NCBI GenBank assembly: GCA_020974905.1
Contig: CP087563.1
Span: 620,001 to 684,000 of the forward strand
Reading direction: 5' to 3'
Source of the DNA: Planctomycetes bacterium syqfu
Lineage (GTDB): Bacteria; Planctomycetota; Phycisphaerae; Phycisphaerales; Phycisphaeraceae
Length of the DNA: 64,000 bases
This document shows positions 1-64,000 of this stretch, piece by piece. The notes under the pieces are model-generated. The model did no database searches. It was given only the letters and a program-made list of their open reading frames with translations, and was not told the DNA's origin. Made by a program: the position numbers and the translations under genes. Position 1 is the first letter of the stretch. Each line of letters starts with the position of its first letter.

Positions 1-2263
1 AGGTAAACCAGTTGGCTGTGCTGCCCGGGTGTGATTTAATGAGTAGAACGTTTTGTCCTTTGCGCAATTGGATCATGGCGGGACGTGGTTTCCAGCCATT
101 AAACATGGCACCATCGATGGCAAGTTCCTCTGCATCACGGTTTGTTACAACCATCCGGCCGTTAATCCATGCATTGGCCCACCAGTCACAACCAATGAGT
201 AACTGCGCCTGTCGATCTTCAGGACAGTGGATCACCGTACGGGCAAAGCAGACACCGGAGAACTGATCACCGCAGTGATATGGGAAATTTACCCCGGTCT
301 CACTATGCTGCCCCACACACGCACACGTGTGTTGCCAGCGAATGGGAATGTCACGGACACCTTTATAGATTGCTTCAGGATGAAACGCTGTCTGTGGCGG
401 GTAGACTTTTTGCATCGCGTCCAACACTTCGGTTAGGGGCTTCTGCGGAGCAAAGTTGGTTGCAAACGGCCCAAGTGTCCACCAGTTTTCAGCAGGCATG
501 GCACGCCAACAGGGATTCAATCGGATAGCATAAAAACCAAACGGCTCATCGGCCTGAAGACAAATTGTCTGCTCACCAGCCTCCAGCACCAACTTCTTTA
601 ATGACCATGTATCAGGCAAACCCGGATGAGACACCTCAAACGTCTCGGGTAATGTTTGCCCATTAATCGTGATCCGTATCGAGATGAACGAAGCTGCAAC
701 CAATCCGATATCCAGTAAATATATGTTTTTAACGGGAACCTTGATTTTAAAGATCAGTTGGTTCTGCTGATTGCTGGTATAAACATCCCATGCTTTCCAT
801 CCCGGACACCAGTCATCTGACACAGTGGCAGCTGAAGGGGTATCTGTTTGCTGGATATGCTCCGCCAAAGCATGGCCTAAGATCACAGGATTAACCGGCG
901 GCGCGTAGTGATCGGAATCATAACCCAATACCGGGGCATTCCCCGCAGTAATCCGCAGTACATCACCGCCACCCAACCAGTTTGCAGTTGAGGTGGCCTG
1001 ATTATCCGTTGTCACCTTTAAAACCAATGGCCCATTTTGCCAAGGCAAATCTTCATTGAATCCGCTGACTTCCAAAGCATCATTGAAGATAGGCTTATAT
1101 GTCAATGCAATGTCACAGCCAAGTAAAGTCACTTCGGTTGCATGCCCCAAACCATCCAGCCGGATCATTGGGCCCGCGTATTCTGAGAGATGAAAGTAGT
1201 ACGTGTTACCACGTTGTGTCACAGGCCCAGCAACATGTTCAGCTTCCGTGTAATCGGTTCTTCGGGAATGACGAATGGCCTGTTCATTGATTTGCAGCCA
1301 ATCACCAATGGTTTGAAGTCGTATGACAAATTCATCCTGAATGGTCCCGTCTGCACGTGGTCCTATCCCCAGCAATAAATTACCCCCATATCGCGCACAT
1401 CGAATCAATGCTTTTTTGAGCGTATGCGTTGATTTAAACTGCCGATCGTGAATGTTGTAACCCCAGTTCTGATTGACTGTCATACAAGATTCCCAGCGAC
1501 GCCCGCTGGCTGGCGGATTGACACGTTGCTCAGGCGTGCTGAAGTCTTCGGGTAAACCTGAACGGTCATTGATGATGATGTGAGGTTGGTGTGAACGAAT
1601 CATGCTGTTAAGTTCACTTGACCGCCAGTAACGCGCGCGAATTTGATTGTCCTGAACACCAGGAACGACGCAACCGTCGTACCAAAGCAAATCGATACGA
1701 CCATAATTGCTCATCAACTCACGAAGTTGTTCATGCGTTTCGTTAACCATTTTCTCCCAACCATCAGGATCTGCACCAGGCCCATGATTGATGGCAGGCC
1801 ATTGCCAGCTTTTGATTGAGTAATACAGGCCAACACGTAAACCTTCCTGTCGCAAAGCGGCAATATACTCAGCGATCAAATCACGACCCGCTGCGGTTTG
1901 GACGGAATTAAACGATGTTGTCTTTGTATCAAAAAGACAAAAGCCATCATGATGACGTGTGGTTAAAACGACGTATTTCATACCCGCGCACTTAGCTAAC
2001 CTGGCCCAATGCAACGGATCGTATCGCTTGGCATCAAACTGTCGGGATAGCAGATTGTATTCGGCATGATCCAGATTCTTACCAAAGAGAACCCACTCAT
2101 TACGATCAGGATCGCTGAGAATGGAATAAAGTCCCCAGTGCAAAAAGAGTCCGAAACGCGCTTCATCAAACCATTGCATGCGATCCGCTTTGGACATGTG
2201 TTGCACACGATCCGTTGCAAATCGTTGTTGTTTCTTCTCGCAGATGGTTGATATCTGTGACAT
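1..2263 (-). CDS. Alpha-L-fucosidase, GH29 (3' end beyond window)
   Basis: Open frame running off the left edge, at least 754 residues. It hydrolyses terminal alpha-L-fucose by a retaining mechanism. Family GH29 signatures are visible: HWGLYS at residues 42-47, HHDGF at 104-108, and WYDG at 194-197, where Asp196 is the expected nucleophile. After the catalytic domain a long C-terminal part carries beta-rich accessory sequence, making it longer than most GH29 enzymes (about 450-600 aa). The start is an ATG preceded by AGGTAAG, 6 bp after the stop of the upstream gene, so it is the last visible gene of the operon. No signal peptide is seen, unlike the three exported proteins upstream, so it probably acts in the cytoplasm on imported oligosaccharides. 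Family assignment is firm; the exact glycan is inferred. Confidence 0.9.
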   Translation of the reverse strand, partial: MSQISTICEKKQQRFATDRVQHMSKADRMQWFDEARFGLFLHWGLYSILSDPDRNEWVLFGKNLDHAEYNLLSRQFDAKRYDPLHWARLAKCAGMKYVVLTTRHHDGFCLFDTKTTSFNSVQTAAGRDLIAEYIAALRQEGLRVGLYYSIKSWQWPAINHGPGADPDGWEKMVNETHEQLRELMSNYGRIDLLWYDGCVVPGVQDNQIRARYWRSSELNSMIRSHQPHIIINDRSGLPEDFSTPEQRVNPPASGRRWESCMTVNQNWGYNIHDRQFKSTHTLKKALIRCARYGGNLLLGIGPRADGTIQDEFVIRLQTIGDWLQINEQAIRHSRRTDYTEAEHVAGPVTQRGNTYYFHLSEYAGPMIRLDGLGHATEVTLLGCDIALTYKPIFNDALEVSGFNEDLPWQNGPLVLKVTTDNQATSTANWLGGGDVLRITAGNAPVLGYDSDHYAPPVNPVILGHALAEHIQQTDTPSAATVSDDWCPGWKAWDVYTSNQQNQLIFKIKVPVKNIYLLDIGLVAASFISIRITINGQTLPETFEVSHPGLPDTWSLKKLVLEAGEQTICLQADEPFGFYAIRLNPCWRAMPAENWWTLGPFATNFAPQKPLTEVLDAMQKVYPPQTAFHPEAIYKGVRDIPIRWQHTCACVGQHSETGVNFPYHCGDQFSGVCFARTVIHCPEDRQAQLLIGCDWWANAWINGRMVVTNRDAEELAIDGAMFNGWKPRPAMIQLRKGQNVLLIKSHPGSTANWFT

Positions 2264-2269
2264 ATTTTC

Positions 2270-4162
2270 TTACCTGTCATACTGCAAATTCATATCAGAA
2301 GGTTGATCTATTGACTCAGAATTTGATACTTCATAACGGCGAACCCATCGCTTGGTTTGGCCCGGTGCCAGATCAATATGAGTAAACATTTCAGGACAAA
2401 GTGTCCGATTGGATGCAAACAACCAGAACCGGATCATTGGCTGGTCCAACGTAATGGTTAACTTGAGATTGTCTGGTATCAGTGAAAGAATCAGTTGACT
2501 ATCTGAAGTCTTGGAAAAACCATACATCGGTGTAAAAATCGTTCCCTTCCCCAAAGGAATCGCACGTTTACCTTTGAGACTCAAACGTGAACGTACGTTG
2601 TTGACAGCGATGGGTGTAAAGTTGAAATCGATCTGATAACGCTTGTCAATATCTGTATCATTGAGCCTGATAAAATTGTGGCTGTAATGATTGGAGACAA
2701 TGCGTTTTGTCCCGGTGTTGGTTAGCTGATGTTCGATGATTAATCCGTTGGGTTGATTGGTCAGAATCAGCTCTTTAACATAACGATAGGCATATCCTTG
2801 GTGATCTTTAAGTGTTTGCATATATCGGACACGATCCTGGCTCGCTTGTGTCTGCCAATCCAAGAAAGTATCTGGTAGATAGGCTGATCCAAAAAAGTAC
2901 TTATTCTCAACGGGCTTTCTGAGTAACCCAACACCCAGTTTGATAAATGACTCGCCGGGGAGTGCATCTTCATAACCAATGGGTTCAAAAAATTCTTCTG
3001 CAGGACCTGCTGCATGATCCACTCCCAAAGGTTGATGGTCATCGTGAAATGGAACAAAGATCGTGTTCTTGCCAACACGCAATTCCGTCATCTGCCCTGC
3101 CCATTCAAAACGGGCAGCACGATAAAAACCCTTGTCTGAATCAGGAAGTGGTAATACCGCGCGAACATCACCTTTGGACAGCGTTAAACGAGGCCAATCC
3201 ATTTTGATTCGCCTTGGATCCAACTGCTCAGGAATTTGAGAGAAGATGTGTGTATGTTCCAAGTCACTAACCAACAATTCAAACCAGGTATCGTCACTGG
3301 CTGGTTGGGATTGGGGGAGCAGCACACACATTCGGTTAACACCCCGTTGGAGCTTGTTCCATGGGATAGCACCCGTTGCGGTCCTGTCGGACTTTGGTAG
3401 ATCAATGACCTTTTCACCATTGATCCAAAGTTCAGCTGCGACATTTGATTTGAGCCTGAAACTGTAACCGGTGAAGGCATGATCGTGGTATAGATAGGTT
3501 GTCGCCAGTAATGAATGTTCTGTATCCGCAGTGACTCTCGAAGTCGATGCATTGGACGATTGCCTGCAAATGACAGGCATATCCAGAATGGCTTTCTGAT
3601 CGACTGCATATTGGTTAATCAACTGATCCACGGATTGATCAACTTGCCCATACTGCCAGTGATTTGCAGATAAGGGAAGAAATTCAGCAATACGAATAAT
3701 GACAGCGAGTAAACCGATGGGGCTCTTGGAATCCGTCGTTGAGATTTGCAATGGCAGTGTTTGTCCGGGCCATAGTGGTGTCGTGAAACGCGTGATCTGA
3801 ATCTGTGTTGTCTCTTTTACATTCGCAGATACCGCCAGAATCTTGTCATATGCTGAGTATTTTAATGCGGGATAGCGTCCACCTGACAAGTGGTAAATCT
3901 CAATCTCAAACTTGCCCACGGATGGTAACGGCAGATTGATTTCCAACGCACCTTGGTTTTCCCAAAGCATCACCGGCGGTCCATCCACCCCATCCACCAT
4001 GGCAGGTAGTGCGGCGATCTCACATTTTGGCAAGTCTTTGATCTTAATTAATTGCCGATAATCCAATGCACCTTCAGGCAATTGGATCGCCTGAGCAGCA
4101 TGCGTGGGCAAACAACAATGACACAAAATTAGCAACGAAAAAAACAACCATTGAAACTTCAT
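2270..4162 (-). CDS. Exported protein of unknown family, possible mutarotase-like fold
   Basis: 630 aa with a clear signal peptide (hydrophobic residues 5-20, cleavage near THAAQA). I do not recognise the family. The first half is beta-rich and resembles carbohydrate-binding or jelly-roll domains. The second half (about 330-610) has a pattern reminiscent of galactose mutarotase-like proteins, with YSHNFIRL around residue 500 and an FWLFASN strand near the end, but this is a weak resemblance. It starts directly after the stop of the upstream giant protein (TAAATG) with GAGGTG as ribosome site, so the two are translationally coupled. Context says it works with the fucosidase and the giant proteins on a polysaccharide. 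Function beyond that is unknown. Confidence 0.75.
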   Translation of the reverse strand: MKFQWLFFSLLILCHCCLPTHAAQAIQLPEGALDYRQLIKIKDLPKCEIAALPAMVDGVDGPPVMLWENQGALEINLPLPSVGKFEIEIYHLSGGRYPALKYSAYDKILAVSANVKETTQIQITRFTTPLWPGQTLPLQISTTDSKSPIGLLAVIIRIAEFLPLSANHWQYGQVDQSVDQLINQYAVDQKAILDMPVICRQSSNASTSRVTADTEHSLLATTYLYHDHAFTGYSFRLKSNVAAELWINGEKVIDLPKSDRTATGAIPWNKLQRGVNRMCVLLPQSQPASDDTWFELLVSDLEHTHIFSQIPEQLDPRRIKMDWPRLTLSKGDVRAVLPLPDSDKGFYRAARFEWAGQMTELRVGKNTIFVPFHDDHQPLGVDHAAGPAEEFFEPIGYEDALPGESFIKLGVGLLRKPVENKYFFGSAYLPDTFLDWQTQASQDRVRYMQTLKDHQGYAYRYVKELILTNQPNGLIIEHQLTNTGTKRIVSNHYSHNFIRLNDTDIDKRYQIDFNFTPIAVNNVRSRLSLKGKRAIPLGKGTIFTPMYGFSKTSDSQLILSLIPDNLKLTITLDQPMIRFWLFASNRTLCPEMFTHIDLAPGQTKRWVRRYEVSNSESIDQPSDMNLQYDR

Positions 4163-7100
4163 TTACTTCACCTCAAGCTTGAGCAGGCGTTGATTGTTAA
4201 CATCTGCCACATACAACCATTGCCTTCCTTCATGTTCAACAGAAACAATTCCCATGGGTTTTGACATTGAAAGACTATCCCGATGATCCATATTGCCGAA
4301 GTGTCCATAACGGCCTAGTAATTTACCCTCGCAGGAAAAGCAGAGAATCTGATTTGTACCGGTGTCCGCAACCCAAATTCGTTGCTTTTGATCCATGGTA
4401 ATCCCCTGCGGATCACGTAATGGCAGGACACCTTCTCCCTGGTGTAGTGCATAGCATGTCTGAAATTGTGTTTGCCCCTTGGAATCCAGACGTGCAATTT
4501 CACGTGTGGAACCGCCAGCAATAAGCAGTCCGCCATCAACGGTTGGATAAAGTCCATATGCAGACCAACCAAAACTTGGCCCCATATCCTTGATAATTGA
4601 TGCTGATTGGATTTTTATATCATCAACCTTTAAAGCACTGATCACCAATGAGGGGCCACGACGCTTTAAGTCATTATTTACATGTTGTATCAACAACCTG
4701 CCCTGCTGATCGACTGTAAGATCAGTCGGCACTATATACGGATTGGGAACCAATGGTTTATTGCCATTGAGCATTTTTGGATTAAGCCAACGTTTACCAT
4801 CTTTCCTGGCCCGGTACACATTTGTTCCTCGCGAATGTGAGAATAAACCACTGTTGGATGCAAGATACAGATCACCATTGGGGGCAAAAGCAAACGACTC
4901 GATATCTGCCCGGACTACATGGGGATCATAAACCACATCAATTTGATCCGTATCACCGGGAATTAGTCTGCATAGTTGATTGTCAGAAAGAAAATAGATG
5001 GCATCGCCATGTGCTTTGAGCTGTGTAATACCGCGAAGGTAATAGGGTTTGAGCGTTGATAGACTTGGGATTGCCAGTGAAGTTGGTTTGGCAGATATCT
5101 GATCAACCGTATATTGCTTGACGAGTAGATTGTCGGCGGCCCCAGTAATACCAACAGTTAAAGCACTTTCGTCTATCATGGCCAATGCATTGATCCATCG
5201 ACCCGCAATTTTTTTCGACCAGGATTCCTTGATCCTTTTTGGTTTATTTTGATTAAATTCGATTGTATATGCTTTGAGCACTGCACTATTTCTTGATGCG
5301 GTGAAGATCATGTTGCTTTCGGGAGAAACCGCCAGATGGCTGATACCTTCTGAATCTTGAATATGTTGATCAAAAAGCTGCTGACCCGTTGTGTCATAAC
5401 ACAGCAAGTGATCATGACTGCTGATAAAAATGTGACCTTTACGATCCGTAGTCAAGCCAGCGATCTGATCCAAAGGTAAACGTAATGCTCCAGAGAGTGC
5501 TGCCCATCCGTCTGGGTATCGGTACAGGCCATAGGCATTTGGGGGATTCGTGATTGAAACAAGCATGTTGCCTGTAGCATCATATGCGATGTGATCATAG
5601 ACACGACCCGGCAAGGATGACTTTACTTCAAGGAGTCTGCCATGCGTGGTTTCATAGATGGATGGTGGCCCCCAGCCTTTGACCACAGCCAGACGATCAT
5701 CTGGCAATGCCCATAGCATTCTAAAACCTGAAAGGTATCGAGGGGGTTCAAGGCGAGGATACTTGGAAATATCCCCCGTTGGAATGTCATGATCCGCAAC
5801 CAAATTCAAAGTCCGTTGATATTGACCATGCACGTCAAAACACATGATCTGCTGATCACTGGCAACATAGAGATTGCCATCAGTATCATGTGTCAAGGCA
5901 TCTGGATTGCGAATATGTCCCCGTGTATCACCAATCACGTTTACCAGACTCACTTCCGGAGATTGGTCTGAGGGATGTAATCCACGCGGTGTCTGTCGTG
6001 CAAATAATGCATCTGGGTAAAATCCGGTCAGATCATAAAGGTGAACCATGTCAGGCAAAAACAGATTTGACCATGCACGCCAATATCGCCCCCCGGTCGC
6101 TGATCCGATGGCTTGATCCATATTCACTATTAGTCGCTTTGCCTGTTGATGATTAAGCTCAACAGCCATCTGTCTGTTGTAAAGCCTATCTCGCATCGGC
6201 TTGATTTGCTGGATCACATGTGAGACCTGCTGCTTAAACGCCTTAGACACAGACGCATCACACGAGGCCACTTTAATTTTATCAGTTGAACAGTAAAAAG
6301 CCTTAAGCATGTAGGGTGGCAATTCAACGGTTAACTTCGCAGAATCTGACAGGTATACTTCTTTATCATCAGTAGCAGTCAATACAGTTGGTTTACCGGA
6401 AAATGAAAGTGTCACTGAGACATTGGTATTCAGTCGATTAACCATGTAGAAAAACTGCTTTTGATCATGAACTTTCTGCCAAACTGCAACAGGATCACGC
6501 CCACCGGCTGAATCTGGTAATGGTTCAAACTGGATATCAGGCAATGCCCGATATTCACGGAGAAAAGGCAACATGACCGAAGGTGTACCCCAGATATGAC
6601 CATTACCACCATTAAACAAAAAACTCGAATCATTCTCTGCTAATGCGATGGCATACAACTCACGTTCGTGAAGCCCTGATGGCGTACAGGCATCAAACGC
6701 GCTGTAACGCCTGGCCCCTAATTTCGTCCAGTCAAAATGTTTGTTGACTTCAAAGTAATCGGAGTAAAAACCAAAGCCACGTCCGCCAAGTTTTGCCAGT
6801 GTCCCTGAGAGCTTGCCAATCGCCTGTTCCCATTTGCGGCTATCAGCTAATGGCGTTGAACGTCTTCGGCCGTAAAGGGCATTAGGGGCAAGGACGATAC
6901 CGGGTTCGGTTGCATAGTTTTGCGGATCAATCCCAATTTCGATAAGTTGATCAAGTGGGTCATCACTTAAACAAGTGTTTTGCCCCACGCCGTGATAAGG
7001 CAGGAACAATTGTGCATCCGGTTTCGCCAGCACAATCCTATCGCGAAGTTTTTGATGGAAGGCAAAGACTTTGTCGCATCGCCACTGATTCCAAAGCTCA

Positions 7101-9097
7101 CGTTTAGGACCGGTAAGAAATTGGAAACGCTGCTTGTATCGCTGCATACTGGCATCATCATCCGGAACAATCACCCCAGTCTCTTTTTCAAACTGCTTGA
7201 TGGTCCAATCACTGTAACCTACGGTGAGTCCGGGAAGCGCGTTCCACCCCTGCCACTGCCATGAGAGCATTAACCGTGAAGAGATACCAGCAAATGATTC
7301 ACAGTCGGCCAAACGATCCGCCAATTCACCGAACACGCTGATGTACGTTTCCTGTACTTTGGGATGCAGAACGTTGTACACAAACGGCTTCCATGGTCCA
7401 CGTAATGAACCATCCCGATTGACATGAACCATATCTTTTGCATGCTGATCTCTGAAGTGGATCTGGTCGTTTTCAACCCAAACCCCCATGACCACACGGT
7501 CAAAATTGACTTGGCCACTGAGATGAAATTCAGGGACAAAACTGCTGCCATAGGCTTGTGCAATTAGTGCAGCCATACGACATTCATCGTTAGTACGGTT
7601 GAAGTAACCAAGCAGAATATCACTGGGGTAGTGATTGGCCTGATAGACATTGATGGTGGGCATCATCAAATTCGCACCCATCATCAGATTGCGTCTGGCC
7701 CATCGCTCCATGGTAAGAATCTGCTGATCCAATGAACTTGACTGGCCACCGAAATGCTTAAGCCAGCGTCCCGACTCTTCAAAGTAATATCCCATCTTGC
7801 GACCACGTGTCTGCCCAAGATGAGCTGCAGGAAGTTGGTCTTGTATCTGATAAATACGAATCCGAGCTGCCGCGGCAGTCGAACCGGGCGTCAGATTAAC
7901 CACAGCAATGGTTATATTTTCATGTTCGCGTGGGTAGAAAATAGCTTCATGCTGAAGCATTTGATTTGTATTCTGATAGCGATCCCCTGTTTCTACACCA
8001 CCCGTAACCGTATTGCCCGTTGAGTTTGATAGCTTGGCACCATCATTGACCCAAAAGCCCATGGTCCGACGGTCATCATCGGGGTAATCGACAACCAATT
8101 TATAAACGTGATCATGATCAGGTAATGTTACGCGATATGCAAAACTCTGAACACCCCAATGCGAATTCAAATCAGCCCCCGTTGTTTGGCGATAACGACC
8201 GAAAGGTTTATTGATGATGACCGAAGGGTTTGAATTTTCAAAGAAGTTCTTTGTCGTACTTGATACACAATCTATATCCACCACCAACGTTTCATTCATC
8301 TCATACCTGTTCATCACCGGTTTGGTATCGATGACAATCAAGCGTCCCAAACCAAGATCGGATGGCTTTAACAATACTTTCCCGACACGAGCCAGTATCT
8401 GATAGATACCTTTTTCATCAGGTTTTATCTGAACATGTTGGATAACGGGCTTTTTTGAAGGCGCAAACGTCAATATCGGCCCATCAGTCAACGCTTGTGT
8501 CATCTCGTTTTTCAGAACAAGCGTGTATTGTGTTTGTGATAAACAACTGCTCGTCAATTCAATGCCAACACTCTGCCCCAGCGCGATGACCTGATGCCCC
8601 GTTGTACGAGCTTGAACACGGCCTGCTGGATCATGACCTGAAGGGCGCAACTGCCATGCATGCGGAAGAGATCCTGGAAATGAATACCGTCGGTATTGCA
8701 ATGCATGCTTACCTTGCGTCAGATAGAGATTACAGTCTTTGATCCAATTCCCGTCATTGGGATCTTTGTCTTCCGAAGTGGCTGTATGGAGACGGTGGAT
8801 GACCTGGCCGTCAAGTAAAATATCGCGTGTCCATTCACTTGGCACACCTGTTTGCCAAAGACTATACCAACCGGATTCTGGCACGTGAATATCGTATTCC
8901 ACCCATCCTTGAGAATGATTGAGTTTACCTTCCTTCTGTTGGCTGACAGGATCAGACCATTTCGGCCACGAAAGATCACTGCGATCAAACGACCAACCGT
9001 CACGTTCAATGATGCCATCGGTCTTTGCATTAGTAATATTGCTCAGTAAGGACAAAGCACATAACAGCATCAAAATTTTTATCATCATGTTTTTCAT
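4163..9097 (-). CDS. Giant exported glycosidase-like protein with C-terminal NHL-type propeller
   Basis: About 1644 aa. I chose the ATG at 9097 (MKNMMIK) because AGAAGG lies about 11 nt upstream and it gives a clean signal peptide; an in-frame ATG at 9118 is the alternative. Order of parts: signal peptide; beta-sandwich modules with a PA14 or CBM look (about 30-430); an alpha/beta region resembling a TIM-barrel hydrolase (about 440-900), containing YSDWTIKQFEKETG; a linker; then a beta-propeller (about 1030-1640) with NHL-like repeats such as RIWVADTGTNQILCF. The central region is clearly paralogous to the next gene upstream (shared phrases around FEE...W, the DWT/DWI segment and AENE/AEND). 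No CAZy family can be named from sight. Likely binds or cleaves polysaccharide outside the cytoplasm. Confidence 0.8.
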   Translation of the reverse strand: MKNMMIKILMLLCALSLLSNITNAKTDGIIERDGWSFDRSDLSWPKWSDPVSQQKEGKLNHSQGWVEYDIHVPESGWYSLWQTGVPSEWTRDILLDGQVIHRLHTATSEDKDPNDGNWIKDCNLYLTQGKHALQYRRYSFPGSLPHAWQLRPSGHDPAGRVQARTTGHQVIALGQSVGIELTSSCLSQTQYTLVLKNEMTQALTDGPILTFAPSKKPVIQHVQIKPDEKGIYQILARVGKVLLKPSDLGLGRLIVIDTKPVMNRYEMNETLVVDIDCVSSTTKNFFENSNPSVIINKPFGRYRQTTGADLNSHWGVQSFAYRVTLPDHDHVYKLVVDYPDDDRRTMGFWVNDGAKLSNSTGNTVTGGVETGDRYQNTNQMLQHEAIFYPREHENITIAVVNLTPGSTAAAARIRIYQIQDQLPAAHLGQTRGRKMGYYFEESGRWLKHFGGQSSSLDQQILTMERWARRNLMMGANLMMPTINVYQANHYPSDILLGYFNRTNDECRMAALIAQAYGSSFVPEFHLSGQVNFDRVVMGVWVENDQIHFRDQHAKDMVHVNRDGSLRGPWKPFVYNVLHPKVQETYISVFGELADRLADCESFAGISSRLMLSWQWQGWNALPGLTVGYSDWTIKQFEKETGVIVPDDDASMQRYKQRFQFLTGPKRELWNQWRCDKVFAFHQKLRDRIVLAKPDAQLFLPYHGVGQNTCLSDDPLDQLIEIGIDPQNYATEPGIVLAPNALYGRRRSTPLADSRKWEQAIGKLSGTLAKLGGRGFGFYSDYFEVNKHFDWTKLGARRYSAFDACTPSGLHERELYAIALAENDSSFLFNGGNGHIWGTPSVMLPFLREYRALPDIQFEPLPDSAGGRDPVAVWQKVHDQKQFFYMVNRLNTNVSVTLSFSGKPTVLTATDDKEVYLSDSAKLTVELPPYMLKAFYCSTDKIKVASCDASVSKAFKQQVSHVIQQIKPMRDRLYNRQMAVELNHQQAKRLIVNMDQAIGSATGGRYWRAWSNLFLPDMVHLYDLTGFYPDALFARQTPRGLHPSDQSPEVSLVNVIGDTRGHIRNPDALTHDTDGNLYVASDQQIMCFDVHGQYQRTLNLVADHDIPTGDISKYPRLEPPRYLSGFRMLWALPDDRLAVVKGWGPPSIYETTHGRLLEVKSSLPGRVYDHIAYDATGNMLVSITNPPNAYGLYRYPDGWAALSGALRLPLDQIAGLTTDRKGHIFISSHDHLLCYDTTGQQLFDQHIQDSEGISHLAVSPESNMIFTASRNSAVLKAYTIEFNQNKPKRIKESWSKKIAGRWINALAMIDESALTVGITGAADNLLVKQYTVDQISAKPTSLAIPSLSTLKPYYLRGITQLKAHGDAIYFLSDNQLCRLIPGDTDQIDVVYDPHVVRADIESFAFAPNGDLYLASNSGLFSHSRGTNVYRARKDGKRWLNPKMLNGNKPLVPNPYIVPTDLTVDQQGRLLIQHVNNDLKRRGPSLVISALKVDDIKIQSASIIKDMGPSFGWSAYGLYPTVDGGLLIAGGSTREIARLDSKGQTQFQTCYALHQGEGVLPLRDPQGITMDQKQRIWVADTGTNQILCFSCEGKLLGRYGHFGNMDHRDSLSMSKPMGIVSVEHEGRQWLYVADVNNQRLLKLEVK

Positions 9098-9123
9098 GTC
9101 ATCATGAACCTTCTGCATGAAAG

Positions 9124-12100
9124 TTACTTTTGTGCAGGTGTTGGTGCCAGTGTGATACCTGAGTCATCAGTGATGTAACCGACAAAACGTGTCCCCAATG
9201 ATCCACCGAGTTGTTTGACCATGAGTGTATTCTCGCCTTTGTCCAACGCCAGTACTGCATGGAAAGTTGGGTAATGCGTGGTAAAGTCATAGCCTGATTG
9301 GGACATCCTGGGATCGATATTGGTCTGTACACGCTTGCCATTGAGAAAGGCCGTTGCCCACCAATCCACGGGGAGATAGAAAATAACGGTGCGTTTTCGG
9401 TCCGATGTTATGGTGCATTGGCCAAAGGCAATGTCCTGTCCGGGTGATCCTGTTCGAATGGTGACATCCACACCCCAATCGTGATAACGCCCACGGACAA
9501 TGCCGTTGTCCTGTTTCCATGTCACCGTCTGCCCATAGGCATTTTGATAGGTGGCATCCAAGGCGTGATTCAACTCCGGCGGGTAAACTTTGCTGAATGT
9601 CCGACGGAGTCCTTCTTCCCCCTTGTATCGTCCTGCCAACATTTCAGTTCCCCACGCACTTTTAAAGGGTCCGACTACTGACCAGACAGAACTCGGCATC
9701 GGCTGCGTGACGGGAAGAACCTTTAAGCCATAGATGCCCATTTTTCCCTGTCGCTGCAGTGTTAAAGTCACCTGACCACGTTTGAGGATGATGGGTGGGA
9801 AGATGCTGCGTTCAGGTTGATTGATATGCGTCGTCACTGCAGGTGTTGCAAGACCTTGCCCATCGATGGAGGCAACGATCGCACCGGTGGTTGAAGCTAT
9901 GTGTCCAAGGTGAATCACGTAGGGTCCATCAGCAGGAATATCCAAATATAACTTGATGACGCCAGCATCAGAAGTCAATACATCATTGCCACGCCAATCT
10001 GGATGATATTCTTCAGATGGGATCAACTTGGCCTTCGAATCAACGGTCTGCATTTTGCTTAATGTGTCTGAAGCAATCATGGGTGATAGCAGTTCGTAAT
10101 GCTGATTCTTGTCTTCAGATTTCATCAAGTTCGGGAAGCGCGTGATGATCTGACCTTGGGGCAATTGAGCCATGAGATTGTAAACCTGCAGCATGTCCGG
10201 CCGGGAGAGTTCGGTGACCGTACGCCATGTTTGACCTGCCGACATCGCTTGCCATGCACGATCCAAGCCTATTTTGAAGGCCTTTTTTTCATTTTCAGTG
10301 ACGGTTGCTGCTGCATCAGTGTTTAATTTATCCCGGAGGGTTTGAGCAAATGCCAAACGCTGTCGAGCGTAGTCGATTTTCTTTTCTGGTAGATGCTCAG
10401 TCACCACACCTAATTGCGCATCCGCTGCAGCACGGAAGGATTTGAGCCCATAAGCAGGCAGGTTTAACACAAGCTTGTAACCATTACGATCAAGGATTTT
10501 CTGCTGACCAAGATCAATGACCGGTTGATTACTTTGAATCGTCAAGACAACTGAAACGTTGTCCGGCGTTCGGTTCACAGCATAGAAATAATACCCGGCA
10601 GGGACGGTATCAGACGACTGTTCGGCATCCACTTTACCATGCCAGATTGCAACCTGATCCAGTGTGTGATCCAGTTGTTTAAAGGCAATGGCAGGGATCG
10701 TGCGGTAGGTATCAAACCATGACTTGTAATATATTGGGCTGCCGAACATGTCAGTATTCCCGCCATCTCGAAAGAAGGTCGTATCCTGATCGGCCAGGAC
10801 CACAGCATATTTTTCAAGACTATGTCGTCCGGCCCCCAAAGCTGCTGAGCAGAAGTATGGCGGTGTTTCATTTTCGGCCATGATGATACCGAGTTTACGG
10901 GCGGACCATTCACGTGATTGTTCCAGATAGTTCATGTAGGAAGCAAACGTACGAATCTTCCCCATTCCTGACTGGAGATTTTCAAGGTCAAGGAATCCGT
11001 CGTAATACTTCTGATACCGCATCGCTGTTGAAGCTGAACCATAGCGTCCGCCGGGCATGAAGATGAGTTCGGGAATGTTTTTTCGCGCATTTAAATCCAC
11101 CCCGGCTTCCAGGGCACGTGTGAGAATATCCTTTGGCAAGTCGTAAATCGCGTCTGTCCTGAAGTCGCCTGAGAAACCAAAGACGATATCATCACGCCCA
11201 CCAGCCAGTGCATCATGAAAACGTTTGTGATAATCGAGCAGACGTTCACACCGCCAATTGATCCAACGGTCTCGCATGGGCGATGCAGTGAGGAATTCAA
11301 ATCGTTTGGCAAAGCGTTTGGGATCATCCATGTTCCCTGGAACTTTGATACCTGTATCCCTTTGAAACTCTGACATGATCCAGTCGTTATAACCCCAGTA
11401 AATGCTGGGCAAAGTAAAATCGCCATGAAACTGCCAGACATCTGCACGGACGGTTAACCCAGCAAAAGCAGGCGAATCGCCGAGTTTCCGGTTGAGTTCT
11501 TTTGCAACGTCAACATAAAAATCCTGAACACCGGTATGCAAGGCATTGATATCACAATGAGCCCCCGCTGCTTTAAGGACACCATTGAGACTGGTCGGGC
11601 GGACATCAAGCGGATTTTCTGAAAGTGACGGGATTTTAATGTTGGTGAAATAGGATTGATTGCCGAAGATTTCGAGCATATATTTCATGCCGTACTTTTC
11701 GCAGAACAAAGCAAGCAGACGACAGCGGTCATAAGGCTCGGGCATAAATCCGTCGAGCAGCTGTGTCCGCCAAAAGGCGCCTTGATAGGCAACCCCCAAT
11801 GCCTGAATCCCATTACCGCCATAGTATTGAACCAGACGCACCCAGCGATCCAGACCGATCATATCTTTGACGATCTGCTGATCACGGATGCCAGCGATCC
11901 CAACGAGGAAACGCCAGTTGTGTGCTTCTTCAAACCAGTGATAAAAATCACGCGTGCCCTGACTGCTGAGTTTGATGGCAGGCAGTCGGTCATCTTCAAA
12001 ACGTTTGAGTCGGATTTTCGCGGCTGCGGCACGTGTCCCTGGTTCCTGACATTCAAAGGAAACCAGCAATGTCTTTGAGTCCCCCCAACTGACTGCTGAA

Positions 12101-13305
12101 TGTGTCTGCATATCATTTGTTAGTTTAAACCGCCCACCGGTTTCATAACTCTTGCCTTGATAGCCACTGGATGCCTTGAGGAATCCGCCGGTTTCGTCAT
12201 CCACCCATGTCATGATGACCGCGACGCTTCGTCTGGCATCATCGGGGAAATCGACTTCCAATTGATAAGGTACCTGTGACTGCGGCACACGTATGCGATA
12301 GGAAAAACCTGAGTAACTATTGGGCATTTTCACCGCGGTTTTCGGGACTTCGGCTTCTGGTGGTGTGCAATCGTGACTCTCACGGTAAGGCCCCATCTTG
12401 CCTTGCGTGATCCGCGTAGGACCATTGGCTTCAAAGTAGTCACCTTCTGCAATACGCTGACCATTGAGGGTTTGATTGACGCAATCAATCTCAGCAACCG
12501 TCATCAATTTGTCAGAGACTCTCTGGATATGATTCACATCGACGACAGCATAATCACCGATTTTAAACTCTGCCGGACTGAGGGTTTTAGCATCGACTTG
12601 AGCAGAAAGATAAAATGCACCTTCGCGCGGACAGTCAATCAGCACCGTTTTTGTCTCCGGTTGATCACGCGCCTCAAACACAACGTTCCCAACCTTGACA
12701 GCAGATTGATCGGGATGCATTTGGTCCTTGCTGAGCAAGGTGTAGGTTGCAGACTTACCATTACCCCCCGCGGTGATTTGAATCTTGAATTGTTCACCAG
12801 CACGCATGACATCAACATCTGTTTTGCTCGCCGAGATCGTTGCAGCAGGATTATCATTGGCAGGAAGTAATTCAAAGCGGTCGAAAATTTTCTTAGGGAA
12901 ACTCATTCGACCGACACGGCGAATCTTGAGGATATGTTTGCCTGCGGTGAGATAGAGATTACCAGCCTTTTCGTCTTTGCCTGGATGCGCGTATCGCCAT
13001 TGATCCTGCCCATCAACAAAGACATCATGATTCAGTCCCGCACCACCACGCAGATACAATTCATACCAGCCCGCTTGCGGAACTTGAATCTGCCAATCCA
13101 GATCAAAACCGTGCGGTAGATTTTTGGGACTGGGTTTAGCAAAATCCCGACCATCGCTCCAGCGTGAGGCATCGGCTTTCCAAAACTCGCCGGACAGCCT
13201 TGCTGCACCAGATTGCACCTGAGCGGACACATTCTGAAATGAGAGCAGTATCACAATGGTTAAAATCACAGCGCAAACTGGAAGCCAGACACTTTGCATA
13301 CTCAT
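9124..13305 (-). CDS. Giant exported glycosidase-like protein, paralogue of its downstream neighbour
   Basis: 1393 aa, ATG with AGGTG upstream. Signal peptide at residues 1-28 (cleavage near VSAQ). The N-terminal half has two beta-sandwich, carbohydrate-binding-like segments. A TIM-barrel-like region follows (about 430-900; FYHWFEE, YNDWIMSEFQRDTG and a MAENETPPYF segment). The C-terminus is a beta-rich module that ends in a binding-type domain with KGENTLMVKQLGG, instead of the propeller found in the paralogue. It follows a pseudopilin gene by 70 bp and ends 26 bp before the chosen start of the next giant gene. The barrel region matches the paralogue in order and in several motifs, which suggests duplication followed by domain swapping at the C-terminus. 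Glycoside hydrolase activity is inferred, not shown. Confidence 0.8.
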   Translation of the reverse strand: MSMQSVWLPVCAVILTIVILLSFQNVSAQVQSGAARLSGEFWKADASRWSDGRDFAKPSPKNLPHGFDLDWQIQVPQAGWYELYLRGGAGLNHDVFVDGQDQWRYAHPGKDEKAGNLYLTAGKHILKIRRVGRMSFPKKIFDRFELLPANDNPAATISASKTDVDVMRAGEQFKIQITAGGNGKSATYTLLSKDQMHPDQSAVKVGNVVFEARDQPETKTVLIDCPREGAFYLSAQVDAKTLSPAEFKIGDYAVVDVNHIQRVSDKLMTVAEIDCVNQTLNGQRIAEGDYFEANGPTRITQGKMGPYRESHDCTPPEAEVPKTAVKMPNSYSGFSYRIRVPQSQVPYQLEVDFPDDARRSVAVIMTWVDDETGGFLKASSGYQGKSYETGGRFKLTNDMQTHSAVSWGDSKTLLVSFECQEPGTRAAAAKIRLKRFEDDRLPAIKLSSQGTRDFYHWFEEAHNWRFLVGIAGIRDQQIVKDMIGLDRWVRLVQYYGGNGIQALGVAYQGAFWRTQLLDGFMPEPYDRCRLLALFCEKYGMKYMLEIFGNQSYFTNIKIPSLSENPLDVRPTSLNGVLKAAGAHCDINALHTGVQDFYVDVAKELNRKLGDSPAFAGLTVRADVWQFHGDFTLPSIYWGYNDWIMSEFQRDTGIKVPGNMDDPKRFAKRFEFLTASPMRDRWINWRCERLLDYHKRFHDALAGGRDDIVFGFSGDFRTDAIYDLPKDILTRALEAGVDLNARKNIPELIFMPGGRYGSASTAMRYQKYYDGFLDLENLQSGMGKIRTFASYMNYLEQSREWSARKLGIIMAENETPPYFCSAALGAGRHSLEKYAVVLADQDTTFFRDGGNTDMFGSPIYYKSWFDTYRTIPAIAFKQLDHTLDQVAIWHGKVDAEQSSDTVPAGYYFYAVNRTPDNVSVVLTIQSNQPVIDLGQQKILDRNGYKLVLNLPAYGLKSFRAAADAQLGVVTEHLPEKKIDYARQRLAFAQTLRDKLNTDAAATVTENEKKAFKIGLDRAWQAMSAGQTWRTVTELSRPDMLQVYNLMAQLPQGQIITRFPNLMKSEDKNQHYELLSPMIASDTLSKMQTVDSKAKLIPSEEYHPDWRGNDVLTSDAGVIKLYLDIPADGPYVIHLGHIASTTGAIVASIDGQGLATPAVTTHINQPERSIFPPIILKRGQVTLTLQRQGKMGIYGLKVLPVTQPMPSSVWSVVGPFKSAWGTEMLAGRYKGEEGLRRTFSKVYPPELNHALDATYQNAYGQTVTWKQDNGIVRGRYHDWGVDVTIRTGSPGQDIAFGQCTITSDRKRTVIFYLPVDWWATAFLNGKRVQTNIDPRMSQSGYDFTTHYPTFHAVLALDKGENTLMVKQLGGSLGTRFVGYITDDSGITLAPTPAQK

Positions 13306-13375
13306 AAGTCACCTATCAATTCGTCTCTTGATATCGTTTTGATTGCCCCATCCAACTGTCAGTTGCCCATGCGAT

Positions 13376-14260
13376 TTACCACATGGAATAGTCCGACTTG
13401 CCATCTGCCCCGACGCCCGGTGCAAAGTACAACCCCGACATGTCATACCCTTTCTCCCCGGCTTCGGACGAAGGGGCGATCACTTCCGGGGGGAGCAATG
13501 CGACATGCCCATCAGCTGCGACATAGTTGGCTGCACCATTGTGTAACCGCCCGATCCAGCCTTCGACATTGCCAACGTCAAAACGTCTAGTGGTCAGTGC
13601 ACGTTCTTCCCATTTCCAACCCCACTTGTAGGTGTAAAGGTTGGCATAGGCCTTGTTGTTGGTGACCGAATTTTTACGCGCTGAATGTCCGAGCAAAATC
13701 GTCCTGGAAGGCGAATGGACTTGTTCAGCTTTTGTATGACCTTCACCGTTATTGTTCACCCCGTAGGGATAGGGTTCACCGCCAGTGTCCTTGCGCCAAC
13801 CGCGAAAAAGATGAGCATTGGCAAAGTAACTGACACCCCCTGCTTCATACCATTGAAGACTGACACTCATGTCCGTGGGACAATCCCAGATGAGTTTCTT
13901 GATCAACGGATCATCGCGATATGGCGCTTTCCAGCCTGTCCAATGCTCAGAAAACGGCACCATTTTGTTCGTCGCATACTTATCAATACGCTGGGTCCAA
14001 GTTATGTCGATTTTTTCCTGGCTGTTGCGATCCGTACCCGGTGCGTAGATGTTGTTAAAGTCCACCAGATACGTTGCAACCGACACACAAAGCTGACGCA
14101 TGTTGGTTGCACAGGTCACCGTCTGAGCCGATTTACGAGCCTTGGCCAATGCCGGGAGCAGGATGGCGACGAGGATGGCAATGATTGAGATGACAACAAG
14201 CAATTCGATGAGCGTGAATCCTGTAACAAATTGTTTCGGACGTGCGTAATGTGGAGGCAT
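13376..14260 (-). CDS. Type II pseudopilin with H-X9-DG motif
   Basis: 294 aa. The start is the ATG at 14260 with AAGGA 9 nt upstream; the frame is open further but that extension lacks pilin character. The N-terminus has the prepilin cleavage and methylation motif: G, then [13 protein letters not shown] and a hydrophobic helix. The rest is a globular domain ending with the H-X9-DG motif ([12 protein letters not shown]), typical of the planctomycete-type processing-associated pilin family. It is expected to be cleaved by a prepilin peptidase and assembled in a type II secretion-like or type IV-like fibre. It lies between a LacI gene and a giant exported protein, an arrangement repeated elsewhere in this window. 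Family firm; which fibre it joins is unknown. Confidence 0.92.
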
Positions 14261-14369
14261 CTTGTTTTTCCTTCGCAGTCTGAGTCTGTGCGGGACAACT
14301 GAACAGGATCGCAACAGGCGATGTCGCGTCCATGGAAAAAACATCAAGCGTGGCTCAAACGAATTGCCT

Positions 14370-15386
14370 TTACTTTTCCAACGGTGCAGTGGATTGGCGG
14401 ACGATCAGCTCAGGGCTGACGCGGACGCGCTTGGTTGTGCACTTTGGATTTTTAATCTTCTCTTCAAGCAATCGCCAGGCTTCCTGGGCAATCACATCCG
14501 GCTTCTGGTCAATGGTGGTCAGACCCGGTGAAACCAACTCGGCAAAATCAAGATTGGCACAGCCTGTGATGGATAAATCATCGGGTACACGCATGCCAAA
14601 TTCATTGGCAACATGCATCGCACGCAGTGCATCCTGATCCGTCATGCAAACCATGGCTGTGAGTTTGGGATTCGTATCGAACAACTGGCGGATCATCTGC
14701 TCAACAGGCGTACGCCAATGCGGACGCTGGACAACGCAGTGAGGATTGACTTTCCCAAGCACCTTCTTCATGGCCTTGCAATAGCCTGCATAACGCTGCT
14801 CTAGAATCATGCCATCAGGTGTCCCCCGCAGGCATCCGATGTGGGTATGACCCAGTTCCAACAAATGCATGGTTGCAAGATAACCACAGGCCTCGTTGTC
14901 GTTGACCACCAATGGCACATCAATGCCTTCATATCCGCAATCCAAAAACACGATTGGCAGCTTGCGTTTGACCAATTGCTTGTAGTAAGCCTTATGCCCA
15001 AACGCATCATCAGGGCAAATGATCATGCCATCGACACGATGTTGTCGGAAGGTGTCAATTCCTTTCATGAGCTTATCGTGATTGGAGTGACTTTGTGCCA
15101 GCAAACACTGATAGCCTGACGCCGAAGCAAGTTGCTCCAGTGAATTGAGAATGTCGGGAAAAAACGAAACTCGGACTGCGGGGACAATCACCCCGATCAC
15201 GCCGGTTTTTTTATTTTGCAGTCCACGAACCAGCGCATTGGGTTGGTAGTCATATTTTTCCAACGCCTTGCGGATGCGTTGACATGTCGCTTCACTGAGT
15301 TGGTCTTCGCGCCCGTTAATCACGTGACTCACGGCCACACGGGACACGCCCAACTCCTGGGCAATTTGCTTCATGGTTACATGCAT
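14370..15386 (-). CDS. LacI-family transcription regulator
   Basis: 338 aa. The N-terminal LacI helix-turn-helix is plain ([20 protein letters not shown]), followed by a hinge and a periplasmic-binding-protein-like sensor domain (about 62-335) with the usual [13 protein letters not shown] and [10 protein letters not shown] segments. It starts the minus-strand operon that includes a pseudopilin, two giant exported proteins and a fucosidase, so it most likely controls that operon in response to a sugar. ATG at 15386 with GGTG 10 nt upstream; ATG at 15374 is a possible alternative. A 16-bp palindrome lies 41 bp upstream of the start. Confidence 0.93.
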
Positions 15387-15426
15387 ACGCTTTGGACACC
15401 TATGTCATATGTTACAAAAATCGTAT

Positions 15427-15442
15427 TCTAACCTACGTTAGA
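15427..15442. promoter_or_regulatory. Palindromic operator candidate upstream of LacI gene
   Basis: TCTAACCTACGTTAGA has perfect 6-bp arms around a 4-bp centre. Size and symmetry fit a LacI-family dimer site, and it sits 41-56 bp before the LacI start at 15386. No second copy was found upstream of the pseudopilin. Autoregulation is inferred. Confidence 0.5.
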
Positions 15443-15539
15443 TGTCAATCATTTGATATAAAATTTTCTCGGACCTTCATAAAATACGCCAGTATCATGA
15501 TTGGCCAGAGCAGTTCAAATCATGAATCTTCACCTTTCA

Positions 15540-15620
15540 TCACTCCCGCGCAGGCGGGAGTCCAGTGGAACTTACTAGTGCGTACAGAATGTCACTGGAT
15601 TCCCACCTGCGCGGGAATGA
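15540..15620. repeat. Inverted-repeat element (MITE/dRS3-like)
   Basis: Two 28-bp arms, 15540-15567 and 15593-15620, are reverse complements with 3 mismatches around a 25-bp centre. Each arm also holds its own short dyad (CCCGCGCAGGCGGG on the left; CCCACCTGCGCGGG on the right). Similar dispersed repeats with an ATTCCCGCGCAGGCGGGAAT core, such as neisserial dRS3, are known in other bacteria. No transposase is present. It lies in a 465-bp gap (15387-15851) between the LacI and sulfatase units; besides this element the gap holds one operator candidate and one terminator, and I see no gene in it. Confidence 0.7.
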
Positions 15621-15770
15621 CGAAATCAATGAAGGCATGGAGATTATTTCTTTGGACTGCTCTAAACAATTGAATTGGGTATTGCACGATGTATACCTGA
15701 CAGTTAATAAGTCCTGAAATTCAATGTGCTTGAACTGTTCGAGCATTGCTGGCATGGCAATAATGTGCAA

Positions 15771-15819
15771 AGAAAAACAGTGAATGAACCGGGCAGTCAC
15801 ACGCGGTCCATTCACTGTT
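15771..15819 (-). terminator. Rho-independent terminator after sulfatase
   Basis: Perfect 11-bp arms at 15776-15786 and 15809-15819 (AACAGTGAATG and its complement), extended by a further 4-bp stem after one mismatch. On the minus strand the stem is followed by TTTTTCTTT. It lies 32 bp beyond the sulfatase stop. Confidence 0.8.
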
Positions 15820-15851
15820 GATGGCTTACAACGAAAATATGTTTTGCGAGA

Positions 15852-17333
15852 TTACAACTCGTCAGCAACAGGTTGATCACACAACGATTCCTGCAGGCGG
15901 CGCATCTCGGCTTTGAGCTCTGCGGTGATGGCTTCAGTGCCGGGTTTGCCGTAGATGTTTTTCAGTTCATTGGGATCGGACGTCAGGTCAAAGAGTTCCC
16001 AATACGGGTCCATGCCAATATTGATTTGACCGGCACCGGCGCAGCCCAGTCCCTTGCAGTAGTAGTAAGTCAGCTTGTGTGTCCGGGTGCGCACACCGTA
16101 GTGTGCAGGCACATTATGGGATCGGTCGCCATGCATCCAGTAGCGGTAGTAGATACTCTGTTGCCAATCCTCGGGTTCGTCCTGGCCCTGGAGCATCGGC
16201 AAGAAGCTCTTGCCTTGCATCGGTTCAGGTGTGGGTAAACCAGCAGCCTCCAACAGTGTCGGTGCAAAGTCCACATTGGTGAGCATCGCATCATTGGCTC
16301 CGCCCTTGAACTTGCCCGGCATACGCATCACCAACGGCATCCGCAGGGAGTGTTCGTAAATCAGACGCTTGTCATACAACCCATGATCACCAAGGAAGAA
16401 ACCCTGATCAGAGGTGTAAACCACGAGCGTGTCTTCTGCCAATCCCATGGCTTCGAGTTTATCGAGGATTCGCCCAACATTGCGATCCACACCCGCGCAA
16501 CACCGCAGGTAGTCCTTGATGTATCGGTCGTAATACCAGAGCTTCAGTTCCTTGCCTTCGAGTTCCTTGGGTGGGACGCCCTTGACATCCTTGGGTAGCA
16601 GGTCACGATCAATGCGCATGCGTACCGTCGCTGCTGCAGGACGTGTTGCGTAGTCATCCCACAACGTTTCAGGCTCGGGCATGGTCTGCCCATCGAACAT
16701 GTCCTTCTCCAGTGGCCCGGGTTCCCATTCGCGATGCGGTGCTTTGTGATGGACACACAGGAAGAATGGCTCATCACGCTGGCGATAATCTTCGTCCCAT
16801 TGTTCGAGCCATTCCTCAGCCATGTCGGTGATGATGTCGGTGACGTAGCCCTTGGTGTGCAATTCACCGCGACGCCCTTTGTCACTGCCGGTGAAAAATG
16901 TCGGATCGTAATAGAGTCCCTGGTGGGGCAGGACCGCCCAGTCATCGAAGCCTGCCGGATCACCGTTGCCGCCCTTCTCCAATGGACCATGTCCCAGATG
17001 CCATTTTCCGAAAATCGCGGTGCGATAGCCTACATCCTTGAGCAGTTTCTGGATCTGCGGATCATGGCGATTATCCAGCGAGTCTGCCAAGGTTTTGACA
17101 TCGCAGACATGCGTGTGTTGGCCGGTGAGAATGCTGGCACGACTTGGCGTACAGATGGAATTGGTGCAGAAACAATTGTCTGCACGGATACCACCATTGG
17201 CAGGGTCAGCAATACGGTCGATGTTGGGCGTATGCAAAATGCGCGGGCCAAGACCGGCGTCGGTATAGGCACTGATGGCATGAGCAGCGTGATCGTCACT
17301 GAGAATAAACAGAATGTTCGGGCGTTTGGACAT
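15852..17333 (-). CDS. Type I (formylglycine) sulfatase
   Basis: 493 aa. Removes sulfate esters from a substrate. The alkaline-phosphatase-fold N-terminus has LSDDHA (metal-binding Asp residues 12-14 region) and the activation motif CTPSR at 61-65, where Cys61 would be converted to formylglycine. Further signatures are GKWHLGHG and YTSDQGFFLGDHGLYDK, and a C-terminal region ending with DPYWELFDLTSDPNELKN. The sequence looks like enzymes annotated as choline-sulfatase or heparan/mucin sulfatase-like, but substrate cannot be read directly. There is no signal peptide, so it is probably cytoplasmic. Second sulfatase of the IclR unit, but separated from the first by a terminator-like hairpin. Needs a formylglycine-generating or anaerobic maturase not found in this window. 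Confidence 0.93.
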   Translation of the reverse strand: MSKRPNILFILSDDHAAHAISAYTDAGLGPRILHTPNIDRIADPANGGIRADNCFCTNSICTPSRASILTGQHTHVCDVKTLADSLDNRHDPQIQKLLKDVGYRTAIFGKWHLGHGPLEKGGNGDPAGFDDWAVLPHQGLYYDPTFFTGSDKGRRGELHTKGYVTDIITDMAEEWLEQWDEDYRQRDEPFFLCVHHKAPHREWEPGPLEKDMFDGQTMPEPETLWDDYATRPAAATVRMRIDRDLLPKDVKGVPPKELEGKELKLWYYDRYIKDYLRCCAGVDRNVGRILDKLEAMGLAEDTLVVYTSDQGFFLGDHGLYDKRLIYEHSLRMPLVMRMPGKFKGGANDAMLTNVDFAPTLLEAAGLPTPEPMQGKSFLPMLQGQDEPEDWQQSIYYRYWMHGDRSHNVPAHYGVRTRTHKLTYYYCKGLGCAGAGQINIGMDPYWELFDLTSDPNELKNIYGKPGTEAITAELKAEMRRLQESLCDQPVADEL

Positions 17334-17380
17334 GATGTGTTTGGACCTTGATATGCGTGTGAAAACGTGACAGGTGATAA

Positions 17381-17412
17381 ATTAAAAACACCCGAGGACA
17401 AACATCCCCGGG
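17381..17412 (-). terminator. Terminator or attenuator between the two sulfatase genes
   Basis: Forward arms 17391-17398 and 17405-17412 pair with one mismatch; on the minus strand the hairpin reads CCCGGGGA-loop-TCCTCGGG and is followed by TGTTTTTAAT. It would end or reduce transcription between the first sulfatase (stop at 17428) and the second (start at 17333). Confidence 0.65.
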
Positions 17413-17427
17413 CGATCGTTGGCGGTA

Positions 17428-18783
17428 TTACTTGGTGTAACTGACGGGCTGTGTTGGTTGCTTTTGCATCTCATCCCAAAGCGTTTCAATCTTCTCTCGC
17501 CAGGCCTGAGCAGTCTGTTTGAGTTCCTGCGTTAATTCAGGATGCTCGTTGGCAAGGTTGACTTTTTCACCCATGTCCACCGTCAGATCCGACAGATGCA
17601 CATCATCTTCCGGCGGGGCGCCTTCGACGAGTTGGCCCTTTAGAACCAGTTTGTATTTGCCCCGTCGCATGGCGGTCTGATCGTTCATCTCCCAAAAAAG
17701 ATCGCGTTCAGGCAAGTCTTTGCCATCTGCAACGTAAGGCATGATGTCCATGCCATCGACCTGGTATTCACTGGGATCACCACCTGCTGCCTTGAGCATG
17801 CTGGGCATGATGTCCATGGCAGCGACCGGTTGATCAAGCACTTGTTTTTCAGGAATACGTGCAGGCCAATTGAGAATACCGGGGACACGGACACCGCCGT
17901 CATAGAGACTAAATTTGTGTCCCTTCAGTGCCCCTGCTGAGGAACCGTAATAGTGGTCGAGTGTGCCATCGAGCCAGTTGCGTGATTCACGTGACGGACC
18001 GTTGTCCCCCATGAAGAAAATGCAGGTGTTATCGCGAACACCCTGACGCTCCAGTTCATCGACGATGTCACCGACACCATCATCCACGCAACTGATCATG
18101 GCAGCGAGAACCTGCTTGTCCCAGGGTAAATGGGCAAAGCGATCCATGTATTTCTGCGGCGCGTGCATCGGGTAATGTGGTGCGTTGTAGGCGACGTAGA
18201 GCATGAACGGTTCGTCTTGTTTGGCTGCATCACGGATATAGTCAATGGCTTTATCGGTGATGGCTTCGGTCATGTACTTGCCGTTGTCCCAGATTTCCTC
18301 GTTGTCTTCCCAAAGGTCATGAATGGGGTTTTGACCAGGACCGCCGCGATTAATGCCCCAATAGAAAATGTGCGAGTAGTAGTCGATGCACCCTGCCAGG
18401 AAGCCGTACCAGCGGTCAAAGCCCTGCTGATGCGGGCGACTGTCGTCTGCCAACCCCATATGCCATTTGCCGGACATGTAGGTGTTGTACCCCTGTTTTT
18501 TCAGGCCTTGGACCATGGATGGGATTTCCTTACGCAGACCACTTGCGGTGCGATGACCAGCAAGGATCGAACGGACACCCGCACGCGCGGGATATCGGTC
18601 GGTGAGTAAAGCTGCTCGTGAAGGTGAACACACCGGGCTGTTGGAATAGAAGTCGGTAAAGCGAACGCCACCTGATGCAAGTCGATCAAGATTGGGCGTC
18701 ATCACATCGGTGGAGCCCATGCAGGACAGATCGCCATAACCATGATCGTCGGTGATGAAAACAATAAAGTTGGGTTTGGACAT
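17428..18783 (-). CDS. Type I (formylglycine) sulfatase
   Basis: 451 aa. Opens with the sulfatase metal site FITDDHGYGD and has the activation motif CSPSR at 52-56 (Cys52 the formylglycine precursor), then GKWHMG near 107 and FFMGDNGPSRESRNW around 255. Resembles arylsulfatase A/N-acetylgalactosamine-6-sulfatase-like enzymes, and belongs to a different subfamily from its neighbour. No signal peptide is visible, so a cytoplasmic location is likely. It lies 33 bp after the IclR gene, suggesting co-transcription and control by that regulator. Confidence 0.93.
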   Translation of the reverse strand: MSKPNFIVFITDDHGYGDLSCMGSTDVMTPNLDRLASGGVRFTDFYSNSPVCSPSRAALLTDRYPARAGVRSILAGHRTASGLRKEIPSMVQGLKKQGYNTYMSGKWHMGLADDSRPHQQGFDRWYGFLAGCIDYYSHIFYWGINRGGPGQNPIHDLWEDNEEIWDNGKYMTEAITDKAIDYIRDAAKQDEPFMLYVAYNAPHYPMHAPQKYMDRFAHLPWDKQVLAAMISCVDDGVGDIVDELERQGVRDNTCIFFMGDNGPSRESRNWLDGTLDHYYGSSAGALKGHKFSLYDGGVRVPGILNWPARIPEKQVLDQPVAAMDIMPSMLKAAGGDPSEYQVDGMDIMPYVADGKDLPERDLFWEMNDQTAMRRGKYKLVLKGQLVEGAPPEDDVHLSDLTVDMGEKVNLANEHPELTQELKQTAQAWREKIETLWDEMQKQPTQPVSYTK

Positions 18784-18816
18784 GTTCTTAATTTCTGTGT
18801 GTTGGACCAGTTTGTT

Positions 18817-19575
18817 TTAGAAACGTGAAAGGATTTCAGTCGCCTTGCCTGCATAATCCTTGACGTGATGAATCAGTGGATCGAAACACGAAGCATCCGC
18901 TGCCTGAAGTCCGAGCATGGACACACCTAATGATCCGACGAATAATTCGCCACGGTACACCGGTGCCATGACACGGGTGAAGTAGTCGCGTTCGTCTTTC
19001 TGACTCAGGTAATACCCCTGCTTGCGAATTTGATCGAGCAATGCCATGTACTCGACCTTGCGCGGCTTGGAAGGATGTTTCTGGATGGCATTTTTCCAGA
19101 GGCGTTCACGATCGGCTTCGGGGATGAATGCCATCATCACCAGACCTGCACCGTGGTTTGCAAAGTTGAAATTGCTCTTACCTTCGGAGATGTAATGAAA
19201 GCCGTTGGGCACTTCATGTTTGACGACCAACTCGAAGTGGTCATCCGCCATTTTGAAAAACACCGACGAATGCCCCAGGGAATCTGCAATGTCATCAATG
19301 AGCGGTCGAAGCAGTTCGGTATAGGAAATCTGCCCGCGGAGTTTACGCCCAAGCTGGATGGCACGTTCACCCAACAGGTAAAAACGCGACTCCTGATTTT
19401 TGGAGATGATCTCTTCATCCTGCAACGCTTTGAGCAAACGCGAGACACTGGAGGCAGGCGCATCGGGAAACAACGTGCTGATCTCATTGAAGGTCATGCC
19501 CGTGTGTCTGAGTCCCATGACTTCGAGCAGTTTAAAACTCCGTCTGAGTACGGGAAAAGCATCCTGTTTAGCCAT
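18817..19575 (-). CDS. IclR-family transcription regulator
   Basis: 252 aa. N-terminal winged helix (about 8-70; LRRSFKLLEVMGLRHTGMTF start, then APASSVSRLLKAL recognition segment) and a C-terminal IclR effector-binding GAF-like domain (about 85-250, with ANHGAGLVMMAF and VMAPVYRGELFVGSLGVSM). First gene of a unit with two sulfatases, so it probably represses or activates them in response to a breakdown product. ATG at 19575 has a strong GGAGG 5 nt upstream. A 34-bp dyad lies just upstream of the ribosome site, consistent with autoregulation. Confidence 0.93.
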   Translation of the reverse strand: MAKQDAFPVLRRSFKLLEVMGLRHTGMTFNEISTLFPDAPASSVSRLLKALQDEEIISKNQESRFYLLGERAIQLGRKLRGQISYTELLRPLIDDIADSLGHSSVFFKMADDHFELVVKHEVPNGFHYISEGKSNFNFANHGAGLVMMAFIPEADRERLWKNAIQKHPSKPRKVEYMALLDQIRKQGYYLSQKDERDYFTRVMAPVYRGELFVGSLGVSMLGLQAADASCFDPLIHHVKDYAGKATEILSRF

Positions 19576-19586
19576 ATCGCCTCCGA

Positions 19587-19620
19587 TATCGTTTGTGAAA
19601 GTCCTATTTCAATTACGATA
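19587..19620. promoter_or_regulatory. 34-bp dyad, IclR operator candidate
   Basis: Symmetric layout TATCGT-N3-TGAAA-N6-TTTCA-N3-ACGATA. Both outer 6-bp arms and inner 5-bp arms pair perfectly. It begins 12 bp upstream of the IclR start, next to the ribosome site. The TGAAA/TTTCA core resembles known IclR-type sites in symmetry. Binding is inferred. Confidence 0.6.
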
Positions 19621-19776
19621 GCCTACCGGAACATACCAATCTGTCAATGTCTTGTTGGGTCTTTTTATTCAGTTGGCTGAGATGATCTGTTCTGAGACAT
19701 GCCCGAAGACATGATTGGCAGTTATTCGTTTTTTTTGCGACCTGCATTGACTTGGTTGAGTAACTGGCTACGATTT

Positions 19777-19813
19777 ATCATAACGATATGATTACATGTC
19801 ATAACGGTATGAC
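19777..19813. promoter_or_regulatory. Two tandem LacI-type operators
   Basis: ATCATAACGATATGAT (19777-19792) and GTCATAACGGTATGAC (19798-19813) each have perfect 6-bp arms around a 4-bp centre containing CG, the typical LacI/GalR geometry. Their centres are 21 bp apart, so they lie on the same helix face. They precede the LacI gene at 19846 and lie between it and the divergent IclR-sulfatase unit. Confidence 0.75.
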
Positions 19814-19845
19814 GGATTATCAAAAACAATAAGTGCCAAGTGCAT

Positions 19846-20856
19846 ATGAGCCGAATCACTCTCAAACAGGTTGCCGCCCAGGCCAGTGTCTCCGTTCAGA
19901 CGGTCAGTCATATTCTCAACGACCGGCCGGACAAGCCGTACAAGCAGGCGACGCGTGACCGTGTTCTGGATGCTGCCAGGAAGCTGGGGTATCGCCCCAA
20001 TGCAGCAGCACGTTCGATGGTGACCCAACGAACGCGCAACATCGGGCTTGTGATGCACACCAATCCCCAAGCGTGGTTCAACACGGTCGATGCTTACGAG
20101 ATCATGCTCGGCCTTAATGCCCTGCTCAGCCCCAAGGGTTACATCTGTTCCATGATTCCGGTGGGCAGTCTGAGTGAACCCGGCAGCGAATCACGCATCT
20201 TCCGCGAACAGGTTTTGGATGGTGTGGTCGTCTGTGGCCATGCTGATGAAAATGTCTATGAACGTATCCAACAATCCGTTGAACTGTGTATCTGGGTTGA
20301 TACCGACATTAATCGGCCGCAGGGATGTATCCGACGTGATGAACAACACAATGCTTATCTTGCTGCCATGAAATTAGCGGAGTTGGGTTACCGGAAAATC
20401 ATCTGGATGGACTACGCATTGCATTGGTCGCATTATTCTCATCGCGATCGACAAGCCGGTTTGGATAAGGCCATGCGCGACTTTGACCTGCAGGGCGATA
20501 CGCTGCCGTGTACCCAATCCTGGATCGGCAAGTCGCCTTCAACCATCGCCCAAAAACTCGGGCCGGATGTCGCGGTCATCACGTCACGTCATCAGTTTGC
20601 ACATAGCTTGATGCACACGCTGCTTCACGAAAATCTTCGCCCGGGTTACGACTACGGCCTGGCAACCCTGGATGTTTCCAATGACTCGGAACATGCCTGG
20701 CCGGGTTTGTGTTCGGTTCAGACAGATCGTTCGAACATCGGCAAGCTTGCTGGACACATGTTCCTCAATGCCCTTGAAAACAAGGGGAAATTACCCGATT
20801 CGGTTTGTCTGCAAGGCACATGGCATGCGGGTGATACCGCATGGGGACCACGATAA
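19846..20856 (+). CDS. LacI-family transcription regulator
   Basis: 336 aa from ATG 19846; a GTG at 19840 is the alternative. DNA-binding head [20 protein letters not shown], hinge with [13 protein letters not shown], then a sensor domain (about 62-335; [30 protein letters not shown]). The gene is preceded by two matching palindromes at 19777-19813, very likely its own operators. It is followed after 62 bp by a pseudopilin gene and then a strong terminator, so this unit has regulator and pilin only. It may also act on the divergent sulfatase unit. Confidence 0.93.
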
Positions 20857-20918
20857 ACGGCAACCTAATCGCAGAGGACACACGCTTCATTGCAATCATT
20901 GATTTGAGGATCAATCCC

Positions 20919-21548
20919 ATGCATCGTAAAGCTTTCACACTCATCGAACTTCTGGTGGTGATCTCCATCATTGCCCTGCTCATATCCATCCTCCTGCCAG
21001 CTTTGAGTAAGGCCAAGGACAGTGCGACCAATGTCAAATGCGCTGCCAATCTCAAGCAGATCGGCGTAGCGGAACATGCCTACGCTGAGGACAACGATGA
21101 CAGCTTTACTTATGTCTATAACGGTTCAGGCCCACGATGGATTCACTCGATTCGTGATTACGTCAGCGGGGCCCGTCATAACGATCCGACCAGCGTGGTG
21201 AATTGTCCTGCAGCAGACAAGTCACTGTTTTCAGGTAACAATAACTCCTACGGCTTGAACTTTGCCATGCGTAACAGTCGTTGGCGACACAAGCGAACCG
21301 TCGTCCTCAAACCTTCACAGATTGTCATCGGCACAGACCGCGTCGTTGCTGACCTGGACTACACCTTCACCAGTGATGGGTATCGCTATGTCAACAGTTG
21401 GTCGACCGCCAGTTGGGCCAAGCCGGTCTCTTTCCGTCACCTTGCCAACAATTCGGGCAATGCCTTTTTCGTCGACGGGCATGTCCAATCCATGCGTTAC
21501 GAAGAGCTGACCTACCAAACCAAACCCAACGCCTGGATCTGGTGGTAA
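20919..21548 (+). CDS. Type II pseudopilin
   Basis: 209 aa. ATG 20919 (MHRKAF) is chosen for the GAGG 8-9 nt upstream and because the prepilin signal follows at once: short basic leader, [13 protein letters not shown], hydrophobic helix ending LLPALSKAK. The C-terminal segment [19 protein letters not shown] is a longer variant of the H-X9-DG motif (11 residues between H and DG). Short for this family. It pairs with the upstream LacI gene and is closed by a terminator at 21605-21649. Confidence 0.92.
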
Positions 21549-21604
21549 TTCAATTCGAGTCTTCACCAAGGTCTTTTGAAAACAAATTTCAATACAAGAA
21601 ACCG

Positions 21605-21649
21605 AGATTGGTAACGGCAAAATTCACATGCCCTTACCAATCTTTTTTT
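21605..21649 (+). terminator. Rho-independent terminator after LacI-pseudopilin pair
   Basis: Perfect 10-bp arms AGATTGGTAA (21605-21614) and TTACCAATCT (21634-21643), with an inner GGCA/TGCC pairing, followed by a run of seven or more T. It lies 57 bp after the pseudopilin stop. Confidence 0.85.
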
Positions 21650-21775
21650 ATCCACTTGCTGATTGTGATTGCCCCCAAAATCAAAAATTTTGTGCCACTT
21701 CGTTGACTTGGCCAATTGCTCCGCTTAAGATTGCTCAAACGCTAAAGCAACTTGAACAAGCGATAAAGCAGAACC

Positions 21776-22816
21776 ATGCGAATCACTCTCAAACACATTG
21801 CCACCCAGGCCAGCGTCTCTGAGACCACCGTCTCGAAGGTGCTCAACGGCAAGCATGTCGAAGCGCGGATCACCCCAGACTGCGCCAAGCGTGTTTGGGA
21901 TGTTGCCAACAAACTCGGTTACCGCACCAATGTGGCAGCCAAAGCCACCGCGACCGGTCGGTTCGACACCGTGGGTTTGTTGAAAGTCGAAAACAAGGGC
22001 ATTGGTCTTGGCCAACTTCCTGAAGGTTTACTCACCGGGATCGAAAAGCATTTCAGTCTTGAGCGGATTCGTCTGAACTTCACGACAGTCCGCCAATCGG
22101 ATTGTCAGAAAGGCAATGTACCTCAAGCCCTGCGTGAGTCATGGGGCGATGGGTTACTGCTTTTTGGTTGCTGGGAGATTCCGCAAGCGATTCGGCAGGC
22201 CATTGTCAGTATGCGATTGCCCTACGTGATGATTGGCGTAAAGCAGGATCACGATGCGGTGTACACGGACGAGTACAATGCTGCCAAACAGGCAACGGAG
22301 CATTTACTGGAACTGGGGCACAAGCGCATCGCCTATGTGCCGGATCATTACCTGTACCAGTATGTCCAGCAGGATCGTCAACGCGCTTACTCGCAGGTCA
22401 TGCAGCAGGCCGGACTCACACCGATGATTGTCGAATTGCCTGCTCAGCATCGATCGATGGAAGTTTCGCCTTACGATGCGAATCATGCTCAGCGCGTGGC
22501 TTTACTCACCGGAGGTCACCCCCCCACTGCGATCATTGCGGACACCGTGGATCAGGCTTACCCCATTCTCGGGGCAGCATGGCAGGCGGGCTTGAAAGTC
22601 CCCGACGATCTGTCCCTGGTCACCTATCACGATGTGCTTGCGACACAGTTGGGTCCAACCATCACCACCATGCTCATACACACTGCAGAATACGGCATTA
22701 CTGCCGCCAAACAGTTACTGGAACTCATTCGACATCCCAAGCAGGATCATCAATCTCAAGTCATCAGGTATTCACTCTGTCAAGGTCACACAACCACGCA
22801 ACCTATCTCCAAGTGA
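21776..22816 (+). CDS. LacI-family transcription regulator
   Basis: 346 aa. Head domain ITLKHIATQASVSETTVSKV, hinge KLGYRTNVAAKA, then sensor domain (about 64-340) with HLLELGHKRIAYVPD and PDDLSLVTYHD. Followed after 31 bp by a pseudopilin and then a 1311-aa secreted hydrolase, all on the same strand, so it probably controls that cassette. No strong ribosome site is visible. An imperfect TTGCT-N10-AGCAA dyad lies upstream, too weak to call as an operator. Confidence 0.92.
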   Translation: MRITLKHIATQASVSETTVSKVLNGKHVEARITPDCAKRVWDVANKLGYRTNVAAKATATGRFDTVGLLKVENKGIGLGQLPEGLLTGIEKHFSLERIRLNFTTVRQSDCQKGNVPQALRESWGDGLLLFGCWEIPQAIRQAIVSMRLPYVMIGVKQDHDAVYTDEYNAAKQATEHLLELGHKRIAYVPDHYLYQYVQQDRQRAYSQVMQQAGLTPMIVELPAQHRSMEVSPYDANHAQRVALLTGGHPPTAIIADTVDQAYPILGAAWQAGLKVPDDLSLVTYHDVLATQLGPTITTMLIHTAEYGITAAKQLLELIRHPKQDHQSQVIRYSLCQGHTTTQPISK

Positions 22817-22847
22817 TATCGATTGGATTCAACGGGAAGACGTAACC

Positions 22848-23678
22848 ATGCAACTTTTCAAGCAAACATCACGGACGAATCAACCTGCCACAGATGCATT
22901 CACACTCATTGAACTGCTGGTGGTGATTTCCATTGTTGCACTGCTGATCTCCATTCTTCTGCCTGCTTTGAGACAGGCTCGCGAGTCCGCCAGAGCAATT
23001 CAATGTCTGACAGGATTAAGACAATCAGGCATGGGCGTGATCGCTTACTCCGAAGATTTCAAGTTATGGATGATGTGCCACGACGCCCAGCAGCAGTTGC
23101 CATCCACTTCCGTCAAGACACCGTTGCGCTATGAACGTTACTGGTCGATCCAGCTTAAGCGGAACGGGTATCTGCCCAAGACCAATGTCGCCAAATTTGA
23201 AAAAGACGGTGGCTGGAGTTCCGCCTCGCGTGACTACTACTGGACTGCGACCTACAAGAGCTTCAAGGATATCACCATCTGTCCTGAATCACCGCAGACC
23301 ATCAAGTACATGCGGGCTGATTACATGGACTATGGCATGCGTAAGTCACCATGGGGTGCCGAAGAACAGTATGACAGCAACTACCGCACGGTTCGCATTG
23401 ATACGGTCAGCATGCGTAAACCCTACCTGATGGACTCAGGCCGAACCGATGCGCCGCATCCTGTTTCGGGACAAACCGAAAGCGCCAGCCCACAATTTAA
23501 TGGCGTCAGTGATAACGGTGTGACCCCCAAGCAAAGTTATGCCATCATCGCCCGCCGACATCTGGATGGCTCCAACGCGTGGATGCCTGATGGCTCAGGT
23601 AAACGCATGGGCCAACAGGAACTACTTGACCTTGAAGACAACTCCCTGCCATACAGCTGGTTCAGCCAGGAGTTTTAA
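22848..23678 (+). CDS. Type II pseudopilin with H-X9-DG motif
   Basis: 276 aa from ATG 22848 (MQLFKQ), with GGGAAGA upstream; an earlier in-frame start would overlap the LacI gene. Prepilin signal [19 protein letters not shown] begins after an 18-residue leader. The motif H-X9-DG appears as HLDGSNAWMPDG near residue 250. Lies between a LacI gene and a secreted clan GH-A hydrolase gene that starts 77 bp downstream. Confidence 0.92.
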   Translation: MQLFKQTSRTNQPATDAFTLIELLVVISIVALLISILLPALRQARESARAIQCLTGLRQSGMGVIAYSEDFKLWMMCHDAQQQLPSTSVKTPLRYERYWSIQLKRNGYLPKTNVAKFEKDGGWSSASRDYYWTATYKSFKDITICPESPQTIKYMRADYMDYGMRKSPWGAEEQYDSNYRTVRIDTVSMRKPYLMDSGRTDAPHPVSGQTESASPQFNGVSDNGVTPKQSYAIIARRHLDGSNAWMPDGSGKRMGQQELLDLEDNSLPYSWFSQEF

Positions 23679-23755
23679 ACCAAACCGCAACGCTGTGATT
23701 TAAGCAACATCAAACTCAATTTCGTATGTTTTTTTGATTCGGAGATTTTGTTCCC

Positions 23756-26700
23756 ATGCAGTCACTTATCCTACACCCGAAACGTCTGATCATCGCCCTG
23801 GCCACGGTCATGCTCCTGTGTATGCCCAACATGCTCAAAGCAGAATTGATCCTGGGTACGTTTGAAGACCCCAAAGACACCGACGGCAAACTCATCGAAG
23901 GCTGGTACTTCTCCAACGGCGGGGAATACGGCGGTGCCAAAGGTGGTATGAAACTTGATGATATGGACAGCCACAACGGTGATGGCTGCCTCGCTCTCAC
24001 TGCAGACTTTAGCGGCGGTGGCAAGTATGTCGCAGTCCGCAAACGTCTGAATCTCTCCAAGTCTGAAAAGCCTGAGAAGATCACCTTCTACATCAAGAAT
24101 CAATCTCTGAACTATCTGCTGGTTCGCGTGATTGATGAGACCGGCCAAACCTTCCAGCATCGCATCAATGTCAAACAGGCTGTGAGTTGGCAGAAAATCG
24201 AACTGGATAAAATGGTCACCAAACCCAACTGGGGTGGCGCAAAAGACGGCAAGTGGCATGGCCTGATTTACGAGTTCGGTATCCTCATCGAAAAGCAGGC
24301 CATCACCGATGGCAAGGAAGCGCAACTGCAAATCGACGATGTGTACATCAACGGTGAAGCGCCTTCAGATGTCTCAGCCAAAGCGGATACACCTGTATCC
24401 ACAAAACAAGCCAAACAAATCACCAAGGCCCCTTCCAAACTCCCGCTGCCGTTGGGGGAGTTTGAGGATGGCACCGTCTCAGGCTGGTGGGTCCATCGTG
24501 ATGGTTCAGCGCCGGCCCCTTATGCAAGTTCATCCAATCCACACACTGGCAAGGGGTGTATGGCGGTCCCCATTGATTTCGGGGATCGGGATTGGATGTC
24601 ACTGATCCGCCAGATCGATCAGCCAGTCTCTGTCAGGGAGCTGGCTTTTTTTGCACGCTCCGAAAATCTGAATGGTATCTCCGTCATCATCCATACCGCG
24701 ACCGGACAACGCTATCAGAAAGACATCAAACTCAATACCAACGGTGATTGGCAGACCATCCAACTCAACGATCTGCCCAATGACAATCCATCACTGGGTT
24801 CCAGTAACACACAGATGTATGACGCCCAGATGATGCTCAAAATTGCCATCAACCAAGGCGACAAAACCAACGCCAACAAACCTGCCACACTCTGGCTTGA
24901 TGATGTCTCCGTTGGTGTGGATGCCAAGGAAGGCATGGTAAATCTCCCGGGAGCTGTCTTTGTCAGCCAAGGACCGCTCTCGGCATGTTTACAACTCCAG
25001 CGCACCATCCCCGTCTACTTCGGGCAAAGTGAAAAACCAGACCACGTCATCTTCACTTTGAAAAACGACGGTAGTCAATCCGTGGAATCACCGCAGGTCC
25101 TCCTGCTGGATCATCAACTCCGACCCGTCAAAACACTGGCAAAACAAGGGCAATTCAGTGTTGCCCCCAAGTCCACCGTACAACACACACTCAATGTGGA
25201 CCTGCCCCAGTACGGACATTACAGCATTGTGACACAAGTCGGTGATCGTCAGGCCCAAGCCAAACTCGCTTGGATGGCTGAAACTGCCCAGCCGGATAGC
25301 AAAAGTGAGTTTGGTGTGCAGACGCACTTCTCGCATGGCCCATGGGGTCGTACACAATATTTCGGTGGTGCAGAAGGCGTGTTGAAAATGGCAGCCAATC
25401 TCGGAGCCGGTTGGGTTCGTGATGATGCACACGCACGGTTCCGTGGTGAAACCATGATCGAGCCGGAAAAGAACCTGTGGAGCTTTACGGATAATGCTGT
25501 GAAATTCGGTTTAAGCCCGATGATCAGTCACTTTGATTTTCTGGATGATGGCAAAGCGCCGGATGATGATGCCAGTCGCCAGCGTTTTGCCAACCGAGCT
25601 GTGCAGGTGCTCGATCACTATGGCAAAGATGTCAAGGTCTACGAAGTCTGGAATGAGCCGACCATTCAACCGGGGTGGAAACGGACACCTGATGCGGTGG
25701 AATACACCAAACTGCTTAAGACGGTCTACACCACCATCAAGAAACATCACCCTGAGACGACCGTGCTTGGCGTCTGTAGTGCAGGGACCGATTTTGGTTT
25801 TATCGAAACCGTCCTGAAAAATGGTGGCGGGAAATTCATGGATGGTATCTCCGTGCATCCCTACCACGGTGTCGCGCCTGAACTGGCAGCCAACCGACAT
25901 GAACCGGCTCCCACATGGATGGGGTCGGGCGATACCATCACGTTTGAAAAACGCATCGCAGCCATCAAGGTTCTGCTCGAAAAATATGGTGTTGGAGACC
26001 TGCCAATCTGGGGGACGGAGATGGGCTACAACAACAAGGATGCGCGTGAAGACTGGAAGCAAACCCAATGGCTTATCCGCCAATATCTCATTGGCATGTC
26101 CATCCCCTATCTCACTCGACAGTTCAATTACAACTTCAATGACCAGGGCTACAACTCACCCGACTCCACCAAGATGACGTTCGGCATGTTCCAGGGCAAC
26201 GGCATGCCCGAGCCCAATGCCGTGGCATACAACACCATGTCACGCATGCTTCATGGCAAGAAGTTTGACCGCAAAATCGACCTCGGTAAAGACATCTTCG
26301 CTTACCGCTATGTCAATCGTGACAACGATGCGGATCCCGCCCTGGCGATCTGGTGTGTGGATGATGGCATGACACTTGGCCTGAAAACTAGCCGTTCTTC
26401 CATCACGTCAACGGACTTGATGGGAAATCAAACCATCATCCATCCGATTAACGGTACCTTCACCATGGCAGTCACCGGCGAAGTCACCTTCCTGGCTGAT
26501 CCGGGCCAACTCACCGTCACCGAGCCACAAATTCAAATCACCGCCCCCGAGCGCTGCACCAGTGAAGAACCGTTGCATGCGACCGTGTCATTTGCCAACG
26601 GCTTTAACCCGGATCACGTTCACGCATTGGCGCCACAGTTGTGGCTTGATGCGCAAGTCGAAAATAACAAGCTCAAATTCACACCAGCCCCAACGTTGAC

Positions 26701-27691
26701 AACGGGACGTTACATCATGACCGTCAAAGCCGATGGGATGTCCGCTGCAACTGCCGTTGATTTAGCCAACTCAATTTTCCTCACCACCACCCTGACTGCC
26801 AAAGGTGTGGATGTCACGATTAACAATCCGTTCCCCTATGACCGCAAGATGCGACTGCGTGTTGCAGCCGGTGACCAGCGTATGCAGGAACGCCCGACAT
26901 TATTTGCAAGCCAGTCACAGTCCTTCAGCTTCCCGGTTCAGTCTCAAATGGAAAAAGGTTGGGTGTGTCAGCCGGTACGAATCAACCCGCAACTGCGCGA
27001 TGGTCGTCGTGGTTACATCCAAATGACCGAAGGATCGTCGGACTCAATGCTGGCTGGGCAGACACCGTTGTATGCCATCAAGCAAGTGCGTATTGACGGT
27101 GATGTGCGCGAGTGGCAAACGTATCAACCCTGCATCCTCGATGGCAAAGACCTGGCAGTGAAGCTCGGCAAGAACCAATCCTGGGAAGGCAGTGAGGATC
27201 TGTCTGCACGATTTTATGTCGGAGATGACGGGGAGAATCTGCTGCTTGCCATCACCGTGACGGATAACCATTTCACGCAAGGGGCGCCGGTCAATCTGAT
27301 GTGGCAGGGAGATAGTGTCCAGTTTGCCATCGCCACCAGTGATCAGGCCAAGGAGCGTCATGAATACACACTCGGCGTTGACGCAAACGGCATGTTGCAG
27401 GTCTATGAACAGTCCCCGGTCAAACGCAGCATCACCCAGCAGGTCAAGACCGCAGTCCAAACCAATGGCAATCAACGTGTCATGGAATTGGCCATCCCCT
27501 GGGCCATGCTCGCCATCTCAAACCCGCAGACTCAGCCGATCCGGTTCGCCCTGCTGGTGAATGACAATGATGCAAAAGATATGGACAAGGACAATCTCCT
27601 GCGTAACCGCAAGAGCTTTCTCCAATGGTTCCAAGGCATTGGTGGAGCACGCAAAGAGCCATCAAAATACAGCTTTTTCGTGCGACAATAA
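23756..27691 (+). CDS. Large secreted clan GH-A glycoside hydrolase with binding modules
   Basis: 1311 aa with signal peptide (residues 1-30, cleavage near MLKAE). Two beta-sandwich modules (about 30-195 and 225-385) look like carbohydrate-binding domains. After an immunoglobulin-like spacer, a (beta/alpha)8 catalytic domain spans about 510-880: VYEVWNEP places the acid/base at Glu634, and LPIWGTEMGY places the nucleophile at Glu755, the retaining GH-A layout, closest in feel to GH39/GH5-type enzymes. The C-terminal part (about 1105-1311) resembles a family 9-like (CBM9/DOMON) binding domain with the opening VRIDGDVREW. Third gene of a LacI-pseudopilin cassette and followed by a terminator. 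Substrate unknown; hydrolase call is strong, family number is not. Confidence 0.85.
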   Translation: MQSLILHPKRLIIALATVMLLCMPNMLKAELILGTFEDPKDTDGKLIEGWYFSNGGEYGGAKGGMKLDDMDSHNGDGCLALTADFSGGGKYVAVRKRLNLSKSEKPEKITFYIKNQSLNYLLVRVIDETGQTFQHRINVKQAVSWQKIELDKMVTKPNWGGAKDGKWHGLIYEFGILIEKQAITDGKEAQLQIDDVYINGEAPSDVSAKADTPVSTKQAKQITKAPSKLPLPLGEFEDGTVSGWWVHRDGSAPAPYASSSNPHTGKGCMAVPIDFGDRDWMSLIRQIDQPVSVRELAFFARSENLNGISVIIHTATGQRYQKDIKLNTNGDWQTIQLNDLPNDNPSLGSSNTQMYDAQMMLKIAINQGDKTNANKPATLWLDDVSVGVDAKEGMVNLPGAVFVSQGPLSACLQLQRTIPVYFGQSEKPDHVIFTLKNDGSQSVESPQVLLLDHQLRPVKTLAKQGQFSVAPKSTVQHTLNVDLPQYGHYSIVTQVGDRQAQAKLAWMAETAQPDSKSEFGVQTHFSHGPWGRTQYFGGAEGVLKMAANLGAGWVRDDAHARFRGETMIEPEKNLWSFTDNAVKFGLSPMISHFDFLDDGKAPDDDASRQRFANRAVQVLDHYGKDVKVYEVWNEPTIQPGWKRTPDAVEYTKLLKTVYTTIKKHHPETTVLGVCSAGTDFGFIETVLKNGGGKFMDGISVHPYHGVAPELAANRHEPAPTWMGSGDTITFEKRIAAIKVLLEKYGVGDLPIWGTEMGYNNKDAREDWKQTQWLIRQYLIGMSIPYLTRQFNYNFNDQGYNSPDSTKMTFGMFQGNGMPEPNAVAYNTMSRMLHGKKFDRKIDLGKDIFAYRYVNRDNDADPALAIWCVDDGMTLGLKTSRSSITSTDLMGNQTIIHPINGTFTMAVTGEVTFLADPGQLTVTEPQIQITAPERCTSEEPLHATVSFANGFNPDHVHALAPQLWLDAQVENNKLKFTPAPTLTTGRYIMTVKADGMSAATAVDLANSIFLTTTLTAKGVDVTINNPFPYDRKMRLRVAAGDQRMQERPTLFASQSQSFSFPVQSQMEKGWVCQPVRINPQLRDGRRGYIQMTEGSSDSMLAGQTPLYAIKQVRIDGDVREWQTYQPCILDGKDLAVKLGKNQSWEGSEDLSARFYVGDDGENLLLAITVTDNHFTQGAPVNLMWQGDSVQFAIATSDQAKERHEYTLGVDANGMLQVYEQSPVKRSITQQVKTAVQTNGNQRVMELAIPWAMLAISNPQTQPIRFALLVNDNDAKDMDKDNLLRNRKSFLQWFQGIGGARKEPSKYSFFVRQ

Positions 27692-27743
27692 GTCACTTTT
27701 GGCTTACATTACAAAAAATAAATAGATTTCGAACATCCTTATC

Positions 27744-27775
27744 AAAAGCGATTTATAGAATAAGTCGCTTTTTTT
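27744..27775 (+). terminator. Rho-independent terminator after hydrolase
   Basis: AAAAGCGA paired with TCGCTTTT, extended by a TTA/TAA pairing around a TAGAA loop, followed by a T run. It lies 53 bp after the hydrolase stop and before the TetR gene. Confidence 0.75.
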
Positions 27776-27833
27776 AATATATACTTTTCAAATATTCATT
27801 TGAAATATAGATTTGATTTGGCAAAATAATACC

Positions 27834-28520
27834 ATGACTGGACTTGATTCCCAACAACACACGTCTCACGAACTTTCGACCCGACAGCGATTGCTGGATG
27901 TCGCCAGCCAGCTCTTCGCTCAAAAAGGGCTTCGCAGCACCACGGTCGCCGAAATCTGCACGCAGGCTCAAGCCAATATCGCGTCTGTGAATTATTACTT
28001 CGGCTCCAAGGAAGACCTTTATGCCGAAGCCTGGCGTCATGCTTTTTTGCTGGCACAGGAAATTTACCCGATTCACGGGAACCTGCCTGCTGACGCGTCT
28101 CCCAAACAACGGCTGCGGGCGACGATTTATTCCCTGCTTCACCGGGTGATGGATACCGGGAAATTAGGTCATGCCGGCCAACTGCTGCTTCGTGAGATGG
28201 GTCAGCAAAGCATTCTCACCAAAGACATCCGTTTTAAAGTCATCGAGCCCATCCGTCAGCATGTCAATGCGTTGATTCGCGAATTACTGGGCGATGACGT
28301 GCCACCGGATGTCGTTGCCATGTGTACTTTCAGTTTTATCAGCCAGTGTCTGTCCATTGGTTTTAAGGGGGGCCGGATGCCTTTGGAGTTTGCCAACCGC
28401 CCGGTGACGGATGAACTCGTCGAGCAATTCACCGATCACATTCTCGCATTCACCCTGGGGGGCATCGAAACGATCCGTCGTCAACATCAAGAGTCCAACG
28501 GAAATCCAAACACGTTATGA
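27834..28520 (+). CDS. TetR-family regulator of the efflux operon
   Basis: 228 aa from ATG 27834; a TTG at 27813 is possible. N-terminal TetR helix-turn-helix: TRQRLLDVASQLFAQKGL, then TTVAEICTQAQANIASVNYYF and GSKEDLYAEAW. The C-terminal half is a ligand-binding helical domain of the CerR/DUF1956 kind. Its stop overlaps the next start (ATGA), so it is co-translated with an RND efflux operon and most likely represses it in response to a toxic compound. Confidence 0.9.
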   Translation: MTGLDSQQHTSHELSTRQRLLDVASQLFAQKGLRSTTVAEICTQAQANIASVNYYFGSKEDLYAEAWRHAFLLAQEIYPIHGNLPADASPKQRLRATIYSLLHRVMDTGKLGHAGQLLLREMGQQSILTKDIRFKVIEPIRQHVNALIRELLGDDVPPDVVAMCTFSFISQCLSIGFKGGRMPLEFANRPVTDELVEQFTDHILAFTLGGIETIRRQHQESNGNPNTL

Positions 28521-29952
28521 AAAAAATGTCACCAACTCTATTTCGGTCCACAAGCTGGTGTCTTCTAGGCAGCATCATCTGCCTGGCAACCGCATGCACC
28601 CAACCGCTGGCAGAAGTCTCCACACCTGTGACTTTGCCCCAGTCATTTACCATCGATGGCGAGCAACCGCTGCCGGATCAATGGTGGCTCGCTTTGCAGG
28701 ATGACAAACTCAATGCGTTGATCGATCATGCACTCTGGACAAGAACCTTGACCTTCAAATCGCATGGGACCGCTTGGCACTGGCGCAGGCTCAGGCGCGT
28801 AAGCTCGGCGCCCCACTGCAACCCCAACTCGATGGTGCAGCAGGCATCGACCGTGAAGTCCGTAGGAGTAACGGTTCACGCAATACCGACAGCAACTACA
28901 GCATGTCACTGACTGCCAGCTATGAACTGGACCTCTGGGGCAAGCTGCGCTCTGCTAGAGATGCTGCAAGCTACAACGCCCAGGCTTCGGAGTACGACGT
29001 TTATACTGCTGCCATCACGTTAACGTCATCCGTTGCGCAGACCTGGTATCAACTCATTGAACAACTCGGCCAGATCAAACTGCTAGATGAACAGATCAAG
29101 ATCAACGAACAGGTGCTTGAACTTGTCGAATCACGCTTCCGTCGCGGGCAGGCTGCTGCATCGGACGTGTTACGTCAAAAGGCGTTGGTCGAGTCTCGAC
29201 GTGGCGATCGCATTCTTGCAGACAATCAGGTGCAGGTGTTGAAGCATCAACTTTCCATCCTGCTTGGTCAATTGCCAAATGAACTTGATGCCAATCCACC
29301 ATCAGAACTCATCACGCTCATCCAACTGCCCCAAACCGGTTTGCCTGCGGATCTGATTCAACGTCGCCCCGATGTCCAAAGTGCCTACATGGCGATTCTC
29401 GCTGCGGATCGCAACTTGGCAGAAGCCATCGCCGATCAGTATCCGACCATTGGCATCAGTTTGTCCGCGGGTAGCTCAGCCGAACATATTCGTGATCTGT
29501 TCGACAACTGGTTTGCCAACCTTGCTGCCAATCTCGTTGCGCCGCTGATTGATGGTGGTGAACGCAAAGCGGAAATCCAACGTCAAAAAGCCCTGGCTTC
29601 CGAAGCCTTACACACCTATCACCAGGCCATCCTCAATGCCATCAATGATGTCGAAGACGCCCTGGTCTCAGAAGCCCATCAAGCTCAGTACATTGACAGT
29701 TTGGCTAAACAGTTGGACCTCAATCAGCAGGCAGTGAGTCGCATTCGAGATCAATACACCAAGGGCGGTCAGGATTATCTTGACGTGCTTGATTCATTGC
29801 TTGATCTGCAAAGCACCGAGCGCGAACTGCTCTCAGCGCATCGCGAGATGATCCAATTCCGCATCACGCTTTATCGCGCACTCTCCGGCAGTTGGCAGAT
29901 GGACCAACCACCCCTGCTGGAACTTGAACGTCCCCAAACCAATGCAAACTAA
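28517..29952 (+). pseudogene. NodT-type outer-membrane efflux lipoprotein, frameshifted
   Basis: The outer-membrane channel (TolC/NodT type) of the RND pump is split between two frames. The first frame (28517 to about 28735) encodes a lipoprotein signal peptide with lipobox LATAC (Cys27) and the family segment PDQWWLALQDDKLNALIDHAL. The second frame gives KNLDLQIAWDRLALAQAQA directly afterwards and continues to 29952 with RRPDVQSAYMAI and the usual coiled-coil repeats. Removing two bases from CTCT at 28733-28736 restores one continuous NodT-like protein of about 477 aa. This is either a true inactivating CT duplication, a phase-variable dinucleotide, or a sequencing or assembly error. All neighbours are intact, so the last is quite possible. 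Confidence 0.85.
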
Positions 29953-29987
29953 AAGTCAGCGTCTGACTTTCCTAACAGGTAAAAACC

Positions 29988-31307
29988 ATGCCACGCCCCA
30001 CTGATCCCAAAGCCCCAGACACGCCCAACACCACTGCCAGTGAACACACCAGCGTGGGGGAAAAATTCGTCTACCTGATCCGGCAGTTATTCACCGTCGT
30101 AATCATCCCCGGCATCATCATTGCAGGTGGCGTCATTGGCGCCAAAAAGCTCATTGACTCAGGCCCCAAAGCTGAACGCCGTGAACGCAAACACCATGCG
30201 CCTCTGGTCGAAGTGACTGCGATTAACCCCACGCATGAAACCATCATCGTCCATGCCATGGGGACCGTCATCCCTTCCAAACGCATCCATCTCACCCCGC
30301 AGGTCTCCGGCCGAATCATTGAAATACATGACCAACTCGAACCCGGCGGACACTTTAAAAAGGGGCAGAAAATGCTCCAGATCGACCCGTCGGACTACAA
30401 GCTGGCGGTCGATGAAAAAATGGCTGAGATCGAACAGGTTCAGGCAAACTATCGCATCGAGGAAGGTCAACAGGCCATCGCCAAGCAGGAATACGAACTG
30501 TTAGGCCAAAACGTCAGCGAGCAGGATCAGGACCTGATCCTGCGCAAACCCCAACTCCAGACCATCGCTGCCAAACTCAAGATCGCCCAGTCGCAACTTG
30601 AGCAAGCCAAACTTGATCTTGATCGAACAACGGTCAACGCACCGTTTAATGCCTTGGTCATCGAACGCAATGTCAATATCGGTTCGCATGTCTCCACTGG
30701 TTCTGCACTGACCGAACTCGTCGGCACGGATACCTACTGGGTACAGGTTTCAGTCCCCGTGGATCAACTCAAGTGGATCACCTTCCCGAGCAAGTCCAAT
30801 CCCAAAGGCTCCAAAGTCAACATCTTCAACGAAGCTGCCTGGGGCAGTCAGACCCATCGTCCAGGATACGTGGTTCGCCTGTCTGGTTCACTGGAAGAAG
30901 AAGGACGGATGGCACAGTTAATCGTTGCTGTGGATGACCCCATCGCCATCAACAGTGACGCACCACCGCTGCTGCTTGATTCGTATGTCCGCGTTGAAAT
31001 CATCGGCACGGAATTGGAGAACGTTTATCGCATCCCACGCACTGCCTTGCAACATGGCGACCAACTGCACCTGTTCAAAGATGGCAAGCTCGACATTCGT
31101 AACATCACCATCGTTCATCGTGGACCAACGGATGTATTGGTCTCTGCCGGGCTGAATCGTGATGACATGCTCGTGACATCTGATATCAGTGCGCCGGTTA
31201 ACCAAATGCCTTTGCGTACCGAGTCGATGAGTAAGCTGGCCCGTGGGGACGAACAGGTCAAACCCGCAGCTGACACCGCCAAACCTGTCAAGGCTTCGGA
31301 GCAGTAA
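29988..31307 (+). CDS. RND efflux periplasmic adaptor (membrane fusion protein)
   Basis: 439 aa. Links the inner-membrane pump to the outer-membrane channel. One membrane helix at about 31-52 anchors it. Then the typical HlyD/AcrA order: barrel-sandwich half (TPQVSGRIIEIHDQLEPGG), a long coiled hairpin (about 140-215), the second lipoyl half (TTVNAPFNALVIERNVNIG) and beta-barrel domains. AGGTAAAAACC precedes the ATG. Lies between the outer-membrane factor and the pump gene, which begins 3 bp after its stop. Confidence 0.93.
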   Translation: MPRPTDPKAPDTPNTTASEHTSVGEKFVYLIRQLFTVVIIPGIIIAGGVIGAKKLIDSGPKAERRERKHHAPLVEVTAINPTHETIIVHAMGTVIPSKRIHLTPQVSGRIIEIHDQLEPGGHFKKGQKMLQIDPSDYKLAVDEKMAEIEQVQANYRIEEGQQAIAKQEYELLGQNVSEQDQDLILRKPQLQTIAAKLKIAQSQLEQAKLDLDRTTVNAPFNALVIERNVNIGSHVSTGSALTELVGTDTYWVQVSVPVDQLKWITFPSKSNPKGSKVNIFNEAAWGSQTHRPGYVVRLSGSLEEEGRMAQLIVAVDDPIAINSDAPPLLLDSYVRVEIIGTELENVYRIPRTALQHGDQLHLFKDGKLDIRNITIVHRGPTDVLVSAGLNRDDMLVTSDISAPVNQMPLRTESMSKLARGDEQVKPAADTAKPVKASEQ

Positions 31308-31310
31308 ACC

Positions 31311-34300
31311 ATGAGTGCCCCCAAAGACCATTTACCTGATTTATTGACCAATGCCAAAGGCCACGGCCCGGTTGCATGGATGGTCCATAACCGCATCACC
31401 CCCAACATTCTCATGCTCGTCCTCCTGGTTGGTGGCTTGTTTATGACCACACGCATCAAACAGGAAGTCTTCCCTGAGTTCACGTTGGACATCGTGACGG
31501 TTCGCGTACCTTATCCCGGATCGAGCCCTGAAGAAGTTGAACAGGGAATCATCCTTGCCATCGAGGAAAAAGTCCGCGGGATCGTAGGGGTTAAGGAAAT
31601 CACCGCCACTGCCGCTGAGAGTATTGGCACGGTGACGCTTGAGCTTGATGAAGGTGCTGACGCTCAGGCGGTTTATCAGGATATCGAGCAGGAAGTCAGC
31701 CGTATCACCACCTTCCCGGAAGACGCGGAAAAACCAGTTGTCACACTTGCAGCCCGTCGACGTGAAGTACTCGACCTGCAACTCTATGGCAATGCCAGCG
31801 AATGGGTATTGCGCGAAATCGGCGAACGGGTTCGTGACCAGCTGCTCCAGGCAGACGGCATCACGCAAGTCGATTTCGACAGTGTGCGTGACTTTGAAGT
31901 CAGTGTCGAAATCTCCCAGGAAAATCTGCGAGCCTACAACCTCACGATTCAGCAGGTCGCGCAGATCATCAGCAATTCCAACGTTGAATTACCTGGTGGT
32001 GAAATCAAAACATCGACTGGTAAGGTGCTGCTGCGATTCAAGGAACGCAGTGATTGGGCCAGGGAATTTGCGCGCATTCCCATCATCACATCGCAAACCG
32101 GCAGCGTGATCCATCTGGAGGACATTGCCAAAGTCCAGGACACATTTGAAGACTCGGACACCCGAGCAACCTACAACGGTATGCCCACGATCAATCTGGA
32201 GATATACCGTGTGGGTAACGAAACCCCCATTGGTGTCTCTGATGCGGTCCACAAGGCAATGCAGCAGATTGAAGATACCTTACCCCCCGGGATTGAATGG
32301 ACCATCAATCGTGATATGTCCAGCATCTATCGACAGCGTTTAACCCTGCTGACCAAGAACGCGTTCATCGGTCTTTGCCTGGTGTTTTGCGTATTGAGTT
32401 TATTTCTTGAGTTCAAGCTGGCGTTCTGGGTGATGATGGGGATTCCGACTTCCTTCCTTGGTGCCATTTTGCTTTTGCCGGGGACGGATGTGACGATCAA
32501 CATGATTTCCATGTTCGCATTTATCATCGCATTGGGGATTGTGGTCGATGACGCGATTGTGGCAGGTGAGAATATTTACGAATACCGTCAGCAAGGGATG
32601 ACGAATTTCGAAGCTGCAATCCGCGGTGCTCATGATGTGAGTATACCGATTGCATTTTCGATTTTAACGAACATTGTTGCGTTCCTGCCGTTGATGTTTG
32701 TACCGGGCTTTATGGGGAAAATCTGGGGTGTGATCCCGGTTGTCGTCGGATTGGTCTTTGCCATTTCATGGGTGGAAGCCTTGTTTATCCTGCCATCCCA
32801 TCTGGCTCACACATCCAGTAAGTCCGACAATCCGATCGGTAAAAAATTACACCATTGGCAACAAACCTTCAGCAACGGTTTTGTTCATGCGGTTGAAGTG
32901 ATCTACGGGCCTGCGATTCGATTCGTCGTGCGGTACCGCTACATTTTCACATCCATCGCAATCTGCCTGTTCATCGTTGTCGTCGGATATGCGCGCAGTG
33001 GCCGCATGGGTTTTGACAACATGCCCAAAGTTGAGTCGGATACGTCCGTCGTCAGCGCAACGCTGCCTTATGGCAGTTCACTGGAACAAGCTGTCGTCGT
33101 CAGAGACAAACTCGTATCAGTTGCCCAGGAACTTGTTGAAGAACAAGGTGGCGATACGCTGAGTAAAGGTGTCCGTGCGACCATCAACGACAACTCCGTC
33201 CGCGTGCGAACCTATCTGACGGATCCTGAAATCAGACCAATCAGCACCAAGGAATTTACAACACTTTGGCGTGATCGCACGGGAACCATCAGTGGCTTAC
33301 AATCCTTGCGATTTGAATTTGACCGAGGCGGTCCGGGTGGTGGTAACTCCATCAGCATCGAACTGGCACATCGTAATATTGACGTGCTGGATCGGGCCAG
33401 TGAAAGACTTGCTCAATTGCTCGAAGAGTTCCCCAATGTCAAAGACATTGATGACGGATACACGCCCGGCAAAGTTCAGTTTGACTTTCAACTCACCGAA
33501 GCAGGTCGCAGCCTGGGGTTGACGACCACCAACGTCGCCCGGCAGGTACGTGCTGCCTACTATGGCTCCGAAGCGGTCAGACAGCAACGCGGTCGAAATG
33601 AAGTCAAGGTCATGGTCCGCCTGCCCAGGGACCAACGATCAAGCATCTATGATCTGGAACAATTGCTCATACGCACCCCCGCAGACACGTTTGTACCATT
33701 GCGTGATATTGCGACGGTTAAACAGGGGCGAGCGTACACGACCATTAACCGTCGCGAAGGTAAACGCACGATCACGGTTGAATGCGATGTGACACCATCC
33801 AGCGAATCCATCTATGTCATCGCGACATTAAAGCAGGATGTCCTGCCTCAGTTACTGCGTGACTTCCCGGGTTTGTCTTACTCGTTTGTGGGTCGCCAGG
33901 AAGACATGCGTGAATCCATCGCTGCATTGAAACTTGGATTTATTGGTGTGCTAATTGCGATCTATGTGTTGCTTGCCATCCCGTTTAAGAGTTACCTGCA
34001 ACCCTTGATCGTGATGTTTGCGATCCCCTTCGGCATCATCGGTGCTGTCATCGGCCATGTCATCATGGATTACAACCTGTCGGTCATCAGCCTCTTTGGT
34101 ATCGTGGCTTTGGCGGGTGTGGTGGTTAATGATTCGCTGGTTATGGTGGACTATGCCAACAACCGACGACTTGATGGTGATGATGCCTATACTGCGATCA
34201 CGCAAGCCGGTATCCGACGTTTCCGCCCCATCCTGCTGACCACGGTCACCACGTTTGGTGGACTGGCACCGATGATTTACGAAACCTCACGTCAGGCAAG

Positions 34301-34502
34301 ATTCATGATCCCCATGGCCATCTCGCTGGGGTACGGGATTTTGTTTGCCACCGTGATCACGCTGATCCTCGTGCCCTGTCTATACATGATCATCGAAGAC
34401 TATCTGGGTTTGGTGAAGTACTTTTTGACTGCATCATGGAAGCGGGGAGTAGCTGAAGATACATCTTCCAAACCGATTTCAGACATACCTCTGTCTCAAT
34501 GA
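31311..34502 (+). CDS. RND-family efflux pump, inner-membrane transporter
   Basis: 1063 aa, the normal length for hydrophobic/amphiphilic efflux RND pumps. A proton-driven trimeric exporter. Visible features: first membrane helix at about 30-48, the pore domain with VRVPYPGSSPEEVEQGI, transmembrane helix 4 with GIVVDDAIVAGENIYEY carrying the proton-relay Asp pair, a second porter domain, and the matching helix 10 region with GIVALAGVVVNDSLVMVDY. Ends the TetR operon; its last 7 bp overlap the convergent zinc-ribbon gene. Substrate unknown. Confidence 0.95.
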   Translation: MSAPKDHLPDLLTNAKGHGPVAWMVHNRITPNILMLVLLVGGLFMTTRIKQEVFPEFTLDIVTVRVPYPGSSPEEVEQGIILAIEEKVRGIVGVKEITATAAESIGTVTLELDEGADAQAVYQDIEQEVSRITTFPEDAEKPVVTLAARRREVLDLQLYGNASEWVLREIGERVRDQLLQADGITQVDFDSVRDFEVSVEISQENLRAYNLTIQQVAQIISNSNVELPGGEIKTSTGKVLLRFKERSDWAREFARIPIITSQTGSVIHLEDIAKVQDTFEDSDTRATYNGMPTINLEIYRVGNETPIGVSDAVHKAMQQIEDTLPPGIEWTINRDMSSIYRQRLTLLTKNAFIGLCLVFCVLSLFLEFKLAFWVMMGIPTSFLGAILLLPGTDVTINMISMFAFIIALGIVVDDAIVAGENIYEYRQQGMTNFEAAIRGAHDVSIPIAFSILTNIVAFLPLMFVPGFMGKIWGVIPVVVGLVFAISWVEALFILPSHLAHTSSKSDNPIGKKLHHWQQTFSNGFVHAVEVIYGPAIRFVVRYRYIFTSIAICLFIVVVGYARSGRMGFDNMPKVESDTSVVSATLPYGSSLEQAVVVRDKLVSVAQELVEEQGGDTLSKGVRATINDNSVRVRTYLTDPEIRPISTKEFTTLWRDRTGTISGLQSLRFEFDRGGPGGGNSISIELAHRNIDVLDRASERLAQLLEEFPNVKDIDDGYTPGKVQFDFQLTEAGRSLGLTTTNVARQVRAAYYGSEAVRQQRGRNEVKVMVRLPRDQRSSIYDLEQLLIRTPADTFVPLRDIATVKQGRAYTTINRREGKRTITVECDVTPSSESIYVIATLKQDVLPQLLRDFPGLSYSFVGRQEDMRESIAALKLGFIGVLIAIYVLLAIPFKSYLQPLIVMFAIPFGIIGAVIGHVIMDYNLSVISLFGIVALAGVVVNDSLVMVDYANNRRLDGDDAYTAITQAGIRRFRPILLTTVTTFGGLAPMIYETSRQARFMIPMAISLGYGILFATVITLILVPCLYMIIEDYLGLVKYFLTASWKRGVAEDTSSKPISDIPLSQ

Positions 34503-34843
34503 TCCAATGCCAGATGTGACCAACCACAATGCCCACATATGACACACTCATCCTGATGTTCTAAATCAGTATCACATTGGCATTGAGGGCATTGTTGAAT
34601 GGGCTTGATAATTTGGCATTGAATTCCACGGAATACTGTACCGCAATGCCGACAGGTACGTATCATTCCAATTAACGTCTTAAATGAAATGTTTGTGATA
34701 ATTGCCAACAGCAAAACAAATGGAAACAGCATAACATTGAGAATAACAATCAAAACATTCCAGACATGACACACAAAGACAACGTGTTGATTGCTCTTGC
34801 AATAGGGGCAATCAACATGCAGCAAGTGACGAATGTATTTCAT
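34496..34843 (-). CDS. Small membrane protein with zinc-ribbon cysteine pairs
   Basis: 115 aa, not in a family I recognise. Cys12-X2-Cys15 starts the protein, a hydrophobic segment (about 28-58) crosses the membrane, and the C-terminal part has CRHCG, CPQC and CVICGHCG, enough for one or two zinc ribbons. It begins 5 bp after the stop of the cytochrome bd-like partner gene with GGAA upstream, so it belongs to that operon and may help assembly or stability. Overlaps the end of the convergent RND gene by 7 bp. Confidence 0.7.
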   Translation of the reverse strand: MKYIRHLLHVDCPYCKSNQHVVFVCHVWNVLIVILNVMLFPFVLLLAIITNISFKTLIGMIRTCRHCGTVFRGIQCQIIKPIQQCPQCQCDTDLEHQDECVICGHCGWSHLALDH

Positions 34844-34848
34844 AATTG

Positions 34849-35907
34849 CTATTCCGCTTCCATCTCTGGGCCGATCCAGTTTTTCTTCACCAGTCGGAAG
34901 ATGTAGAGAATCAGACCAGCATTGAGCAGGAAGAAGAACAGGAAGCAGACAATGCCTGCCACGCCCATGGCTGCCTTGTGCAATGGGTACAGGGGTTCAA
35001 GGTCGATGGCAGCAAGACGGACCTGTTCGCGGACAACGGTCATGCCGACGATGCCCAAGGGACACACGACGGAGATGAGCGTCAGGAGCATGCCACTGAA
35101 TTTGGCTTTGGCCAACTGTACCAGCCACAAGCCCAATTGCGCCCCCCAACAGGCGATACCAAGATACAAATATGGACCAGCCGGGAAATGAGCATCGACC
35201 ATACCCTTGTAAATATACGCACAACCGGCACTGCCAAATAAACCGATGATCGCCAGGATCGAAACAAGTTTGACGTTCTCGTGTTGATCCTTGTACCACA
35301 GTTGCCAACCGACAAGCATGCCCATGGTCGCAAAGGCGCCAAGGAACCAGACGCCCAGGCGCGGAAGCTTGGCTGCGTTGTCGTACATGATGTCACTGCT
35401 GCCATAAAACGCGGCCCACTGGTCCTGGCTCTCCATACTCAGCAGGTAGTTCTCCGTCCATGAATAGGCGATAAACGCAAAGCAGGCAAAACTCGCAAGC
35501 CCAAGCAACACCCGCACGGGATAAGACCAGTCCGCGACCTTCTTGGCTTTGAGCAGATACGTCAGATAAAACCCGATAATCAAAATCGGCAGGATGATCA
35601 TCCAGCGGTGAAACAGCAGCAGGTTGGCGGTGTAAAACGCTTTTTGATACAGGATCTGAATAAAGAGTAACGGCGCGACCCCGGCAGTAATCGCAACGCC
35701 AATGGCAAACGGCATCCAGTCCCGAAGCATCAACGCAAGCTCATTACGATTCGGACGCCCTGCCAAAGATGAGAGTCCAAGATAGGTGACCCCGCCCAGG
35801 ACATAGTTCATAAACACCACGTGAATCACCAGCGTCAGGACATACCAGAACAAGTAGAACGCGGTGGGCAACGGATATTCAAACGGGAAAATGGCTGCAA
35901 GATTCAT
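34849..35907 (-). CDS. Membrane partner subunit of a cytochrome bd-like complex
   Basis: 352 aa, about nine hydrophobic helices. The first helices (YVLTLVIHVVFMNYVLGG) resemble the start of CydA, including a His in the first helix, so it looks like a second, diverged CydA-type subunit rather than a classic CydB. It lies 64 bp downstream of the CydA-like/cytochrome c gene and just before the zinc-ribbon gene. Known relatives of the bd superfamily pair two CydA-like proteins; this pair may be of that type. Heme content and electron donor cannot be settled by eye. Confidence 0.7.
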   Translation of the reverse strand: MNLAAIFPFEYPLPTAFYLFWYVLTLVIHVVFMNYVLGGVTYLGLSSLAGRPNRNELALMLRDWMPFAIGVAITAGVAPLLFIQILYQKAFYTANLLLFHRWMIILPILIIGFYLTYLLKAKKVADWSYPVRVLLGLASFACFAFIAYSWTENYLLSMESQDQWAAFYGSSDIMYDNAAKLPRLGVWFLGAFATMGMLVGWQLWYKDQHENVKLVSILAIIGLFGSAGCAYIYKGMVDAHFPAGPYLYLGIACWGAQLGLWLVQLAKAKFSGMLLTLISVVCPLGIVGMTVVREQVRLAAIDLEPLYPLHKAAMGVAGIVCFLFFFLLNAGLILYIFRLVKKNWIGPEMEAE

Positions 35908-35971
35908 ATCGTTTATCTCAATTCGGGATGAGGTTTTGTCAGGTCAAAGAACAAGGGGAAACGATCGGCAG

Positions 35972-37408
35972 TTACTCGCTCTTGGCAAGCGCCTTGGGCC
36001 AACCGGGTTGCGTCCCCGCATCGTCAAGCCACTTCTTGTTCTGTTCCAACACCGCAGGATCGTTACTGACTGGCCAGGTGTCGGGTTGTCCTTCGTTTTG
36101 CCAATCAATGCGCTGAACCAATGCCTCAAGTTCCTGAGCATTGCCGGAGAATGGTGGCATGAAGGTTTTGAGTTGCTGTAACTTGGCGATGTTCTTTCGC
36201 AGCATGTCCACGTCCCATGCCCCCGTCAGATGCATTAAACCGTTGGCACCTTCGATGGTGTGACAAACACTGCATTGGAAGCGATACACCTTCTGGCCAA
36301 GGATGACCTGTTCGTTGGGATATTGTTCCTGATTACGGACGGGATAAGGATCTTGGGTCACGCTGCCGATCTCGCGAAGTGTTGCCACCTGATCCGGCGT
36401 GATGGAGTTGGAGTAGAGTTCCTTGCGAATGGTGTAGGGTTTACGAATGCCTTCACGGACGAACTCACCACCAGCGGTCGCACCGAATGCCAATGCCATC
36501 AGCAACGTTGCCGTCGCACCATTGATGTAGAGTCGCTGCATGAACAGACCAATGACCGCATAGCCACCGATGAGAATCGTTGCACCAATGGAGATGTTGG
36601 CAAACATCGTCATTGCTGCAGAACCGCCCATCACCCAACTGCGACTGTCCGCAGGAATCACCGCAAGGAACCACAGGCCAAACACCGGCATGAGCACGAT
36701 CGTCACCATGAAATGCGCACATCTCAGAATCAATCGGCGGCGGTCTTCGCGTTCCAACCCGGGCATCGCATTGATCACCACACAGGCTGCAAGCGAGGCA
36801 ATGACCATACAGGTCACCGTTCGGAAAAACAGTGTCGGGAAATAGGTCGGGTTGAAAAAGCCCTGCCAGAGTGCGGTGTTGTCATCATGCCAACCACCGG
36901 GCGTCAGCTGGAATGCTAGAATCCCGTTGATCCAGAACAGACTCATCCACGCGGCAAAGGCGTAGAAAATCAGCAGCGTCAGACGCGCCTTGTCATTGAG
37001 ATATTTCGCATAGCGATAAAACGCGTAGCCTGCACCGACTTCCAAACAGAAGAACGTCCATTCGGTTGCCCATAGCCAATGGAACTGATCGATCATCACC
37101 CCGATGGTCACTGGCGATATCTGGATGGAGGTAAACCACATCCCCACACCGGTCACCGCTCCGATGACGAAACTGATCAAAACCAGCACCTTGTAAAACC
37201 CATCGAGAAACTGACGGGCATGCGGTTCTCGGCCGGTCATCGCCAGCCACTGAAAGTAGCACATCAGCAGGCCACCACCGATGGCAAATTGGGCGACAAA
37301 GACATGAAAAATGCCCAGCCCACCAATGATCATGCCCTTCATGGCAGGACCAAAATCATTCAAGGGGAAATAGACAACGTCGGCGAGAAAAGAGGAGTAG
37401 TGCGTCAT
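35972..37408 (-). CDS. CydA-like oxidoreductase subunit fused to cytochrome c
   Basis: 478 aa. About nine membrane helices form a CydA-like part: the first helix pair has IFHVFVAQFAIGGG (His35, a candidate heme ligand), then GVGMWFTSIQISP and TEWTFFCLEVG. After about residue 340 a soluble domain carries a c-type heme site, Cys379-Ser-Val-Cys382-His383, with a distal Met candidate in TFMPPF. The classical quinol-binding loop of E. coli CydA is not evident. The fusion suggests electrons enter or leave through the heme c, outside the membrane. Best described as a member of the wider cytochrome bd superfamily; oxygen reduction is not proven. Confidence 0.75.
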   Translation of the reverse strand: MTHYSSFLADVVYFPLNDFGPAMKGMIIGGLGIFHVFVAQFAIGGGLLMCYFQWLAMTGREPHARQFLDGFYKVLVLISFVIGAVTGVGMWFTSIQISPVTIGVMIDQFHWLWATEWTFFCLEVGAGYAFYRYAKYLNDKARLTLLIFYAFAAWMSLFWINGILAFQLTPGGWHDDNTALWQGFFNPTYFPTLFFRTVTCMVIASLAACVVINAMPGLEREDRRRLILRCAHFMVTIVLMPVFGLWFLAVIPADSRSWVMGGSAAMTMFANISIGATILIGGYAVIGLFMQRLYINGATATLLMALAFGATAGGEFVREGIRKPYTIRKELYSNSITPDQVATLREIGSVTQDPYPVRNQEQYPNEQVILGQKVYRFQCSVCHTIEGANGLMHLTGAWDVDMLRKNIAKLQQLKTFMPPFSGNAQELEALVQRIDWQNEGQPDTWPVSNDPAVLEQNKKWLDDAGTQPGWPKALAKSE

Positions 37409-37617
37409 GCGGGTAGTTTACATTGATTCTAATCAGATAAAAAGACAATATTGTTGACAAAATGTCGCACTGGTAAAACCAGCTATTTTTGAACGTTCCA
37501 TTTGCATTTACCTTTTTGTGTGATCTGTTTGGCAGCAAGTTAACAAACGTTCCGGGAAGTTACCGTATTAACGTGTAGTTTGGTCATACCGAACCAAATC
37601 CAATTCAGGGGGAACCG

Positions 37618-38538
37618 ATGATTACTACCGCACAACCTACACATGCACATACATGCCCAATTTGCTCATCCAAGTTAAAAACATGGCGAAGTAAGCAGGT
37701 CGATACTCAGACATACAAGTTTGACCGCTGTCAATCCTGTGATTTCTGCTTTGTGAATCCCAAGCCATCGCTTGATTTCATCATGGACTATTACGCTTCG
37801 CAAGAGCAGGATTTCTCACCTGAATCCTCAACACCACCGACATTGGAAGCGGCATTGGAACAAGAAAAAGTCTTCCCCAATGCGGTACTTGATGCAAAGC
37901 GAATTATCAAAACACTTGATAAACACATACCCACGCAAACCAAGGGACGTTTCTTTGATGTCGGTAGCGGGTATGGCTTTTTCACACAGGCTGCCTTGCA
38001 AGCTGGGTATAAGGTGGTGTCACTTGATCTTGATCCACATGTCCGAATGATCTCCCAACAGATGACGGGGATCGTCCCACATGACTGTTCCTTTGAAGAT
38101 TTTCAATGTGTCCCCGGTTCATTACAGGTCATCCTCATGAGTCAGATACTCGAACATGTCGTGGACATCAATCACTGGATCGAGAAATCCTACGAACTGC
38201 TTGACGAGAAGGGCATGTTGGTGGTTGCCCTGCCAAACTTCGGCAGCCTGACTCGGAAAATGCTTCAAGACAAAGATCCGTTCATCTGCCCGCCTGCTCA
38301 TCTGAATCACTTCTCACCGCGGAACCTGACAAGACTCATGGCCAAGCACGGCTTTACCGTGCGTGATGTCCAATGGGTCTCGCGCATGCCCACCCGTTCG
38401 ATTGAAAGACGTTTACCCAAAGTCGGCAAACCCTTGATGCCCGCAATACGTCTTGCTGCAAACGCCACATTCAAAGCCATGGATATCTTGCGTCATGGCA
38501 TGATCATCAATGTGTATGGGCAGAAAATCACGGGTTAA
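37618..38538 (+). CDS. SAM-dependent methyltransferase with N-terminal zinc ribbon
   Basis: 306 aa. Zinc-ribbon cysteines at 13, 16, 38 and 41 (CPIC and CQSC), then a class I methyltransferase domain: SAM-binding motif FDVGSGYGF at 113-121, acidic LDLDP after strand 2, and the SQILEHV segment. Such proteins often modify glycans, lipids or natural products; substrate unknown. GGGGGA lies 6 nt before the ATG. Single-gene unit closed by a bidirectional terminator. The 208 bp upstream is shared with the divergent cytochrome operon and contains several small dyads (for example CTGGT-AAA-ACCAG). Confidence 0.85.
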   Translation: MITTAQPTHAHTCPICSSKLKTWRSKQVDTQTYKFDRCQSCDFCFVNPKPSLDFIMDYYASQEQDFSPESSTPPTLEAALEQEKVFPNAVLDAKRIIKTLDKHIPTQTKGRFFDVGSGYGFFTQAALQAGYKVVSLDLDPHVRMISQQMTGIVPHDCSFEDFQCVPGSLQVILMSQILEHVVDINHWIEKSYELLDEKGMLVVALPNFGSLTRKMLQDKDPFICPPAHLNHFSPRNLTRLMAKHGFTVRDVQWVSRMPTRSIERRLPKVGKPLMPAIRLAANATFKAMDILRHGMIINVYGQKITG

Positions 38539-38547
38539 ATCAAGCAT

Positions 38548-38582
38548 AAAAAAAGAGCACCGATCATAACGGTGCTCTTTTG
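38548..38582. terminator. Bidirectional terminator between methyltransferase and smc
   Basis: Perfect 8-bp stem GAGCACCG (38555-38562) with CGGTGCTC (38570-38577), flanked by seven A on the left and four T on the right, so it can serve both convergent genes. Confidence 0.85.
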
Positions 38583-38604
38583 ATCAATTGAATTACTTTC
38601 CATT

Positions 38605-41600
38605 TCAGGACGAAACATCTACTGTCTCAGTAGACTTTTCGACACTTGATTCGTCTTTCTTTTCGTCTGACTTACCGCCACCAACAGATGCAATGCGGAT
38701 GGCATCTTTGTTCTTACGCATACTTGCCAACTGTTCTTTAAGGGTTGGCGGGTCAGCACGTTTGGGTTCGTCCTCGGTCGGGGCGGAGAATGCGACGGTG
38801 TTGTCGTCTTCCTCCTCGTAGACCTGCGGACTATTATCAGCGTCGATCGCTTCCTTATCGATCGTGCCATCACCGGAGACCTGGTCGAAGCGGACGCTGA
38901 CGCGTTTGGAGACGCCACGTTCCTGCATGGTGATGCCGTAGAGGACATCGGCTGCTGCCATGGTGCGCTTATGGTGGGTGATAATGATGAAGTGGCTGTG
39001 ATCCAGGAAGCTCTTGACGACGTGGGTGAAACGTTCGACGTTGGCATCGTCCAATGCAGCGTCGACTTCGTCGAGCACGCAGAACGGTGAGGGCTTGGCC
39101 TGGAAAATACTCATGAGCAACGCCACCGCAGTCATGGTTTTTTCACCACCGGAGAGCAGGCTGATGGATTGGAGTTCCTTGCCGGGCGGGCGGGCGACGA
39201 TGTCGATGCCGGATTCGAGGACATCGATATTGCCATCTTCGTCGGGGACCATGAAGATGTCGGCCTTACCACCGCCGAAGATTTTGCGGAACATGCCGGA
39301 CTGACCTGCGAAGTTTTCGCGGATCTGGTTAAAGACTTCTGCAAAGCGGTCACGGGATTTCTCGTTGATCTCATCGATGAGTTTGATGAGGTCTTCCTTG
39401 GCATCCTCGATGTCTTGGACCTGTTGGGCAAGGTTGTCGTGACGGCCTTCGAGTTCTTCGAGCTCGGCGATGGCGTCCATGTTGACGTTGCCCAGGCGAC
39501 CGATCTTGCCACGCAGTTCCTTGATCTCTTCTTCGATGGCTTTCCATTCGATGACAAACGGTGAAGGAACGAGTTCTTCGTCAGCTTGTTCTTCCGAGGC
39601 AGCTTCAGCGTTCTCGTCTTCAAAGGCTTCTTCGCTTGCTTGCTGGGCTGCGACTTCGTCTTCGAGATTCTTCAGACGGTTTGCACCGACTTGCTGAGCT
39701 TCAAGTTCTTCCTGCGCTTCCTTCTTGTCCTGCTCCCACTTGGCCAATGTTTCGCGGTAAGCCTCAGCAACATCCAGTTCAAGCTGATCCAGCGCGCGTT
39801 GGGTGACGTTTTCAATTTTCACTTCGACTTCACGCTTGGCGATTTCCAATTCGTGAATCTGTTTTTCGAATTTGAGCACCGTGCTGCGGACACCATCGAC
39901 TTCGGTCTGAACTTCCTTGAGTTTCGCCTTGGCTTCTTCAGCACGGATTTTGATTTCTTCCAACGCTGATTCGAGTTCGAGCATCTTGGCTTTGGCTTTG
40001 TCGGCCTGCTCGGTGGATTGAGCGATGGTGGATTCCAGATCACCGATGCGACCTTGATGCTGTTCGTGTTGTTGGGCCAACAGATCGTGTTGACGCTTGA
40101 CGTCCTGGCGGGCGATCTCAAGCTGGCGAACCTGACGTTGCGAAGATGCAAGTTGTTCACCATAGCGCCCTGCTTCGACGCGGATGGTGGTCAGCGATTC
40201 GCGGGCTGCTTCGACCTGTTGCTCGATGTCCTTGATGCCCTTGTTCAAAGCTTCGACTGCTTCTTCACGTGCCTTGGAGTCAGCTTCGAGTTTGCGGGCT
40301 TCTTGAGCACGACCTTCCTTCTTCTCCTGGGCGTCCTTGAGTTGGTTGTGAATCTGCTGGGTTTCAGCAGCAAGGGCGGGTTGTTCCTTCTCAAGCTTAC
40401 CGATCTGGGAATTCAGACTGTCAAGCTTGGAGGAAAGTTGAATCTTGACGGTGTTGGCTTCACTGATGGCCTTGCGGAGTTCGCTGGAGACCTTTTCGAT
40501 GTGCGCAGCACGGTCGTCGACTTCGATGAGTTGCTGCTGATCGGTTGTGATCACTTCGTCAAGGGCTGCGATTTGCTCGTGGAGTTGCGCCAGTTCGGAA
40601 CGTCGTGAAATCATGCCCCCCATCTTTGAACCGGTGGGACCAGCGAGGATGCGGCCATCGGTTTCGAGGACTTCGCCCTGTCTGGTGACAAAGCGGTAAC
40701 CTGCGGGCAACTGCTTGCGGAGTTGCTTGGCGATTGCCAGGTCATCGGCAATGAGCGTGCGTCCAAGTAGACGCCAGATCAGCGGTGAGACTTCCGCGGG
40801 GAACTGGATCAGGTCCATGATGGACTGCTGCCCGTGACGCTTGACGGTGGTGCCGGTCAGTGATGTACCAAAGTCATCGACTGCCAGGAAAGTCACACGC
40901 CCTGCCAAGGCAGAGATCGCTTCGTTGTCGGATGTCAGATCGGACATCTTGTCGATGACCATGGCCTGCTGGTATTCACCGAGCGAGGCTTCGACGATGA
41001 CCGCATTGTCAACATCGGTTTCGATCATCTCAGCAAGCACGCCACGGACAAAGTCGAACGTGTGCTGGGTGTCACCTTCTTTACGGGAAGCCTTGCGAGC
41101 AAGGATCGCCTTGACGGGGTCAGCCAGACCTTCCTGCTTATCCTGCATTTCCTGAAGCAGGTTCCGACGGGAATTCAAACCACTGCGGTCTTCCTTGGCA
41201 GCAGCAAGTTTCTGGGTCAGTTCCTTCTGTCGGCCACCAAGTTGTTCGGACTGCTGTTTAAGCTGCTCGACTTTGGCAGTTTCCTCATCAATGAGCTTGG
41301 TTGCCATCTCCAGTTTGCTGACTGCTTCGTCCTTGGTGCTCAGCAGTTGCTCGAGTTCTTCGGAGATGTTGGCTGCACGGGCGTCGAGTTTCTCACGCGT
41401 ATTGACGAGGTTCCTGGAAAAGGCTTCCAGCGAGTTGATCTCGTTATTAAGCTGCGAAGTCCGGCGCATCATGCTGACGATGCCAGCCTTTTCGTCTTCG
41501 AGGACAGAGCGTTTTTCGTTGAGTTGATGTTGAAGGTTCTGGTGGGACTTCTGGGCTTCTTCGAGTTTGGCCGAAGCGGACTTCTGGGCTTCTTCGAGTT

Positions 41601-42663
41601 CAGCAACCTTAGCAATCTGCTGCTCGTGTTCAGCCTGCAAGTCCTCTGCACGCTTGGCCAACTCTTCAAGACGTTGGGTATCACGTTGAATCTGGCGTTT
41701 GAGATCATCAAGCGTGTGCTGGGACATGGAGGCACGTTGGCGTGCCTGTTCCATCTCTGACTTGCTGCCTAAGCGGTCATGTTCAATGCGCTTCTGCTCG
41801 GAGGCGATGGCCTGCACATCGACCTGCGCGGTTTCGATGGCTTCCTGATATTCCTCAAGCTTGCGGTTGGCTGCATCACGGTCGGCCTGAGCCTGGATGT
41901 ACTGCTCCATGACCTCAACAAGCTTGGTTTGCAGACGGTGATAATCGGCAAGCGAGTATTGGAGTTGCAACTCACGCAGACGCTCAGCATAAGTCTGATA
42001 GTTCTTGGCCTTGGTGGCTGCAATCTTGACGGAGCGCAGGCGTTTTTCGGTGTCTTCCAGACGGTTGCGCGAGATCGTGAGATTGGCATCGGTGCGGTCG
42101 AGCTTACGCAGAGCTTCTTTCTTGCGAGCTTTGAACTTGCTGATGCCTGCTGCTTCTTCGAAAATCTGGCGACGCTCATTGGCATTGGCCTGGAGCATCA
42201 CATCGACCTTGCCCTGTTCGATGATGGAGTAAGCGTCGGTACCCACGCCGGTGTCCATGAACAGTTCACGGATGTCGCGGAGACGAGCACGCTTTTTGTT
42301 GATCAGATATTCACTGGAACCATCGCGATAAAGCTGGCGGGTGACGGCAACCATATCAGCGTCCACATTGAGGGTCCGCTTGTTATCACTTCCGGGGGTG
42401 ACGGGGTTTTCAAAGTGCAACGTCACCGATGCCATACCCGAAGGCTTGCGTGCGGAGGAGCCATTGAAAATGACATCCATCATCGCACCACCACGCAGGC
42501 TCTTGGCGGACTGTTCGCCGAGGACCCACTTGATCGCATCAACCACGTTGGATTTGCCGCACCCGTTGGGACCGACGATACCGGTCACAGGCTGGTCAAA
42601 GAGAATCTCTGTTTTGTCGGCAAATGATTTGAAGCCACATACGGTCAGCTTGGCAAGACGCAT
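38605..42663 (-). CDS. smc: Chromosome segregation ATPase SMC
   Basis: 1352 aa from ATG 42663, preceded by GGAGG with 8 nt spacing; the frame stays open 237 bp further upstream but that extension is not SMC-like. Condensin core that organises and segregates the chromosome. Parts: N-terminal ATPase with Walker A GPNGCGKS (31-38), coiled coil, hinge (about 530-680), coiled coil, C-terminal ATPase with signature SLLSGGEKT and Walker [14 protein letters not shown]. Longer than usual bacterial SMC (about 1190 aa) because of an acidic insert near residue 1050 rich in Glu and Ala, and a charged tail of about 90 residues after the last ATPase motif. No scpA/scpB nearby. Confidence 0.97.
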
Positions 42664-42882
42664 AGGCTCGACCTCCATGTCGAAAAATTTAACGCAAGGC
42701 GTTGCCGGCGGATCATCCACCGGTTGGGTTGTTGTTGTCTCTGGGTGCATGGTCACTGTCCCCGATACCGCCCCCGGCCCCCGGAAAAAACCGGAAGTCC
42801 AGAATGTCGACTTGGCGACATGCCGGATGATTCGTGTGGACAATCGGCCTGTGGGAGTGCACTTCCTTCTCCCTGCACCGCC

Positions 42883-42899
42883 TGCGAACACTGTTCGCA
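42883..42899. repeat. Short perfect inverted repeat
   Basis: TGCGAAC-ACT-GTTCGCA, 7-bp arms. It lies 16 bp beyond the stop of the FlgI-like gene and 220 bp upstream of smc. No T run follows, so a plain terminator is doubtful. It resembles a Gram-positive-type SOS box but has a spacer of 3 instead of 4. The 251-bp gap 42664-42914 shows no gene. Confidence 0.45.
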
Positions 42900-42914
42900 A
42901 GTCATACCATCATA

Positions 42915-44867
42915 TCACGGCAAGGGCACGGCGCCCATACCGGATTGACCGGAATCTTCATTGGAATTTTCATCCTCCAATGAGCGACCGCTACGATCCG
43001 AACCGAATTCCGATCGTGTCGGGGCTACAGGTAACCGCTGATCCTCCGCCCCGTCCGGACCCACGCTGGGTAAATCCATATTCGGATCAATCTGCCCTCC
43101 CGGTGCCGTCTCAGGACGGGTCGGCGTGAACTCCACTTTGCGTGCTTCAGCAACCTGAACAGCCAGCGGATTTTCCTGGAAGATCAGCTTATTCATAAGT
43201 TTATCTTGTTTGCTGAGATTGTAGATCGCATCCACCACGCTGGCATAACCCAGGTTCAAACCGTCTGTGGGATTCTGAAGCGTCTGCTTCTGAGCCATCA
43301 GAAATATCAGGTTGGCCACCGTTGGAGCAATGGTGTAGGTCTTGGCTTCCTTGACCGGCTCATCATCGCTGGACCACGGGCGATAATAGACTTCCATCGG
43401 ATCATTGGGCTCCATGGCCTTGATGAGCAGGCGACTGTCCCACAGCGATGCGAACACCGGTGTCTTAAAACCGGCATAGGAGTTGAAGATGACAATCCGC
43501 GGGGTCTTGCCCTGCCCGATGTAGACACGGGGACGCTGGGCTTCGACGATGTCCAGAATAAACTTGAACTCTGTGCCATGGCCCATGAGCTTGCGTTGGA
43601 TGAACAGCGGGTCGCGTTTGTCTGCCAATGCTTCGTAGACCGCGATGGCGACCTTATCGCTGGCATCATTAAGCAGGTGTCGGATGTGGTTGGTCGCAGC
43701 AGCAGAACGTGGGTGTTCGACCAGCAAGCGTCCTGCCCGGGCGCGGACATCTTCATCCAGCGACTGTGCCAACATGATCAACGGCTCAACCGCCAGTCCG
43801 TCTTCAAGGTACGTCCCGGCTTCCAGGGCGGTCAATCGCACCAGGATATCTTCATCCGCATAATACCGGCGGATGGGTGGCAAAGCGGTCCGTCCCAGTG
43901 ACTGCCAGGCGAGCATGACATGTTCTGCCTGATGCGGGAAATTTTTGAGAACATCGCCAAGTTCCGCTGCCTGAACCGGCTCAAAATCGACTCCGCCCTG
44001 GACATACAGATGCTGAATCAATTCGAGGAATTTTTCGACATCCCCTGCAAAACGCTTGGGGACATGGATATCAACGAGTAAGTCCGTCTGAGCCGAGGCT
44101 GTCTGATTGCGATCCGAAACGCCGCGTTCAAAGACCTGATTGATGCGTTCAGCAATGCGACGCGAACGTGCCCAACTCGGTTGATTGAGGACCAACTGAA
44201 GTTTGCGTTCCATGGTGACACTGCCACCAGAAAGGATCACGGCTGTGCGTTGGTGCGAATATTTCAGTGATTCCTTACGGACATCATCAACCACGGGGCT
44301 GACATAAGTATCACCAAATGCGTTGGCATAGGGCTTGGAAAACGAGAGATTGGGATTGGTGCCATCAATCGAAAGGTCTGCGGTAAAGAGTCTGCCACCG
44401 ACAAGGGATGTGGTTTGGGTTTGGGGTAAAGCTGTCACCCAGACATCAAACGTCGAACCGACGACGGCACCGGGTGGAATCAAACCATACACGGCCACTA
44501 CAGCGGTATTCCGACTGGAAAGGACGCGACGGGGTGACCACTGCTTGGCATTGAGACGCGGGTTGCCCATGCCTTTCCGAGACATTTCATTAATGAGTTT
44601 TCGACGCAGATATTCCGGGACATCCGACGAGCCGGTCCCTTGCAAATCGACGACGAGTCCCCAGCCGGAGACCAACTGTGGTTCATACCCACGGAGTTTG
44701 GCCATGGAGCCTACCGTGCCATGCAGAAAACGCGGGCCGGTAAACGGCAAGGGTGGCGGCGCGGCCTCGGGCATTTGTCTCGTGGAGTTGTTTTCACATC
44801 CAACGAGTGTGACAAGGCCGATCCATAATGCCAACGACATCAAGCAGCAAAATCGCAATGCATTCAC
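42915..44867 (-). CDS. FlgI (P-ring)-like lipoprotein with HEAT-like repeats
   Basis: 650 aa. Lipoprotein signal with lipobox LVGC (Cys24). Residues about 50-300 match the flagellar P-ring protein FlgI in order and spacing: SGWGLVVDLQGTGSSD, NTAVVAVYGLIPPGAVVGS, SLVGGRLFTADL, SGGSVTMERKLQLVLN and a RIAERINQ helix. The following part (about 320-440) reads as HEAT-like helical repeats, then a domain of unknown type and a disordered Pro/Asp-rich tail. It is unlike a normal FlgI (about 370 aa, Sec signal peptide, no lipid anchor). No flagellar genes are near; smc lies 251 bp downstream. It may form a ring or pore scaffold in the envelope. Confidence 0.8.
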   Translation of the reverse strand: MNALRFCCLMSLALWIGLVTLVGCENNSTRQMPEAAPPPLPFTGPRFLHGTVGSMAKLRGYEPQLVSGWGLVVDLQGTGSSDVPEYLRRKLINEMSRKGMGNPRLNAKQWSPRRVLSSRNTAVVAVYGLIPPGAVVGSTFDVWVTALPQTQTTSLVGGRLFTADLSIDGTNPNLSFSKPYANAFGDTYVSPVVDDVRKESLKYSHQRTAVILSGGSVTMERKLQLVLNQPSWARSRRIAERINQVFERGVSDRNQTASAQTDLLVDIHVPKRFAGDVEKFLELIQHLYVQGGVDFEPVQAAELGDVLKNFPHQAEHVMLAWQSLGRTALPPIRRYYADEDILVRLTALEAGTYLEDGLAVEPLIMLAQSLDEDVRARAGRLLVEHPRSAAATNHIRHLLNDASDKVAIAVYEALADKRDPLFIQRKLMGHGTEFKFILDIVEAQRPRVYIGQGKTPRIVIFNSYAGFKTPVFASLWDSRLLIKAMEPNDPMEVYYRPWSSDDEPVKEAKTYTIAPTVANLIFLMAQKQTLQNPTDGLNLGYASVVDAIYNLSKQDKLMNKLIFQENPLAVQVAEARKVEFTPTRPETAPGGQIDPNMDLPSVGPDGAEDQRLPVAPTRSEFGSDRSGRSLEDENSNEDSGQSGMGAVPLP

Positions 44868-45018
44868 CTCAGATTGATGGGGGGAAAATCAGGCGTGTGT
44901 AATGTAACAATTGTCCAAGATGACTGGCTGGGGGTCAAGCCAAAACCTTCATTCTGTTACCGCGTCTGAACATGTGAGGTTGATGCCCCCCCACCTGATT
45001 GCCAAAGGAAACCCCTCA

Positions 45019-48000
45019 TCAATCTCCCATATCCAACCCTTCTGGGGAAAAACCGCGTCGCAGCAGGTTTTCGGTGATGATCTTCGAATCGACAAATTGC
45101 CTCAGATAATTGGCTCCACCGGACTTCTCACCGATGCCGGAGAAACCGAATCCGCCAAAAGGTTGGCGAGCGACCAGAGCGCCGGTGATACCGCGGTTGA
45201 TATAGAGATTGCCAACTTCAAACCGATCACGTACCTGCTGAATGTGTGAAGGTGTCCGTGAAATCAAACCGCCAGTAAGTTTGTAGGCAGAGTCATTGGC
45301 GATGTCGATGGCATGATCGATATCCCTTGCACGCATCACCGCCAACACCGGGCCGAAAATTTCCTTTTGGGCAGTCTGATGCGTTGGCAAAATGTCGGTG
45401 AAAATATGCGGTGCGACAAAGGGCTTGTCACCATGACATTTTAGCCCATCAGGCAGTTCCCCCGAATAAACCAACTTGCCTTCATGCTTGGCCTGCTCGA
45501 TACACCGATTGATCTTGGCAGCAGCTTCATCATCAATCACCGGCCCGATGTCCGTCGAGGGGTCCATCGGATCACCCACCGCCATGGCCTTCGTCGCCTC
45601 AACCAGTCGATCGACGAGCGCATCATGAATCTCATCCATGACAATCAACCGACTGCAAGCTGAACATTTCTGCCCGGCATAACCGAATGCCGAATCACGC
45701 ACCGCCGTCACCGCCAAGTCCAAATCGGCGGAACGATCGACGATGATGGCATTCTTACCCCCCATCTCACAGATCAGTCGCTTGACGTTGCGTTGCTGCA
45801 TGGGGTCGGTTTGAGCAGCGGTTTGGAGTAACTGTAAACCGACTTCACGTGAACCGGTAAAAGCGATGATGGCAATGCGCGGGTCTTGAGCCAGGGCCTT
45901 ACCCACCGTCTCACCGACACCGGGAAGCAATTGGACGACATCATCTGGAATCCCAGCTTCGTGCATGATCTGGACCATCACCTGAGCAATGCCGGGAGTC
46001 TGTTCAGCTGGTTTGACGATAGCGGTATTACCAGTGATTAATGCAGCGGATGTCATGCCGGTGAGAATCGCCAATGGGAAATTCCACGGGCTGATGATCA
46101 CCGCCGGACCACGTGGCATAACGTGAGCTTGATTGTGTTCCGCAATGAACTGTCCTGAAGATTGAGGTTCAAACATCTCAACCCCCATGCGCGCATAGAA
46201 CTCCAGAAAATCAATCGCTTCGCAGACGTCGGCATCAGCAGCGCTCCACGGTTTACCAGCTTCTCGGATGATCATCCCTGCCAGTTCATCACGACGCTGA
46301 CGCATCAAAGACGCGGTCTTGATCAGTAACTTGCCACGTTCCATAGCAAACGTCTGACGCCATGTTTTAAACCCATGGACGGATTGTTCCAGAACACCAT
46401 CGACGGCTGAGACAGGCGTGTCATTACTGACGGTTGGCAGCTTTGCATCGGTAATCGCTGATGCAAACGCATGACGTTGCGTCGGGACAGAGAAGTCGCG
46501 CAGGGGTTCATTTTCAAATGGACCACCATTTCCAAGGCCTTCAATTGCCGGAGACAACGGCAAGGTGGAACGTGTCATACGCTGCTCAAATGCCTTGGTC
46601 GATTGCTCATCAGAAAACACGGGTTGCTTCAGTAGCGACGTGACATTGTCATGTTGACGGTGCTCAGCCAATAACCAGGATTGGTTGGATGTGTTTTCAA
46701 GAAGACGTCGTACCAGATAAGCCATCCCGGGGATCAGTTCGCCTATGGGCATGTACTCGCGTACGCGAAGTCCTTGATCGACTGCAGCTTGTTTGAGTGG
46801 GTCAGCCATCCCGCGAAGCATCTGTAATTCCACTGCATTTTCGGGTAAGTCAATGGACTTGGCATAAGCTAACGCGGCAGCAATGCTCCGGACATTGTGC
46901 GACCCGACTGCCAGGTGTATGCCAGCTTCATCAGGCTGACGTGGTGTCGCATCAAGAAGCAATTGGGCGACGCGTTCATAATTGGCATCAGTATCCGACT
47001 TCTGCGTGTAGACCGGGATGGGATAGCCCATGGACTGGGCATGTGCAATCTCGTAATCCCAATACGCTCCTTTGACCAAACGAATCGTGATTGTCCGATT
47101 GTGATCCTTTGCCCATGCAATCATGGCTTTGGCATCATCCAGCGTGTCCTTGAGATAAGCCTGTAATACCACGCCAGCGTGAAACGCAAACCGCTCTGCT
47201 GCAGTCTTGAATAACCGCAACGTCAGGTTCTTGTAGGCATATTGCTCCATGTCAAAATTAATCAACACGTCCTTTGATATTGCTGCTTCCAGTAATGGTG
47301 CTAACCGGTCAAGCATCCGCGAAACAGCATGGTCGGATTCGGCAGGATGGAACTTGGGATGCAGTGACGAAACCTTGATGGAAATATTCACCCTAGGGAC
47401 CGCCCCAACGTGACTGGTCGTGAGTTTGGGTTGGTCTTCCCAGGATTGCGTTGCCTCAGGTAGAGATGTAATCAGATCCAGATAACGCTGCTGATAAGTG
47501 TCAGCTTCTTCCAGACTCAGGCAGGCTTCCCCAAGAACATCCAGCGTAAAGGCAATGCCCTGATGCCAACGTTTTTCAAGTGTCGGTAAGGCATCTTGCG
47601 CATCGGTCCCGGCAATGAAGTTGCCAGCCATTTGCCTGATCTGGGAGGACATGGTTTTGTGCATCATCCCCGGCAACCACGAACCGGCTTTAAGACCTGC
47701 TCCCAGTCCGGGTGGCAATTTCACACCATCAGCAAGCAGGTATTCTTTGAGATGCTGTTCCAATAGTTGTGGGTCGCCGAGAACTGGGAAAACATCAATA
47801 AAGCGAAATAACTGCGTCTTGAAAGTCTGATCGCGTGTCGCCCAATCCATTAACTTATCAGACCAGAATTGTTTGTCAGTCATACCCTGCTGATACGTTT
47901 GCATCTTCTGAAGCAGGAATCTGCCAATGGATTGGATGTGTGTCTCCAGGTCACCCGCTTTGTTATCAGGCAGGTGAGTATCCGGACTGTCATCGGCAGA

Positions 48001-48042
48001 GGCGTGTTTGAACCATGAGGACCACTGCATACCTTCAATCAT
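45019..48042 (-). CDS. putA: Bifunctional proline dehydrogenase / P5C dehydrogenase
   Basis: 1007 aa from ATG 48042 (MIEGMQW), with AAGGA just upstream. Oxidises proline to glutamate in two steps using FAD and NAD. The proline dehydrogenase barrel spans about 100-440, with INISIKVSSL, RLVKGAYWDYE and the C-terminal REYMPIGELIPGMAYLVRR helix. The aldehyde dehydrogenase part spans about 490-1000, with SPWNFPLAI, CEMGGKNAI and the catalytic Cys793 in GQKCSACSR. It lacks the N-terminal DNA-binding domain of enterobacterial PutA, so it is the short type. The frame extends far upstream but only antisense to the neighbouring ypdA gene. Confidence 0.96.
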   Translation of the reverse strand: MIEGMQWSSWFKHASADDSPDTHLPDNKAGDLETHIQSIGRFLLQKMQTYQQGMTDKQFWSDKLMDWATRDQTFKTQLFRFIDVFPVLGDPQLLEQHLKEYLLADGVKLPPGLGAGLKAGSWLPGMMHKTMSSQIRQMAGNFIAGTDAQDALPTLEKRWHQGIAFTLDVLGEACLSLEEADTYQQRYLDLITSLPEATQSWEDQPKLTTSHVGAVPRVNISIKVSSLHPKFHPAESDHAVSRMLDRLAPLLEAAISKDVLINFDMEQYAYKNLTLRLFKTAAERFAFHAGVVLQAYLKDTLDDAKAMIAWAKDHNRTITIRLVKGAYWDYEIAHAQSMGYPIPVYTQKSDTDANYERVAQLLLDATPRQPDEAGIHLAVGSHNVRSIAAALAYAKSIDLPENAVELQMLRGMADPLKQAAVDQGLRVREYMPIGELIPGMAYLVRRLLENTSNQSWLLAEHRQHDNVTSLLKQPVFSDEQSTKAFEQRMTRSTLPLSPAIEGLGNGGPFENEPLRDFSVPTQRHAFASAITDAKLPTVSNDTPVSAVDGVLEQSVHGFKTWRQTFAMERGKLLIKTASLMRQRRDELAGMIIREAGKPWSAADADVCEAIDFLEFYARMGVEMFEPQSSGQFIAEHNQAHVMPRGPAVIISPWNFPLAILTGMTSAALITGNTAIVKPAEQTPGIAQVMVQIMHEAGIPDDVVQLLPGVGETVGKALAQDPRIAIIAFTGSREVGLQLLQTAAQTDPMQQRNVKRLICEMGGKNAIIVDRSADLDLAVTAVRDSAFGYAGQKCSACSRLIVMDEIHDALVDRLVEATKAMAVGDPMDPSTDIGPVIDDEAAAKINRCIEQAKHEGKLVYSGELPDGLKCHGDKPFVAPHIFTDILPTHQTAQKEIFGPVLAVMRARDIDHAIDIANDSAYKLTGGLISRTPSHIQQVRDRFEVGNLYINRGITGALVARQPFGGFGFSGIGEKSGGANYLRQFVDSKIITENLLRRGFSPEGLDMGD

Positions 48043-48198
48043 ACGATCCTTCACGATTCGTACCAAAGAAAAAATCGCCAGTAACCGATGAACACATAGG
48101 TGTCCTGTGATTTCGCATGATGACGGTGGCAGCCGAGACTGCCTGTCTGGGACATTTTTGTTAAGCTGTCCTATCAAAACTTCTGGAGGATCATTCGT

Positions 48199-49251
48199 AT
48201 GCCCCATCAAGTCACAACCATCATCATTGGTGCAGGCCCCATTGGTCTGGAATTGGCAGCCAATCTCAAACAGGCAAATGTGCATTACCTTCACTTTGAT
48301 GCGGGACAGGTCGGGCAGACCATCAGTTGGTATCCGAAGCAGGCACACTTTTTCAGTTCCCCGGACCGCATTGCCATCTGCGGCATTCCGCTGCAAACGC
48401 AGGATCAAACCAAGGCCACACGTGAAGAGTATCTGACCTATCTCAGAACCGTTGTCCAGCAACACCGCCTCAAGATCAACACCTACGAAAAGATCACCGA
48501 AATCCGTACATTGGGCCATCACCAGTTTGAAGTGGTCACGGACAAGGATACTTACCTTGCAGAGAACGTGATTACCTGTATCGGTGACATGCACATGCCA
48601 CGCAAGCTCAACGTCCCCGGTGAAGATCTGCCTCATGTCAGTCACTACTTTGATGAAGCACACAAGTACTTCAACCAGAAACTCCTGATTGTCGGTGGGA
48701 AGAACTCGGCTGTGGAAGCTGCCATCCGATGTCACCGAATTGGTGCCAAGGTCAGCATCAGTTACCGCCAGGCCATATTCAATGAGCAGTCCATCAAGTA
48801 TTGGCTGCTGCCGGAGATTCAATGGCTCATTGAGACCAAAGAGATCGGCTTTTATCCGCAATCCATCGTCAAACGCATCACGCCCAAGTCCGTTGAAATG
48901 GAAAGTCTCAATGGCCCGCAACAGGTCGATGCAGACTTTGTCCTGCTGATGACAGGCTATGAAATGGACACCACGCTACTCAAACAGGCTGGTGTGACCT
49001 TGCAGGGTCCCAATCGCGCGCCGATGTTTGATGATGCCACCATGCAAACCAATATCCCGGGCTTGTATGTCGCAGGCACTGCTGCTGCTGGGACGCAAAA
49101 CAAGTTCAAACTCTTCATTGAGAATTGTCACTGTCACGTGGTCAAAATTATCCGTGATCTATTGGATCAGGAACCGAAATTCGTTAACCCGCTGGCCTAT
49201 GTGCATCTCAAAGAGACCACACCCCCGACCGACAGCATGCCTGAGAGTTAA
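48199..49251 (+). CDS. ypdA: YpdA-type flavin disulfide reductase
   Basis: 350 aa. FAD site GAGPIG at 11-16, substrate-side segment YPKQAHFFSSPDRI, VPGEDLPHVSHYF, NADPH site VGGKNSAVEAA and C-terminal FAD contact GLYVAGTAAAGTQNKF. This order and length match YpdA, the putative bacillithiol disulfide reductase of Firmicutes. No redox CxxC pair is present, as in YpdA. Whether this organism makes bacillithiol is not shown here. GGAGG lies 9 nt before the ATG. Divergent from putA, with 156 bp between them, and convergent with the GH71/99-like pair. Confidence 0.88.
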   Translation: MPHQVTTIIIGAGPIGLELAANLKQANVHYLHFDAGQVGQTISWYPKQAHFFSSPDRIAICGIPLQTQDQTKATREEYLTYLRTVVQQHRLKINTYEKITEIRTLGHHQFEVVTDKDTYLAENVITCIGDMHMPRKLNVPGEDLPHVSHYFDEAHKYFNQKLLIVGGKNSAVEAAIRCHRIGAKVSISYRQAIFNEQSIKYWLLPEIQWLIETKEIGFYPQSIVKRITPKSVEMESLNGPQQVDADFVLLMTGYEMDTTLLKQAGVTLQGPNRAPMFDDATMQTNIPGLYVAGTAAAGTQNKFKLFIENCHCHVVKIIRDLLDQEPKFVNPLAYVHLKETTPPTDSMPES

Positions 49252-49257
49252 ATGGTT

Positions 49258-51435
49258 TTATTCGAGAATCATGCCATAGTGATACAGCAGGTTGGGGAAG
49301 TCGACTTTCTCAAAAATGGTGTATCGACCGAAATCACCCAACGTTTCTCTGCCATCACGTTCGACTGCAAAATAAGGCACAAATCGCTTGTCCTTGGGGA
49401 GCGGCACCATAAAACTGGTGATCCCTCCGTCGGACTTCTGGCGGTAGACTTTGTCGTCGATTTTAACCACCAACGTCCCCGGTGATTTGAGGAAGGCAAG
49501 CAGTTCGATCTGATTCATCTCGGGGGATGAGTTGACGTTCATATCTTTGCCGAACTTCCAACGCACGCCGTGGAGTTGCGGCGCGTCGGTGTGTTGGCGA
49601 CGGTGAGAATAGTAAAGTACGTCACGAATAATCTGAGGCTGCTTCTTCGTCTTGAACCACTGCGTGTAATAGGCATTCAGATCATAAAGACCATAGCCAA
49701 TGACGGTGGAGGGCATTTGGGCTTGCTCGGAGTAGTCGGTCCACGTATTGATCACCGCCCAATCCACATTCATGTTGATCGCATCGGTCCAGAGTTTACG
49801 AATCGTGCGTGAGTTTTGTGCTTCAATAAGGTGAGCACCACGGGTTCGTGCGTCCTGTGCAACGATTGGGTATGCGAGCACCTTGGTATGCGACCGAGCA
49901 GCTTCATACCAACCATATGGTGTCGGCGCACGCGGCCCCCAATGTCCCATGCCATAGGCGATGCTCGAAAAATCTTTGACACGCCCCATGGAGTTAAACT
50001 GCGTGAACAACTCAGTTGGGACACCCTGTTTTTTCAACTCATCCAACACGTCGGTCCACCATTGCGGACTATGGCGTTCGGTGAGCCACATGCTGATGAG
50101 GGGGTTGCCGTTTTCGGTTTTGTAGACACCGGGATGTTTGAGAGCATCCAGTGTGATTGGATTTTGAGCATGTAACTTCGGGTCATTGCCTTCATCCGCT
50201 TCACCGTTGACACCACTCTTTGACGGATAGGAATAGATGGCAGGGATGATCCCAAACTTGCCATCCGTCTTGGCAGCGGCATCCATCAGATACATGCTCA
50301 TCATGTTAAACCAGCCCCAACCACCTGCTTTGTTATGATTCAAGTCGGTGATAAAACCATCCATCCCCATCATCATCCCAAACCTGACTTCTTCTGCCAT
50401 CTCATAGGCTTTGACCGCTTTCTTGTCGTGTATCTCAAGCAAGGGAACGCGTGGCAGTGCGATGTACTGCATCTTGCAACCGGCATCTCGACGGCGCGGA
50501 TCGAGACCTTCAGCCAGATTGTTCCACTGCCAGTAACTCCACCCCAATGCCGGATCTTCATCATGACCATACGCACTAAACGGTGGGAAATAGTACGCAA
50601 AGACTTTGCGTTTGGGGTCAGCATCTTTCAAGTCCGGTTTGAACGACCACCAGCGTTGACGCGGTGCGGTGACATCCCCTGCCATCACCACGTTGTCGAT
50701 GTTCCAGGCACCGGTCGCTTCTTTGGGCGCAACGGATCGGAATCGTATATCCGTGGGTTGCCCCAATGTCGTCGGCAATTCGACAACGTCATAGGCTTTG
50801 CGTTTCAAGGTCCGCCAACCAAACTTTTTGGCGTTGGTATGCGGCGTGACACTGATGTGAATGGCGGTGGATTGCGTGTCTCCGACGATGGAGACGTGAT
50901 ACCACGTGCCGGGTTTGCAGTCTTCGAGTTTGTGTTGATCACCTGTAGCGGTTTTGATCTGTACGCCGTCTTTGGTTGATACGGTGATCATGACACTCGC
51001 GTCCGCACCCCGTCCCAGATCAGCAGCCAACTGCATGGACTTGGGATTCCCCTGCCGACTGTCCAATCGGAAATCAAAGCCCAGAAAAAGCGGTCCGACG
51101 GGTGCCTGAATAAAGTGTTGACCAAACCCGATGCCCTGACCATCTAATGCAGAGTCATCATAAATTTCGACACCTTTACCTGAGATGTGATTGCCGGTGA
51201 CAGGTGATTCAGCCCATGCCTGGATCATAACTTTCAGTTCGTCATTCAAACTGCCAATCGTATGCCAGGGATGGGGCAAGGCGTCAGCAGGCAGATACGT
51301 ATCAAACTTTTCAACTGGCAGGAATTCCACCGACGCCAATTCGTCATCTGCATTAACGGGTATGAAACGCCCCATCAACAAACCCAGCATCCCGATTAAC
51401 AAACAAATCCGTTTAACAGCCATTTTCTCTGGCAT
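49258..51435 (-). CDS. Exported GH71/GH99-like glycoside hydrolase, tandem paralogue B
   Basis: 725 aa from ATG 51435, which has GGAG 6-7 nt upstream; earlier in-frame ATGs lack one. Signal peptide with hydrophobic core ICLLIGMLGLLMG. Residues about 30-260 form a lectin-like beta-sandwich (SGKGVEIYDDSALDGQGIGF, GAWNIDNV). The rest is a barrel-type catalytic domain opening with KVFAYYFPPFSAYG and including GMDGFITDL, MWLTERHSPQWW and the late INTWTDYSEQAQMPS segment, a layout seen in GH71 (alpha-1,3-glucanase) and GH99-like proteins. Last gene of a LacI cassette and close paralogue of its upstream neighbour; 56 bp between them. Exact family uncertain. Confidence 0.8.
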   Translation of the reverse strand: MPEKMAVKRICLLIGMLGLLMGRFIPVNADDELASVEFLPVEKFDTYLPADALPHPWHTIGSLNDELKVMIQAWAESPVTGNHISGKGVEIYDDSALDGQGIGFGQHFIQAPVGPLFLGFDFRLDSRQGNPKSMQLAADLGRGADASVMITVSTKDGVQIKTATGDQHKLEDCKPGTWYHVSIVGDTQSTAIHISVTPHTNAKKFGWRTLKRKAYDVVELPTTLGQPTDIRFRSVAPKEATGAWNIDNVVMAGDVTAPRQRWWSFKPDLKDADPKRKVFAYYFPPFSAYGHDEDPALGWSYWQWNNLAEGLDPRRRDAGCKMQYIALPRVPLLEIHDKKAVKAYEMAEEVRFGMMMGMDGFITDLNHNKAGGWGWFNMMSMYLMDAAAKTDGKFGIIPAIYSYPSKSGVNGEADEGNDPKLHAQNPITLDALKHPGVYKTENGNPLISMWLTERHSPQWWTDVLDELKKQGVPTELFTQFNSMGRVKDFSSIAYGMGHWGPRAPTPYGWYEAARSHTKVLAYPIVAQDARTRGAHLIEAQNSRTIRKLWTDAINMNVDWAVINTWTDYSEQAQMPSTVIGYGLYDLNAYYTQWFKTKKQPQIIRDVLYYSHRRQHTDAPQLHGVRWKFGKDMNVNSSPEMNQIELLAFLKSPGTLVVKIDDKVYRQKSDGGITSFMVPLPKDKRFVPYFAVERDGRETLGDFGRYTIFEKVDFPNLLYHYGMILE

Positions 51436-51491
51436 ATTGCACTCCATAACATGCATTGCATTTTTCATCTTGATGAGCTTTTCCAAACCAC

Positions 51492-53678
51492 TTATTGAAC
51501 GATCACCCCGCTGTGGTACAGCAGATTGGGATAGTCGACTTTCTCATAGACGGTGTAACGTCCCATGCCACCAAGCGTCTCTTTGCCATCACGTTCGACT
51601 GCAAAGTAAGGTACGAATCGTTTGCCTTTGGGCAGCGGGACCATCATGCTTGTGATTCCTGCATCTGCTTTTTGTCGGTGAATCTGGCCATCCACATTCA
51701 CAACCAACGTGCCAGGCGTTTTGAGAAAAGCGAGTAACTCGATGTTATTGGTCGCCCCGCCGTGTACCTTCCAGCGCACGCCATGGAGTTGCGGCGCGTC
51801 GGTGTGCTGTCGACGATAGATGTAATACAACGCATCTTTCGTGATCTGAGGTTGCTTGCCAGTCTTAAACCAATGCGCGAAGTAAGCATTGAGGTCGTAG
51901 TACGTAAAGCCGATTGCCGTCGAAGGCATCTGGGCATGTTCGGTGTAATCCGACCATGTGTTGATGACCGCCCAATCCGCGTTCCTGGTGATCGCATCCT
52001 GCCAGAGTTTGCGCAGGGTTCGTGTGTTCTGCGATTCCCCCATGACCTGCGAACCACGTGTGCGGACATCCTGTGAAACAATCGGATAGCCAAGCGTTTT
52101 GGCATAGGGTCGGGCCGCTTCATACCAACCATATTCAGAAGGTGTCCGAGGTCCCCAATGCGTCATGCCCATGGCAACATCCGCAAAGCCTTTGATCTGT
52201 CCCGTTGAGTTGAATTGAGCAAACAGACTCGTGGGCATGCCATCCTTTTGAAGATTCGCAAGCACCTGTCCCCACCACTTTGGACTGTGTTTTTCAGTGA
52301 GCCACATACTCATGACCGCTTTGCCATCAGCATCACGGAAGACGCCGGGATGTTTGATCGCGTTTCGCAGATTCCTGCTTGAAGTGTACTGCTCAGCTGG
52401 ATAGCCTTCATCTGCTTGACCGTTGACACCACTTTTTTTCGCTTGTCCGTAGACTGCGGGGATGACCGAAAAATCACCATCGGTTTTCGCTGCCGCATCC
52501 ATGAGCATCAGGCTCTTGGCGTTGAGCCAATTCCATTCGTCATGATCTTCGCGGACATGAAAATCCATGATGAATCCGTCCATCCCCATCATCTGCCCGA
52601 GCTTGACCTCCTCGGTCATCTCCAATGCCTTGGCAGCAAAACGATCCTGCCCTGGGATTGGCACACGCGGGTAAGCGATGTACTGCATCTTGCTCCCCGA
52701 GGTCCAACGTCGATAGTCCAGGTCATTGGTGAAATTCAGCCAACTCCAGAACACCCAACTGAGTGTCGGATCATCAATGTAAGGCCAATTGAGTTTGGAA
52801 TCCTTGGTCGCACGATTGGCAGAAAACGGCGGGAAATAATAGGCAAAGACGCGTTTACCTTCAATCTTCTCCGACAAGTCCGGCTCAAACGGCCAGTATG
52901 CACGACGGTCCGCCGTGACATCCCCCAACAAGCAGACATTGTCGATGTTCCATGCGCCAATCGCCTTGGCGGGCGCATCAATCACAAAGCGGACATCGGT
53001 TGGCTGTCCCCATGCTTGAGACAACTTGTAATCGACATAGGCTGAAGGTTTGCCGATGTTGGGATAGCCGATTTTGTTGTGACTGGGGTGCGGTGTGATG
53101 GCAATTTTCACATCCGCAGATTGCGTGTTACCAAGGATCGCAACGTGATACCAGCGGCTTGTCTGTAACTCAGAAAGTGGCGTTGACTGACTACCAGCAG
53201 TTTGAATACGGATGCCATCCTTGTTTGAGATTTGAAGATGAACCGGGTGATAGGCGTCCCGGCCAAGCGTAACGTTCAACTGCATCTCGTCAGAGTGATG
53301 CGCCCGTTTGTTAAGCTGAATATCAAAGGTGAACATGACCGGTCCGACGGGCGGTTGGACAAAGTGCATGCCAAAGCCGATGCCGTCACCATCCGTTGTG
53401 GATTGGTCGAGAATCTCGACCCCCTTGCCGGAGACCAAGTTGCCGGTGATGTCGGACTCTGCCCAGGGTTGGAGGAGGACGGAGAGGTTTTCGTTGAATT
53501 GCCCGTAGGTCTGCCAGGGATGGGGTAAGGTATCTGCAGGTAAATATTCATCGAACTTATCCAGTGGCAATGACTCCACGGATGCCAGCGACTGAGCCCG
53601 CGCATTCGTGCAGAGCATCGTGATGATCATACACATGGACCATAAGACCACGGACGTAAAACGTTGCGTCCAACTCAT
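51492..53678 (-). CDS. Exported GH71/GH99-like glycoside hydrolase, tandem paralogue A
   Basis: 728 aa from ATG 53678 with GGAG 7 nt upstream. Signal peptide ends near ARAQ. Same architecture as the downstream paralogue: lectin-like sandwich (about 30-260), then the barrel with RVFAYYFPPFSANR, GMDGFIMDFHV, MWLTEKHSPKWWG and INTWSDYTEHAQMPS. Many blocks are nearly identical between the two, including the region around QHTDAPQLHGVRWK and the C-termini, so the pair arose by tandem duplication. Follows a pseudopilin gene by 56 bp. Probable endo-acting enzyme on an alpha-glucan or mannan-like polymer, by analogy only. Confidence 0.8.
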   Translation of the reverse strand: MSWTQRFTSVVLWSMCMIITMLCTNARAQSLASVESLPLDKFDEYLPADTLPHPWQTYGQFNENLSVLLQPWAESDITGNLVSGKGVEILDQSTTDGDGIGFGMHFVQPPVGPVMFTFDIQLNKRAHHSDEMQLNVTLGRDAYHPVHLQISNKDGIRIQTAGSQSTPLSELQTSRWYHVAILGNTQSADVKIAITPHPSHNKIGYPNIGKPSAYVDYKLSQAWGQPTDVRFVIDAPAKAIGAWNIDNVCLLGDVTADRRAYWPFEPDLSEKIEGKRVFAYYFPPFSANRATKDSKLNWPYIDDPTLSWVFWSWLNFTNDLDYRRWTSGSKMQYIAYPRVPIPGQDRFAAKALEMTEEVKLGQMMGMDGFIMDFHVREDHDEWNWLNAKSLMLMDAAAKTDGDFSVIPAVYGQAKKSGVNGQADEGYPAEQYTSSRNLRNAIKHPGVFRDADGKAVMSMWLTEKHSPKWWGQVLANLQKDGMPTSLFAQFNSTGQIKGFADVAMGMTHWGPRTPSEYGWYEAARPYAKTLGYPIVSQDVRTRGSQVMGESQNTRTLRKLWQDAITRNADWAVINTWSDYTEHAQMPSTAIGFTYYDLNAYFAHWFKTGKQPQITKDALYYIYRRQHTDAPQLHGVRWKVHGGATNNIELLAFLKTPGTLVVNVDGQIHRQKADAGITSMMVPLPKGKRFVPYFAVERDGKETLGGMGRYTVYEKVDYPNLLYHSGVIVQ

Positions 53679-53734
53679 CAATTAACTCCGTCTCTTTTCA
53701 AATGAGATTCGTTTGTTACAAGGCTGTTTTGAGT

Positions 53735-54448
53735 TCACTCAAACGGCAGCATAAATGGGAACTTGGCTGAACCGTAGGAATCAGCATTGAGTTCAACGGC
53801 CGTAACACCATCAATGGTTGCAGCATGTCCATCTGCAAAAGCGTAGTTAGCAGCGCCTCTATGTTTGTCTTCCTGAATAAAGCTGAAGTGTCTGAAATAG
53901 TAGTTATTTTGACTGTATGAATTTCGAGCATAGCCATCAGCAAACATGGCAGTCCTGGTTGGCTGAACCACCTGATTGGTTTTGACCCAGGTGTATTGAA
54001 CTGGATGCGTTCCATGATGCCAACCGAAATACTGGTTGTAGGCTAGGTAGTCCGGATAGTTCAGTGTGCCGTTTAAACCATTGGCATTGGTCTGCTGCGA
54101 GGGACAGTAATGCCATACCTGCGACCAACTCTTACCGGGAATCAAGAGCACCGAATCACCAAGATAGTCTGTAAAACAGGTTCCCCAACTGGGTCCGCCA
54201 CTGATCTGATAATTGACCCAATATTGTTTGTAATCTTGAGCGTAGGCATAGTTCGTAAATACCAAGGTGCGGACACGTGTCATGCATTCAGTCTTACGGG
54301 CAGCTTCTCTGGCTGAGCCCAGTGCAGGCAACAAAATGGAGATTAACAACGCAATGATGGAAATCACAACCAGTAATTCGATGAGTGTAAAACCGATGAA
54401 GTGTCTGGGAATTGGCTTGGGATGGGAGTGATACATCATTTTGAACAT
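53735..54448 (-). CDS. Type II pseudopilin with H-X9-DG motif
   Basis: 237 aa. ATG with AAGGAG upstream. An 18-residue leader precedes [14 protein letters not shown]; the helix ends in [11 protein letters not shown]-terminal motif [12 protein letters not shown] fits H-X9-DG exactly. Third-domain residues are rich in Tyr and Trp. It sits between a LacI gene (29 bp upstream) and two tandem hydrolase genes, repeating the cassette order seen at 9-15 kb and 22-27 kb. Confidence 0.92.
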
Positions 54449-54477
54449 GAGTGTTCTCCTTGAAGGACGGGGATGAA

Positions 54478-55611
54478 TCAGCCATGAACACGTGCAACAG
54501 ATTGGCCATGAATGAGATTGGGAACAAAACGCTGGACAGGCTCTTCCACGATGCGATCCTGCAACCGCGCACGCAACATGGAGAGCGCAGCTGTCATCAT
54601 GCTTCGGTGATCGCGTTCGAGCATCGTTGGGACAATGGCCTGCATGGATGCATCCACACCAAAACCCACAGCAATGACACTTAATTGTGAGGGGACGTCA
54701 ATACCTAGTTGCGCCGCGGTGTGCATGACAATGGCCGCAGTACCAATCCCGCCACAGAAAATCGCAGTTGGTCGGTTCTTGCTGCTGAGAATATCATGCG
54801 CCCATCGGGTCTCTTTTTTGCGGAGTGCTTCGGTAATAGCCCCGGGAAATTGAGCGATCCATTTGGACTGTGTCTTTAAACTAAACTGTTTGACCGCTGA
54901 TTCGTAGCCTTGTTTGACCTGTGCATGCTGCAGACAGTTGACATCACCAAAGGTTACCGCAATTTTCTGATGCCCCAATGCTGCCAAATATTGCATGGCC
55001 TGTTCGACCCCCTGGTCGGTTGCTGAGAGCACGCAATACTCAGCAGGTTCATCCAGGCTAACCCACGGGAACTGCGGCTTATCGCGAAGCATATTCCCCA
55101 ATGGACAATCTTTCTCCACCAGACCACTGATGACCGCCCCATCGATCATGCCACCTTCGATAAGTTCAGAAACACCTTTGTGTTCTTCACTGGGAGGCTG
55201 GATGAATTCAATCTGATGTCGAAGACCTTCATTACGACAAGCTTCCAAAAAGCTGGTGACCTGCCATCCTACCGGCATGTAATCCACAACCTGAGTGCCA
55301 CGACGTTTGGCATCCTGCCCGTAGGCATTGACGATCAAGCCCATGTAACCGGTGGTATGCGCCCGCAAGAGTCTTGCTGCCATCTTGGGGCGATAGTTCA
55401 TTTCGTTGGCAACACGGAGAATGTGCTCGCGTTTTTCGTCACTGATATAGCCATTGCCCGAGAGTGCCAACGACACCGTGGATGGTGCCACCTTGGCGCG
55501 TCTGGCAACGTCCTTGATGCGAACATTGGATTCTGCCACTGTCAGTTTCGTGCCAGATTGTGATTGTGTCATGGAACCACTCATATCAGTTCTCGAATCG
55601 ATTTGATACAT
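54478..55611 (-). CDS. LacI-family transcription regulator
   Basis: Up to 377 aa. The helix-turn-helix ([21 protein letters not shown]) begins only at about residue 31, so the true start may be the ATG at 55584 or 55572. Hinge [13 protein letters not shown], then sensor domain (about 90-370; [30 protein letters not shown]). Two ATCAAAT direct repeats lie around 55590-55615, overlapping the longest start. It heads the unit containing a pseudopilin and two GH71/GH99-like proteins and likely controls it. Confidence 0.9.
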
Positions 55612-55744
55612 TTGATTCTAGCGCCAAGATGATGGCCAGTCAACCAACACATCATTTTTTAAGACGATCTGGAGTTATTTGTAGCTGATTCAATGATTTG
55701 GGGAATCTCAGACAAACGTTACAATCTTATACAACACCCTCCTC

Positions 55745-57232
55745 ATGGACCGTCGAAACTTTATGCCCAATCCGCGAACACTCATCATTTCCAATGACAG
55801 ACACGAATGTCATCAGTTGACCAGTATCGCTGAGACCATGCGTTTTTATACATTCGCGGTAAGTTCCATTGAGCATTTCCGAAAGCATGTTCACGAATTC
55901 AAACCCGACATCATTCTGATCAATCGCCAGGTGATCAAAAACAATCTGCTGGACTTTTTGTTACAACTGCCGGGGCGTCGGAAAGTAATGCTGGGGTTAA
56001 TCACCGATGACCCGGAGACGCGCGAACTGGTCAAGCAAACTCATTCCACACAGGTTCGCTTGCTCGATCGACCGGTTCAAAGTCAGGCAATCACCAGGTT
56101 GCTTCGGAGCATTTCGCAATCCGAACGAATTCGCAAACGTCGACTCCGCCGATCCAGACGCTTTGAGTTGATGGTCGGAAGTTCCCAACCGATGCAGCAG
56201 GTCTACAGCCAAATTGCCAAGGCAGCACCGACGGATGCGACGATCCTGATATGCGGGCAAAGCGGTACCGGCAAGGAACTGGTTGCCCAATCCATCCACA
56301 ACCGTTCGGAAAGACGAGACAAACAGTTTGTCGCGATCAATTGCGGCGCGATCCCTGAAAGCTTGATTGAAAGTGAATTATTCGGTTCTGAAAAAGGCGC
56401 TTTCACCGGTGCAGACAAAATGCGTAAAGGCGTTTTTGAACGGGCGCAGAACGGCACATTATTCCTCGATGAAATTACCGAGATGGGAATGGACGCCCAA
56501 ACACGATTGCTGCGCGTCCTCGAAGAACAAGCTGTCAGACGTGTCGGCGGGGACAAAGACATCAAGCTCAATGTCCGGGTCATTGCTGCGACCAATCGTG
56601 ATCCGCTTCAAGCTATCGAAGACGGTCAACTCCGCGAAGACCTGCACTACCGCCTGGCAGTCTTCCCGTTGCATATCCCAGCACTTGCAGAACGTGGTGA
56701 TGACATTATCTTACTGGCCAACCATTTCCTCGCGGAGCACAACAAGGCACACGGTACACAGAAAAAACTCACCGACCTTGGCATCGAACGCCTGCGTCAA
56801 TACGATTGGCCGGGAAATGTCCGACAGCTTCGGAACATGGTTTATCGTGACTTTATCATTGAGGAACATCACCTGGAGATGACCTCCCTGCTGCAATACA
56901 TCAACGACATTGAAAATACCAAATCAACCACCCAAGCCCAGCAACCCACTACGGATGCGGATGCCAAATCACGAAACAGTGTTCCAGCACCCAAACATGA
57001 AAATGTCTCAACGCAGTCTATCGCCAATGAGACAGTTGTTGAAAATCAATCTTCTGACGATACCCCGCAACTGAACATCCCGATTGGGACATCATTGGAA
57101 GATGCCAGCAAAGCGTTGATACTCAGAACACTCGAACATTGTCAAGACAACCGAACCCAAGCTGCGCATATGTTGGGAATCAGCGTTAAAACGCTTTACA
57201 ACCGTCTTCAGAAGTATGAAGACGCTGATTAA
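55745..57232 (+). CDS. Sigma-54-dependent activator with degenerate receiver domain
   Basis: 495 aa. NtrC-family enhancer-binding protein. The N-terminal receiver-like domain (about 10-125) has Asn60 (PDIILIN) where the phospho-acceptor Asp should be. The AAA+ core (about 143-380) is intact: Walker A GQSGTGKE 171-178, the sigma-54 contact loop GAFTGA at 218-223, Walker B GTLFLDEI, and REDLHYRLAVFPLHIPAL. After a low-complexity linker a Fis-type helix-turn-helix ends the protein (NRTQAAHMLGISVKTLYNRL). It lies next to a gene cluster with two sigma-54 promoters and is the obvious candidate activator. No cognate histidine kinase is adjacent, in line with the missing Asp. Start uncertain: ATG 55745 or 55763, neither with a ribosome site. 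Confidence 0.93.
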   Translation: MDRRNFMPNPRTLIISNDRHECHQLTSIAETMRFYTFAVSSIEHFRKHVHEFKPDIILINRQVIKNNLLDFLLQLPGRRKVMLGLITDDPETRELVKQTHSTQVRLLDRPVQSQAITRLLRSISQSERIRKRRLRRSRRFELMVGSSQPMQQVYSQIAKAAPTDATILICGQSGTGKELVAQSIHNRSERRDKQFVAINCGAIPESLIESELFGSEKGAFTGADKMRKGVFERAQNGTLFLDEITEMGMDAQTRLLRVLEEQAVRRVGGDKDIKLNVRVIAATNRDPLQAIEDGQLREDLHYRLAVFPLHIPALAERGDDIILLANHFLAEHNKAHGTQKKLTDLGIERLRQYDWPGNVRQLRNMVYRDFIIEEHHLEMTSLLQYINDIENTKSTTQAQQPTTDADAKSRNSVPAPKHENVSTQSIANETVVENQSSDDTPQLNIPIGTSLEDASKALILRTLEHCQDNRTQAAHMLGISVKTLYNRLQKYEDAD

Positions 57233-57247
57233 TACCCCACCAATTAA

Positions 57248-57278
57248 AAAGGACACAGACTTGATGCCTGTGCCCTTT
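57248..57278. terminator. Bidirectional terminator
   Basis: AAAGG-A-CACAG (57248-57258) pairs with CTGTG-C-CCTTT (57268-57278), one mismatch. A-rich on the left and T-rich on the right, between the convergent activator and lipoprotein genes. Confidence 0.75.
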
Positions 57279-57314
57279 CGGATTTATTTGAATGTTGATT
57301 GTCGGATTGACTGC

Positions 57315-57515
57315 TTATTCCATTTTATCTTCAGCCTTATCCATAGTGTCTTCAATGTTGTCGCCAGCTTCTTCAGCAGCATCTCCCATTTCTTCAACAG
57401 CTTCGTCGACTGTTTCGCCAGCATTTTCCATGGGTCCGTCATTGTCACAACCGACCAATGTCATAGAACCCAAAGCAAACATTATCATCAACAGTAAGGT
57501 CTTGAGCGTCTTCAT
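57315..57515 (-). CDS. Small acidic lipoprotein
   Basis: 66 aa from ATG 57515 with AAGGA upstream; longer starts lack a signal. Lipoprotein signal peptide with lipobox LVGC (Cys23), then a highly acidic amphipathic helix repeating Glu, Asp and Ala (ETVDEAVEEMGDAAEEAGDN). No known domain. Such helices recall small stress-induced envelope lipoproteins. Likely co-transcribed with the entericidin-like and PRC-barrel genes. Confidence 0.8.
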   Translation of the reverse strand: MKTLKTLLLMIMFALGSMTLVGCDNDGPMENAGETVDEAVEEMGDAAEEAGDNIEDTMDKAEDKME

Positions 57516-57671
57516 GTTTTTCCTTATCCGTAAAAACTGATCACAAGTATCAACGTATTCACGACTGCATTGGAGCATTCCTAATCACTAATCTTCACAC
57601 ACCTTTGTTGATTTTGTCATTCTCGCATAGTCGGGAGTGACCGAAGGTGGCGATTAATGATTTGAAATACT

Positions 57672-57812
57672 CTAATCTGCAGCATCCTGAATGCTTTCAC
57701 CGCCAGCTTCAATGTCTTTGCCCATGCCTTCGATGGTATTGCAACCAGCCAGGCATAATGCACCGATGGTGAGTAGCGTCATGGCAAAAAATGTTATGGG
57801 TTTGAAATTCAT
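57672..57812 (-). CDS. Entericidin-like small lipoprotein
   Basis: 46 aa, short but convincing. AAGGA lies 8 nt before the ATG. Signal peptide of 23 residues with lipobox LAGC (Cys24), then the entericidin family tail NTIEGMGKDIEAGGESIQDAA. Entericidins are tiny envelope lipoproteins produced under osmotic or stationary stress; in enterobacteria EcnA and EcnB act as antidote and toxin. Only one copy is present here, so a toxin-antidote pair is not supported. It lies 32 bp downstream of the PRC-barrel stop on the same strand, so it is probably transcribed from the same sigma-54 promoter. Confidence 0.88.
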   Translation of the reverse strand: MNFKPITFFAMTLLTIGALCLAGCNTIEGMGKDIEAGGESIQDAAD

Positions 57813-57844
57813 CTTGATTTCCTTCAATACTGTCTTACATCCAG

Positions 57845-58129
57845 TCAAGTATCTGTTGTCATGAAACTGCCAACAGCTTCCTTGTACATTCTGAGTTTGA
57901 TGGATTCACCTGGCGTTTGCACATCAATGGCTTCGTAGGGCACAACCAATACGCGTTGATCCGTCAAGGTGATTCGCACATAGGCAAGCATGCCATTGGC
58001 TTTTTCGAAGATGATGTCAGAGATGGTTCCAACGTATACATCTTCAATATCAATGACGGTGTGATCAATGAGGCTTCTTGCTGAAATCACATTGAGCGTG
58101 TCGTTACCTTTCGCATCGAATGTCGCCAT
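57845..58129 (-). CDS. PRC-barrel domain protein
   Basis: 94 aa from ATG 58129. One PRC-barrel: LNVISARSLIDHTVIDIEDVYV, then GTISDIIFEKANGMLAYVRITL and VVPYEAIDV. These small beta-barrels bind partner proteins or RNA and are often found in stress gene clusters. A sigma-54 promoter lies 42-57 bp upstream, giving a short leader of about 30 nt. First gene of the leftward stress unit. Confidence 0.88.
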   Translation of the reverse strand: MATFDAKGNDTLNVISARSLIDHTVIDIEDVYVGTISDIIFEKANGMLAYVRITLTDQRVLVVPYEAIDVQTPGESIKLRMYKEAVGSFMTTDT

Positions 58130-58170
58130 GTCGCAATCCAATCTGTTTCATACTTAGTCAGGAAACATAT

Positions 58171-58186
58171 TGCAAAGACCATGCCA
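58171..58186 (-). promoter_or_regulatory. Sigma-54 (-24/-12) promoter, leftward
   Basis: On the minus strand this reads TGGCATG-GTCT-TTGCA: GG and GC elements exactly 10 bp apart, matching the sigma-54 consensus. Transcription would begin near 58160, about 31 nt before the PRC-barrel start at 58129. Confidence 0.85.
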
Positions 58187-58205
58187 GTTGTTATTTGGCT
58201 TCAAT

Positions 58206-58290
58206 CCGGAAGCTTTTACAGGATCATGCACACAGGCGGTAAGACCTACCGGTAAAACTTTCCGGCATGGTATGTCATTTTTACTGACAT
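58206..58290. promoter_or_regulatory. Candidate activator-binding region between the sigma-54 promoters
   Basis: CCGGAAGCTTTTACAGG (58206-58222) and CCGGTAAAACTTTCCGG (58249-58265) are reverse-complement copies with 3 mismatches; the second is itself a near palindrome. A further perfect dyad ATGTCA-N7-TGACAT spans 58272-58290. All lie between the divergent sigma-54 promoters, 80-165 bp upstream of the right one and 20-105 bp upstream of the left one, where an enhancer-binding protein would be expected to sit. The rest of the 305-bp gap (58130-58434) holds only the two promoters. Confidence 0.5.
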
Positions 58291-58370
58291 GAGACTTCAT
58301 GGTTTTTACACCTTTGGCCCAAACCCCCAATAAACGGCTGTTTGATGCGTTTTCACGAACATTTCGAGTA

Positions 58371-58386
58371 CTGGCATGGGCCTTGC
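58371..58386 (+). promoter_or_regulatory. Sigma-54 (-24/-12) promoter, rightward
   Basis: TGGCATG-GGCC-TTGCA, with GG and GC 10 bp apart. Nearly identical to the leftward promoter. Start of transcription expected near 58397, 38 nt before the DUF1328 gene. Confidence 0.85.
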
Positions 58387-58434
58387 AAGGTGTACTGGCG
58401 TTGAATCAAACAGCAGATTTTGAAAGGAAAAGTA

Positions 58435-58611
58435 ATGTTACGCTTAGCACTTCTGTTTTTTGTGATCGCTTTGATTGCCGCACTGTTTGGTTTCGGTGGT
58501 ATTGCCGGAGCCGCAGCCGGGATCGCACAGATACTGTTTTTCCTGTTCCTGATCGTGTTCCTTGTTTCACTGATCATGGGTCTTGCCAACAGTAAGACCG
58601 CTAATCGCTAA
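58435..58611 (+). CDS. DUF1328 (YtjA-type) small membrane protein
   Basis: 58 aa from ATG 58435 with AAAGGA upstream. Two hydrophobic helices (about 3-22 and 28-50) and the family core [22 protein letters not shown]1328 proteins are common next to stress genes; function unknown. First gene of the rightward unit, right after a sigma-54 promoter. Confidence 0.92.
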
Positions 58612-58666
58612 GTGAGACATCAATCGTCGTGAACACCAACCAAGACGTTTTTTGAAAGGATTCGTG

Positions 58667-59161
58667 ATGAATCATGTCACTACAACCATGTTGCCCGACA
58701 CGGAAACAGCAGAGCAGGTTTTAGCGTCACTGGGCAAATTGAATATCCCTGACGATGCCATTGCCATCGTTGCCCGTGGAAATTCAAGCTTTAACAATCC
58801 CAGCAAACAGATTTCCATGCAATTCAGCAACGAGTCAACAAACCACGTTAGCAATGATGCAGATGATCCTGGTGTGACGATCAACATGGCGAATCTATCC
58901 ATGTTCAACGGCGAGTCCGTGGGTATTGCGGGGACCGGTCCGGTCTCGGCCATCATTTCATCAAGCCAACTTGATGATTCGATGAAGAATCCTCATGCGG
59001 TACTCACCTCATTCGGCATCTCAGAAGAACAGATGCCGACCATCGAGCACGCCATTGCTGAAGGTGGCGTCCTGGTGAGTGTCATGACCAACGATCACAC
59101 CGCGGGAATCGTTGAATCGACTTTCCGTGAACACCATGGTCGATTCATCAAATCCACCTGA
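58667..59161 (+). CDS. YflT-like general stress domain protein
   Basis: 164 aa from ATG 58667 with AAAGGA upstream. The start (an alpha/beta unit with TETAEQVLASLGKLNIPDD and IAIVARG) and the end (LTSFGISEEQMPTIEHAIAEGGVLVSV, then a helix and a strand) fit the general stress protein YflT/17M pattern of proteins induced by stress. A Gly/Ser/Asn-rich middle segment separates them. Second gene of the rightward sigma-54 unit; 55 bp after the DUF1328 gene. Molecular role unknown. Confidence 0.7.
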   Translation: MNHVTTTMLPDTETAEQVLASLGKLNIPDDAIAIVARGNSSFNNPSKQISMQFSNESTNHVSNDADDPGVTINMANLSMFNGESVGIAGTGPVSAIISSSQLDDSMKNPHAVLTSFGISEEQMPTIEHAIAEGGVLVSVMTNDHTAGIVESTFREHHGRFIKST

Positions 59162-59229
59162 TCCCTTCACCTGTGACCTGATGCTATTTAGAAAAGTACT
59201 TTTACTCCTACCTATAGAAAGAACAACCA

Positions 59230-59505
59230 ATGATTGGAACCAACAACAAACGTTCGAAGATTCGTGACGATATCAAAACCCTCAAGCGTGATCTGTATAC
59301 CATCAAGGATGACCTGGAAAATATCTCCAGCAATATGCTTGATGAAAGTAAGGAAACGATCAACGATGTTAAGGAAGAGGCAACCAAGCGTGTTGCTGTG
59401 GGCATGAAACGTGCTCGCAATCATGTTCGTGAACGTCCCCTGTCGACCACGATCATAGCAGCAGGCGCAGGCTTTCTGGCAGCAACACTATTGAGTCGTC
59501 GTTAA
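59230..59505 (+). CDS. DUF883 (ElaB/YqjD/YgaM-type) protein
   Basis: 91 aa. A helical region with repeated charged heptads (KIRDDIKTLKRDLYTIKDDLE) is followed by a C-terminal membrane helix (TTIIAAGAGFLAATLLSRR). This matches the DUF883 family; E. coli members are ribosome-associated, inner-membrane proteins made in stationary phase. Third gene of the rightward unit. Confidence 0.9.
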   Translation: MIGTNNKRSKIRDDIKTLKRDLYTIKDDLENISSNMLDESKETINDVKEEATKRVAVGMKRARNHVRERPLSTTIIAAGAGFLAATLLSRR

Positions 59506-59567
59506 CCCAGACGGTGTCCAGACCCATCCCGGCCACTTAAGCAAACGAACTAGAAAGTGAGTTAACC

Positions 59568-59843
59568 GTGATTAAAGCAATCAGCTTGATGGCAGTCAAA
59601 ATGACAGAACTCATGGAGGCGGAAGGTCGATTGGCTAAATCCGAAATCCATCAGTTGGTCAAAGCGCTAATGCTTTACATGGTCTCAGGCAGCCTCATCG
59701 TTCTGGGCATCATGGCTATGGCTGCCGGATTTTACAGCCTCATGCAACAGGTCATGCCTCCGGGCGCGGCGTTAATCGTCGGTGCCTTGATTCTGATCAC
59801 CATCGCAGCAGGCTTCGCCAACTACGCTCAGAAAATTTCGTAA
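59568..59843 (+). CDS. YqjE/holin superfamily III-like membrane protein
   Basis: 91 aa, GTG start. An amphipathic N-terminal helix is followed by two membrane helices (about 38-58 and 63-85). The pattern resembles YqjE-type proteins, which accompany DUF883 proteins in many bacteria. Last gene of the rightward unit. A hairpin and a terminator follow within 130 bp. Confidence 0.8.
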   Translation: MIKAISLMAVKMTELMEAEGRLAKSEIHQLVKALMLYMVSGSLIVLGIMAMAAGFYSLMQQVMPPGAALIVGALILITIAAGFANYAQKIS

Positions 59844-59895
59844 GTCGTCATTGAAAACAAAGCTGTCTGAGAATTAAAGCCACATCCTAAATCCC

Positions 59896-59914
59896 CATGC
59901 CAAATGTTGGCATG
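59896..59914 (+). repeat. Hairpin CATGCCAA-ATG-TTGGCATG
   Basis: Perfect 8-bp arms with a 3-nt loop, 52 bp after the last stress gene and 17 bp before the terminator. No T run of its own. May protect the 3' end of the mRNA or add to termination. Confidence 0.5.
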
Positions 59915-59931
59915 TAAAGATAAATCCTTGT

Positions 59932-59969
59932 CGCCTGCATTTTCGTTGAGAGTGCAGGCGGCTTTTTTT
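59932..59969 (+). terminator. Rho-independent terminator of the stress unit
   Basis: Perfect 8-bp arms CGCCTGCA (59932-59939) and TGCAGGCG (59953-59960), followed by GC and a run of seven T. Confidence 0.85.
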
Positions 59970-59980
59970 ACAAATAAGGA

Positions 59981-60022
59981 TTGACGAATTTTTGATACGT
60001 GATATAGTTATCTATATAACTA
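59981..60022 (+). promoter_or_regulatory. Sigma-70-type promoter with overlapping operator
   Basis: TTGACG (59981-59986) and TATAGT (60003-60008) with 16-bp spacing. TAGTTAT-CTAT-ATAACTA (60005-60022), a perfect 7-bp-arm palindrome, overlaps the -10 box. This is a classic layout for autorepression by the GntR/LacI-type regulator encoded 26 bp downstream. Confidence 0.7.
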
Positions 60023-60047
60023 GTCAATCTTGACAAGGAGTGGTTCA

Positions 60048-61142
60048 TTGGCGGTTGATCAACGTGTTTCCAAATATGTGCATATCAGTGATTTCATCAA
60101 GAAGGAACTCAGTCGTGGACGCTGGAAGGCTGGAGACAAACTCCCACCAGCCCGACACTTTGTCGAGCAATTTGATGTCACCCCAGTCACAGTGTGGAAA
60201 GCCCTGGATGTCCTGGGACAGGAAGGCTTGATCCATCGGGTCCAGGGCAAAGGTACGTTTGTCACCGAAAGTCGTTCAGCCCTGAAAACCCAACTCATCG
60301 GCGTGAGTACACGCACGCGTGGCGATTCTTACGGCATCACCTTCGATGCCTTGGCGCAGCAACTCAAAGCACATCACTACAGTCCGCTGATCCTGGATAT
60401 GGAAGACGAACCCAACCGACTGCATGCGGATTGGCAGCAGCATCTCACTGCAATCCTCGAAAATGATCTGCAGGCGTTGATTCTTGATGGTGCCAGCTTC
60501 CAACCCTTTAATTACCTTCAACAACATGAAGACCAACTGCCCCCCATCACGTTCATGCGCGTCTTTGAAACCGACCTGCAATTCAAACGTGCCAACGTGA
60601 TCACCTGTGACTGGGAAGCTGGCGGATACCTGGCAGCCAAGCATCTGCTCGATCAAGGCTATGAAAAACTGACCTATCTGACTTTCGGTGATCCAGCTCA
60701 TGCTCCGATGTCCATGGGCCCTGACTGGTATTACAACCAATCCGTCAAACATGGCATTGAACGAGCAATTCACGAAACAGGACAAGACGAGAAATCGGAT
60801 CTTTGCGTGGTGCTGGATATCGTCGATCAGGAACCCACCCCAAAACTCAGAAATGCATTGAAGCAGGGGTACACAGGCGTGATCTGCCTGGGGGATGTAC
60901 GTGCGTTAAAAGTCTATCGACTTGCTGCAAAAATGAAGAAGACCATCGGCAAAGACATTGGTGTCTGCGGCTACTTCAACACCCAATGGGCCAGCCTGCT
61001 TAACACCGCATTGACCTCGGTCCAGGTGCACGAAGAAACCATCGGCCAACTGGCAGCTCAATCCGTCATTGAAGGCTGGAAAGGCGTGCATCGCACAGTC
61101 CAGCCCCAACTCGTCATCAAGGAATCCTCGCAATGCGCTTAA
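60048..61142 (+). CDS. GntR-type winged helix fused to LacI-type sensor (AraR-like)
   Basis: 364 aa from a TTG start at 60048, chosen for AAGGAG 8 nt upstream; another in-frame TTG at 60030 overlaps this ribosome site. The N-terminus is a GntR winged helix (WKAGDKLPPARHFVEQFDV, then TVWKALDVLGQEGLIHRVQGKG). Residues about 85-355 form a periplasmic-binding-protein-like sugar sensor as in AraR (LIGVSTRTRG, GGYLAAKHLLDQGYEKLTYL). Its 3' end overlaps the next gene by 10 bp, so it is co-translated with the secreted 693-aa protein. A palindrome covers its promoter. Confidence 0.9.
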   Translation: MAVDQRVSKYVHISDFIKKELSRGRWKAGDKLPPARHFVEQFDVTPVTVWKALDVLGQEGLIHRVQGKGTFVTESRSALKTQLIGVSTRTRGDSYGITFDALAQQLKAHHYSPLILDMEDEPNRLHADWQQHLTAILENDLQALILDGASFQPFNYLQQHEDQLPPITFMRVFETDLQFKRANVITCDWEAGGYLAAKHLLDQGYEKLTYLTFGDPAHAPMSMGPDWYYNQSVKHGIERAIHETGQDEKSDLCVVLDIVDQEPTPKLRNALKQGYTGVICLGDVRALKVYRLAAKMKKTIGKDIGVCGYFNTQWASLLNTALTSVQVHEETIGQLAAQSVIEGWKGVHRTVQPQLVIKESSQCA

Positions 61143-63214
61143 TGCCTTTTATCTCTTGTATTTTCCTGTTGACATTGATTCAACCGGCACTCGCAGACGA
61201 GCCATCTGAGACTTACCAATTCATCCCGGTGACTGAAAAAATCTCAGTTCCCTGGCATACCCATTATCTTTCGACATCCCCGACTCCCTCAAACACGCTC
61301 AATGCTGGGGCGGATTATCTAAATCGTTTCGTCGATGCTGCATTGAATAACAGACTCGAAAAAACTGCTGCAAAAACACCATGGCAGCAATACAGCAAAT
61401 TCCTGAATTGGGCGAGTTGGGCTTACCTGTCACCTGACAGTCAGTTTCAAGGCGATGAGCGTCTGGTGGCGATGATGCAGACATGGCTGGATACGTTTTT
61501 CGTCCTAGTCTCAACCCAACCAGATGATCCAAAGAAGGCGGAGAGCTGGACCGCCAACCGGATTCATGACACATGGTCGTTTCATGACTATTCGCTACCG
61601 CTGCTTGCCATCGAATCCAATAGTCAACTGCAGCAGAAAATCGGTCTATATCGCATCAAACGTTACCGACAGATTCTTGTCGACAGCATTGCAGACATGA
61701 CAACCGTTTCGACATTCAACAGCTTGATCCAGCGAGCAGACAACTACGTGAACATGGCGACCCATCCCATGGCCGTCTACATTCACGGTTGGTTGATCAC
61801 AGGCGAAACCAAATACTTGAAGATGGCCCAATCCATCGTTGCCATCCTTCATCGCGACCAGATGCCCAACGGCATGTTCCCCTACCGGCACAAACTCCAT
61901 GGTCCGGATCACATTGAGTATGAAACCATGTACTACCGTGCCATCGAGATGCGGGCGCTCTTTATCTTCTGGTGGGCGACGGGTAGTCAAATGGCGTTTG
62001 AATGCTTGAAGCGATCAACGCCCTGGTATCCATTGAACATGGAACCGCCTTACCACTTTAATGACGGTGCTGACATCTGGTGGAAAGATCAATGGCGGAC
62101 ATTCTGGCCGATGCATATTGCCATGGTAGGTGCCGCTGCCAAAGATGGTGAAAACGCAACCATCGCTCTAAACATGGCAAGGGACCGAAAGAGTTTTGAT
62201 CGGTTTGATCTGGTCCTTGGCGCATTGGCTTATCAACAGATGACAGACATCACGCTCAAACCAATCCGTGATCAATACATCATGGCAGACCCGGATATCC
62301 GTGGATTGCGACTGCGACATACACCATGGTCCACCACCTTCACCACCGGATCATTTACCTACACAAGGGCTTCTGCCATGCGGGTGACAGATGATGGCAA
62401 GGGATTCGATGCCCTGCATATGGCAAGGCCCTGCGTGCGTGTCACCCCTCTGACTAAACGTTCGCGCATCGATCCGGATTACACCATGCTCGGTGCTGAA
62501 GGTGCGGATAGGGTTTGGATCATCAAAGACGAATTCGCTGTCGTCGGTACAACCTATCTCCCCTCACGCACACTCAAAACGTGGCGTCCAACCATCCCCA
62601 CAGCCCCTTGGCAAATGACCGAAATCTGGATGATGTCACCACAGGGCATGGTCGGTATCATCGACAGTCGAGCAACGGAATCTCAAGAGATTGTCGAACT
62701 CAATCACCAATACCGATTCATTGCGGACAATAACCAATGCTCACCTGTTGACGGACAACCCGACACATGGCTGGCTGGAAAATTGACGCTGACCATCATC
62801 CAAACCAACTTTCAACACCGTGTTCTGGAACGAGTCCGTCGATTTGCACTCAACGCCAAAGATCGTCGTGATTTCCAGGTGAGTCTGACGGACGTGAAGC
62901 GACTACCTGAGCAGATTGCTCAGGATGAGAAACTCAGTGATGAGCAGAAAACACTGCTGCCAACGGAGCACACCATCGAAGCGGGATATCACCGTTATTC
63001 ACTGGCATGCATCGCACCCGATGATGTTGATGTCAACTTCGCACCCAAGCGCTTGGAACATGCATCATTAGTCGGATTTTCGTTTGTAATCCAAAACAAA
63101 CGCTATGGCGTCTGGTTTAACCCTACGACTGAGACAGTTGGGATTGATCGCAAACAGACTGATCCAACCAGCATGATTACATCGGGAAAAATCAAACTCG
63201 TTGCCATGGATTAA
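61133..63214 (+). CDS. Exported protein, probable alpha/alpha-toroid polysaccharide-active enzyme
   Basis: 693 aa with a signal peptide (cleavage near ALADEP). Residues about 60-400 are helical and rich in Trp and Tyr (IHDTWSFHDYSLPLL, NMATHPMAVYIHGWL, PNGMFPYRHKLHGPDH, EYETMYYRAIEMRAL), fitting an alpha/alpha-toroid as in many polysaccharide lyases or unsaturated glycosidases. The C-terminal 250 residues are beta-rich, as in heparinase II/III-like enzymes. I cannot name a family. It overlaps the GntR/LacI regulator gene by 10 bp and precedes a pseudopilin, so it takes the hydrolase position of this cassette. ATG at 61142 is a possible alternative start. Confidence 0.75.
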   Translation: MRLMPFISCIFLLTLIQPALADEPSETYQFIPVTEKISVPWHTHYLSTSPTPSNTLNAGADYLNRFVDAALNNRLEKTAAKTPWQQYSKFLNWASWAYLSPDSQFQGDERLVAMMQTWLDTFFVLVSTQPDDPKKAESWTANRIHDTWSFHDYSLPLLAIESNSQLQQKIGLYRIKRYRQILVDSIADMTTVSTFNSLIQRADNYVNMATHPMAVYIHGWLITGETKYLKMAQSIVAILHRDQMPNGMFPYRHKLHGPDHIEYETMYYRAIEMRALFIFWWATGSQMAFECLKRSTPWYPLNMEPPYHFNDGADIWWKDQWRTFWPMHIAMVGAAAKDGENATIALNMARDRKSFDRFDLVLGALAYQQMTDITLKPIRDQYIMADPDIRGLRLRHTPWSTTFTTGSFTYTRASAMRVTDDGKGFDALHMARPCVRVTPLTKRSRIDPDYTMLGAEGADRVWIIKDEFAVVGTTYLPSRTLKTWRPTIPTAPWQMTEIWMMSPQGMVGIIDSRATESQEIVELNHQYRFIADNNQCSPVDGQPDTWLAGKLTLTIIQTNFQHRVLERVRRFALNAKDRRDFQVSLTDVKRLPEQIAQDEKLSDEQKTLLPTEHTIEAGYHRYSLACIAPDDVDVNFAPKRLEHASLVGFSFVIQNKRYGVWFNPTTETVGIDRKQTDPTSMITSGKIKLVAMD

Positions 63215-63274
63215 TCCTTGGAACATGATCGAAAAATGCGATAGCCCAAGCAAGTCTCCGACAGGAAATTCAAA

Positions 63275-64000
63275 ATGCCAAGACGAATAAATGATGCCAA
63301 ACCACGAGCATTCTCTGCCTTCACACTCATCGAGTTACTGGTTGTGATCAGCATCATCGCGCTACTGATTGCCATTCTCCTGCCTGCTCTTCGTGAAGCG
63401 CGTAAGGCTGCTCAGAGTGCAGCATGCAAATCCAATCTCCGGCAAATCGGTGTTGCAGCTCATTCTTACATGACCGACAACAAAGACCTTTTCCCACTCC
63501 AACGCGTCGGGGGACAGGAGTATGGGCCGAAGATGTTTTTTCAATTGGATAGAGGTGGAGAGCTTGCCCTGCAGTTCTCAAATTTTGCACGAGATTACAA
63601 ACTCGCGCCCAATGCGGTTGGCATTGTGGGTTATGAGGTGAAAGACCATGGACTGTTTGTATGCCCTGGCAAGAATGTCACACGGATTAACAATGCATGG
63701 GACGCTTCGTATTTAACCGGCAGCATCGTCGCCACATGGTACGCCAAGTCGCAACCGGCGTACCGCTATCCATCCGAACTCACGGATCAAGCATGGGAAT
63801 TGTACGGTTATCGTGGCAGTGGTCCTTTGAACCTTCGCGGATCACAGCTTCCGCCGACGGTATTCCCGTTATTTTTTGATGACTCACCACATCCGACCAA
63901 TACCGACCCTTACACTGTTAATCATAAGGATGCGATGAATATCCTCTATCTCGATGGTAGTGTTACAGCACAACCTTTTGATGAGAATTTTTATGGGGAC
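63275..64000 (+). CDS. Type II pseudopilin with H-X9-DG motif (3' end beyond window)
   Basis: At least 242 aa, open to the window edge. ATG with AGGAAAT 7-8 nt upstream. Short basic leader [15 protein letters not shown], then [13 protein letters not shown] and [13 protein letters not shown]. The motif H-X9-DG appears as [12 protein letters not shown] near residue 225, so only a short tail is missing. It follows the secreted 693-aa protein by 60 bp in the GntR/LacI cassette. Confidence 0.92.

Follow-up and report, generated by a model that had tools for sequence, protein, structure and literature searches.

On balance, two very large proteins encoded side by side on the minus strand of a 64,000-nucleotide stretch of contig CP087563.1 from Planctomycetes bacterium syqfu (hereafter the window) probably represent a secreted, uncharacterised subfamily of hydrolases related to GHL10, which would act as a conserved pair on a glycan that contains fucose. 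Protein A (P0002, 1393 aa, 9124..13305) and protein B (P0001, 1644 aa, 4163..9097, for which the longest ORF starts at 9118 and encodes 1651 aa) are both present as open reading frames, and all coordinates given here refer to the minus strand. The initial annotation described them as giant paralogues, and this description holds: the two share 27% identity over 1132 aa (BLASTP, E 5e-113), from the N-terminus to approximately residue 1090, a likeness that at the sequence level is far above chance. Both proteins are likely to be secreted, as judged by inspection of their hydrophobic N-termini. Searches of phage and viral contigs returned zero relatives, and a scan for promoters and terminators gave signals at or below the level of shuffled sequence.

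The beta-sandwich and barrel parts that the two paralogues had been suggested to share were recovered in the models as a sandwich, a barrel and a further sandwich. The N-terminal sandwich module of A (residues 29-261, 12523..13221) is common to B and to the downstream SASA esterase, and its counterpart in B (residues 25-261, 8315..9025) is 33% identical to the N-terminus of that esterase (E 1e-52). A second sandwich precedes the barrel, both in A (residues 266-440, 11986..12510, from alignment and model) and in B (residues 268-425, 7823..8296, from alignment to A). The predicted (beta/alpha)8 barrel itself covers residues 433-853 of B (6539..7801), where it rests on an AlphaFold2 model (pLDDT 87.2, pTM 0.90) and its fold matches, and residues 452-870 of A (10696..11952), where it was delimited by a model and by alignment to the model of B. 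It is followed by a sandwich which in A (residues 871-962, 10420..10695) resembles a GH13 C-domain, and which the model also places in B (residues 854-944, 6266..6538). The C-termini differ, as had been noticed. Residues 1044-1644 of B (4166..5968) form an NHL-like propeller region, with NHL/SGL repeats (PF01436, E 1.8e-10; PF08450, E 2.1e-7) and matches to NHL propellers in the PDB. The C-terminal module of A (residues 1065-1391, 9133..10113) is probably sugar-binding and is also found at residues 449-754 of the neighbouring GH29 protein P0004 (25%, E 2e-31). Module sharing hence connects A with the GH29 protein and B with the esterase.

With regard to its ancestry, the barrel is not an orphan, since profile comparisons indicate homology to GHL10 and the model predicts a fold like those of PgaB/GH153, Cwp19/GHL10, GH151 and GH42. 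The barrel family spans the Planctomycetota (38 of 392 genomes of the phylum) and is also present in Armatimonadota. GHL10 (PF02638) is matched by 29 of 50 family members, with a best E of 2.3e-19, in members distant from A and B; the core of B scores 21.7 bits, below the gathering cut-off of 27.9, and A gives no match. Compared profile to profile with ten canonical GHL10 proteins, the family scored 99.4% (hhalign, E 9.1e-22) over 200 columns, and GHL10 and the family both carry N-lhPeV, G-Y-x-D-x-T and W..WR motifs. Neither barrel matches a Pfam or NCBIfam enzyme family above cut-off, and neither protein matches PF01120 (GH29), to which P0004 does at E 5.9e-82. The proposal of an unclassified glycoside hydrolase family was correct in this respect, but it is too strong given the demonstrable kinship to GHL10, an old hypothetical glycoside hydrolase family for which the structure of Cwp19 has been solved. 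In the structure database search that had been advised for the barrel, A has no sequence match in the PDB, and Cwp19 was recovered by fold and as the top PDB sequence match of the family (E 1.3e-8). A literature search on planctomycete proteins annotated as GHL10 found nothing.

The structural neighbours discussed here are those listed by VIA-align, and absence from that list was not taken to exclude a family. The best structural match to the barrel of B is the C-terminal domain of GH153/PgaB (PDB 4P7O, 6AU1; Z 22.9, 3.2 A over 321 residues), which the PDB search by sequence did not recover, followed by Cwp19 (PDB 5OQ2/5OQ3; Z 21.6), whose barrel is homologous. The GH151 alpha-L-fucosidase 6TVK superposes with Z 19.6 on 389 residues within the model range 7-513, at 11% identity over the aligned part. 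GH42, of clan GH-A, resembles both the barrel and the following sandwich (Z 19.3, ~390 residues) without significant sequence kinship to the family (E 0.09 or worse), and the GH156 sialidase 6S00, a near neighbour of Cwp19, was compared by fold (Z 16.4). An earlier model built from nine sequences, with the preceding sandwich included, reached a pLDDT of 72 and superposed poorly overall on GH13, GH27 and GH31, and was for these reasons kept out of the conclusions. Structural likeness alone shows no function.

The tandem arrangement of A and B recurs at both loci of the window's own genome, in genomes G039, G462 and G331, and at the Armatimonadota locus L142. At the window locus, the pair is followed by P0003 (630 aa, 2270..4162), which has no PDB match and no Pfam family above cut-off and whose homologues adjoin pair members elsewhere, and by P0004 (2..2263), a GH29 alpha-L-fucosidase that extends past the window start. 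Upstream of A lie a gene for a prepilin-like protein (13376..14347), recognised from its sequence, with no Pfam match at E 1e-5 and in an equal position in G039, and one for a LacI-family regulator (14370..15386) with a 78% orthologue upstream in G039. A GH29 gene and a SASA esterase gene are present both here and in G039. At L142, a GH95 gene 2.6 kb from the pair stands in for GH29 beside the tandem, with a second GH95 gene ~12.6 kb away; GH95 includes enzymes other than fucosidases, CAZyme genes cluster anyway, and the pair locus of G331 shows no GH29-like neighbour. The hint at a fucose-containing substrate comes from more than one neighbour, GH29 in one phylum and GH95 in another. Furthermore, genomes with the family hold a mean of 6.1 GH29 genes, against 1.5 in the genomes compared with them (one-sided Mann-Whitney p 1.7e-4), an association that is weak as relatedness and genome size were uncontrolled. 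The fucose-rich sulfated polysaccharide put forward in the initial annotation retains its fucose-linked context, from GH29 here and GH95 at the distant locus, but sulfation is not tied to the pair. The sulfatase genes present in the window were considered as part of the cluster and dropped, because the orthologous cluster of G039 has none upstream of the LacI gene in the stretch read.

It is possible, at roughly one chance in four, that the barrels hydrolyse a glycan other than a fucan, such as peptidoglycan, as with Cwp19, which is described as a lytic transglycosylase (PMC6016235), or an alpha-glucan, an arabinan or a mannan. Cwp19 is the nearest structure by sequence, the second pair locus of the same genome carries GH4 and GH2 genes instead of GH29, and a relative at L117 has a GH127 gene nearby. 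However, the secreted multimodular build, the LacI gene upstream and the modules common to the GH29 protein and the esterase suit polysaccharide catabolism, fucosidases from two unrelated families recur beside the pair, and the family lacks the active-site Asp pair of GHL10.

In GHL10, this pair lies at the end of strand 4 (D195/D196 in Cwp19) and corresponds to R608 (codon 7274..7276) and L609 of B, columns that are each acidic in only 1 of 50 family members, with R608 kept in all 14 sequences of the close clade. The catalytic residue of GH153, D474 (PMC5933820), maps to strand 4 via Cwp19 Asp196 (PMC5765458), where the family has no acid, and the GH151 nucleophile D154 on strand 4 (PMC10154630) is likewise left without a counterpart. 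The acid/base Glu of GH42 also belongs to the end of strand 4, a site taken in B by R608/L609, and the family has no standard glycoside hydrolase acid/base there. In GH156 the catalytic pair is Asp14/His134, with the base Asp14 near the barrel N-terminus (PMC6811678).

A TIM barrel whose acidic rim is conserved is supported by the model and the family alignment, and these point to better catalytic candidates elsewhere on the rim. The first is E783 of B (codon 6749..6751), E795 in A (10921..10923), which the secondary structure of the model places just after predicted strand 7 and which is Glu in 44 of 50 family members. Cwp19 has Gly328 at the end of strand 7, and GH42 has a catalytic Glu there (PMC5765458); both comparisons were made by location in the predicted secondary structure. 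The other candidates are E440-E441 of B (E440, 7778..7780), E459-E460 in A (E459, 11929..11931), at the end of strand 1, the first position being acidic in 39 of 50 members, and E523 of B (7529..7531), E545 in A (11671..11673), at the end of strand 3. Within the close clade, Armatimonadota included, E440, E441, R608 and D630 are found in 14/14 sequences and E523 and E783 in 13/14; together with Y485, W613 and Y742, the three rim sites and R608 persist in 13-14 of the 14 divergent sequences, which span two phyla.

The initial annotation had instead sought the catalytic acids in the YxDW(T/I) and AEN(E/D) segments. The latter are not homologous between the two proteins, as AENE of A (residue 810) occupies alignment column 1321 and AEND of B (residue 820) column 1349, and AENE is missing from the 73%-identical orthologue; a common catalytic motif was accordingly rejected. 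YxDW is truly common to both (column 1118), but is a poor catalytic choice, being a GHL10-wide motif (GYDDYT/GYDPYT/GYDNYT) whose Asp (D630 of B, 7208..7210, Asp in 42 of 50) begins, in the model, the helix that follows strand 4. This residue was demoted as catalytic acid, and it may still have some role given its conservation throughout the clade.

In the favoured reading, each protein would present a catalytic barrel amid sandwich domains, with a distinct accessory end, the C-terminal module on A and the propeller on B. The pair would attack a fucose-containing, probably acetylated polysaccharide, whose products the GH29 fucosidase and SASA esterase would then finish. Hydrolysis would involve the strand-7 Glu and a second carboxylate on strand 1 or strand 3, rather than the strand-4 aspartate of GHL10, and may be endo or exo in mode. 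A more ambitious version, which we regard as tentative, is that of a new glycoside hydrolase family in which the A/B tandem has moved between phyla and jointly depolymerises such a polysaccharide through strand-1 and strand-7 carboxylates, unlike the strand-4 catalysis of GHL10 and GH153.

It seems rather unlikely that the barrels are non-catalytic, serving as surface glycan-binding or scaffolding proteins that offer substrate to the GH29 enzyme and the esterase. The missing acid at the strand-4 site used by GHL10, GH153, GH42 and GH151 would agree with such a role, as would the large share of each protein taken up by sandwich and propeller domains. The strand-7 Glu is replaced by Thr or Ser in a side branch (5 of 50), so some members of the wider family may indeed be non-catalytic, yet the retention of the rim residues across two phyla has the look of an active site under selection. 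That A and B are lyases or phosphorolytic or transfer enzymes is very improbable. In favour of this reading stand the unusual exchange of the strand-4 Asp for Arg and one weak match among 28 members to lacto-N-biose phosphorylase (PF09508, E 0.074), but that match is not significant and the closest folds belong to hydrolases or to a lytic transglycosylase.

Little is understood of how fucoidan is degraded (PMC12786026), and the carbohydrate gene clusters of Planctomycetota encode many unassigned proteins (PMC11131199). The family described here offers a fold predicted with confidence, homology to a superfamily that has a name, and specific residues to mutate. With regard to the accessory ends, the A-lineage bears the C-terminal module (support 98/87) and the B-lineage of P0001 the propeller (support 100/100). 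A relative at L143 is a chimera that joins a B-like barrel to the end module of A, and it provides a natural test of the roles of the two C-terminal parts.

Two adjacent giant paralogues, A (P0002, 1393 aa, 9124-13305) and B (P0001, 1644 aa, 4163-9097), constitute a real, conserved and uncharacterised pair of barrel enzymes related to GHL10. Their ORFs are arranged head to tail on the minus strand, and both proteins are probably secreted. The paralogy proposed in the initial annotation is borne out by an alignment of 1132 residues with 27% identity (E 5e-113). B is followed, without notable gaps, by the gene for the 630-aa protein P0003 (2270-4162) and then by P0004, a GH29 protein (PF01120, E 5.9e-82) that runs past the window start; a SASA-type carbohydrate esterase gene comes after the GH29 gene, outside the window. 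The genes upstream of the pair encode a prepilin-like protein and a regulator of the LacI family. The order is kept in a genome of the same genus (G039): LacI, prepilin, A, B, P0003, (oxidoreductase), GH29 and esterase.

With regard to known families, the barrels of A and B matched no enzyme family of Pfam or NCBIfam at cut-off, and the P0002 sequence had no match in the PDB. To this extent the family is unclassified, as initially suggested; its homology to GHL10 speaks against that description, since GHL10 was matched by 29 of 50 family members (best E 2.3e-19) and the family profile aligned with that of ten canonical GHL10 proteins (99.4%, E 9.1e-22). A match to an existing family, named at the outset as evidence against the proposal, was therefore found at superfamily level. 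In 2017, GHL10 had no CAZy number (PMC5765458). The top PDB sequence match for the family is Cwp19 (E 1.3e-8). An AlphaFold2 model of the barrel and sandwich of B, built from 50 sequences (pLDDT 87.2, pTM 0.90), places predicted barrel strands 1, 2, 4 and 5 at P0001 residues 434-439, 477-484, 604-607 and 696-704, and strands 6, 7 and 8 at 734-739, 774-778 and 826-831. The best solved structures matching the barrel model are PgaB/GH153 (Z 22.9), Cwp19 (21.6), a GH151 fucosidase (19.6) and GH42 (19.3), followed in order by GH164, GH35, GH29 and GH156.

The Cwp19 site is centred on D195/D196 at strand 4, and the end of strand 7 carries Gly in Cwp19 and Glu in PgaB and GH42 (PMC5765458). Unlike Cwp19 and GHL10, the family lacks the strand-4 acid pair, with an acid in 1/50 sequences at each column; its candidate active site includes a Glu that follows predicted strand 7 in 44 of the 50 members (E783 in B, E795 in A). 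Within a close clade of 14 sequences from two phyla, E440 and E441 (strand 1), R608 (strand 4) and D630 are invariant. E523 (strand 3) and E783 are each kept in 13 sequences; of the two departures, one is an Asp and the other a gap in the alignment. The strand-7 Glu is absent from one side branch, so some family members need not be active. Of the motifs first put forward as catalytic candidates, YxDW(T/I) corresponds to the GYDDYT motif of GHL10, and AEN(E/D) reflects a chance likeness of the A and B segments.

Searched with A alone, the family looked rare (3/101 genomes of the order); with a nine-sequence profile, 38 of the phylum's 392 genomes proved to carry it, and further searching raised the copy number to as many as eight per genome. 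Eight are carried by an incomplete 2.3-Mb genome (G402), where three of the copies lie within ORFs 2054 to 3006 aa long. A named-genome search added the Armatimonadota MAGs DeMMO6_22 and CG2_30_59_28 (45-46% identity to the B core), Phycisphaerales UBA7800 and isolate SZUA-567. No relatives were found in the phage and viral sequences searched.

In the 50-sequence tree, A groups with G039A, G331-1432 and the A copy of a second pair locus in the source genome (support 98/87), and B with G039B and G331-1712 (100/100). A's C-terminal module is present in every member of the A lineage and the propeller in all of the B lineage; the propeller is also seen in the B copy of the second locus, although that copy's branch is long. 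The tandem was seen at both loci of the source genome, in G039, G462 and G331 (where its order is reversed) and on an Armatimonadota contig (L142). Its recurrence across hosts implies that the duplication predates the host split or that the pair moved between hosts, and the data fit either.

A and B have in common an N-terminal sandwich and a second one, the barrel, then one more sandwich and a helical region, beyond which they diverge. The different C-terminal ends claimed initially were recovered: NHL-like repeats in B and, in A, a module resembling the GH29 C-terminus (25% identity, E 2e-31). Barrel and end parts are separable, as two arrangements in other genomes show. An Armatimonadota protein (L143 6681-10712) is a natural chimera of a B-like barrel (39.5% to P0001) and A's C-terminal module; at L117 5653-11438, the genes immediately after that of an A-type protein encode a propeller on its own (558 aa) and a GDSL esterase, as though the propeller of B could also be a gene in its own right. 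The N-terminus of the cluster's esterase also resembles that of B (33% identity, E 1e-52), and this sharing of modules across cluster proteins suggests a single common substrate.

A and B are candidate hydrolases that probably act on a fucose-containing glycan. GH29 and GH95 have different folds and both include alpha-L-fucosidases (PMC10154630). GH29 genes occur in the window and G039 clusters; on the Armatimonadota contig, the genes after the pair are, in order, those of a prepilin, an unknown protein, a GH95 enzyme (PF22124, E 1.5e-71) and a P0003 homologue, and another GH95 gene (E 3.6e-177) lies 12.6 kb away from the pair. Furthermore, a more distant family member at 5.08 Mb in the source genome has a GH95 gene 6.9 kb away, and its G039 counterpart has one at 1.8 kb. 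With nine GH29 genes in 7.38 Mb and seven GH95 in about 4.9 Mb, such neighbours exceed uniform chance; because CAZyme genes cluster, the argument for a fucose-linked substrate is a moderate one. Against it, the second pair locus of the source genome has GH4 and GH2, and no GH29-like neighbour was found at the G331 pair locus. Substrate acetylation is hinted at by the cluster's esterase, while the sulfation initially envisaged has no tie to the pair.

P0003 had no match above cut-off in Pfam or the PDB. Homologues of its C-terminal part lie beside family members in other genomes, and the UBA7800 genome has four further short copies; the sites noted for P0003 relatives are L128 5021-6517, L150 19168 to L151 688, and L152 2-1249. 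A recurring unit is headed by a regulator of the LacI or GntR type; an N-methyl prepilin (DUF1559-like) comes next, ahead of either a giant secreted protein or a glycan enzyme (window 13376-15386, 19840-21548, 21776-27691 and 60030-64000; L015 4134-17357; L142). The unit is present at both pair loci of the source genome, and prepilins adjoin family members in distant relatives. Outside the A/B barrel family, LacI and prepilin genes also precede a giant 1311-aa protein (23756-27691) whose sole recognised domain is CBM9-like and C-terminal. Adjacent 742-aa and 729-aa proteins (49258-53681), one with a sub-cut-off GH71 match and the other without a Pfam match, adjoin a LacI gene at 54478. Finally, one protein (42915-44867) combines a FlgI-like (flagellar P-ring) domain with HEAT-like repeats.
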